Shown here piece by piece: positions 1-35,839 of a DNA stretch of 35,839 bases (positions are counted from its first letter, which is position 1; every line of letters begins with the position of its first letter). The position numbers and the translations under genes were made by a program. This stretch comes from Rhizobiaceae bacterium. Lineage in GTDB: Bacteria; Pseudomonadota; Alphaproteobacteria; Rhizobiales; Rhizobiaceae. The notes under the pieces are model-generated. The model saw only the letters and a list, made by a program, of their open reading frames with translations, did no database searches and had not been told where the DNA came from. Where the stretch lies: NCBI GenBank assembly GCA_014238155.1, contig JABABQ010000049.1, forward strand, positions 1 to 35,839. The letters are read 5' to 3'.

Positions 1-290
1 CGCCACACCGGTTTTAAACCCACATTCGTTGGGGTCGGCCTAGTCACCTGGATAAACCAAGATACCCTGCCGCAGAGCGCAGGTGGTGGCTTTCAGCCCA
101 ACTTCTGATCAGGATTGTATGAGGCCGATCATGCCGCATTGGTGATGGCAATTACAAGTTTGCATCCGGGGGCATCAAAAAAATTCTTCAAGAAAAAACC
201 GAGCACCCTGCATCCGTGTCAGTTGGATCATGTTGATTTTCTACAATGGTGTCGATGGTCAAGAAAAACCTAACCCAAATACAATGGTGA
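1..290. other. No gene recognised at left edge
   Basis: No convincing gene. A plus-strand frame is open from base 1 to a TGA at 106-108, but its 35 residues resemble nothing I know. It could be the 3' end of a gene cut by the window edge. The frame of the tyrosine recombinase fragment downstream is closed by a TGA at 288-290. Confidence 0.4.
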
Positions 291-818
291 TGGCTGGCAC
301 ACCTACGTGCCGGTGAAGTTGTTCGGCTTCAAGTGGGCGATATCGACAGCGCGCAAAACATCATCCGTATCGTGCAGGCCAAAGGGCGCAAGGATCGCAA
401 TGTCATGTTGCCTGAGGATATTCTGATCCTGTTGCGCGACTGGTGGAAGGAGCGGCCAACCGGACAGGATAAGGATGCTCCTGGACCTGAACGGGTTCTC
501 TTTCCCGGATATTGCGGTAAACACCTTTCCTCCCGCCAGATATCACGATTGTTCAAGAAGGCAGCGCGGGCTGCCGGGATCATCAAGCCCGTCACACTGC
601 ATACATTGAGACACAGTTTTGCCACGCATCTGCTGGAGCGCGGCGTGGATATCCGGATAATTCAGGCACTGCTGGGCCATACAAAGCTCACCACAACGGC
701 ACGCTATGCAAGTGTGGCAACAGGGATGATTGCGGCGGTGGAAAGCCCGCTTGACGATCTGGCATCACTCAAATGCAAGAAGGGCAAACGTAAAAGAACC
801 AGACCCAAATCCTCATAA
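291..818 (+). pseudogene. Tyrosine recombinase, C-terminal fragment (IS91-associated type)
   Basis: This is the catalytic half of a phage-integrase-family tyrosine recombinase, which cuts and rejoins DNA through a 3'-phosphotyrosine link. Visible are an LRAGEVVRLQVGD segment (the usual first catalytic Arg region), HTLRHSFATH (the HxxR box), LLGH, and TTTARY with the probable nucleophilic Tyr, followed by a basic tail. The core-binding N-terminal domain is missing because the frame is closed by TGA at 288-290; a GTG at 333 could only start a shorter product. A family member normally has about 300 residues, so this is a 5'-truncated remnant. Directly downstream lies an IS91-type transposase N-terminus, and recombinases of this type are often found beside IS91-family transposases, so both probably belong to one decayed element. 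Confidence 0.8.
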
Positions 819-824
819 TCTTCC

Positions 825-960
825 TTGCATCGTTCTTCCCGGCCCCGTCCTTCATGGGAGGTTGCGGATATTTTCCGCGACCATGGTGCGGCGTTTCGCA
901 AGGCCAATTGCGGTCACATAAGCCTGGATCAGTTGAAGGTCATGAGCGCTATTGAACGTT
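825..960 (+). pseudogene. IS91-family transposase, N-terminal fragment
   Basis: The first 40 or so residues read SRPRPSWEVADIFRDHG, then FRKANCGHISLDQLKVM and SAIERCR. This matches the N-terminus of IS91-family (HUH rolling-circle) transposases, just before the zinc-binding CxxC region. After SAIERCRG the similarity stops and the frame continues to 1202 with low-complexity residues lacking the expected Cys motifs and HUH site. The gene is therefore cut after about 45 codons. It follows the recombinase fragment by a few bases in the same orientation. I made the family assignment from recalled sequence only, with no alignment. Confidence 0.65.
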
Positions 961-1280
961 GCCGTGGCTCCGTCCTCGACTTCGACGCGAATTCATCTCT
1001 CGCCTCCATTTGGGCGTGGTTCATCAGGGCCACACCTCATAAGGAACAATCGTTCGCTACGACCGGAAGTTCGTCGAATTCGCCTGTGAATAGTTCTCCT
1101 TCGGCTCCAAAGGGTCGCAAATACATATTCATGCAGTGGTTTCTCTCCATTGGGCCAACCATTGTCGTTGTTCATATTAGCGGCTTGGAAGGTAAGACAT
1201 AATGCCTAGATTGGATGACCTACATATAGGACAAACTACATCGATCATTGCGGCATTGTAACAAAACGGTTCATCCTGAA
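961..1280. other. Non-coding or decayed stretch
   Basis: About 320 bases after the point where IS91 transposase similarity ends. Short open frames on both strands show no recognisable domain. I saw no terminal repeat or RNA gene. Confidence 0.4.
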
Positions 1281-2045
1281 ATGAGCAGCACCCCGACAGC
1301 ACCAGTTAATTATCAACGCAGTGCTTTCCATCGAATTTCGAAGATAGTTGGAATAAGTGACCGTGAATTTCTTGAAGTTGCCGATAAAATCCCGTTGGGG
1401 CTCGACGGTATCAGTCTGCTGCACGATGTATTGCTCGCAACAGGGAAATCGAAAAATTTGCTCCTTTGTTTGGAAGACATCCTGATTCTTCAATATGGAT
1501 CGAACATCGAGATTTCTCACAGTCCTCTAAATAATCCACGAGATGGCCAAAAGATTATTAGAAAGAACGAAATCGTTGATCCTAGCATGGGTCTAAACGC
1601 TGCAAACCTGAGAAAAATTTTTGTAATGATCGAAGCGTTGGTTTTCAAATGCGTGCATTTGCGCTTGGAGTCTCAATCAAAGGAATATTCTGAACGCACG
1701 GAGACATATGAGGTGCGAGTTTGCAGATTGTATAATCACGGCATAATCGATCCAACTACAAAGCAATTGGCGGATGAATTATATAAAGTACGCTGTCAGT
1801 TCGCTCACTCTATTAGGTCCATAAAAAGATTAGATTACCTGTCCAAGAGCCTTGAAGACCGATGGAGCTCTTCTAATCCCACGCAACCCATTCGTTTAAA
1901 GCGCCTGTTTTTACCTGATGTCTATCGTTATTCGGAAAAACTTCTGCACAACTTTAAAGCAGTCCAACACGATCAAATAGATGCAGAAGGATTTCGACAA
2001 GCCATCCAAGAAGTCAAACTCAGACTGGTCAAACAATCCGGGTAG
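1281..2045 (+). CDS. Hypothetical protein with HEPN-like RxxxxH motif
   Basis: I do not recognise this 254-residue soluble protein. It looks mainly helical and polar with no signal peptide or membrane segment. Near residues 175-190 it has DELYKVRCQFAHSIRS, which fits the Rx4-6H signature of HEPN domains, where Arg-Asn-x4-His is usual; here Cys replaces Asn. HEPN proteins are often ribonucleases in toxin-antitoxin or phage-defence systems, or nonenzymatic RNA binders, so a defence role is possible but unproven. A TTG start at 1248 would add 11 residues; I prefer the ATG at 1281, although neither has a strong ribosome-binding site. The gene is AT-richer than the integrase remnant before it, consistent with separate acquisition. 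Confidence 0.6.
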   Translation: MSSTPTAPVNYQRSAFHRISKIVGISDREFLEVADKIPLGLDGISLLHDVLLATGKSKNLLLCLEDILILQYGSNIEISHSPLNNPRDGQKIIRKNEIVDPSMGLNAANLRKIFVMIEALVFKCVHLRLESQSKEYSERTETYEVRVCRLYNHGIIDPTTKQLADELYKVRCQFAHSIRSIKRLDYLSKSLEDRWSSSNPTQPIRLKRLFLPDVYRYSEKLLHNFKAVQHDQIDAEGFRQAIQEVKLRLVKQSG

Positions 2046-2193
2046 GGATCCGGGGGAGGAACCAGGAGGGCTGACGGCCCTTAGCTGCCGTTAGATCCGT
2101 TTGAGTCCAGATTCCAGAAGCGGACATTCGAAATTCTGGAATAAGTTTTGCGCCCAGACGGCGACGATGCAGACACCTTTGATTTCCATCTCT

Positions 2194-3621
2194 TCAAAAG
2201 TACTTATTGGCCTGTGGATGGTCTTTTAGTTGAGCAGGTCGGTATTGTTTCACCTCATCTACCTGGGGTACCAAATCTGCCTTTAACCGCTCGTGAACCG
2301 ATGAATGCAGATTGAAAAATGCATCGACCTTTCGAGGTTTTACCTTCCATCGCACATTAATTGGCCCAAGCTTAAACATGTGAGTTTCTTCATGCTGCAA
2401 ACCCAAAGGGTCTGGAGATCGAACGAGCATTTCCTGGTTGATCTTAATGTCCGGCACACAATCAATCAGTTCTTCAATCATCCAATCTAAGGAGATATCG
2501 CTGAGCCGTGACTCCTCCTCAAGATAACTGCCGCCTACATCGCTATGACACCCGGGAAACCAAAGCTGTTTCAGCCATTCTGGTTTTCTGCCTACAGTCT
2601 TTTCCGCTTCTGCCTTCATGGCCCATTTTACTCTCGGAAACTTCTCTCGATGCTCGTCGATAGCCAAAGCATGACGCGCATACTGAACGTCAGAATCGAG
2701 CCACTTGTCATAGTTCTTCATACTCCAAACTGCGCGATGTCCGTTTTTCCAGATTTGCGGCCAGTGGGCTGGGTTTGTCAATTTCAGAGGTCGTTCTGGG
2801 TCGGGCGAAAAATATTTGAACTGCGACACGCGCAACTTCATGAACCAGTAGATAGAATAGGCGAGCGCAATAGACAGTACCAAAGGAAACATCCAAGGCC
2901 ACACCCAGAAGATTGAAGCGGTAAGAAGTCCAACTAGAAGAACACCTGTAGCGAATACCACCACGTTGGCTGTGGCGCTTCCAAGTGCTGCAACTGTGTC
3001 AAACACACCAATAAAATGGGGCTGAATGTTACCCTGCACGTCATCTACTTCTGCAACACCTGGTACTTGGCTCCCGTATTTATTCCGAAAACGGCGCCCG
3101 AGTTCCTCACGATTGTTAAAGAAAGGCTGCTGTCCCCTCGGGTATCCATTCCCGTGATTGTAAACATAATTCACCGCATCACTGGCAATCTTCCGTAATT
3201 TTTCTCCATATTTTGGAATTGGCGATCCATCCGGCATTTTTGTTGGAATACCACACAGGTTCATCACGTTCGCCACCGCCCGAACGGTATATGCTCCTCG
3301 AGAGAACCCGAAAAGTAGAACTCGATCACCGGGCTCGTAGTAGGAAATGATTTTTTCGTAGCAATCAATCACATTGTCATCAATGCCGGAGCCCAAACCC
3401 GAAGCGAAGATATTTTTGATGCGCCGCAAAGAAAGCCCCCCGGCCTCACCCGCCCCTAGCCCAGGATCATAGAAACAAATCTGCTCGTTGGGTTTGATTG
3501 GCGACGAAGGGCCGGGACGCATCGCTCTATACATTTTGTATATATTGGAAAGCCTTTGATCCGGACGCATGCCCCCGACTTGTCCAGTGCCGTCCGAAAA
3601 AATCAATATGTTTTTTGGCAT
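2194..3621 (-). CDS. DUF2235 alpha/beta-hydrolase (Tle1-like phospholipase domain)
   Basis: A 475-residue DUF2235 protein. The N-terminus reads PKNILIFSDGTGQ, the usual first strand of the family. The nucleophile elbow is LLFGFSRGAYTVRA (GxSxG with Ser as nucleophile), and WFPGCHSDVGGSY carries the probable catalytic His/Asp segment. Between them, around residues 225-270, lies a strongly hydrophobic region that could form two membrane helices (VVFATGVLLVGLLTASIFW and FPLVLSIALAYSIYWFM). DUF2235 includes type VI secretion phospholipases (Tle1), but no secretion genes are visible here. The ATG at 3621 is favoured over a TTG at 3639. It lies 14 bases downstream of the small DUF3892-like gene, so the two probably form an operon. 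Confidence 0.85.
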   Translation of the reverse strand: MPKNILIFSDGTGQVGGMRPDQRLSNIYKMYRAMRPGPSSPIKPNEQICFYDPGLGAGEAGGLSLRRIKNIFASGLGSGIDDNVIDCYEKIISYYEPGDRVLLFGFSRGAYTVRAVANVMNLCGIPTKMPDGSPIPKYGEKLRKIASDAVNYVYNHGNGYPRGQQPFFNNREELGRRFRNKYGSQVPGVAEVDDVQGNIQPHFIGVFDTVAALGSATANVVVFATGVLLVGLLTASIFWVWPWMFPLVLSIALAYSIYWFMKLRVSQFKYFSPDPERPLKLTNPAHWPQIWKNGHRAVWSMKNYDKWLDSDVQYARHALAIDEHREKFPRVKWAMKAEAEKTVGRKPEWLKQLWFPGCHSDVGGSYLEEESRLSDISLDWMIEELIDCVPDIKINQEMLVRSPDPLGLQHEETHMFKLGPINVRWKVKPRKVDAFFNLHSSVHERLKADLVPQVDEVKQYRPAQLKDHPQANKYF

Positions 3622-3635
3622 TCTACTTCGATCCC

Positions 3636-3848
3636 TCAATCGAGATTGTTGTTCTTGGTTCCATCAGGATTCGAAACCGGTGTTTTGACCCCGTTGACCT
3701 TTCGAACGTGATAGTTGGAATAATTACCACACTCGATCTGATGGACAAACTGCGTTCTCGTCATTTTGTTTCCATTGTAATTATCGTGAAAGCGAAGATT
3801 GCGGCCACTGTCAGATTCGCTGGTTACGGATACTCGTTTACGTCCCAT
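3636..3848 (-). CDS. Small DUF3892-like protein
   Basis: A 70-residue protein with a basic N-terminus and a C-terminal half reading NGNKMTRTQFVHQIECGNY, then NYHVRKVNGVKTPVSNPDGT and a final NNNLD. This arrangement resembles DUF3892, in which a short helix is followed by paired strands and an Asn-rich ending. Function is unknown. A good Shine-Dalgarno (AAGAGGA) precedes the ATG. The stop is 14 bases upstream of the DUF2235 hydrolase start, so the two are likely co-transcribed. An immunity or partner role is speculative. Confidence 0.6.
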   Translation of the reverse strand: MGRKRVSVTSESDSGRNLRFHDNYNGNKMTRTQFVHQIECGNYSNYHVRKVNGVKTPVSNPDGTKNNNLD

Positions 3849-3869
3849 TTTTTCATCCTCTTAAATGAG

Positions 3870-3893
3870 AACCCCGGCTCCATGGCCGGGGTT
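3870..3893 (-). terminator. Hairpin terminator after the DUF1508 gene
   Basis: Nine-base perfect arms (AACCCCGGC at 3870-3878 and GCCGGGGTT at 3885-3893) with a 6-base loop. It starts 6 bases beyond the DUF1508 stop on the minus strand and lies upstream of the next gene's ribosome-binding site. The T tract that follows is short and imperfect, so it may terminate only partly. Confidence 0.6.
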
Positions 3894-3899
3894 CAGGTT

Positions 3900-4115
3900 T
3901 CAGGCAACTTTTGCAGTCGTCTCGTCGATGACGGCTGCGGACGGCGCGTTCTTCGAAACCGATTGGGCACAACTCTTTGCATTGTGCTTCTGTGTGTAGG
4001 TTTCGCTTCGAACCATGGTTTCGCCGTTTGAAGCTTTGAAGCGGGCGAAGTACTCGCCGTTCGAGGCCTTGACAATTTCCCATCGATAACTGCTGTCTGA
4101 TTCACCAATCGACAC
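3900..4115 (-). CDS. DUF1508 (YegP-like) protein
   Basis: A 71-residue protein with one DUF1508 repeat. It reads YRWEIVKASNGEYFARFKAS, then NGETMVRSETYTQKHNAKSC and AQSVSKNAP. This is the typical strand-strand-helix unit of small YegP-like proteins, whose function is unknown. The start appears to be GTG at 4115 (MSIGESDSS). Longer overlapping frames of 76 and 82 codons in this region do not fit the family. A hairpin just downstream separates it from the DUF3892-DUF2235 pair. Confidence 0.7.
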   Translation of the reverse strand: MSIGESDSSYRWEIVKASNGEYFARFKASNGETMVRSETYTQKHNAKSCAQSVSKNAPSAAVIDETTAKVA

Positions 4116-4206
4116 GTCAACGATGGAGGCGCGCCGTGCATTCTCTTTGATGTATGAAATGCAAGACTGTGCGCTGGATTTGGTCGTGCGCGTTGGTCTG
4201 CAGGCG

Positions 4207-4551
4207 TTATCCAGCGCTACCGATTGCCTGCCGAACTTCTTCGTCTATTTGAAGGAGAGCCGCTTCCAATTTGTTATCCAAATTGTTCAACCCTCGATAC
4301 GCATCTTTACGGTCCCTGATAACCAATACAACAAGCCTCTGCGGATTAATGGGATGAAATATGATGCGATACCGAGAACCTGCTTTCATCCGATAGAATT
4401 TCGGATGTCCTTTCAACTTCTCAATCACAGTTAGAGACTTGCCATCCCTGAATTCTCGCAATGCATTTGCGATCATTTTTTGATCTTGCCTCGGCAACTT
4501 TCTAAGTTCCCGTTCTGCCGAGGGCGATAGTATTATCTCGTCAGGGTTCAT
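4207..4551 (-). CDS. RelE/ParE-type toxin
   Basis: A 114-residue RelE/ParE superfamily protein. It begins MNPDEIILSPSAERELRKLP and continues with KLKGHPKFYRMKAGSRYRII and VVLVIRDRKDAYR. These are the family's long N-terminal helix pair and the GxYRI/VxxIxxRxxAY strands. RelE toxins cut mRNA on the ribosome and ParE toxins inhibit gyrase; the sequence alone does not separate them. A C-terminal extension of about 25 residues after the RDRKDAYR strand is longer than usual. The ATG has a strong GGGAGGGG ribosome-binding site. It lies 22 bases downstream of the Phd/YefM antitoxin gene in the normal antitoxin-first order. Confidence 0.9.
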   Translation of the reverse strand: MNPDEIILSPSAERELRKLPRQDQKMIANALREFRDGKSLTVIEKLKGHPKFYRMKAGSRYRIIFHPINPQRLVVLVIRDRKDAYRGLNNLDNKLEAALLQIDEEVRQAIGSAG

Positions 4552-4573
4552 TTGCCCCTCCCATTTTGGGGAG

Positions 4574-4843
4574 CTATTCTATATCAAGCTCCGATAGTAC
4601 ATCTTCCATGTTACGTCCTCCCATTTTGTTGAATTCTTCAAGTGCAGATTCAGCCTGTTGTGTGTCGATTAAGGCTTCAAGTTCTGAAAGTCTGTCAAGC
4701 AATTCCAAGGGCACAATGGCTACTTTTCGACTGTGCTTTTTTACAATCACCGGTTTACCGTAATGCGCTTGGTCAAAGACATCTGAAAAGCGATTTCTTG
4801 CTTCCGATGCCGAATATTCTTTGAATTGCTCTATTTTTTGCAT
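4574..4843 (-). CDS. Phd/YefM-type antitoxin
   Basis: An 89-residue Phd/YefM antitoxin. The N-terminal DNA-binding fold is visible in EYSASEARNRFSDVFDQA and YGKPVIVKKHSRKVAIVPLE. The acidic C-terminus (EFNKMGGRNMEDVLSELDIE) is the expected toxin-neutralising tail. The ATG at 4843 has an AAAGGA site about 9 bases upstream and is preferred over a GTG at 4876 that lacks one. It would repress its own operon with the downstream RelE-like toxin as co-repressor. Repeated GTAC-like cores upstream resemble YefM operators. Confidence 0.9.
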   Translation of the reverse strand: MQKIEQFKEYSASEARNRFSDVFDQAHYGKPVIVKKHSRKVAIVPLELLDRLSELEALIDTQQAESALEEFNKMGGRNMEDVLSELDIE

Positions 4844-4880
4844 CTCCTTAGGTTCCTTTCTGTGGTGGTGGTTCACCGCA

Positions 4881-4908
4881 TTAGTACGGTTTATACGATT
4901 TGTACGTT
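4881..4908 (-). promoter_or_regulatory. Candidate autoregulatory operator of the toxin-antitoxin pair
   Basis: Three similar cores, GTAC at 4884-4887, ATAC at 4893-4896 and GTAC at 4902-4905, repeat every 9 bases about 40-60 bases upstream of the antitoxin start. YefM-type antitoxins are known to bind palindromes with a TGTACA core. The assignment rests on that resemblance and the position. Confidence 0.4.
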
Positions 4909-4948
4909 TTGTTGTAAAGGGGATAAATCAGAAACCTTTAAAGAACAG

Positions 4949-5388
4949 TTAAGCAACACTTCTCTGCCAATACCCTTTCCACTGGCGACTAACGGTCGAC
5001 TTCATTGCATTTCCAACAACCCGAACCGCCAGTTCGCCGTTGCTTTCAAAGCGGTGGTCTTCGAGCCATGCAGCCTGATTTGCATACTGGTACAGGTATT
5101 GCGGGCTAACGTGGTGGTGCTGGCCTTGAACCATGCGACGCAGGCGAGGAAAGAAGCTTTCGACCATATTGGTGTGCTTGCCATGGTCTGAATAAACTTC
5201 GCTGTGCGTGAAACGTTCTCAATTGCGAGCGCTACGCCTTCACTTTCGTTTTTGGTTACGAAGGGCAAGGTGCGGCCAAGGCGTTCACGAAGTGCTACAA
5301 CAACACGGCGCTTGCCTGTTTGGTGTTCTGCACGGCGACGGTCAACGCGATCTGTTACCTTTGATACATAAGGCCGGACTTTTCCGTT
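4949..5388 (-). pseudogene. IS1595-family transposase remnant
   Basis: The C-terminal half of an IS1595-type DDE transposase in two frames. The first segment (about 5388-5215, minus) reads KVRPYVSKVTDRVDRRRAEH, QTGKRRVVVALRERLGRTLP and FVTKNESEGVALAIENV. The second is in another frame from about 5207 down to 4949: ERFTHSEVYSDHGKHTNMVE, SFFPRLRRMVQGQHHHVSPQ, YLYQYANQAAWLEDHR and a final SRQWKGYWQR. The sequence between AIEN and the HSEVYSDHGKHTN box is shortened, so an internal deletion caused the frame change. The N-terminal half is missing, replaced by the MORN gene. It is not functional. No terminal repeats were identified. Confidence 0.8.
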
Positions 5389-6067
5389 CCAAACTAACGT
5401 TCCCGATCCATTGGGTTTACCATTCTTCCATTGGCCATCGTATCTATTTCCATTAGACCACACATAGAAACCTTGCCCGTGAAATTCACCGGCCAACATC
5501 TCTCCTTGGTATCGGCCGCTCTTAGTCCAAAACACTCCCTGACCGTAAGCAAAGCCATTTTGGAAACTACCTTCGTATTTGGAATGATTACTCCACGACA
5601 ACACGCCCTGGCCATGCACTTTGCCACTCTTATATTTCCCTTCGTAATTCTCCCATCTCCATGTGTCCTGAACCATGCACTTCCAATGCGCTTTCCCCAG
5701 CCACTCGGCCCGGCCAGCGATACACGTGCCATCAAAGGTGACAGATTCTCGTGCTTGAGGATCATGATTGAACAGAAGGCAAGGTTGATTTTCAGCTTGT
5801 TGCATTTGCATCTTGGTATCGCTGTGCCGGTCTTGTATGCGTGACATTAGTTCGTAGCTGATCTTGCCCGTAACGGGTATTTGCCAATCTGATTGATACA
5901 CGGTGATAGCAGCAGTGGTCGGTATGTCGAGTTTTCCGGTTAGCTCATCTATATCATAGCCATCCTCTTTGAGTTTTTTGAACGGTTTTCACCATGGTTG
6001 CCGAATAAGATTGTGCAATTGCTGGTGTGATGAACATGAATATCATTATGACAATTGGAAATCGCAT
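5389..6067 (-). pseudogene. Secreted peptidoglycan-binding / MORN-repeat protein, frameshifted and truncated
   Basis: Translation from the ATG at 6067 (good AGAGGA site) gives a signal peptide, MRFPIVIMIFMFITPAIAQS, with probable cleavage after AIA. An open frame then runs into a T6 run on the plus strand (A6 in the mRNA) at 5974-5979, where the frame must change by one base. Past it comes KLKEDGYDIDELTGKLDIPT, TAAITVYQSDWQIPVTGKI, a peptidoglycan-binding-1-like unit. Four MORN repeats follow, beginning YEGKYKSGKVHGQG, YEGSFQNGFAYGQG, YQGEMLAGEFHGQG and YDGQWKNGKPNGSG. At about 5389 the frame runs directly into IS1595 transposase sequence, so the natural C-terminus is lost. The homopolymer shift could be a mutation, slippage or a sequencing error. 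Confidence 0.75.
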
Positions 6068-6115
6068 TTTTCCTCTGTTTCGGCAGCGCAAACTACTGGT
6101 GATGATAGATTTACC

Positions 6116-6256
6116 ATGTCCGATCTGATCTATGAAATGAAACTATGGCCATTTGTGAAACAAGCCTGGGCGGAAGTTGATGGCCGTCTGATGCAGGTGA
6201 TGCGGGTCTATGAGAAGGCTGAGGCTGATATGGAAAAGATCACCGGTGAAAGGTGA
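6116..6256 (+). CDS. Short hypothetical ORF or gene fragment
   Basis: A 46-residue frame from ATG 6116 (MSDLIYEMKLWPFVKQAWAE, ending in EKAEADMEKITGER). The composition is protein-like, with an amphipathic helical C-terminus, but I recognise no family and see no strong ribosome-binding site. It lies between the MORN gene and a GNAT fragment in a remnant-rich zone, so it may be the 3' end of a lost gene. Confidence 0.3.
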   Translation: MSDLIYEMKLWPFVKQAWAEVDGRLMQVMRVYEKAEADMEKITGER

Positions 6257-6408
6257 CGACTGCCAAGAAGGATTGATCTGAAGTAATTTATCGATGTTTA
6301 TTCCAACGTAGGTCCGCCTTGATGATCCGGCAGAGACTCACACCATTCACATCAGGCGGCTTGGTATCAATATTCAATCAACATCATAGGTAACAATTCC
6401 AGCCAATC

Positions 6409-6518
6409 AGGCGCCTACCGGCGGCAATGAGCAGGCGGAGGAATTCTACCAACGCATAGGTTTCGTGGCCAACCCAAAATATGGAATGACACTGCATCGC
6501 AACTTCGCGTCTGATTAA
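6409..6518 (+). pseudogene. GNAT acetyltransferase, C-terminal fragment
   Basis: The last 35 or so codons before the TAA at 6516-6518 read NEQAEEFYQRIGFVANPKYG, then MTLHRNFASD. EEFYQRIGF is the typical final helix-strand of GNAT-fold acetyltransferases (A.xFYxxxGF), which bind acetyl-CoA. No N-terminal domain or start codon is present, and the open frame extends upstream only into unrelated sequence. It is a leftover of a deleted gene. Confidence 0.55.
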
Positions 6519-6556
6519 TAAACGCCGCTGACTTTCCGATTAAACCCACAAATCCA

Positions 6557-7111
6557 TTACAAACGGTTCTGTTTCGGTTGTAGAGCCCAGTCCTGGATCG
6601 CCATGTATACCCGATAACGGTCATATGTTTCCTCGTAGTCCAGCATGGCGCAGGTTCGGTCCACAGTCTCCCATGTGAACGGATTCTCTCCATCTATCTC
6701 GAACTTGGTGTCCTCGGGAAAGGGTCCAAAATGCCAGACGGAATGATCACCTTTGCGGTCGAACGTGAGTTCAAATGTCTCTCTGACTTCGAAGCTGATT
6801 GCCGTTGATCCGAAGACTGCAACGACAATAACCTCGAAGACAATACCACGTCCTTGACCATCAGGGACTTCGAACCCGACAAAGGATTTGCCGATATCGT
6901 GCTTTGTCCATCGGTGCTCCTTAGCGAGGTCGTCTGCATGTACACGACGGAATTGTGTGTAATGATCCATTTGATCGGCAATCTTCTCCAGAAAACCACA
7001 CTGCCTCAACAATGTTTTATGATGCTCCAAAAGGATATCGAATATCCTGCTTGGGGTTCTGGTAGCCGCCCGATTCGGGGTGATTGGATGATTTGTTTGT
7101 TGGTTTTCCAT
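6557..7111 (-). CDS. Hypothetical protein of the replication module
   Basis: A 184-residue protein that I do not recognise. The ATG at 7111 (MENQQTNHPITPNRAATRTP) follows a GAGGA site by about 9 bases and is preferred over upstream starts at 7126 and 7216. The N-terminal 20 residues are polar and Pro/Thr-rich. The middle (RGIVFEVIVVAVFGSTAISF) is hydrophobic but flanked by charged strands, so it looks like a soluble beta-rich core. No cysteine or catalytic motif stands out. It is the last gene downstream of the polymerase on the same strand, about 165 bases away, and could belong to that unit. Confidence 0.65.
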   Translation of the reverse strand: MENQQTNHPITPNRAATRTPSRIFDILLEHHKTLLRQCGFLEKIADQMDHYTQFRRVHADDLAKEHRWTKHDIGKSFVGFEVPDGQGRGIVFEVIVVAVFGSTAISFEVRETFELTFDRKGDHSVWHFGPFPEDTKFEIDGENPFTWETVDRTCAMLDYEETYDRYRVYMAIQDWALQPKQNRL

Positions 7112-7275
7112 TGCTATATTCCTCATTGCAATGCCACCATGATGATGACATCTGCCTGTATTTAGGGGACGAGTGTCAGCAACTGTGCAGGTTCTATAAT
7201 TTTTCCGATAAATCACCCCGGATGGCCGGGAAATCTGCTGTCAATCCATTCGTGCCCTGTGTGGCAGTGCGGCCT

Positions 7276-9330
7276 TTAGACCGCAGTGTCGGGTTTATTC
7301 GACCTGTCCAGGAATCTTTCGATGCTGTCGGACTTCCCGTCCTTGTTCCAACAACTCACATCTTTAGTGTTCACGTCCACACGGGCATCAAGTTCCGGAT
7401 AGTATGCCTGCGCTGCTGCGGACATGATTCTGGCAAGGTCGTCGCTGACCGTTGCGATCGTATCTTCATCACACTCCACGACAACAGCGTCATGAACCGG
7501 GAATATGATCTGCGTGGAGGTTTTACGGAAGTGCCGATAGAGATCGACAACCGCTTTCCGGAATACTACCCCGGCTCCTGCTTGTATGGGCGTGTTGATG
7601 TGCTGATTGGCTGAACCTCTGTTTGATGGAATGTGTCGGCGCAAACCCCCGATGATGGGTGCAAACCCACGCAGGCGACCATCTTGCTCCGCCCGGAGCA
7701 TCATGCTGCCTATACCGGGGAATTGATCAAGGAAGGCTGCTCTTTGCCTTTTTGCTTCTGCCAACGGTATGGCGAACTGTTCAGCCACGGACTGGTCCTG
7801 CATATTGTAGATCGTAGCCAACACGAAAACCTTTATTCGGTCGCGCAGCTCACTCCGCTCGATTTTAAAGGTTGCCAGGTCCATCTGCTTTTCTTCTTCC
7901 GTCAAGTCTGACCAGAAGAATGTCCTGGCAACTGAGGCATAAACATCGCCGCTGTTGAATGCCTGTATCAGGTCCAAATCCCCGGCTTCTGCTGCGGCAA
8001 TGCCCACTTCGATTTGGGCATAGTCGGCTTCGATGATTGCCCGCCCAGTTGGAGCGGTGATCACGGGCCGGAACTGGCGGGATAATCCGACCACATTCGG
8101 GGCTGAACAGGTGTTGCGTCCTGTCTCGGCCCCAAGTTGCCGGTGGTTTGGGTGCAGCCGATTATCGGAACCGATGAGTTCACCGGAAACAAACTGACCA
8201 CCCAGTAATGTCCGGTAACTTCGAAAAGCCTGGATATGTGGGATGGCAGAATCCAACTCCTTGATCCTTTCAAGCACTTCATTGTTCGACGTAAGTTTTC
8301 CTTTGACAGACACCTTGTCCCGCCATCCCCGACGGCACAGAAAATCAATAACTTGCGCTGGGCTACCAGGATTCTTTAATCCTTGTTCCTTGAGTAGTTG
8401 CGCCTCACGATCAACTGCAATTCTCAAGCCTTTAGACAGGACCACAATCTTTTCCTTGGCGACCGGTACACCATCAAACTCCATCCGGGCATTAGCTTCC
8501 ACATAGGGAAACTCCACCGAATACAGATGAGCGTTGAGGCCGGCGGCGATTATGTCGGGCTGCTGTGCCAGGTAGAGCCGCAGGGTAACCTCCGCGTCGG
8601 TCATTGCGTAATCGACCTGGGGTCGATCAAATGCGGACTCCGTCGGATGATCAAGGAAGGAATCCTGAAGCAAGGATTTTGAGCCTGCGAAGGGATGGGT
8701 GATACCATAGGCTTCACATTGCCCCACCAACGACAGCAGAGACGCTATCTGGGCATCGGCTTTTGCCAAACCGTCCCAGTCCTCAGCGCCCTGCGCTTCC
8801 TGTCTGAGCGTTATGCTGCGATGGCCGCGACCCAACATCAAAGCTCGTGCCGCCACATAGGTATCATATGTCTGAGTCAGAACCGGGTTAAGTCCCATCG
8901 CCCATAGCGTATGATACTCAGCCTTGAAGTTGTGTGCCACGAATACCGCGCGCATTCGTAGTAAATGGTCAAACACCGTAGCGATGCCTGGCATACGCAG
9001 GTCGAACATGAACCGGATGGCCTGACATTCTGCAGGTACCCATGCCGTTCCGCTCAAGATAAGCGGCTCCAGCGTTTTTGGATCATACCAGGTACCTCCA
9101 CCCTTCAACGGTACACCAGGAGTGCGATAGCGATATTCTGTATCAATCGCGATGGCCCCCACGGGAAGGCGATACAAATGCTCAACGAAAGCCTGGGCCT
9201 CAGTTAGTGTCTCGAACAAGTGATCCGATTGAGCAAGATACGTCGCGCTGCGCTTGATGGCCCAATCTCCGTTACTTGCAGGACTGGTTTTTATGGCATC
9301 GGCCACAGTGTCAATAACTCGGAAGTTCAT
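7276..9330 (-). CDS. Family-A DNA polymerase with 3'-5' exonuclease domain
   Basis: A 684-residue PolI-like polymerase without the 5' nuclease domain. The exonuclease domain has AIDTEYRY (D63, E65), AHNFKAEYH (about 132-140) and YAMTDAEVTLRL (Y241, D245). The polymerase domain has motif A EADYAQIEV (D436), motif B with R496, K500 and Y508 in RDRIKVFVLATIYN, and motif C PVHDAVVVE (H613, D614). Motif B has Asn after Tyr where PolI has Gly. All catalytic Asp residues are present, so it should be active. Its start overlaps the helicase stop by 4 bases, indicating translational coupling. Compact PolA enzymes of this kind occur in phages and mobile elements; a chromosomal polA would be longer. Confidence 0.92.
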   Translation of the reverse strand: MNFRVIDTVADAIKTSPASNGDWAIKRSATYLAQSDHLFETLTEAQAFVEHLYRLPVGAIAIDTEYRYRTPGVPLKGGGTWYDPKTLEPLILSGTAWVPAECQAIRFMFDLRMPGIATVFDHLLRMRAVFVAHNFKAEYHTLWAMGLNPVLTQTYDTYVAARALMLGRGHRSITLRQEAQGAEDWDGLAKADAQIASLLSLVGQCEAYGITHPFAGSKSLLQDSFLDHPTESAFDRPQVDYAMTDAEVTLRLYLAQQPDIIAAGLNAHLYSVEFPYVEANARMEFDGVPVAKEKIVVLSKGLRIAVDREAQLLKEQGLKNPGSPAQVIDFLCRRGWRDKVSVKGKLTSNNEVLERIKELDSAIPHIQAFRSYRTLLGGQFVSGELIGSDNRLHPNHRQLGAETGRNTCSAPNVVGLSRQFRPVITAPTGRAIIEADYAQIEVGIAAAEAGDLDLIQAFNSGDVYASVARTFFWSDLTEEEKQMDLATFKIERSELRDRIKVFVLATIYNMQDQSVAEQFAIPLAEAKRQRAAFLDQFPGIGSMMLRAEQDGRLRGFAPIIGGLRRHIPSNRGSANQHINTPIQAGAGVVFRKAVVDLYRHFRKTSTQIIFPVHDAVVVECDEDTIATVSDDLARIMSAAAQAYYPELDARVDVNTKDVSCWNKDGKSDSIERFLDRSNKPDTAV

Positions 9331-11186
9331 AGCCTCACCTGCCGCAATAGATCATCCAGAGGAGGGGTGGCCAACGCCTTATAAACGGTAGAGAGCGGCA
9401 CGTCGTGTTTTGCCGCGATTGAACGATAACTCATGCCTTGTTCCTGGCCGGGACGTAGACGGTCACCCAAAGCGGCGCGGATTAACTCAGCCCGGACTGG
9501 GACAGCCAACGCTGTTCGTGCCAAGGATAGTTTGGAAAATGTATCAACTTCGCCTAGCGTGCTGGAAAGATCGTCCTGCTGGAAGGTGATGACCGTGGCG
9601 GGACTTGTGAACGGCCTCACCCGGCTGACGGCCTGAAGAACAACACGTCTCTCAATCATTTCAAGTACTGCCCGGGCGCGGCTAGCGTGGTATCGGCTTC
9701 TAGAGTCTGCCGACCCCGCCACTACACGCCGTTGGCCATTTTCCGTCCGGATCATGAGGTCGATTGCGTCATTTGGTGGCAACAGTTGGTTATAGGTTTC
9801 GTCCAACTGGGATTGTCGGGTGTAATAACCCCCGAGGCAGTAAAGTGCGTCATAGTCGTTCAAACTGTTTATACCGAGTATCCCGTAGTTTATTATCACG
9901 ACATCAGCATGATCATCGCCGTCAGCTGCATTTTGATCTTTGATGGTTCGACAACTCAGGGCCCGACCCAATGTAGTTGCCAAATCTTCAATGTACCGCT
10001 TTAGCTGTTTCACAAAAGTTTTCTTTGTGACCAGAACAGTGCGTTTTCCGAGTAATTTGTTACGCAGGACAAGCGCCGCGAAAAAGCTGGCTACACGATT
10101 GAAGTGGTGTTCAGATGATAGAGACCGAAGCGATCCAACCGAATCGGCAATGTTGATGAACCGAGTTTTGGAATGTCTGAATACTGCCGGGGGTAGCCCC
10201 GAGGTAACGGTACGTTGAAGGCGTTCTTCGATGATCTGAGGCGGTAGATAGGGTGAGAACACCACCACATCACAGTCGCGCGTATTCGGTACCGGCACGC
10301 ATTTATAGGCATCCTCCGAGTACCAGCGGGCAGCGTTTGCACCGGAAGTAAGCTGTATGAGATCGTGACCAATGTATCGGAAGTCTGATCCAAAACGGCC
10401 TTGCCCGGCCTTCTGGATGGCTAAAGTGACTCCTATGAAGCTGAACCTGGTTAACCGGGGCCAGGAGGTCAAGTCCTCCTTGCCGTCGAGCAACTGATCC
10501 ATCACTCTGCAAACATCCAACAGGTGTTCCCCATCGGCTCCAAGTCGATAAAGGGCATCCGTGACCGCCTGCTTGAACCTGTCGATGTCTTCAAGTGATA
10601 CTTGGCGAACCTGACTGGATGTCATGAAGCTAGCTTCATCGAACACCACCAAAGGTCGTTGTGCCTGGCAGGCATTCACTACCCGACGGATCAAATCCGG
10701 GTTCAACCCAATGTAGGATTCTGTTGCAACAACAAGCTTCGTTTTATCATTAATCTGATCGAACTGGTCAGGCCATGAGCAATCATTCTTGGAAGGGCAA
10801 AATTCGCAAAGGGTTGATTTGGCCAGGGCTGCGCAGCCGAATGTTTCTAACCGACTCCAATCTGCGTCCAGATCACCGCACCGTTTGGTTGGCCTCCGCT
10901 TCAGCACGACCATTTGGTCCTGCATGCCAATCACCACATCACTTGCCATGAGTTCGTCAATCAGGGCACGTGTGGGGGCGATGTAAATCACCAGGTCATG
11001 ATCATGGGCGAGAGCGTGGGACAGGATGCCGCGCGCGGCAAAGGTTTTACCTATCCCCGGCGGCTCATTGATCAACAGCACTTCGCCATTTGGGCGAAGT
11101 CGGCTGTAGAGTGCAGATGGAGACAGGTGCTGGGTCCTGAAAGCATCCAACGTCGTCTCATCGACGACCCGTACCGGCGCCTCCAT
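9327..11186 (-). CDS. SF2 helicase/ATPase with Cys cluster and C-terminal HTH
   Basis: A helicase-like protein of about 619 residues. Walker A is NEPPGIGKTFA (about 41-51), motif Ia is YIAPTRALIDEL and Walker B is LVVFDEAS (D184, E185). Between them sit five cysteines, C104, C119, C128, C131 and C137 (numbered from the GTG at 11189). CAALAKSTLCEFCPSKNDC could bind [4Fe-4S] as in XPD/DinG helicases, or zinc. The C-terminal third contains AVSRVRPF (a motif-VI-like Arg region), and the end has a helix-turn-helix, YRSIAAKHDVPLSTVYKAL. The start is ATG at 11186, overlapping the previous gene's TGA, or GTG one codon earlier. Context implies DNA unwinding for the element's own replication. Confidence 0.85.
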   Translation of the reverse strand: MEAPVRVVDETTLDAFRTQHLSPSALYSRLRPNGEVLLINEPPGIGKTFAARGILSHALAHDHDLVIYIAPTRALIDELMASDVVIGMQDQMVVLKRRPTKRCGDLDADWSRLETFGCAALAKSTLCEFCPSKNDCSWPDQFDQINDKTKLVVATESYIGLNPDLIRRVVNACQAQRPLVVFDEASFMTSSQVRQVSLEDIDRFKQAVTDALYRLGADGEHLLDVCRVMDQLLDGKEDLTSWPRLTRFSFIGVTLAIQKAGQGRFGSDFRYIGHDLIQLTSGANAARWYSEDAYKCVPVPNTRDCDVVVFSPYLPPQIIEERLQRTVTSGLPPAVFRHSKTRFINIADSVGSLRSLSSEHHFNRVASFFAALVLRNKLLGKRTVLVTKKTFVKQLKRYIEDLATTLGRALSCRTIKDQNAADGDDHADVVIINYGILGINSLNDYDALYCLGGYYTRQSQLDETYNQLLPPNDAIDLMIRTENGQRRVVAGSADSRSRYHASRARAVLEMIERRVVLQAVSRVRPFTSPATVITFQQDDLSSTLGEVDTFSKLSLARTALAVPVRAELIRAALGDRLRPGQEQGMSYRSIAAKHDVPLSTVYKALATPPLDDLLRQVRL

Positions 11187-11827
11187 CACGCTTTTCTCAC
11201 AAGCAGCAATCGCTTGGCGATCTTGTCGTGGGTGACCATTTCCTCAATCGAGTATTGGGGGATCACATTTTTCACATGCAGCACGCCCTTTTCCACCTTT
11301 TCCGTAAAGGCCCGAACCGCATCGGCCAGAGCAGGATCGAGATCAGTTTCAGATTCGAAGGTCAGTTGATGAACGTAATTCCGGCTCCGGACTATCCTAA
11401 CAACCAACCGATCACGATCTGGCATGGCCAGTACCTGACCCAATTCGGTCAATAACTTTCCTGGGCCTTTCTGCCGGGTGATGCGCAGCACCTTCACCTG
11501 GCCTTCCAGCCTATCGAGAACCGGAAGTAACACATATTCGGTTTTTGAAAGGCCAGCCTGACAGGCAGGACAGACATCTCCATGGCACTGGGCGTATGTG
11601 CCTGACCAATCGTCTGTTGCTTCCAGGTAGTGGGCGCTTACTGGCACAACATCATGTGTAAACAGACTGATAAAGTTAGCATCCGTTCCGATACGAATAA
11701 TCTCCAAAGCATCTCCATCAACTCCGGTTTCCGTTTCTGCGATGGCATCGAACAGGGAGATTGTAGAGCTGGCTGTGGTTTCGTTTTCGTCTTCGGTTGC
11801 GACCGACGGTTTAGATAGATTTGGCAT
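11186..11827 (-). CDS. Zinc-finger protein, possible ssDNA-binding factor
   Basis: A 213-residue protein with an acidic, low-complexity N-terminus and a CHGDVCPAC zinc knuckle followed by LSKTEYVLLPVLDR and VKVLRITRQKGPGKLLTEL. This arrangement, a CxxxxCxxC knuckle and then beta strands, is reminiscent of gp32-like phage ssDNA-binding proteins, but that is a weak recollection. I place the start at ATG 11827 because a GAGGAG site lies about 7 bases upstream; ATG 11833 is too close to that site and ATG 11902 has none. The gene ends within the helicase start, giving the order Zn-protein, helicase, polymerase. Confidence 0.65.
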   Translation of the reverse strand: MPNLSKPSVATEDENETTASSTISLFDAIAETETGVDGDALEIIRIGTDANFISLFTHDVVPVSAHYLEATDDWSGTYAQCHGDVCPACQAGLSKTEYVLLPVLDRLEGQVKVLRITRQKGPGKLLTELGQVLAMPDRDRLVVRIVRSRNYVHQLTFESETDLDPALADAVRAFTEKVEKGVLHVKNVIPQYSIEEMVTHDKIAKRLLLVRKA

Positions 11828-12037
11828 TTTCATGCTCCTCGGTTGAGCCCACTTGATGGGGCGTTTCTGCGACAACTCAACCTGTTGGCGTTGCGTTGAC
11901 ATTTGTATTTACCGAGGAAGGTCAAAAACCATGTACGTTACAAAGTGGCCTCCTGAAAATTCGCTACATAACAATGCTTTAATAAAATAGTTCCTGCCCA
12001 AATCCTGAGCGGGAGTGTCGCGGCAGGTGTTCCCGAA

Positions 12038-12066
12038 CTTGATATTCTTAAATATAGAGTATCAAG
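12038..12066. promoter_or_regulatory. Imperfect palindrome upstream of the replication module
   Basis: Arms CTTGATATTC (12038-12047) and GAGTATCAAG (12057-12066) match as an inverted repeat in 9 of 10 positions around a 9-base AT-rich spacer. It lies in the gap between the ribbon-helix-helix gene and the zinc-finger gene, where an operator or replication-related site would be expected. TTGATA/TATCAA half-sites recur in front of the serine recombinase at 13.2 kb. Confidence 0.4.
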
Positions 12067-12082
12067 ATCGGAAACACGGCAG

Positions 12083-12265
12083 TCATGATGCAGGCCGGTA
12101 GATTGGCACCGGGTCTTCTTCATCCAATGTGTCGTACCAGGTCCAGATCGCTTCGCTAATCAGCCGTCCGTACGGCACGCCGGTGGCAGATCGTATTTCC
12201 TCAACTGCCTCACGAGCAGCAGGTTCGATGCCACGGATCGTCCATTTTTGATCCTGTTCAGTCAT
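12083..12265 (-). CDS. Small ribbon-helix-helix-like protein
   Basis: A 60-residue protein. QKWTIRGIEPAAREAVEEIR, then SATGVPYGRLISEAIWTWYD, fits a ribbon-helix-helix unit: a strand (WTIRGI), helix (PAAREAVEEIRSATG), turn and second helix (PYGRLISEAIWTWY). Such proteins act as dimeric repressors, antitoxins or partition regulators. The ATG at 12265 has a GAAGGAG site 5 bases upstream; a GTG two codons earlier is less likely. It heads the replication module on the same strand and could bind the palindrome at 12038-12066. Confidence 0.65.
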   Translation of the reverse strand: MTEQDQKWTIRGIEPAAREAVEEIRSATGVPYGRLISEAIWTWYDTLDEEDPVPIYRPAS

Positions 12266-12575
12266 ATTCACTCCTTCCCCCGAGTGTCTTGATGTCTTGG
12301 GGTACCTATACTTATGGCTGGCAGACGTTTTGCCCTAGCTGGACGGCATTTTTTCTACAATTGGCGGTTGCTGGTCAGCAAGGAGCGGCCGAGAAAGCCC
12401 CAAAAGGCGCGGCAGTTCATCGGTTTGAATGGTGCCGCAGAGTTCAAAGGCAGACTTTTTAGTGTAACACTTCATTGGCTATCTGACACTTGCTGATGAA
12501 GATCGGTGGCCAGACTAGACGATCTTAGGAGATCATGACCACGGTACCAACATCGGATTGTCATCATGAATGATG
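12266..12575. other. Intergenic stretch without recognised gene
   Basis: About 310 bases between the serine recombinase stop and the ribbon-helix-helix gene. A 60-codon plus-strand frame at 12314-12496 has no recognisable domain. No clear terminator or repeat was seen. Confidence 0.4.
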
Positions 12576-13178
12576 CTATGCAGCCGCTCGCTCTCGGCTA
12601 TCCCGCAGTATCCTGAACACACTGGCTCTTCCGATCTCCAATTGCTTGGCTATTTCATCGGGTTTAAAGCCCCTCTCTTTGAGTTTCAGGACTTCCGGGG
12701 TCTTAGCCCGTGCAGTCGGTTTACGGCCCTTGTATCGCCCCTCCTTCTTTGCCTTGGCGATACCATAAGCACGGCGCTCTGCCAGTCTATCCCGTTCAAA
12801 TTGTGCCACAGCCCCCATCATTCTAACCAGCAACATTTGTGTTGGGTCCTTAGGGTCCAGGGGTTGCGATGATAAATCAGGAAGCAGCCAGATGACATCA
12901 GTATTGGATGGCCGAGTAATGGCTTCATCAGCGGCAGCAAGATCACGGAAGGCCCGATCCATCTTGGCGGCAACCAGACAGATACGTTTCTGCGGCGCAG
13001 CTATCCGATTGGCTTCATCAAGCATCCTGATAAATTCTGGGCGTTCAGCTTTAGTTGATGCCTCTTCATAGAAGAACCGGTCACAGTTCAATCCCTTCAG
13101 GGTAGCTATCTGATCTTCCCATCCAGCAGATTGGGTAATCCGATCCACCGATACACGAACATAACCCCATTTCTCCAA
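12576..13178 (-). CDS. Serine recombinase (resolvase/invertase family)
   Basis: A 200-residue small serine recombinase. The catalytic Ser is probably S10 in WGYVRVSVDRITQSAGWEDQ. The family's DRAFRDLAAADE segment, the MGAVAQFERDRLAERRAYGI helix (E helix) and a C-terminal helix-turn-helix (GFKPDEIAKQLEIGRASVFR) follow. Length and order match Tn3-type resolvases and Gin/Hin invertases, which recombine DNA at nearby res or gix sites through a phosphoserine intermediate. The upstream 100 bases hold repeated TATCAATAG and TTGATA half-sites that are good candidates for its binding sites and for autoregulation. Confidence 0.92.
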   Translation of the reverse strand: MEKWGYVRVSVDRITQSAGWEDQIATLKGLNCDRFFYEEASTKAERPEFIRMLDEANRIAAPQKRICLVAAKMDRAFRDLAAADEAITRPSNTDVIWLLPDLSSQPLDPKDPTQMLLVRMMGAVAQFERDRLAERRAYGIAKAKKEGRYKGRKPTARAKTPEVLKLKERGFKPDEIAKQLEIGRASVFRILRDSRERAAA

Positions 13179-13191
13179 TCCAGTCCTCCAA

Positions 13192-13266
13192 TATCAATAG
13201 CTTCTGATAGCTTTGATATTGTATCAATAGGATAGTGATTCGTCAATTTTGATACTGAACTAGTAT
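13192..13266. promoter_or_regulatory. Repeat-rich candidate recombination/operator region
   Basis: TATCAATAG occurs twice exactly 30 bases apart (13192-13200 and 13222-13230). A palindrome TTGATA-TTG-TATCAA spans 13213-13227, and ATACT-GAACT-AGTAT spans 13252-13266. The cluster starts just upstream of the serine recombinase start, the usual place of a res site overlapping the resolvase promoter. Confidence 0.5.
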
Positions 13267-13464
13267 GATTACTGTTGTATCGTTGGGGATGTCCCGTGTG
13301 AGACCTTCCAATCTATCTGCTCTCATTGACGATTTCTGTCATACTCTCGCGTCTGCAGTATCACCGTGCTAATGGGAGCTATTGGTTCGAGGTTTCTCTG
13401 CACATTCCCTCGTGTGGGACATATTTTGACGGCACTGGAGGTTAGATTGTTTGATAGCCAATGG

Positions 13465-13843
13465 ATGAGCTTGAAGAAAAATGCAGCTAGAAAATGGTCT
13501 CTGTATCGTATCTTGGTTCCGAGCGTTATAGGATTGCTATTATCTTTTGGATGTTATGCGCTGGGATATGTTTATTCGGATCAGAATTCTTCACTTCCGT
13601 TAGCGAGGTCCGGCTCCGCGGCAGCTGCTATTTTGATATTATTTTCCCTTTACAACGTTGGGAATATCCTAACCCATCGTCAGGCTCAGGCTGAGCCGTA
13701 CTTCGAAAAAATAACGAAAGGTCTTTCTTTAACTGGTCAGCAAAGTCAGGAGAGAATCAGGAAAAAGCTCGTTGCGAATACGGAACATGCAACTAGGTCA
13801 GTAGTGGTCACGAATGCTCTTGGCTTGTCATTGGCAACTGTAG
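13465..13843 (+). pseudogene. Membrane protein truncated by IS3 insertion
   Basis: From ATG 13465 (MSLKKNAARKWSLY) the frame encodes two probable membrane helices, LVPSVIGLLLSFGCYALGY and AAAAILILFSLYNVGNIL, then a charged region with QAEPYFEKITKGLSLTGQQS. A longer version could start at 13366. The reading frame runs past the left end of the IS3 element (13844) and stops inside it at 13887, so the natural C-terminus is missing. I recognise no family. Confidence 0.55.
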
Positions 13844-13906
13844 TGGACTTGCCACGGTTTAGTTCCGTGTCCTTGAATTGGATTTGATCCATCAAGGAGA
13901 ATGAAT

Positions 13907-14182
13907 ATGGCACATCGCCACACTGACGAATTTCGCCGAGAAGCTGTCCGCATCGCATTGACGAGCGGGCTAACACGGAAGCAAGTAGCATCTGATTTGG
14001 GCGTTGGTTTTTCAACGCTTTCGAAATGGATACAGAAATCCAAGCCTCGGGATCTGCCCGCTACGGCTGATTTAGACTTGGCAAAGGAAAATGAACGGCT
14101 TCGCAAAGAGAACCGCCTGCTCGTGGAGGAGAGGGACATCCTAAAAAAAGCCACGGTGTTCTTCGCCAATCAAAGCAGATGA
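13907..14182 (+). CDS. IS3-family transposase OrfA
   Basis: A 91-residue OrfA with the helix-turn-helix expected of IS3-family proteins (HTDEFRREAVRIALTSGLTR, KQVASDLGVGFSTLSKWIQK). A leucine-rich coiled coil follows (LAKENERLRKENRLLVEERD). ATG 13907 has an AAGGAG site 7 bases upstream; the second copy in this window keeps the same start. The stop overlaps the orfB start (ATGA, 14179-14182). A run of seven A residues at 14143-14149 precedes it, and the -1 frame is open from there into orfB, so programmed -1 frameshifting could make an OrfAB fusion. Confidence 0.9.
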   Translation: MAHRHTDEFRREAVRIALTSGLTRKQVASDLGVGFSTLSKWIQKSKPRDLPATADLDLAKENERLRKENRLLVEERDILKKATVFFANQSR

Positions 14183-14766
14183 GATTTGCGTTTGTCGAAG
14201 AACACAAAAAGCATGTGCCGGTGGATCGGCTTTGCCATATTCTGAATGTTACATCTCGTGGTTATCGTGCCTGGCACAACCGTCCTGTTAGTCAACGGCA
14301 GCGCGATGACATGGTGGTTCTGGCGCACATCCGTGAACAGCATCATCTGAGCCTTGGCAGCTATGGCCGCCCAAGAATGACTCAGGAGTTGAAGGAAGCC
14401 GGTCTTGCCGTGGGCCACCGCCGTGTTGGCCGATTGATGCGCGACAACGGCATTCGAGTGGTCAGAACCCGCAAATACAAAGCCACGACCGATAGCAATC
14501 ACCGCTTCAACATTGCGCCTAACTTGCTGGATCGGAACTTCCATGCGGATAAGCCCAACCAGAAATGGGCAGGTGACATCAGCTATATCTGGACCCGTGA
14601 GGGTTGGCTTTATCTGGCGGTGATGATCGATCTACATTCACGCCGCGTGGTGGGGTGGGCAGTCAGCAACCGGTTAAAAAAGGACTTGGCATTGCAGGCA
14701 CTCAACCGTGCTGTGGCTCTACGCAACCCACCTCCAGGATGCATTCATCACACAGATCGCGGTAGC

Positions 14767-16232
14767 CAAGGCGGATTCAAACGGTCGTCGCAATGGGTAC
14801 GTTCATATCTCATGTTAAGAGTTCGTCCAATGTTTCAGCCGGTGTTTTCCACCCGAGTGTTTTTCGGGGGCGGCTGTTTAGTGTGAACGCGACGGCTTCC
14901 AGTTCATCTGGACGATATTGGCTAAGGTCTGTGCCTTTCGGGAAGTATTGGCGCAAAAGACCGTTTGTGTTCTCGTTGCTACCGCGTTGCCAGGGACTTT
15001 GAGGATCACAGAAGTAAACGTCGATCCCCGTTTCAGACTTGAGCCTTTCGTGCTGAGCCATCTCTGCACCCTGATCCCAAGTCAGTGATTTGCGCAGATG
15101 TTCCGGTAGGTCCTGGATAGATTTAGCGATGGCATCGCGGACAGCCTTAGCTCCGTGCCCGGCAAGAGCTGGGCCGTTTTTCTGCCGTATGCCAGTTCTA
15201 TGGCCTGGCATCGGCGGCAAATGGAGGAGAAGCGTAAACCGGGTGGTGCGTTCAACCAGCGTGCCGATAGCAGAACTCTTCAGGCCGAGGATCAAGTCAC
15301 CCTCCCAGTGGCCCGGAACGGCCCGATCCGCGACCTCGGCAGGGCGTTCGCTGATCATGATTTCTTCCGACACAAAGGATCTTCCATTGCCCTTTCGCCG
15401 TGCTCAGGGAACACGCAGAGCACGGCCGGAACGCAGGCAAGCGACAAGTTCACGGCGCAGTGCGCCACGTCCCTGAATGAACAAAGCCTGATATATGGCT
15501 TCATGGCTGATACGCATGGTTTGATCTTCCGGATAATCCAGTTTCATACGGCGTGCGATTTGTTCCGGCGACCACGCCGTTGCCCAGCGACGATGTTGCC
15601 GCCACACAGAACGGCGTTTCGTCCAGACAACATCAGGGCCCGGTGCTACATCGCCGCCAACACCGGTAACATTACCTGACAGCCTGTCTTCAACATATTT
15701 GCGTAAGGCCAGGTTCTGGGCCAGTTTTGCTAACTTTGGGCGTCGTGCGGCACGGTTTGCGTGCCACTGTGCGGTCGTAGCACGATATGCGAACCCGCCA
15801 CTGCGCGTTGCAGCATTGCGGCGCAACTCCCTTGATACTGTCGATGAAGCCCTTCCGATGTTGCGAGCAATGGCACAAACTCCCAAGCCTTGAGCCCTAA
15901 ACAGCGCAATATCTTCCCGTTCCGCAAAAGAGAGGTAGCGCCCAGATATCGGCGGCGCTGATTTTGAATATTGTGATTGTGGCATGCCTCCAGCCTCCCG
16001 AAACCACCTGCTACCAACAGGTGCAGATGCGCCAACTTGAACTGCCGCCGCTTCGCTGGAAATACCTTCTCCTATCAATCGCCAGAACAAAACTTGTTGC
16101 TCTCGGTGGGCGGCCTTAGGTCTACCTGGCGAGCTTACCTTTTCTCGGCTGCTTCGACCTGAAGCCCGTTTGCGTATTGTCATCACAACCTCCAATCTGG
16201 ACCCATTGCAACGACCGTTTGAATCCGCCCAA
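14767..16232 (-). mobile_element. IS30-family element with CAA target duplication
   Basis: The element proper is 14770-16229 (1460 bp). The ends are inverted repeats beginning GGCGGATTCAAACGGTCG; the match extends to about 29 bases with one mismatch. CAA at 14767-14769 and 16230-16232 flanks it directly and is the 3-bp target duplication, a size typical of IS30. The single transposase gene is on the minus strand. It inserted into the orfB gene of an IS3 element. Confidence 0.92.
14810..16183 (-). pseudogene. IS30-family transposase with in-frame TGA
   Basis: The N-terminal part has an HTH (LSFAEREDIALFRAQGLGVC, then ARNIGRASSTVSRELRRN). The C-terminal part carries the DDE core: GHWEGDLILG (Asp), SLTWDQGAEMAQH (Asp) and NTNGLLRQYFPKGTDL (Glu). 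The two parts lie in the same frame and are separated only by TGA at 15406-15404 after GRALRVP. Relatives read Arg there as I recall, so a CGA-to-TGA change is likely. Without readthrough the product lacks the catalytic domain. ATG 16183 (MTIRKRASGR) or 16195 starts it. Confidence 0.85.
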
Positions 16233-16518
16233 TATTGCTCTCACGATTACCAAAAACAGATGCGGCTGCGGCTCTTCAAAATCTCAATGAGTGGCAAGGG
16301 AAATTGTTATGATAATGCCGCCGTCGAGACTTTCTTCAAAACCATCAAAGCTGAACTTATCTGGCGTCACAAATGGCAAACACGACAGCAGGTCACCGAC
16401 GCTCTGTTCCAGTACATCAATGGTTTCTACAACACACGCCGAAGACACTCAGCAATAGGAGGAATCGCCCCAGTCAAATTCGAACGAAAATCAGCCTAAA
16501 CGAGAACCGGATGCGGAA

Positions 16519-17355
16519 TTAATACGGGAGATGAGGAATAAATGTTCGTGTAGAAATAGTTCCGCCGCTGGTTGGCGCGCTAACCATAGTCATTTTGGGA
16601 ACTGTTTTCTCCGCAACGTCACCAAGATTCATCAACGGTCCACACTTCAAACGAAGACTTTCAAGTTTCGATTTTAGTGCTTCATTCGAATCGAGCTCGC
16701 TACGCGATTCTGTGCCAGAAATACCCATATCAATCGCTCTGAGAACAACACACGGCATCCCATTGTCAATCATGGTCACCGCAATACCCTCGATGCTATC
16801 GACCTCGTTTCCCGTCGGCAACAACGCCCCGCAAGTAGAGCCGGCGGTGTCTTGGAAAACCAAGGGGATCGGCGCGGAATTTTTCGGCACTCCATCAATT
16901 CGCGTGTCGCCATTGTAGTTTACTTTGCCGTCGGGCGTGTGCACTTCAGCTACAGCCACCTGTTCGGTATTCTCCATAAATATCGAAACCGAAGTATTGC
17001 CATCGGCCGCCTCTACAAGTCCGCGTTCTATTGCAAACGGGCCAACCCCGGCTAAAATATTGCCGCAATTTTGACCATCTGACACTGTTGCTTGGTCCAC
17101 CGCAACTTGAAGAAATAAATAGTCCACATCGACGCCGACGCGTTTCGATTTTCGCACAACAGCCACTTTGGAAGTTAACGGATCTGCTCCACCCATACCG
17201 TCAATTTGCAGATGGTCCGGCGAACCCATTATGGAAAGCAACACGGCATCTCTTTCATCCTGATCTGAAGGAAGATCCTCAAAATGAAAATAGCCGCCTT
17301 TTGACGTCCCCCCCCGCATCCACATACATCTTATGCCTGCATTTTTATCAGACAT
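16519..17355 (-). pseudogene. 4-oxalomesaconate tautomerase GalD (PrpF family), 3'-truncated
   Basis: PrpF-family protein beginning [20 protein letters not shown], the typical PrpF N-terminus with a conserved MRGGTSKG. It includes MGGADPLTSKVAVV and VSDGQNCGNILAGVGPFAIE, with the family's conserved Cys in GQNCGN. GalD interconverts 4-oxalomesaconate tautomers in the protocatechuate 4,5-cleavage and gallate pathways. The reading frame ends TISTRTFIPHLPY at 16519, where GalD normally continues for roughly 80 more residues. After FIPH the sequence is IS3-derived, so the C-terminus is lost and activity doubtful. Its start overlaps the galC stop by 8 bases, so it was the last gene of the galBCD operon. 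Confidence 0.85.
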
Positions 17356-18043
17356 ATTTGAGGCCCTTTTCCGCAAGTTTTTCCCGCATGTTGTATAGAT
17401 CAAGCCCAAGAACGCCTTGTTCAAATTGTTTGCGCTTGGCATCCTCATTGGCAATGCGAGCTAGAGCTTTTTCAAGCACACGCGCAGCTTCTTCTCGCCG
17501 AACAACACATACACCGTCATCGTCTGCGACGATAACATCACCTGCCCTGACGAACTCTCCTGCACAAACAATATCTACGTTGACCGACCCGAGTGTCTCT
17601 TTCACGCAGCCTTGCGCCCCAATCGCCTTGGACCAAACTGGGAAACCCATCTCACTCAGATCTTTTACATCTCGTACACCGGCGTCGATGACCAATCCCT
17701 TGCAACCACGGGAGAGCGCAGATGTTGCCAACAGATCGCCAAAATATCCTGCATCAGATGGAGATGAGGTCCCTAGGACAAGGATATCACCTGGTTTAAT
17801 CTGCTCGATCGCAACATGGAGCATCCAATTATCCATCGGTGGAGCAAGAACAGTAACCGCGGAGGCGGCGACAGAGGCGTTCGAAAATATGGGACGCATA
17901 TAAGATGCGAGCAAACCTTTGCGCCCCTGTGCCTCGTGAACTGTCGCAACACCACATTTGCCAAGTCCATCGATAATTTTTTGGTCAGCGCGTTCTATTT
18001 CTCGAATCACGAGACCCGGTTCTTGGGGCAAATGCAACATCAC
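17348..18043 (-). CDS. galC: 4-carboxy-4-hydroxy-2-oxoadipate aldolase (RraA family)
   Basis: A 231-residue RraA-fold class II aldolase. It cleaves 4-carboxy-4-hydroxy-2-oxoadipate to pyruvate and oxaloacetate, the last step of protocatechuate 4,5-cleavage (LigK/GalC/ProA). The active-site region is visible: [20 protein letters not shown], then GVRDV (metal/substrate-binding Gly, Arg and Asp). [15 protein letters not shown] is the typical C-terminal sheet, and the tail [10 protein letters not shown] resembles known aldolases of this type. The start overlaps the galB stop (ATGA), showing translational coupling. Bifunctional HMG/CHA aldolase activity is possible. Confidence 0.92.
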
Positions 18044-18774
18044 AACACATCCACACAGCTTGGGAAGATGGTCTGAAACCCTTCCGCATATTTTGCAGGA
18101 CGTCCACCGGATTGACCGCCGGAATTTCGGCGAAAATGATTGGCGCGGTTTTCAGCTACATTGGTGTAATAATCCCAAAGGTGTTGTTGACCCTCCATGC
18201 AATGTATTGCAGCGAGCTTCTTGTCCCAGACCTCTGTAATGTCGAGAAATACATCGGGCTTCCAGCCCATTTGCTCAGTCTGGTGTGGCTCAAAAAGATA
18301 AAGCTGGGGCGCTCCCAAAACTTTCTGGCCCGGATTGTGCCCCCATGCCTGCGCAATCATCCGCGCTTCGAGAGCAACTTCCGTGGTGTACATATGATCG
18401 GTATTGTATTGATCATATTTCGAATGACTCATCATGAAGTCGGGTTGTACGGCGCGGATGATATCAACGATCTTGAATTTGGCATCATCATCAACTCGCA
18501 GTGGATAGTCGCCCAAGTCTAGAAATTGAATGTCGTGGAGTTCTAGAGCTTTAGCGGCATTTTCAGCTTCGCGTCTTCGCTCAGATTTGACTTTTTCAAG
18601 CGTCATGCCTTCTTGCTTCCAAAGTCGCGCACTTTCTCCGCGCTCCCCGAAGGACAAGCAGACAACAGTGACGTCGTAACCCAATTGTTGATGCTTTGCG
18701 ATTGCGCCACCACAACGCCAGACAAAGTCGGCGGCGTGCGCTGATATGACGAGTGCCGTTTTGTTGTTGGGCAT
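18040..18774 (-). CDS. galB: 4-oxalomesaconate hydratase (PIG-L/LmbE family)
   Basis: A 244-residue PIG-L/LmbE-fold protein like Pseudomonas putida GalB, which hydrates 4-oxalomesaconate to 4-carboxy-4-hydroxy-2-oxoadipate. The metal site is visible in [14 protein letters not shown], where AHAAD replaces the AHPDD of deacetylases, and in [23 protein letters not shown] is another family-typical segment. ATG 18774 ([13 protein letters not shown]) has GGAGG upstream and is chosen over 18807. It is the first gene of a galB-galC-galD operon and is divergent from the first tandem-HTH LysR regulator. The sequence is unlike LigJ (amidohydrolase fold), so GalB is the better name. Confidence 0.88.
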
Positions 18775-18864
18775 ATTTAATTTCCTCCAATTTCCCACAA
18801 CCGACATTGAACGCCGCGGCTGACAATTGCCAATTCAGAGTGTTTTCTTTGCTATAAGAAAATG

Positions 18865-18882
18865 ATATAGGAATTCCTATAT
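18865..18882. promoter_or_regulatory. Perfect palindrome between galB and the LysR gene
   Basis: ATATAGGAATTCCTATAT is a perfect 18-base palindrome ending inside the ATG (18881) of the divergent LysR gene, about 90 bases upstream of galB. Position and symmetry suit an operator bound by a dimeric regulator controlling both genes. AGGA within it is also the LysR gene's likely ribosome-binding site, so binding could block translation start as well. Confidence 0.5.
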
Positions 18883-20116
18883 GATATCTGGATCAGCACT
18901 CAATATCCGTCACCTACGTACATTTGTCGCGGTCTATGACACCGGAACCACCGCTGCAGCTTGCCTCGTTGCCAACCTGTCGCAACCGGCGATTAGTCAG
19001 GCGATCAGCAAGCTGGAAGTACAACTGGAAGTTCAACTATTTTCGCGATTCAGTACCGGCATGGCCCCTACGCACGAAGCAGGTATTTTATACCGGCGGG
19101 TGCAACGATTCTTGGTGTTTTTAGAGGAAGCTGTCGCATTAGCGAACAAAACTGGTTTGAATCGAAAGCGGATCAGCACTAGCTCGGCGATAACCAACAC
19201 GCAGTTGAAAGCAGTCATTGCAATTGGAAAACATGGTAGCTTTACTGGGGCTGCACGTGATGTTGGCACTTCTCAACCTTCATTGTTGCGTAGCGCGCGC
19301 GATTTGGAACGATTGCTTGACACCAAACTTTTTGTCCGAAACTCCAAAGGGGTCGACTTAAATTCAATCGCCAGGAAATTCGTTCGATTGATCAGAGTTG
19401 GAATATTGGAACTTGATATAGGGTTGGAAGAAATCTCCAACAGCCAAGATGGCGAGACGGGAAGCCTTCGAATAGGCGCATTACCACTTTCGCGTAGCGT
19501 TTTGTTGCCCTCCGCGATAAATTCCCTGCTTGACGAAAAACCTATGGCAAAAATTAGCACGCAAGATGGCACTTATAAAGATCTCCTTTTTGCACTTCGC
19601 CACGGAGAAATCGACCTGATTTTGGGTGCAATTCGCGAAGAACAAAGAAGTCAAGACGTAGTTCAACATAAGCTTTTTGACGATCACTTGGGTGTTTTTT
19701 GCCATCCCGACCATGCAATGAACGCAAAGTCTGCCGCGCCGGAATTTCTGGCCAAACAAACGTGGATAGTTGCTCGAAAAGGGACTCCTGCCCGCACTCA
19801 TTTTGACACGTTTTGCGAACTAAGCTTTGGAAACCTTAGACCTCAAATGGTTGAAACAGGCTCGCTTTCAATCGTCAGAGGATTATTGGGCTCCCCGTTT
19901 CGATTGGCAGTTGTTTCCAAACTGCAGTCTCAAAAAGACGTTGAAATGAAGGCAATGGTTGAGTTGCCCATAGCACTCAACGACCCGCCTCGCTCAATCG
20001 GATATACAATCCGTTCAGATTGGTCCCCAACAGCGATTCAGTCGGCCTTTATTGATATTTTGAAGTCCAAAGCAACGCTTATTTGTCAACAACGCCAAAA
20101 TATCGAAAGTGAATAG
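18881..20116 (+). CDS. LysR-type regulator with two N-terminal HTH domains
   Basis: A 411-residue LysR-family regulator, about 100 residues longer than usual. Residues 7-64 form a normal LysR winged HTH (LNIRHLRTFVAVYDTGTTAA, then LSQPAISQAISKLE). Residues 107-165 contain a second one (TQLKAVIAIGKHGSFTGAAR, then SQPSLLRSARDLERLLDTKL). A substrate-binding domain follows, with GSLRIGALPLSRSVLLPSAI and LLFALRHGEIDLILGAIREE. It is divergent from galBCD and probably controls it, with a pathway intermediate as ligand. The regulator at 33610-34806 has the same architecture, which suggests duplication or a shared subfamily. Confidence 0.9.
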   Translation: MISGSALNIRHLRTFVAVYDTGTTAAACLVANLSQPAISQAISKLEVQLEVQLFSRFSTGMAPTHEAGILYRRVQRFLVFLEEAVALANKTGLNRKRISTSSAITNTQLKAVIAIGKHGSFTGAARDVGTSQPSLLRSARDLERLLDTKLFVRNSKGVDLNSIARKFVRLIRVGILELDIGLEEISNSQDGETGSLRIGALPLSRSVLLPSAINSLLDEKPMAKISTQDGTYKDLLFALRHGEIDLILGAIREEQRSQDVVQHKLFDDHLGVFCHPDHAMNAKSAAPEFLAKQTWIVARKGTPARTHFDTFCELSFGNLRPQMVETGSLSIVRGLLGSPFRLAVVSKLQSQKDVEMKAMVELPIALNDPPRSIGYTIRSDWSPTAIQSAFIDILKSKATLICQQRQNIESE

Positions 20117-20185
20117 GATATTCGAAAACCCAATGACAAACCGTCGTTGTAGGGTGGTAAACATTCTTCAGCGAAGAAGAAGTCT

Positions 20186-21112
20186 ATGGCCATTGAAACT
20201 CAATCGAAACTCAAACAGCAAAACATTTGCTTCATAGGATATGGAGAGGCAGCGCAGGCTTTTACGCAAGGATGGTCAGGGACGATTGATATTTCTATAT
20301 CGGCTTATGATATCCGCACCGATATTGAGGGCCCTATCCGAGATAATCAGATTGATGCGTTTGAGCACAATGGCGTGCTAGGTCATATGAATTCCTGCGA
20401 TGCCATTGAGGCTTCTACGATCATTTTTTCGATGGTTACGGCAGATCAGGCAGTTTCTGCGGCACAAGCAGCAGCGGTCGGCAACATTGCAGAAAAACTG
20501 TATTTTGACTGCAATTCAGTTGCGCCACAGACAAAACAAAAAGCGAGGGATATCATCGAAGCCGCTGGTGGAAAATATGTAGATGTCGCCATAATGGCTC
20601 CTGTTCATCCAAATCTTCACAAGACTCCGGCATTAATTTGCGGGCCCCACTCCAATCTCGCACTGGCGTCACTTCAAGCATTAGAACTTAATGTGAAGGT
20701 TGTAGAGGGTGACGTTGGTTCTGCCGCCGCAATAAAGCTCTGTCGCTCCATCGTCATCAAGGGGCTTGAGGCGCTATCCGCCGAAATGATGTGTATAGCC
20801 CAAACTTTAGGGGTCGAGGAATCCGTTATCCAATCTTTGGATCGGTCTCATCCAGGATTCGATTGGAAAACGCAGAGCAACTACGCACTAGACCGCATGA
20901 TGGTCCATGGGCATCGACGGGGGGCCGAAATGGGAGAAGCGGTGGGCATGCTTCGTCATCACGGAATCCCATCGGACGTCTCTCAAGCTACAGCGGTTTG
21001 GCAAAATCGTGTGGCCGAACTTCAAGCAGCTTCTGGCCAAATTGCTGGCGAACCACCAATGTTGGTCGATGATGTTTTGCACCAACTTGGTAGGAAGTCA
21101 CAAGCCTACTAG
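20186..21112 (+). CDS. NAD(P)-dependent oxidoreductase, 6PGDH/HIBADH type with DUF1932
   Basis: A 308-residue dehydrogenase. The N-terminal Rossmann motif is ICFIGYGEAAQAF. The LYFDCNSVAPQTKQKARDII and YVDVAIMAPVHPNLHK segments resemble the 3-hydroxyisobutyrate dehydrogenase superfamily, and the C-terminal part (GDVGSAAAIKLCRSIVIKGL, then ALSAEMMCIAQTLGV) is DUF1932-like. The conserved Lys (AIKLCRS) is in the expected place. Its substrate is unknown and it has no obvious step in the pathway. It follows the LysR gene and is convergent with dctM; the two stop codons overlap in a CTAG. Confidence 0.8.
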   Translation: MAIETQSKLKQQNICFIGYGEAAQAFTQGWSGTIDISISAYDIRTDIEGPIRDNQIDAFEHNGVLGHMNSCDAIEASTIIFSMVTADQAVSAAQAAAVGNIAEKLYFDCNSVAPQTKQKARDIIEAAGGKYVDVAIMAPVHPNLHKTPALICGPHSNLALASLQALELNVKVVEGDVGSAAAIKLCRSIVIKGLEALSAEMMCIAQTLGVEESVIQSLDRSHPGFDWKTQSNYALDRMMVHGHRRGAEMGEAVGMLRHHGIPSDVSQATAVWQNRVAELQAASGQIAGEPPMLVDDVLHQLGRKSQAY

Positions 21113-22410
21113 TAAACGGTGCCAGGAAGGTATAGCGCCAAGCTTGGAAACATCAGAATGAACAAAATTGCAAAAGCCATTGCGATCCAGAATGGGAAAA
21201 TTCCCTTAAATATGGCAAGAAGCGACGTTCGTGGCATCAGGCTCTTAACCACAAAAACGTTCATACCGACCGGCGGTGAAATCAGCGCCATCTCCAACGT
21301 AATCACCATAAGAACTCCGAACCAAATCAGATTAATTCCCTGTGCTTCTAACATCGGCTGTATCACCGGAATGGTTAAAACCAATATCGCAAATCCGTCG
21401 AGGAAAGTTCCCAAAACAATAAGTGATACCAGGATTAGACACAAAAGGCCGGTTTGGGAGAGTTGCAAGTCTGTTACTGCCTCACTTAGTGCAAATGGTA
21501 GGCCGGTGAAGGCAATAAATGTTTTAAAAACAAAAGCGCCGAACAGTATATAAAATATCGAACCGCATGTGGTCAGCGTATGCTCAGCGGCAGTAAACAG
21601 TTTGCTTTTGTCCAAAGCCCCTCGAAGAAATGTGACAATCAATGCTAACGTTGCGGCTATCCCGGCGGCTTCAACTGCCGAAAAGACACCTAAATAAATG
21701 CCTCCGATTGAGATCACAATTATACTAAGAATGGTTGACGCCTTCGCCGTTTTTCTTATTCGCAATCCAAAGTTTTGGGCAATGCCTGTTTGCGGAGCTA
21801 GCTCAGATTTTACGGCGACTGCAAGCCGGATCGCCACTATAAATAGGAATGTTAACAATAGACCAGGCACAACCCCAGCCAGAAACAGCTGACCAATTGA
21901 AACTTCAGTTAGGATCGCATAGATAACAAAGCCTGCAGAGGGAGGAATAAGTATTCCCAACGTGCCGCCAGCTGCCACTGCGCCCGCCGCAAACCCGTCA
22001 TTATACTTGTAGCGCTCCATTTGAGGCAACGACACGCGCCCCATCGTTATTGCTGCAGCTAGCGAAGAACCGGAGAGAGCGGAAAACGCTGCACACCCCA
22101 TAATTGTTGCAGATGCGAGTCCTCCTGGCTTGTGCCCGACCCAGGAATGAGCTGCATCATACAGGTCGCGGCTCATTCCAGAAATGCTTGCCAAATTACC
22201 CATCAATATGAACATTGGTAGAATTGTAAGAGCGTAGGATGTGGCCTCTGAAAATATTTCACTGCCGATAACAGGCAGCGCTGCCGGGGGGCGAATCAGG
22301 TAAATTCCGACAGACCCTACAATAAGCATCGCGGTGCCAATCGGCATCCGCATCGCCAGCAGTCCAAACAATCCAAAAAAGGAGACTATGCCGATTTCAA
22401 GACCTGACAT
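21109..22410 (-). CDS. dctM: TRAP transporter large permease (DctM type)
   Basis: A 433-residue, strongly hydrophobic protein of the DctM family with about 12 predicted membrane helices. GSLAAAITMGRVSLPQME and AAGGTLGILIPPSAGFVIYA are typical DctM motifs. It forms the sodium-coupled translocation channel with the small permease. The start overlaps dctQ by 14 bases. Together with the upstream substrate-binding protein it forms a complete transporter, probably for the (halogenated) hydroxybenzoate substrate. Confidence 0.95.
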   Translation of the reverse strand: MSGLEIGIVSFFGLFGLLAMRMPIGTAMLIVGSVGIYLIRPPAALPVIGSEIFSEATSYALTILPMFILMGNLASISGMSRDLYDAAHSWVGHKPGGLASATIMGCAAFSALSGSSLAAAITMGRVSLPQMERYKYNDGFAAGAVAAGGTLGILIPPSAGFVIYAILTEVSIGQLFLAGVVPGLLLTFLFIVAIRLAVAVKSELAPQTGIAQNFGLRIRKTAKASTILSIIVISIGGIYLGVFSAVEAAGIAATLALIVTFLRGALDKSKLFTAAEHTLTTCGSIFYILFGAFVFKTFIAFTGLPFALSEAVTDLQLSQTGLLCLILVSLIVLGTFLDGFAILVLTIPVIQPMLEAQGINLIWFGVLMVITLEMALISPPVGMNVFVVKSLMPRTSLLAIFKGIFPFWIAMAFAILFILMFPSLALYLPGTVY

Positions 22411-22900
22411 TTTTAGCTTTCAAGATAATTGCGATGTCAACAACCAATACGACTGCATAAAGGCAAAACGCAGCGGCAAGTGTCCAATAAACAGGTGCGT
22501 GAGGAAGCGAGAGATTGGCAGTAAATTCGCCACATGCCCTGCCGCAACTGCTTTTCAAAAGGAGAGCGTACACTGCAATTACACTCATCGCGATCCCGGC
22601 CGCAGAAACGAACAACGAGATCCATTTTCTGTGCAGTTCCGGAAGCTTTGTTACGAACATGTCGACAGCAATATGGGTTCTGGATATTGCTGCCAGCGCT
22701 AGTCCAGTCGATACAACACCTGCTAAAGTTAGCTTCGCCAGGTCCTCGAGGCCGAATATTGGGTTACCAAATAAATAGCGCGCGCCAACCCCGACAATTG
22801 TCAACCCAACAAGCCACAAAAGGAATATGGTTCCAAGACCGACAAGTATGCGATTGCCAAGTTGTATGGCTTCCTCCTCGCTCTGTTGAAGATTACTCAT
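22397..22900 (-). CDS. dctQ: TRAP transporter small permease (DctQ type)
   Basis: A 167-residue protein with four probable membrane helices, beginning ILVGLGTIFLLWLVGLTIVG. GARYLFGNPIFGLEDLAKLT matches the DctQ family's R-Y-x-F-x-x-P-x-x-x-xEE-like motif. The start overlaps the dctP stop (ATGA) and the end overlaps dctM, so all three are translationally coupled. Confidence 0.93.
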   Translation of the reverse strand: MSNLQQSEEEAIQLGNRILVGLGTIFLLWLVGLTIVGVGARYLFGNPIFGLEDLAKLTLAGVVSTGLALAAISRTHIAVDMFVTKLPELHRKWISLFVSAAGIAMSVIAVYALLLKSSCGRACGEFTANLSLPHAPVYWTLAAAFCLYAVVLVVDIAIILKAKNVRS

Positions 22901-23889
22901 TTACCCTGCATCAGATTATAAACTTCACGACCAGTCATGCCGCCAGAAATCTCTCGCTCTTGCCACGCCTCAAACGGAGCTGCGATGGCGTCTGCAAATT
23001 CCTGTTTCGCTTCTTCGTCTAAGCGGATGATTTCAACGCCGTTGTCGGCTGCAAATTTTAATCCAGATGCTCCAGCTTTGGCGTAGGTCTCGCCACCCAT
23101 TTTTGACAGACCTTCACCTGAAGCCTGGTCGACCCAAGCCTTTTCTTCCGTCGTGAGATTATCATACACGCCCTTGTTCATAAGAAGCACAAAAGCGGCT
23201 CCGGATAATGGAAGACCAACAGTCACATAATTTCCAGGTTCATGTAAAGAAAATGATCTGATGGCAGAAGGATCGATAACGATCGCATCAATAACGCCAT
23301 TTGCCAAATTCTGATTCAAGACAGAGGCAGGTTGTGAAACCGGTGTTGCCCCAAGTGCTTCAATATATGGGGCATCGGCCTTGGTCGTTACACGAATTTT
23401 CAATCCGGCCAAATCGTCAACCCCGTCCACCGGTTTGTCCCGTGTAACCAATATTGGAGGTTCGTTTGCCCAAACCCCTAGCAGTTTTGCATCAAATTCT
23501 GCCTCTATTTTGTCCTGAACTCGCAAAAGCGCCTCAGTGCACTCTTTCGCGCTCGAACACAAATGGGGCGCCGAAACCGAAGTGGAAATTGGAAACAAGT
23601 CAGCGGTATAGCCTGGCAAAGCAAAACTGATATCCATTATACCCGAAAGCAATGCCGAGTACTGCTTTGGCGGTGCTGAACTCAGTGCACCGCCCGGAAA
23701 CTGTCTCACACTAAGTTGGCCATCCGATACCTCAGACAGCTTTTCTGCAAATGGCGTAAAAACACCTTTGTTTAGCGGATGCTTAGGACCCATGAAATAG
23801 CCAAGCGCGAATTCATCCGCACTTGCGAATGCCGTTGCACCAAGTAGCCAAGCCAGTGTCAACGACAGCGCACTCAATTTCTTAAACAT
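22897..23889 (-). CDS. dctP: TRAP transporter periplasmic substrate-binding protein (DctP type)
   Basis: A 330-residue precursor. The signal peptide MFKKLSALSLTLAWLLGATA ends near AFASADE. The mature part has DGVDDLAGLKIRVTT with the conserved ligand-binding Arg of DctP proteins, and a typical NGVIDAIVIDPSAIRSFSLH segment. The ATG at 23889 follows GGGAGGAT; a start at 23979 would place 30 extra residues before the signal peptide and overlap the promoter. A candidate operator and -35/-10 pair lie just upstream. The operon position beside the dehalogenase gene suggests uptake of an aromatic acid. Confidence 0.93.
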   Translation of the reverse strand: MFKKLSALSLTLAWLLGATAFASADEFALGYFMGPKHPLNKGVFTPFAEKLSEVSDGQLSVRQFPGGALSSAPPKQYSALLSGIMDISFALPGYTADLFPISTSVSAPHLCSSAKECTEALLRVQDKIEAEFDAKLLGVWANEPPILVTRDKPVDGVDDLAGLKIRVTTKADAPYIEALGATPVSQPASVLNQNLANGVIDAIVIDPSAIRSFSLHEPGNYVTVGLPLSGAAFVLLMNKGVYDNLTTEEKAWVDQASGEGLSKMGGETYAKAGASGLKFAADNGVEIIRLDEEAKQEFADAIAAPFEAWQEREISGGMTGREVYNLMQGK

Positions 23890-23937
23890 AATATCCTCCC
23901 ATATGGTGAGGCGGTTCCTTCCCACCTTCAAGCTCGA

Positions 23938-23986
23938 ATCTTGACACGAAAAAAGGCATTTGTCAAAAAAATGGACCATCAGTCCA
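23938..23986 (-). promoter_or_regulatory. dctPQM promoter with palindromic operator
   Basis: On the minus strand TTGACA (plus 23961-23966) and CAAGAT (23938-23943) are spaced by 17 bases. Five bases upstream of the -35 box is TGGACTGATGGTCCA (plus 23972-23986), a 15-base palindrome with 6-base arms (one mismatch) and a 3-base centre. Near-identical operators lie upstream of pobA and ligI at the same spacing. The position favours an activator. Confidence 0.65.
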
Positions 23987-24446
23987 ATATTTTTTCACGT
24001 ATGCAACTCAATGCTTCTTTTACATCAGCCAATTTCCATCAAAATTTCTGAAAGTGGCGTCGGAGGCCACTTAATATAGCCGCTAAACAGCCCCACCCAC
24101 AGCTCGGGCTTTTTGCATAAAGGGAATGCACTCTTTGGAAAACAATTCTTGTTTATGTGTAGGAGAACAGGAAAAAACGTAATGGTGGTACGTTCCAAGG
24201 ATTAAGAGCTAAATGACCAATCAAACCCCAAGACCCACGAGCCCAAAAATCTCTGTCTAATGGGCCATTTACAATTGTCTTGCATAGGTTTGAACACACC
24301 CTCGAATGAAGAAAATTGTACATCGATGGAATTGATCATCTGATTACATCTACGATAGATGTTGCGGAACACCTATGTTTCCTTCATGCATTCTACCGTA
24401 ATACTATTAGATTCAGAGCAAGTTTTTCAAAACGCCAAATAGACCT
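23987..24446. other. Divergent regulatory gap between dctP and the IclR gene
   Basis: No gene seen in about 460 bases. It is AT-rich and holds the leader of the IclR gene. ATGGGCCAT (24258-24266) is a short palindrome but differs from the 15-base operator. I found no further copy of that operator here. Confidence 0.4.
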
Positions 24447-25208
24447 ATGAACCAGAAAATGTCGACTAACGATAATTCAGATAAAGGTGGCGCTCTAGGC
24501 CGCGGACTTAAGGTGCTCATGGCTCTCAACGATCTTGAGACTGGAACCGTAGCCGGTCTCGTCCAAGAAACTAAGTTGCCTAAGCCTACGCTTATTCGTC
24601 TTTTGCAAAATCTAGTCGATTTGGGCTACGCTGCACATGACGATGAAACGAGCACCTATGCAGTCACGTCCAAAGTTGCGTCGCTGTCGAGAGGACTGGT
24701 TGGTCGCGGCCCTGGGGATAGTGAGCTTCAGAACATCTTGGACAAGATGGCGGACGAATTAAAATGGCCTACGGAATTTCTTGTCCGAGACGGCGCCTCC
24801 ATGGTCATCGAAACCAACAATAGAGCACGTGCTCCGATCAAGCTAAAACTGTTTGAGAGAAGGCGCTTTCCCATGTTGGCATCAGCTGCAGGTATCGCGG
24901 TTTTGGCATCTCGAACTCTCGGTGAGCGCGAAACGGAAATCAAGCGCCTCACTGGCAACGAATTTGAAGAAGCTGAAGCAAGGAACTGGGTTGAACGAAG
25001 TGTCGCAAATGGCTACGCACAGCGACCGCTTGCCGAGCTCGGCGAAAATATGACTGTGTCAGCCGTTGCCATACCAGAGCACTCTGCTGCTGTATCCTTG
25101 GTGTATTTTGAAGACGTCCTGGACAGCTCAGCTTTTGTGAGTCGTATCTTGCCGCATTTACGCAAGAGAGCCAGCGAAATTGCAACCGTCTTAACTCAAT
25201 CGAAATAG
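24447..25208 (+). CDS. IclR-family transcriptional regulator
   Basis: A 253-residue IclR regulator. The winged HTH is at residues 16-75 (GRGLKVLMALNDLETGTVAG, then LPKPTLIRLLQNLVDLGYA). The C-terminal effector domain includes GAS-type MVIETNNRAR and FPMLASAAGIAVLAS, as in the PobR/PcaU/PcaR group. IclR proteins of that group control pobA and protocatechuate genes in other bacteria. It lies between the transporter and ligI/dehalogenase genes and is the best candidate to bind the shared palindrome upstream of dctP, ligI and pobA. Its 3' end overlaps that of ligI by 13 bases. Confidence 0.9.
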   Translation: MNQKMSTNDNSDKGGALGRGLKVLMALNDLETGTVAGLVQETKLPKPTLIRLLQNLVDLGYAAHDDETSTYAVTSKVASLSRGLVGRGPGDSELQNILDKMADELKWPTEFLVRDGASMVIETNNRARAPIKLKLFERRRFPMLASAAGIAVLASRTLGERETEIKRLTGNEFEEAEARNWVERSVANGYAQRPLAELGENMTVSAVAIPEHSAAVSLVYFEDVLDSSAFVSRILPHLRKRASEIATVLTQSK

Positions 25209-26068
25209 AGAGTGGTCGGGTTTTCTACCAGCAGTGCTTTCTGCGCCGACACTGAGGGCGCAATGATTGGAATTAAATCCACTAACTGTCCATCGTCTGG
25301 AAGATGGCTTTTCATATTTGGATGAGGCCAATCTGTTCCCCAAAGGACACGATCACCGGCCATTTCAATGACACGCTGCGCGAACGGTATGACATCTGTG
25401 TAGGGCGGACCAGAGATAGATAGGCGCTCAGGGCATCCGACTTTAACCCAAAATTTTGCGTCTTCGATCAACCTCAAAAAAGATTGGAAGACTTTGTCAT
25501 CTGTACCCGCAGCGATGTCAGGCCGACCCAAATGATCCACAACAACTCGAGTTGGCAGTGCCTTAAAAAAGGGAACTAAATCCTCCAAATCCGCAGGCTC
25601 AAAATATACGACAACGTGCCAACCTCGCTCGGCTATGCGGTGCGCAAGATTTAAACGCGGCTCCAATGGACCGGGGTCTACCAACCTGCGCAGAAAATTA
25701 AAGCGCACTGCACGCACGCCGGCCGCATCTAACACATCAAGTTCTGCGTCTTCAATCTCAGGCTTAACCACGGCAACCCCACGGCTATTGATTGGATCTC
25801 TATTTAGAAGGTCCACCATCGCCGAATTATCGGTTCCATGACAGCTCGCTTGCACAAGCACTCTTCGCTTGAAGCCTAATCTGCGATGCAAATTCATTAA
25901 CATTTCTGCACTCGCATCTTGCGGAGTATATTTGCGTTCCGGAGCAAATGGGAACTTCTCGTCTGGGCCGAATACATGGCAATGCGCATCAACTGCACCT
26001 TCCGGCACAACAAAGTCAGGTAACTTCGGGTTGGGGTGCCAAGTTTTGGGCTCTCTTTGTTCAGCCAA
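25196..26068 (-). CDS. ligI: 2-pyrone-4,6-dicarboxylate hydrolase
   Basis: A 290-residue amidohydrolase-fold enzyme that opens 2-pyrone-4,6-dicarboxylate to 4-oxalomesaconate. Motifs include GAVDAHCHVFGPDEKFPF (HxH), QASCHGTDNSAMVD, VRFNFLRRLVD, VVVDHLGRPDIA and VLWGTDWPHPN, closely matching Sphingobium LigI as I recall it. I choose a TTG start at 26068: GGAGG lies 10 bases upstream, and a TATAAT at 26091-26096 lies just before it. The ATG at 26122 would precede the -10 box. Here LigI acts after LigC. Confidence 0.92.
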   Translation of the reverse strand: MAEQREPKTWHPNPKLPDFVVPEGAVDAHCHVFGPDEKFPFAPERKYTPQDASAEMLMNLHRRLGFKRRVLVQASCHGTDNSAMVDLLNRDPINSRGVAVVKPEIEDAELDVLDAAGVRAVRFNFLRRLVDPGPLEPRLNLAHRIAERGWHVVVYFEPADLEDLVPFFKALPTRVVVDHLGRPDIAAGTDDKVFQSFLRLIEDAKFWVKVGCPERLSISGPPYTDVIPFAQRVIEMAGDRVLWGTDWPHPNMKSHLPDDGQLVDLIPIIAPSVSAQKALLVENPTTLYFD

Positions 26069-26090
26069 GGGGCACGGTCCTCCAATGCTT

Positions 26091-26139
26091 ATTATACGTT
26101 TACAGAACAGTACTCTACACATAATGGACCTAAGGTCTA
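26091..26139 (-). promoter_or_regulatory. ligI promoter with palindromic operator
   Basis: On the minus strand a consensus -10 TATAAT (plus 26091-26096) follows a weak -35 (TGTAGA, 26114-26119) at 17 bases. TAGACCTTAGGTCCA (26125-26139) lies 5 bases upstream of the -35 and matches the dctP and pobA operators in the GGTCCA half, with one mismatch between its arms. A weak -35 beside an operator is typical of activator-dependent promoters. Confidence 0.6.
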
Positions 26140-26200
26140 TTAAAAATTCAGTCGGGCAAACGCATGAAATTTACTGCTCCGCGTTACCAAGTTAGAGCTT

Positions 26201-29200
26201 TTACAAGTCGAGAACGATTCGGTCAGAATCCTTAACGGCGCGAGAGCAACAAAGGATCATTTTGGACTCTCTTTGTGTTTTACTAAGAACGTAATCACGA
26301 TGCTCAATATCTCCCGCAAGATAGCCAGTTGCGCAAACTCCGCAAAGGCCGTCTGAGCACTTTACGTCCACATCAACACCGACTTCTGCCAGGACTTCGG
26401 TTATTTTCTTTTTTGCAGGAACGGAAACGACCTTTCCGCTAGAACGCAGTTCAACTTCGAACTCATGGTTCTCCCACTCAGAATCATCTGGAACGGAAAA
26501 ATATTCTCGGTGTAGCGCATCTTCCGGCCAACCAAAGGTTTTTGCGGTATCGAACACCGCGTCCATAAATGCAGATGGACCACAGGTATATACCTGATCA
26601 CCTGCAGTGTGGCTGTTTAGAACAGTGCTGATGTCCAACCTGTCCTCGTCGCTAAAGTAAAAGTGGACACGGTCCGCCCATGCTACCGCTGCTAGCTCCT
26701 CGATGAACGCGGCCTGCTTCCTGGTTCTCGCTTTATAAAATAGATCAAATTCTTCATTCTTTGCATGCAACTCGTGCCCCATAGCTATGAGGGGCGTAAC
26801 GCCGATGCCGCCCGCCATAAGTATATGTCTGCCATCAGTCTCCACGACAGGGAAATGATTTCGCGGACGCGATACTACCACAGGTGAACCAGGCTCCATG
26901 AGTTCATGGATTTTCTTGGATCCTCCGCGACCGTCATCTTCGCGCAATATTCCCAGTATATAGGTACTGGAATCAGCAGGATTTCCCGCCAACGAGAACT
27001 GCCTGACATATTGCGGCGTAACCGTGATATCAACGTGGGCACCGGCTGAAAAAGAGGGTAAATCAGAGCCGTCTGCAGAAGCTATTTCAAATACGTCAAT
27101 TTTTCCATCAGCTGAGCTGCTTTTTCGAGACAGCACCTTGCCAACAATCACAGGGGGGGAATTGCCCACCAATGGAGGTTTGTTCACAAGCTCCGATGTG
27201 TTGCCCTCTTTCAATCTTTTTTTGTACTCAGCGGGAGACAAAGCGCTTTCATATGCCTCAATTCCAGCTTCTCGGTCCAAGGGGCTGGGCATCGGTAAAG
27301 GTGGTGGCGCGAGGTTAATGGGATACATCGCTAGCGTTTGGTCTTCACGTTTCACATCTATGTGTTTGTTGAGTTCTCTCGTATTGGTGTCTTCGGCGCG
27401 ACCAATCTTGCCGTCGGTTCGACGCGCAACGTCCCACCACCATTTTTTCACTCCATTAATCGATCCTCGATTGAGACCGTCATCCAATCGGGCCAGCCAA
27501 CGCGCTGCAGAAGGCAAGTTCATTGCCGCCCACCGAAATGGAGCCTCAACAACCAAACCCTCCAAATTCCAAGGACACATCTTCATGCATCTGCCGCACA
27601 TCGCACCTGCCAGATTGGTCATCCGGTACTGGGTGCATTTAGCCGTATCTGCTTTCCAAATTTCGTAGCCATTAAACATGACCTTTGGGCCAGATGAAAT
27701 TGCACCGGAGGGACATTCCCGAGCACATTTGTTGCAAGAATTACAAAAATTTTGAAGACCGAAATCGATAGGCTTGTCCGGCTCCATGGGGAAGTTCGTT
27801 GTTAGAATGCCGGTCTTCAGTCGAGGCCCAAGAAACGGATTCAGGATCGTGTCGCCAATACGACTGACTTCTCCCAAGCCAGCGAGCAAAACAAGGGGCG
27901 TCTGGATTACATCGCTGTCAGCTGCAGAATGTGCTGTCGAACAAAATCCGAGGTTTCTAAGGTGTTGTCCAAGCACGCCACACACGAGAGCTGCTCTCAT
28001 GTAAGTTCGCATGGATTGGGCTGATGAAATCCAATCATCGCCGCTTGCTCCAGCCATCGTTTCGTGGCCTTGATCAATCATGATTGATGCCGCGAATGGG
28101 TGTTGCACCGACATTTCCGAGCCGTCTTGTCGGTGCGAGTACCACACCCATGCGGGGGCTCTTGATACGCCGGCAATATCGGCACCCAAAAAGTGCAATG
28201 TCGCCTTTAGCGTCGCGGTGTTCTTTACGGGATCTTGGTATCCCGACGCAACGTCTCCTGCGGGCTCACCTCTTTGAAGCAAGGAGTAAACGTTTAGCGC
28301 CAATCGAAGAGCGCCAGCAAGCGGCGCCTTTGTAACGGAATAGCTGTCTTTAGAGGCTTCCAATGCAGGCTTGCCGAGATCACCAAACGCCGCCCTCAGA
28401 AACATTTCGCTGGATTTAGGTACTCTTGGAATTCGATCTTCATCGATAAATGTTGTTGGAGTTTCTCGGCGTTTCAGTTTTTCGGTGGGATATCGGCTGT
28501 GTTGATACGGCCGACCTTCCATGTCGATCTTGGTCCTGGGAGTCTTTTGCGCTGCAGCTCCAATCCACCAAGACGGACCAAAAGCGCGCAGCCGATCGAT
28601 CGCGCTTTGCTTCCCAAGTGGTGGATCGGCGTCCAGGTCCAAATTGGTTGTGACAACGGCCACTTCGAACCGCGATCCGAAATACGGATTTGAAATTCCA
28701 TCCTCAACTGGAGTGGCCAAACCTGCCGCCACAGCCGCTGCATGAAGATCAATTTCACTTGTCGTTGCGGAGTGGCTTCGCGCCTCAAATCCCAAAATCC
28801 GCAGATAGTTCGCCAGAACCACGGCCGTCTCTGATGCTCGAACTGCCGCTCGCCAGGGCTGAAGCCCCTGGATCCAGCTGCAGCCTTCTTCGTCGGAACC
28901 TGGATCACGGGGATAGTCATTGACAATAACCAGCGCATGTGAGTGCCCATCAAAGGGCGCGGAAGCCAACTCAATTGCGCGTTCCATTTGTTTGATCACT
29001 GCGAGTGGATTGAAACGTAGCCTGAGTTTTTCCTTGGACGCACTGAACGACAATCGAGATAGACCATCATGAACATGGGGCTTGTCCAGCAAGAGTTTCG
29101 GTTCAATTTTCGCTACTCCCACAGCGGCTGCATCAAGAAAGTAGCCGGCTGCCTTCAAGTGTCGCGTCCTCTCCTCCGGATCTTCTGGAATCTCCGCTTT

Positions 29201-29494
29201 GCTTTCAGCAACCCCACCCTCCCGCACAGCGTCGAGCGCGCACATAAATTCATCGATCGAATGACCGAGTTCGGTAGGTTTGAAATCGCCCCGAAGCAGA
29301 CCGGTCGTGCTCAGGCCTTCAAAAATCGGATCCGCGACGCGACCAAGCTTTTCAAACGGGAAAGAACCCAGATGCACCGGTCTTGAGGAATGAGAGAAAA
29401 GACGCAATTCATACTCCCTATGTACTTGCAGGTTCAGATCAAGACTTAAAGGGAGCATACGATTGACGAAGCTTGATTGCGCATCCAAATACAA
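26201..29494 (-). CDS. Self-sufficient reductive dehalogenase (BhbA/NpRdhA type) fused to a reductase
   Basis: A 1097-residue fusion. Residues 180-290 and 465-570 are two related copies of the cobalamin-binding NtrR-like unit. The second has the catalytic set: S494, Y498, K560 and R624 match NpRdhA S422, Y426, K488 and R552, all offset by 72 as I recall that enzyme. Two [4Fe-4S] motifs are C584, C587, C590, C594 and C620, C633, C636, C640. Residues 780-1000 are a phthalate-reductase-like flavin/NAD module (RQFSLAG, MAGGIGVTP, YTCGP), and C1046, C1051, C1054, C1082 bind [2Fe-2S]. There is no Tat signal, so it should be cytoplasmic and NAD(P)H-driven. BhbA removes bromine from 3-bromo-4-hydroxybenzoate, and the pobA neighbour fits that substrate. 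The start is uncertain: TTG 29494 or ATG 29458. Confidence 0.93.
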   Translation of the reverse strand: MYLDAQSSFVNRMLPLSLDLNLQVHREYELRLFSHSSRPVHLGSFPFEKLGRVADPIFEGLSTTGLLRGDFKPTELGHSIDEFMCALDAVREGGVAESKAEIPEDPEERTRHLKAAGYFLDAAAVGVAKIEPKLLLDKPHVHDGLSRLSFSASKEKLRLRFNPLAVIKQMERAIELASAPFDGHSHALVIVNDYPRDPGSDEEGCSWIQGLQPWRAAVRASETAVVLANYLRILGFEARSHSATTSEIDLHAAAVAAGLATPVEDGISNPYFGSRFEVAVVTTNLDLDADPPLGKQSAIDRLRAFGPSWWIGAAAQKTPRTKIDMEGRPYQHSRYPTEKLKRRETPTTFIDEDRIPRVPKSSEMFLRAAFGDLGKPALEASKDSYSVTKAPLAGALRLALNVYSLLQRGEPAGDVASGYQDPVKNTATLKATLHFLGADIAGVSRAPAWVWYSHRQDGSEMSVQHPFAASIMIDQGHETMAGASGDDWISSAQSMRTYMRAALVCGVLGQHLRNLGFCSTAHSAADSDVIQTPLVLLAGLGEVSRIGDTILNPFLGPRLKTGILTTNFPMEPDKPIDFGLQNFCNSCNKCARECPSGAISSGPKVMFNGYEIWKADTAKCTQYRMTNLAGAMCGRCMKMCPWNLEGLVVEAPFRWAAMNLPSAARWLARLDDGLNRGSINGVKKWWWDVARRTDGKIGRAEDTNTRELNKHIDVKREDQTLAMYPINLAPPPLPMPSPLDREAGIEAYESALSPAEYKKRLKEGNTSELVNKPPLVGNSPPVIVGKVLSRKSSSADGKIDVFEIASADGSDLPSFSAGAHVDITVTPQYVRQFSLAGNPADSSTYILGILREDDGRGGSKKIHELMEPGSPVVVSRPRNHFPVVETDGRHILMAGGIGVTPLIAMGHELHAKNEEFDLFYKARTRKQAAFIEELAAVAWADRVHFYFSDEDRLDISTVLNSHTAGDQVYTCGPSAFMDAVFDTAKTFGWPEDALHREYFSVPDDSEWENHEFEVELRSSGKVVSVPAKKKITEVLAEVGVDVDVKCSDGLCGVCATGYLAGDIEHRDYVLSKTQRESKMILCCSRAVKDSDRIVLDL

Positions 29495-29916
29495 AGAGCA
29501 TTATTCAATTTTCCTGCGCCGCTAACTTCGAATAGTAAAAAAAGTTGCAACAGGACGCACCGGCAAAATTATGTGAAGCCAAAATGCAGCGCAAGATAGA
29601 CTACAGATTCAATGAGCAATTCACTTAAGCCCACCTCAGGAGCGATTCCCATTTAAGCGGGTGCGTCCGATCCCAATCCCTGCCTTGCAATAGGACAAAT
29701 ACACAAATGCCGACGGGATGTTCATCCAAAAAAATAAATAGTGGCACGACCATCGTAAAGACGTTGAAGATACCTCGCCCATTTTCAAATTGTTAGCGCA
29801 CGACATCTCGAAAATTAAAGTTTATAAAAAATGGATCGATGGTCCATTTATTGACACATCGAGAAGAATGCTGTTTTTTGGTTTGTATTCAGACAAGGTG
29901 ATCGGCGGGAAAGAGC
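29495..29916. other. Divergent intergenic region between rdhA and pobA
   Basis: About 420 bases without a convincing gene. It holds the pobA promoter and operator at its right side. On the left, minus strand, an AGGAAAA site precedes an out-of-frame ATG (plus 29500-29502) that encodes an 18-residue peptide beginning MLFVFGCAIK and overlapping the dehalogenase start. No copy of the shared operator was found on the dehalogenase side. Confidence 0.45.
29832..29856 (+). promoter_or_regulatory. pobA promoter with palindromic operator
   Basis: TGGATCGATGGTCCA (29832-29846) lies 4 bases upstream of a perfect -35, TTGACA (29851-29856). The -10 is poor (T-rich around 29874-29879), consistent with activator dependence. 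The 15-mer differs from the dctP operator at two positions. pobA starts at 29917. Confidence 0.65.
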
Positions 29917-31107
29917 ATGCTAAAATCCAGAAAAACTCAGGTCGTGATTATTGGTGGAGGTCCTTCTGGACTGATGCTTTGCCATATGTTGAACCATCGC
30001 GGAATCGATGCCACTGTCCTGGAGCGAAAATCAAAAAGCTATGTTCTTCAGCGAATCCGGGCCGGCGTGCTGGAGGCTGGGACAGTCCAGTTACTTAAAG
30101 ATGAGGGCCTGGGTGCCCGAATGGATTCAGAGGGACATTCTCATGATGCCCTGCACATTGCTTGGCAAGGTTTTGATCCATTCGCCATTGACACAAATTT
30201 GCACACCGGGAAAAAAATGGTCGCCTATGGGCAAACGCAAATTACTGAGGATCTTTACAATGCGCTCGAACGGCAAGGTGCCGACCTTGTCATGGAAGCC
30301 GAGGATGTAGAGGTTCATGAACCCGACAGCGAAAGCCCGTTTGTAACCTATGTAAGCGATGGGCAGACCCACAAGCTGGAATGTGACTATATTGCAGGAT
30401 GCGATGGATTTCATGGAGCTTCAAGAAGAGCCATTCCAGACAGCATCCTCAAGACATATGAGCGGGTTTATCCCTTCGGTTGGCTCGGAATTATGTCGGA
30501 GACACCACCACTGAAAGACATCACCTACGCGCACCATCCAGAGCGAGGTTTTGCGTTGGCTTCGCAACGTTCGCAGTCGCTAAGTCGATACTATATTCAG
30601 TGTCCCGTGACCGACGATTTGGATAGCTGGTCGGATGAACGATTTTGGGATGAGATCAAGGCCAGATTTCCTCCCGAGCTGGCAGCACAAATCGTCTCTG
30701 GTCCGAGCATTGAAAAGTCGATTGCACCGCTGCGGAGTTTTGTAGCAGAGCCCATGCGATATGGGCGCTTGTTTCTAGCGGGTGACGCCGCTCATATCGT
30801 CCCACCAACCGGCGCAAAGGGGTTAAATTTAGCCTTCTCCGATGTGTTTTATCTCTGTCGCGCTCTAACCGAACAAATTTCGAATAATAATCAACGTTAT
30901 CTCGATGAGTATTCACAGACCGCGCTTCGCAGAGTGTGGACAAACGTCAGAATTTCTTGGTGGCTAACTGGCCTGCTCCACATTTTTCCCGACGATACAG
31001 GGTTCGACAAAAAGATCCGCGAAAACGAGTTCTTTCACTTAAGAAAATCAGAGCGCGCTCAAGCCGCACTAGCCGAGCAGGTGGTTGGAGTGCCGTTCGA
31101 TTATTAG
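29917..31107 (+). CDS. pobA: 4-hydroxybenzoate 3-monooxygenase
   Basis: A 396-residue flavin monooxygenase, the same size as PobA of Pseudomonas. It hydroxylates 4-hydroxybenzoate to protocatechuate using FAD, NADPH and O2. The N-terminal FAD motif is VVIIGGGPSGLMLCHML, the DG motif is AGCDGFHGASR, and RLFLAGDAAHIVPPTGAKGL is the GD/FAD region with the conserved Pro-Pro-Thr-Gly. The substrate region QRSQSLSRYYIQ contains the Ser-x-Arg-Tyr positions that bind the carboxylate. ATG 29917 has a GGGAAAG site. It is divergent from the dehalogenase gene and convergent with ligC. Confidence 0.96.
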   Translation: MLKSRKTQVVIIGGGPSGLMLCHMLNHRGIDATVLERKSKSYVLQRIRAGVLEAGTVQLLKDEGLGARMDSEGHSHDALHIAWQGFDPFAIDTNLHTGKKMVAYGQTQITEDLYNALERQGADLVMEAEDVEVHEPDSESPFVTYVSDGQTHKLECDYIAGCDGFHGASRRAIPDSILKTYERVYPFGWLGIMSETPPLKDITYAHHPERGFALASQRSQSLSRYYIQCPVTDDLDSWSDERFWDEIKARFPPELAAQIVSGPSIEKSIAPLRSFVAEPMRYGRLFLAGDAAHIVPPTGAKGLNLAFSDVFYLCRALTEQISNNNQRYLDEYSQTALRRVWTNVRISWWLTGLLHIFPDDTGFDKKIRENEFFHLRKSERAQAALAEQVVGVPFDY

Positions 31108-31125
31108 TAGTTAAACATTCAACTT

Positions 31126-32070
31126 CTAAACCATGGCTTGCCGAATTCGATCAAGTACCTGCATGGTAACTAGTGCTTGTTGGAAAGAAGACTCTGGCTC
31201 GCGACCGTCCTTGATTGCCGATAGAAACTCTCGATCGATTAGTTCAATTCCATCGCTGCTATCGGCGACAAGACTGAGATCGATTTGCCGATCATAACCA
31301 TCGTAAAGTTCGTCATAACGGGCAACGTAGGTTCCGGTATCGCCAATGTACCGAAACGATGATCCCAATGGTCCATCGTTGTTAAAAGACAGAGAAAGCG
31401 TGCACAGGGCACCCGAGGGAGATTTTAGTCCAATCGACATATCCATGGGAATGTTCATATCGGGATGGTTAGGACCCTTCATGCAAAAAACATGATCTGG
31501 AATCTCGCCGACCTGGTGCACAAACAGATCAACGGTGTGGCAGGCGTGATGCCACAGTAGATCGTCGGTCCAGGTGCGAGGTCTACCGTCGGCGCTGGAA
31601 TTGGTCCGTCGAAAAAAATAGGTCTGGACGTCCAACTGTTGAACGCGAAAGTTTCCCGACTTGATCCGTTGGTGGATCCATTTGTGGCTAGGATTGAAGC
31701 GACGCACGTGCCCGACCATCCCCATAACACCAGCTTCTCGCTGAATGTCCACGAGTTCGCGCGCGTCGGCCAGGTTGTCGGCCATCGGAATCTCGCAAAA
31801 ACAATGCTTTCCCCCCTGCATTACAGCCTTAGACTGCGCGGCATGAAGGGGAGTGGGCGTCGACAGGATGACCGCGTCGACGTTGGGATTTGCGATTAAT
31901 TCATCAAGATCGGTGGTGAAATGATCAATTTTGCGTTCTTGCGCCAGCTCACGAATTTGATCTCCACATCGCCCCATAACCGAAGTTACCTCGGCGCCCT
32001 CAATTCTGGAAAGCGCTTCAAGGTGTTTTCGCCCAAAGGCACCATAAGCACCCGCAACTACAACTTTCAT
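31126..32070 (-). CDS. ligC: 4-carboxy-2-hydroxymuconate-6-semialdehyde dehydrogenase
   Basis: A 314-residue Gfo/Idh/MocA-family enzyme like Sphingobium LigC. It oxidises the hemiacetal form of the ring-cleavage product to 2-pyrone-4,6-dicarboxylate using NADP. The Rossmann motif is VVVAGAYGAFGRKH, followed by VDAVILSTPTPLHA and KHCFCEIPMADNLADA (the EKP-equivalent). DLLWHHACHTVDLFVHQ holds the catalytic His region. Its ATG overlaps the ligB stop (ATGA), so it is the third gene of a ligA-ligB-ligC operon. Confidence 0.95.
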   Translation of the reverse strand: MKVVVAGAYGAFGRKHLEALSRIEGAEVTSVMGRCGDQIRELAQERKIDHFTTDLDELIANPNVDAVILSTPTPLHAAQSKAVMQGGKHCFCEIPMADNLADARELVDIQREAGVMGMVGHVRRFNPSHKWIHQRIKSGNFRVQQLDVQTYFFRRTNSSADGRPRTWTDDLLWHHACHTVDLFVHQVGEIPDHVFCMKGPNHPDMNIPMDMSIGLKSPSGALCTLSLSFNNDGPLGSSFRYIGDTGTYVARYDELYDGYDRQIDLSLVADSSDGIELIDREFLSAIKDGREPESSFQQALVTMQVLDRIRQAMV

Positions 32071-32909
32071 GCAGCTTCATCTTCAAAACAAATAAGACCA
32101 CCAGCGGTATTTGAAACTGGGACGTGATAGTGCCTGTATACTTCCTTCGGGTTCTCCATCGCCCCTCTCATGATAAGCCACATGATAAGCTCGATGCCCT
32201 CTGATCCGGCGTCTCGCAAATACTCGTTGTGGTCGATCTTAGTCAAAGCCTCAGGATTGTCTTGAAGATTATCGAGAAACATCAAGTCAAACTCTTGGTT
32301 TACGAAGCCAGCTCGCTCTCCTTGAAGTTGATGGCTCATACCACCGGTGCCAAATACTGCCACGCGCAAATCCTCAGGATAGCTTTCAACGGCCTTACGC
32401 AGCGCTTTACCAAGTTTGTAGCAACGTAATCCAGTTGGTTGTGGGTATTTAATTACATTCACGCACAATGGAATCACCTTGCAAGGCCAGCTTTCAGGTC
32501 TGTCATACATCACGGTCAAAGGAACGGTTCCGCCGTGATCCACGGCCATTTCGTTGGCTATGGCGATGTCAAATTCATCAAAGATCAAGCACTCATTAAT
32601 ATGGGATGCAAAGTCTGCGTGCCCCTCGATATGGGGCACAGGACGAGGCCCGTAGCCTTCATCCGCGGGTTCATACTTTTCAGCAACACCCAAGACGAAA
32701 GTATTCACAACTTCCACCGAAAATGCGCACGCATGATCGTTGTAAACAAGAATTACTACATCCGGATTCACTTTCGAGATCCATTCACGTGCTGGATCGT
32801 AACCATCAAAAAGCGGCTTAAAATATTCATTGCGATCCTTCGCGTGATCACTTGCAGCACCAATTGCCGGCACATGCGATGTTCCTACGCCAGCCACGAT
32901 CTTAGCCAT
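32067..32909 (-). CDS. ligB: Protocatechuate 4,5-dioxygenase beta subunit
   Basis: A 280-residue class III extradiol dioxygenase catalytic subunit. The iron ligands of Sphingobium LigB (H12, H61, E242) correspond to H12 (GTSHVPAIG), H59 (VYNDHACAF) and E240 (GSEGIEL). Further active-site His residues H125 (DHGGTVPL) and H193 (GMSHQLQG) are present at the same -2 offset. It cleaves protocatechuate between C4 and C5. It overlaps ligA by 8 bases, and both chains form an alpha2beta2 enzyme in the family. Confidence 0.97.
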   Translation of the reverse strand: MAKIVAGVGTSHVPAIGAASDHAKDRNEYFKPLFDGYDPAREWISKVNPDVVILVYNDHACAFSVEVVNTFVLGVAEKYEPADEGYGPRPVPHIEGHADFASHINECLIFDEFDIAIANEMAVDHGGTVPLTVMYDRPESWPCKVIPLCVNVIKYPQPTGLRCYKLGKALRKAVESYPEDLRVAVFGTGGMSHQLQGERAGFVNQEFDLMFLDNLQDNPEALTKIDHNEYLRDAGSEGIELIMWLIMRGAMENPKEVYRHYHVPVSNTAGGLICFEDEAA

Positions 32910-33300
32910 CGTTGATGTTCTCCTTTTTTGAAACGTTCCCGGAGGGTGATCTGCCGCCTTCCATCATCATTTGTTTGAAATCATCTACGGTCATCTGAGA
33001 CATCATTCCTCCGACTTGCTGCATCGAAAGGCCATCAAAGATCGCAAGCTTAAAAGTATAGTAGATGTTGCCCCCAAGATGGAGCATGCCAAGCCAATCA
33101 CGCGTCTCGACAGCTCTCCGCTGCTCAGGGGTCAAACGAAAGCGATCCAAATAGGTCGCGCCATCCTCGCGAAAGGCTTCGCGATTTTCTTCTCGATCCA
33201 ACGATTTGCAAAATTGATTAAGCTGATAGCCTTCTCGACATCTCCGGCCATTAAAAATATAAGTGCCCGGAATATCTTCATAGTCGGTATTTAAAGCCAT
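32902..33300 (-). CDS. ligA: Protocatechuate 4,5-dioxygenase alpha subunit
   Basis: A 132-residue LigA-type small subunit that closes the active site of LigB. YIFNGRRCREGYQLNQFCKS near the N-terminus and GGNIYYTFKLAIFDGLSMQQ followed by GGMMSQMT are family-typical. ATG 33300 (MALNTDYEDIPGTYIF) follows a GGAGA site by 8 bases. The open frame continues 83 codons upstream, but those residues do not resemble LigA. It heads the ligABC operon. Confidence 0.95.
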   Translation of the reverse strand: MALNTDYEDIPGTYIFNGRRCREGYQLNQFCKSLDREENREAFREDGATYLDRFRLTPEQRRAVETRDWLGMLHLGGNIYYTFKLAIFDGLSMQQVGGMMSQMTVDDFKQMMMEGGRSPSGNVSKKENINDG

Positions 33301-33316
33301 CAATTGTCTCCATCTT

Positions 33317-33553
33317 TCAATCTTCCACGAAGTTGCAACCCGTTTCGTTCTCAACCCTGAAAAAACGATCCGTAAAGAATGCTTTCCGCACTGGGCTGTC
33401 GCTATCTTCTCCGAGCTTCTTATTTGGAGCTCGTTCCACCGCAGATTGTCTTGCCAGAGATCAAGCCAGCAAACCCAATTGCCGATCCTTGAAACAATCT
33501 TCTTTTCGTCGAACAATTGACCACGCGGTTTTGAACCGAACAAATTCAATCAT
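33317..33553 (-). pseudogene. Possible decayed small ORF upstream of ligA
   Basis: A 79-codon frame from ATG 33553 (MIEFVRFKTAWSIVRR) ends at TGA 33317. It is interrupted by one in-frame TGA at 33463-33461 after QLGLLA. The second half, ENETGCNFVED preceded by DSPVRKAFFTDRFFRV, reads like real protein rather than random sequence. No family is recognised and no clear ribosome-binding site was seen. It could be a nonsense-mutated gene or chance, and ligA transcription probably passes through it. Confidence 0.3.
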
Positions 33554-33609
33554 CTGAAGAACCATTCGATTTACCTACCAACTCTGTGAAACCACTAAGC
33601 GCGGCGAAT

Positions 33610-34806
33610 TTATTGCTCAAGCATGCTTAAGAATTGCAGTTGGGAATTCGTCGCTTTCCAGGGTGCGCGAACGGTGACTCCTACGCGACGGCCGAACCCA
33701 GCCAGATCGAAATCGAGTCGCGTTAAGAGGCCAAGCTCTTCTTCTTCTCGAATCTGCTGAGATGATGTGATCGCCAATCGATCACTTCGCGCCAACAAAC
33801 CACGCAACATAGCACGAGAGGATGATTCAATTATATGAACATGTGGGACGCCGGCAGCAAGTAGGTTCGCTTCAAAGAAATCCCTAGTAGGTGTTCCTTT
33901 TCTCGGAAGAACCCAACTGAATGAGGGGGCTTCCTTCCAAGAGATATTCATTTTTCCGGCTAATTCATGGTCACATTTAGCTACTACTGAAAGAGGGTCT
34001 TCGATCACAAGTCTTTGTTCCACATCTGCAAACGGCAGATCTTCCCTGATTGCTCCTAATAGATAATCAATCTCTCCAGCCCGTAACCTGGATAGTAAGT
34101 GTGAATATAGACCATCGTGTATTCTTACAGTCGATTTTGGGTACGTCTCTAGGTACCTAGAAACCGCGTCCGAAATAATATTGGTTCCATCAAGGAATGA
34201 AACAGTGCCGACTGAGATTAATCGTGCGTCACGACCAACAAGTTCTTCCAGTTCTTCAATCCCATTTTGAAGGGCTTTGAACATAAGACCCGCATGTTGA
34301 GCCAACAATTGGGCTGGAGGAGTCAATTCGATGCCTTGTTGCGTCTTTAAGTAAAATTCAAAACCCGCGACCTTTTCAAGATCTCTTGCTGCTGTGTTGA
34401 TGCTGGGCCGACTAAGCCCTTCTCGTTTTGCGGCCAGTGAGAAGTTTTTTGCGTTAGAAACAGCAAACAAAGCCTTCAATTGTGTGTAGGTAAGTCGCAA
34501 TTGAAAGTCAGATGCTTTGCTGCCTTGTCTCTTCGCCTGTCGATTCGCTTTTCGCACACCTTCGGATAGTTCCGCGAGGGCTTCTTCTACACGTATCAGA
34601 AATACTGAACCGGCTGGAGTAAGAAACACACCATTCTTGCTACGCACAAACAAATCTTGGTCCAGTTGAGATTCAAGTTTTGACAGTGCTTGCGTAAGCG
34701 CTGGCTGACTTAGTGCTACCAGGCTCGCAGCTTCACTGATGTTTTTTGTCTTGGCAACGGCTTGCAGCCCCCGCAGGTGTTTCAAATTGAAGGCAACTTC
34801 TTTCAT
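33610..34806 (-). CDS. LysR-type regulator with two N-terminal HTH domains (second copy)
   Basis: A 398-residue LysR regulator. The first HTH is residues 7-65 (NLKHLRGLQAVAKTKNISEA, then LSQPALTQALSKLESQL). The second is about residues 106-165 (TYTQLKALFAVSNAKNFSLA, then LSRPSINTAARDLE). The ligand domain has LLSRLRAGEIDYLLGAIRED, parallel to LLFALRHGEIDLILGAIREE in the regulator at 18881-20116, so both belong to one subfamily. It lies upstream of ligABC on the same strand, which makes that operon its likeliest target. ATG 34806 (MKEVAFNLKHL) was kept as start. Confidence 0.9.
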   Translation of the reverse strand: MKEVAFNLKHLRGLQAVAKTKNISEAASLVALSQPALTQALSKLESQLDQDLFVRSKNGVFLTPAGSVFLIRVEEALAELSEGVRKANRQAKRQGSKASDFQLRLTYTQLKALFAVSNAKNFSLAAKREGLSRPSINTAARDLEKVAGFEFYLKTQQGIELTPPAQLLAQHAGLMFKALQNGIEELEELVGRDARLISVGTVSFLDGTNIISDAVSRYLETYPKSTVRIHDGLYSHLLSRLRAGEIDYLLGAIREDLPFADVEQRLVIEDPLSVVAKCDHELAGKMNISWKEAPSFSWVLPRKGTPTRDFFEANLLAAGVPHVHIIESSSRAMLRGLLARSDRLAITSSQQIREEEELGLLTRLDFDLAGFGRRVGVTVRAPWKATNSQLQFLSMLEQ

Positions 34807-35120
34807 CCATAGACCATAGGGAAAGTAAACGGCGATTTAAAGCAGTTGGACGACCAATGCATTTCGCAGACCTTGGCAGCTATACGACCCGACATTTGCA
34901 TTTGTTACGGACAATCTCCGCCCAATAAGCTTGGTGATTAGTGTTCTCGGCAATCTTGGCATCAACAAATACCAACATTGAACTCGTTGTCTTTGTCTTA
35001 CCTACAGTGGAGCGAATTGCCACAAAGAACATGCAAGCTTAGTTGGCCGCTTCAAATTCAAGAGGGTCTTTGCCAGTTTCTGACCGAGGTAGTAATTGAA
35101 GGCAAATTTGATAGACCTGG
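34807..35120. other. Intergenic region before the second LysR gene
   Basis: About 310 bases with no recognised gene. It should contain the promoter of the LysR gene that begins at 34806. Short frames on both strands look like chance. No copy of the 15-base operator was found. Confidence 0.4.
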
Positions 35121-35701
35121 TTATACTATTGCTCCTGCTTGCAGGAGCGGTTTCAGGGCGATAAGCTCCTTGCTCAAGAAGTCGATGAACCTGCGCACTC
35201 GGATTGTCCTCCTCAATTCCGAGTGTAGTAGCAACCAAAGGTTGCGGTCCAGAACCGGTCTCACCCCAGGTACCGGAATTAGTTCGGGGTAAACCGTTGT
35301 AAAGTAGACCGATGAATTGATCATCCCCAGGCCCTGTCGTGCCAAGGCAAGCTGTAAAACCGGGTCAGTGGTTGCATGACGCACAGAAGCCTGCGGAAAG
35401 GCTGTTTTCTCGACCCATTCCGGATTTTTCTCTGCCTTTTCCCAACCGATCCAGTTCAATCCCTCGCCTCGTGGGCCTGCCAGCGGGAGGTGTGTCTCCA
35501 GGTAATCTCTGCTTGCAATCGGGACTAGAGCCATGGGGTACAGTTTGCGAGCAATCACATCGTCATGAACTTCCTGCGCAAATCGCAACGACACGTCCGT
35601 TTGAAGGCGGTTTATGTCTTCAAACCGGTCAGTGACTTGAATTTCCAGATGAATATCGGGGAAGGTTTTACTGAATCGAGCAAGGATCGGCGCAACAATT
35701 T
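35121..35701 (-). pseudogene. LysR-type regulator, C-terminal domain fragment truncated by IS3
   Basis: The frame begins inside the IS3 copy (MMDIIQFKDTEPNRDKS) and enters LysR sequence at about KIVAPILARFSKTFPDIHLE. RLQTDVSLRFAQEVHDDVIA and VLQLALARQGLGMINSSVYF are typical substrate-binding-domain segments. The first 100 or so residues with the HTH are missing, cut exactly at the IS3 end (35702). It is therefore a dead regulator and marks the right border of the catabolic block. Confidence 0.85.
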
Positions 35702-35839
35702 TGGACTTGTCACGGTTTGGTTCCGTGTCCTTGAATTGGATTATGTCCATCAAGGAGAACTATTATGGCACATCGCCACACAGACGAATTCCGTCGCGAA
35801 GCTGTCCGCATTGCATTGACGAGCGGCCTTACACGTAAA
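35702..35839 (+). mobile_element. IS3-family element (right copy), cut by window end
   Basis: Starts TGGACTTGTCACGG and repeats the first 140 bases of the left copy at 13844 with scattered differences, in the same orientation. It runs off the window. Confidence 0.85.
35765..35839 (+). CDS. IS3-family transposase OrfA, partial
   Basis: Twenty-five codons from ATG 35765 (MAHRHTDEFRREAVRIALTS, then GLTRK) are identical in protein sequence to OrfA of the left copy, with synonymous changes only. The rest lies beyond the window. An AAGGAG site precedes it. Confidence 0.9.
   Translation, partial: MAHRHTDEFRREAVRIALTSGLTRK

Follow-up and report, generated by a model that had tools for sequence, protein, structure and literature searches.

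The rdhA locus and its gene cluster

The window (the whole 35,839-nucleotide stretch analysed) carries a gene for a fused reductive dehalogenase, rdhA, among genes assigned to the degradation of 4-hydroxybenzoate and protocatechuate (Table 1). The open frame at 26201-29494 comprises 1,097 codons on the minus strand; the sequence-only reading had given its limits exactly and had left out the strand, and the plus-strand reading of the same interval contains many stops. At its 5' end the frame probably extends too far. In the alignment, the first residue of BhbA, NpRdhA and others falls on the column of frame residue 30, encoded by a TTG (29407-29405) that is preceded, six bases upstream, by AGGGAG. 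As the relatives begin at that column, this TTG was taken as the likely start of a protein of 1,068 aa (26201-29407). Residue numbers follow the 1,097-codon frame, in which the offset to NpRdhA is 72 (43 when counted from the likely start).

The only NCBIfam match of the ligI-like gene was to 4-sulfomuconolactone hydrolase, below the cut-off. A longer ligA frame (to 33549) looks over-extended, since the profiles begin at residue 84-90 of that frame. The window galD is truncated, with nested insertion sequences at the break, and an intact galD is present elsewhere in the genome (C28).

Table 1. Coordinates of rdhA, its coding elements and the surrounding genes in the window
Feature	Coordinates	Strand	Basis or remark
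galD, 4-oxalomesaconate tautomerase, truncated	16519-17454	minus	match limited to residues 4-272 of OM-1 GalD (352 aa)
ligK/galC, 4-carboxy-4-hydroxy-2-oxoadipate aldolase	17348-18043	minus	TIGR02798, 352.9 bits (cut-off 304.5)
putative galB-like PIG-L hydratase	18040-18807	minus	78% to OM-1; NCBIfam matches below cut-offs
LysR-type regulator	18881-20116	plus	profile scan
DUF1932-type dehydrogenase	20186-21112	plus	42-45% relatives in OM-1, G639 and G684 clusters; no NCBIfam match
TRAP transporter DctM, DctQ, DctP; likely aromatic acid uptake	21109-23979	minus	profile scan
IclR-type regulator, PcaR/PcaU/PobR-like (below cut-off)	24447-25208	plus	48% relative also flanks the L007 rdhA
ligI-like amidohydrolase, putative 2-pyrone-4,6-dicarboxylate hydrolase	25196-26122	minus	78 bp downstream of rdhA, same strand; 65% to OM-1 amidohydrolase
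rdhA, self-sufficient RdhA-PDOR fusion reductive dehalogenase, 1,068 aa from likely TTG	26201-29407	minus	maximal open frame to 29494
C-terminal reductase module, residues about 790-1097	26204-27127	minus	alignment, profile; flavin, NAD(P) and [2Fe-2S] motifs
Second [4Fe-4S] motif C-x12-C-x2-C-x3-C, including R624 (NpRdhA R552)	27575-27637	minus	alignment and motif scan
First [4Fe-4S] motif CNSCNKCAREC	27713-27745	minus	motif scan
Codon K560 (NpRdhA K488)	27815-27817	minus	alignment
Codons S494 to Y498 (NpRdhA S422 to Y426)	28001-28015	minus	alignment
Likely start TTG (29407-29405) with Shine-Dalgarno-like AGGGAG	29405-29430	minus	relatives start here
pobA, 4-hydroxybenzoate 3-monooxygenase	29917-31107	plus	divergent from rdhA; TIGR02360, 560.6 bits (cut-off 538.7)
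putative ligC-like Gfo/Idh/MocA-type dehydrogenase	31126-32070	minus	named from position; NCBIfam matches below cut-offs
ligB, protocatechuate 4,5-dioxygenase beta	32067-32909	minus	NF009903, 430 bits (cut-off 317)
ligA, protocatechuate 4,5-dioxygenase alpha	32902-33300	minus	TIGR02792, 133.3 bits (cut-off 108.6)
LysR-type regulator	33610-34806	minus	profile scan

The host genome encodes a second self-sufficient RdhA (C5), 48% identical to the window protein, and a third, respiratory-like RdhA. The only two strong pobA matches of the genome each adjoin a self-sufficient rdhA. Genes recognised by eye as belonging to phenylacetate degradation lie near the C5 paralogue. CobN is encoded in the genome, with a match well above the cut-off; for BluB, considered as a sign of the cobalamin lower-ligand route, the matches in the genome were below the cut-off. 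No plasmid near-match was found for positions 1-14000 of the contig, and the seven plasmid records matching 14000-35839 were all confined to the insertion-sequence stretch 14098-15088, which leaves a plasmid status of the contig unsupported.

Domain architecture, catalytic residues and core fold

Profile, alignments and motifs agree on a dehalogenase core of the cobalamin type that carries two [4Fe-4S] motifs and is fused with a flavin/NAD and [2Fe-2S] module, as the sequence-only reading had described. The protein matched the NCBIfam reductive dehalogenase profile TIGR02486 with 204.2 bits (cut-off 160.35). In structure-sequence comparisons NpRdhA (4ras) matched the core and the N-terminal half with E = 4.3e-162, which excludes chance, and phthalate dioxygenase reductase (2pia) matched the C-terminal module with E = 1.8e-52; Pfam NAD_binding_1 was slightly below its cut-off (20.8 vs 22). 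The [4Fe-4S] motifs are in frame at C584-x2-C-x2-C-x3-C594 and C620-x12-C-x2-C-x3-C640, and those of the reductase module are RQFSL at 831, GGIGVTP at 895 and C1046-x4-C-x2-C to C1083. These five motif patterns were present in 39 of the 39 fused proteins tested, that of the window included. A vestigial duplicated cobalamin-binding-like domain is present at the N-terminus, as seen in the alignment with the N-terminal half of NpRdhA and in the model described below (target TM 0.92, 743 columns).

This domain architecture supports the label of a self-sufficient enzyme, and the fused reductase places the protein outside the truncated NpRdhA-type class. With a rough pattern for the twin-arginine signal, no RRx[FL] was found anywhere in the protein, so that by this test it would not belong to the respiratory membrane-associated class. 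No RdhB membrane partner was recognised by name among the scanned ORFs of the window.

The alignment to 4ras is gap-free between the four active-site positions, and S494, Y498, K560 and R624 thus correspond to NpRdhA S422, Y426, K488 and R552 at the constant offset of 72 given in the sequence-only reading. This tetrad had been the main argument of the sequence-only reading. It shows a competent catalytic set, but it was kept in all 64 relatives counted and is therefore uninformative on the substrate. The tetrad and pocket counts cover the aligned loci. Outside them fall L023, L029, L036, stretches L089-L091, the C20 protein and loci that did not enter the alignment (among them L071-L081, L086-L088 and, except for the ones named, those from L092 on); plasmid matches H5, H6 and H8 lie outside the comparison as a whole. 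L023 and L029 carried the identical S/Y/K/R tetrad in a separate alignment.

Structure modelling, which had been suggested as a check, predicted the NpRdhA fold for the core. The model of residues 30-763, built from 28 rows, had a pLDDT of 84.0 and a pTM of 0.90, and its best matches were NpRdhA chains (target TM 0.92-0.93), followed by PceA at about 0.5. A full-length AlphaFold model from 12 rows was poor (pLDDT 58.8) and was set aside.

The BhbA clade and its gene neighbourhoods

In a 49-row tree (quick method with SH-aLRT in place of bootstrap, midpoint root, proteins of at least 600 aa, with the short single-domain group outside), the window protein grouped with BhbA, Nitratireductor OM-1, L007, G639 and G684, and this set of six rows was monophyletic at an SH-aLRT of 100. 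For each of the five other clade members, 11 of the 12 pocket positions were identical to the window protein, compared with 6-9 of 12 for 33 other fusions and 6 of 12 for each of 10 NpRdhA-type proteins. The residues S310, S419 and A452 mark the clade. A two-residue indel makes the alignment of the adjacent pocket positions 307-311 uncertain; position 290 is M in the window protein and F in all five clade members. The placement and these pocket residues bear out the name BhbA-type. In the same tree, two genomes of the host's family (f1) have an rdhA almost identical to that of Nitratireductor OM-1, and the Ruegeria and Jannaschia proteins pair with genomes of another family (f25). This speaks against a host family shared with Ruegeria and Jannaschia and makes the family of Nitratireductor the probable one.

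Matches to pobA and ligAB adjoined rdhA in four of the five other BhbA-clade loci. In the fifth, L007, neither pobA nor a lig gene was matched over 10 kb downstream, and its upstream side ends at the contig end. In the group of fused proteins with 46-51% identity, pobA was beside rdhA in 1 of 16 loci and ligAB in none, with flanks of differing length, some of them shortened by contig ends (e.g. L093, L060). These 16 chosen loci were the host's own paralogue, 12 genomic stretches and three plasmid records; of the 14 genomic stretches compared, two belong to the BhbA clade and were kept out of the group. The conserved cluster points to 4-hydroxybenzoate degradation via protocatechuate 4,5-cleavage, in agreement with the link first drawn from pobA.

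BhbA of Comamonas sp. 7D-2 (plasmid pBHB, WP_015585978) has the same fused architecture and 64% identity to the window protein, with F in place of M at position 290 among its 12 pocket positions. On pBHB, ligAB and pobA lie beside bhbA as in the window (the pobA match kept spans residues 122-395 of 396). Unlike the window, where a TRAP transporter and matches to ligC, ligI, ligK and galB are present, the pBHB stretch has a tripartite tricarboxylate binding protein and none of these four was found in it; its annotated aldehyde dehydrogenase, thiamine-pyrophosphate enzyme and carbon-nitrogen hydrolase were not recognised in the window. According to PMC10463259, BhbA serves bromoxynil breakdown via its plasmid cluster.

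The RdhA of Nitratireductor sp. OM-1 (plasmid pOM-1, WP_113156447) is 66% identical to that of the window. Both clusters contain pobA, ligA, ligB, ligC, DUF1932, galB, ligK, galD, ligI and TRAP genes, with gene order and orientation rearranged; galD is full-length in OM-1 and truncated in the window, and in OM-1, unlike the window, an aldehyde dehydrogenase adjoins rdhA. Judged by title and abstract, none of the papers listed dealt with the OM-1 cluster as dehalogenating, or, among those on aerobic reductive dehalogenases, hydroxybenzoate and protocatechuate, with the window locus.

NpRdhA of Nitratireductor pacificus (4RAS, 6ZXU) shares the core fold (target TM 0.92) and the tetrad, but is only about 41% identical, agrees at 6 of 12 pocket positions, and has neither the reductase module nor the insert of some 40 residues found in the window RdhA. 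JtRdhA of Jhaorihella thermophila is likewise a self-sufficient RdhA-PDOR fusion, by its published description, and its S422/M423/Y426/K488/R552 are said to be conserved (PMC10463259). In the same source, the purified JtRdhA is driven by NADPH, acts best on 3,5-dibromo-4-hydroxybenzoate, and turns over bromo and iodo compounds and none of the chloro compounds tested, while NpRdhA, which is not fused, is said to reduce chlorinated compounds.

Predicted substrate and role

The window RdhA is very probably a self-sufficient catabolic reductive dehalogenase of the BhbA group, predicted to debrominate bromo-4-hydroxybenzoates and so to feed the neighbouring ring-degradation genes. By the published mechanism of NpRdhA and JtRdhA, the C-terminal flavin would take its electrons from NAD(P)H, whether NADPH or NADH, and hand them on singly by way of the [2Fe-2S] and then both [4Fe-4S] clusters to cobalamin in its base-off form. 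In 3-bromo- or 3,5-dibromo-4-hydroxybenzoate, the halogen in ortho position to the phenol would be placed on the cobalt, with K560, R624 and S494 holding the phenolate, and the ring carbon would be protonated by Y498 with K560 while the halide departs. The 4-hydroxybenzoate formed would be hydroxylated by the product of the divergent pobA and the protocatechuate cleaved by LigAB, after which LigC, LigI, GalD, GalB and LigK, the order of steps in the 4,5-cleavage pathway, would lead to pyruvate and oxaloacetate. Halide removal would serve carbon use and growth rather than respiration. The sequence-only reading was right in kind (a self-sufficient, BhbA-type enzyme linked to 4-hydroxybenzoate), but the chloro-4-hydroxybenzoate that it also proposed is unsupported, as JtRdhA turned over no chloro compound among those tested (PMC10463259).

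A broader scope for ortho-halophenols (bromophenols, bromo-4-hydroxyphenylacetate, TBBPA), with pobA nearby only as part of a general aromatic island, is possible, although we consider it unlikely. It concerns the same kind of enzyme with a wider substrate range and overlaps with the bromo-4-hydroxybenzoate reading, so that the likelihoods of the two are not exclusive. According to PMC10463259, JtRdhA acts on 3-bromo-4-hydroxyphenylacetate as fast as on 3,5-dibromo-4-hydroxybenzoate, and also on iodophenols and TBBPA; the host's own paralogue also adjoins a pobA and lies near the putative phenylacetate genes. The recurrence of pobA-ligAB beside rdhA in most of the other clade loci and the clade's own pocket residues suggest instead a specialised role.

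Dehalogenation might also follow ring hydroxylation, the substrate being a halogenated protocatechuate or another ortho-halophenol formed after PobA. The gene 78 bp after rdhA on its strand is the ligI-like gene and not pobA, and 5-halo-protocatechuate is likewise an ortho-halophenol; but BhbA, of the same clade, reportedly acts ahead of the hydroxylase in its published pathway, and NpRdhA was crystallised with bromo-4-hydroxybenzoates, which makes this order of steps improbable. Least probable of all is that rdhA has decayed to an inactive gene whose place was taken by the other fused rdhA of the genome. The truncated galD in the same cluster and the 48% identical paralogue would fit such a decay, but the 1,068 codons form an open frame, the residues for cluster binding and catalysis are in place, and identity to the other clade members reaches 75-77% in the catalytic core, compared with 48-54% in the N-terminal half, which points to constraint.

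A doubtful and tentative suggestion is that halogenated aromatics serve as a main feed of the host's 4-hydroxybenzoate pathway. With three RdhA lineages in one genome and both strong pobA matches beside a self-sufficient rdhA, 4-hydroxybenzoate hydroxylation would be tied to dehalogenation, and the two fused enzymes would divide two bromophenol classes between them, bromobenzoates for the window enzyme and other bromophenols for the C5 enzyme. The window RdhA is a clear relative of the already described BhbA, in a fuller gene cluster, and as BhbA and JtRdhA have both been described, it extends rather than changes the picture of aerobic debromination. No more than five BhbA-clade proteins other than that of the window were found in this analysis, and the clade's pocket is unlike the one in the NpRdhA crystal structure. 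Since rdhA lies amid genes for the greater part of the 4,5-cleavage route and its host carries another fused enzyme from a different lineage, the two proteins form a natural pair in which the determinants of substrate and halogen range may be sought.

The BhbA-type dehalogenase of the window

The fused reductive dehalogenase (RdhA) proposed by the sequence-only reading is real, and its frame lies on the minus strand of the window, a complete contig (35,839 bp) of the 4.8-Mb draft genome. TIGR02486 was detected above its cut-off, as were [4Fe-4S], [2Fe-2S] and reductase-type Pfam domains, with NAD_binding_1 slightly below the Pfam cut-off. In phmmer searches the front part matched NpRdhA, the crystallised non-fused dehalogenase of Nitratireductor pacificus (E = 4.3e-162), and the rear part matched P450-reductase fusions and phthalate dioxygenase reductase. 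The gene probably starts at residue 30 of the frame, as BhbA (Comamonas sp. 7D-2) and NpRdhA begin in this alignment column and the codon is a TTG with AGGGAG six bases upstream. Structure prediction for residues 30-763 from 28 rows gave a pLDDT of 84.0 and a pTM of 0.90; the first 14 structural matches were NpRdhA chains (target TM 0.92-0.93), followed by PceA at about 0.5, and these results cover the core only. The full-length model was of poor quality and was set aside.

The active-site match proposed earlier was confirmed, with S494, Y498, K560 and R624 aligning without a gap to NpRdhA S422, Y426, K488 and R552. This tetrad was complete in all 64 relatives counted (5 BhbA-clade proteins, 33 other fusions, 10 NpRdhA-type and 16 short single-domain proteins). 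By its tetrad the enzyme looks intact; as every relative kept all four residues, the tetrad would not reveal the substrate. Twelve substrate-pocket positions (NpRdhA numbering) were taken from the available text of PMC7565698. The window protein shared 11 of these with each of the five other clade members, 6 to 9 with the other fusions, 6 with each NpRdhA-type protein and 5 to 7 with the short proteins. The sole difference from the clade was M instead of F at position 290. S310, S419 and A452 were each present in 5/5 clade members and, outside the clade, in 0/59, 4/59 and 1/59 proteins, respectively, with a less certain alignment at positions 307-311, which adjoin a two-residue indel.

In a 49-row maximum-likelihood tree, the protein clustered with BhbA, OM-1 (Nitratireductor plasmid pOM-1), L007, G639 and G684 (SH-aLRT 100, by a quick method), and the host's second fused RdhA fell apart from this group. 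Identity to the five clade members was 75-77% in the catalytic core, 63-68% in the reductase region and 48-54% in the N-terminal half. The sequence-only reading was correct in kind, and the protein belongs to the already known BhbA group.

Across the genome samples screened, members of the clade were rare. Of 394 genomes from the host's family, 3 (its own included) encoded a protein at least 65% identical to the window RdhA; the remaining 37 of the 40 matching genomes carried only fused proteins of 46-50% identity. Among 385 genomes of the class and 398 of the phylum, such a match occurred only in its own genome (next best 52% and 49%). Eight plasmid records covered at least 80% of the query, and identity exceeded 60% in two, those of OM-1 and 7D-2. 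The spread of the clade over a Comamonas IncP plasmid, a Nitratireductor plasmid and alphaproteobacterial genomes suggests horizontal movement. Short RdhA proteins (about 443-463 aa; L017-L035, except L034 and the longer L021) were observed in alphaproteobacterial metagenome-assembled genomes; these kept the tetrad without the N-terminal half or the reductase.

Gene clusters around rdhA

The pobA, ligA, ligB and ligK products of the window scored above curated NCBIfam cut-offs. The galD score was slightly under (432.8 against 440) because the gene is truncated, its match ending at residue 272 of 352 where the end of an IS3-type transposase adjoins. The best matches of ligC, ligI and galB were below cut-off, and these were named by family and position.

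Neighbourhoods were compared by tblastn with the window's proteins as queries. OM-1 carried the same gene set, and pobA and ligAB matches adjoined rdhA in four of the five other clade loci, the pobA match on pBHB of Comamonas 7D-2 spanning residues 122-395 only; in the fifth, L007, the contig breaks off on the upstream side. Of the 16 fused loci examined outside the clade (46-51% identity; flank lengths differ), one, the host's own second locus, carried a pobA match and none carried ligAB; neither of the two NpRdhA-type loci examined had a pobA match. One of the 16 (L096, genome G146), whose rdhA is of the other clade, had DUF1932-galB-ligK-galD matches alongside, without a pobA match.

An aldehyde dehydrogenase gene went with rdhA in four clade clusters (among the stretches L057, L056, L089, L090 and L126), the other three proteins matching that of OM-1 at 65-89%, and a thiamine-pyrophosphate enzyme was annotated in two (L056 and L126). 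No counterpart of either gene was recognised among those of the window, a hint that the feeder substrates differ between the clusters.

Host genome and mobile elements

The host's second fused rdhA (contig C5) directly adjoins a second pobA. Strong matches to pobA number just two genome-wide (100% and 52%), and each fused rdhA has one of them beside it; four others were partial (27-40%). Genes near the C5 paralogue resemble, by eye, phenylacetate-degradation genes. A third RdhA-like protein (contig C20) looks nearer the respiratory type, as Arg and Trp align with NpRdhA Lys488 and Arg552. CobN was well above cut-off; matches to BluB were all below it. With an intact galD on contig C28 and a second ligB and ligC on C41, the 4-hydroxybenzoate pathway may be complete across the genome, not within the window cluster.

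The IS30 transposase is read as two same-frame pieces, and both IS names rest on reading of the pieces and annotated matches. The polymerase-helicase row, resolvase and integrase fragment form a putative mobile-element module.

Features of the window and host RdhA loci
Feature	Position	Strand	Remarks
rdhA, maximal frame	29494 to 26201	-	1,097 codons
rdhA, likely gene	29407-26201	-	1,068 aa from TTG start
Integrase fragment	333-818		
Tle1-like phospholipase catalytic domain protein	2194-3639		Pfam PF09994
ParE-like toxin frame	4207-4551		Weak Pfam match
Family A DNA polymerase, DEAD-type helicase frame, third frame	7276-11902		Tight row; third frame without Pfam match
Resolvase	12576-13178		
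IS3-type transposase interrupted by IS30-type element	14179-16519		
IS30-type inverted arms	14770-14798 and 16201-16229		29 nt, 97%
Second fused rdhA (C5)	C5:211193-214393 (L061:8188-11391)		48% identity
RdhA-like protein (C20)	L062:7954-9192		412 aa, without reductase module

Substrate and proposed mechanism

In the available text of PMC10463259, BhbA is a component of a plasmid cluster for bromoxynil, and JtRdhA, the purified fused enzyme of Jhaorihella thermophila, is NADPH-driven, tightly coupled in air as well, and prefers 3,5-dibromo-4-hydroxybenzoate. The chloro compounds assayed in that work were not converted by JtRdhA, so the chloro-4-hydroxybenzoate suggested by the sequence-only reading is unsupported as a substrate; the same text states that NpRdhA reduces chlorinated compounds. 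An oxygen-sensitive marine debrominase with 2,6-dibromophenol as a substrate is also reported from Roseobacter (available text of PMC13101508). In the window RdhA, electrons would pass from NAD(P)H to the flavin of the C-terminal module, then through the [2Fe-2S] and two [4Fe-4S] clusters to cobalamin, where bromo-4-hydroxybenzoate would be debrominated. No new mechanism is implied; the interest of the locus lies in its fuller gene cluster and its pairing with a second fused enzyme.
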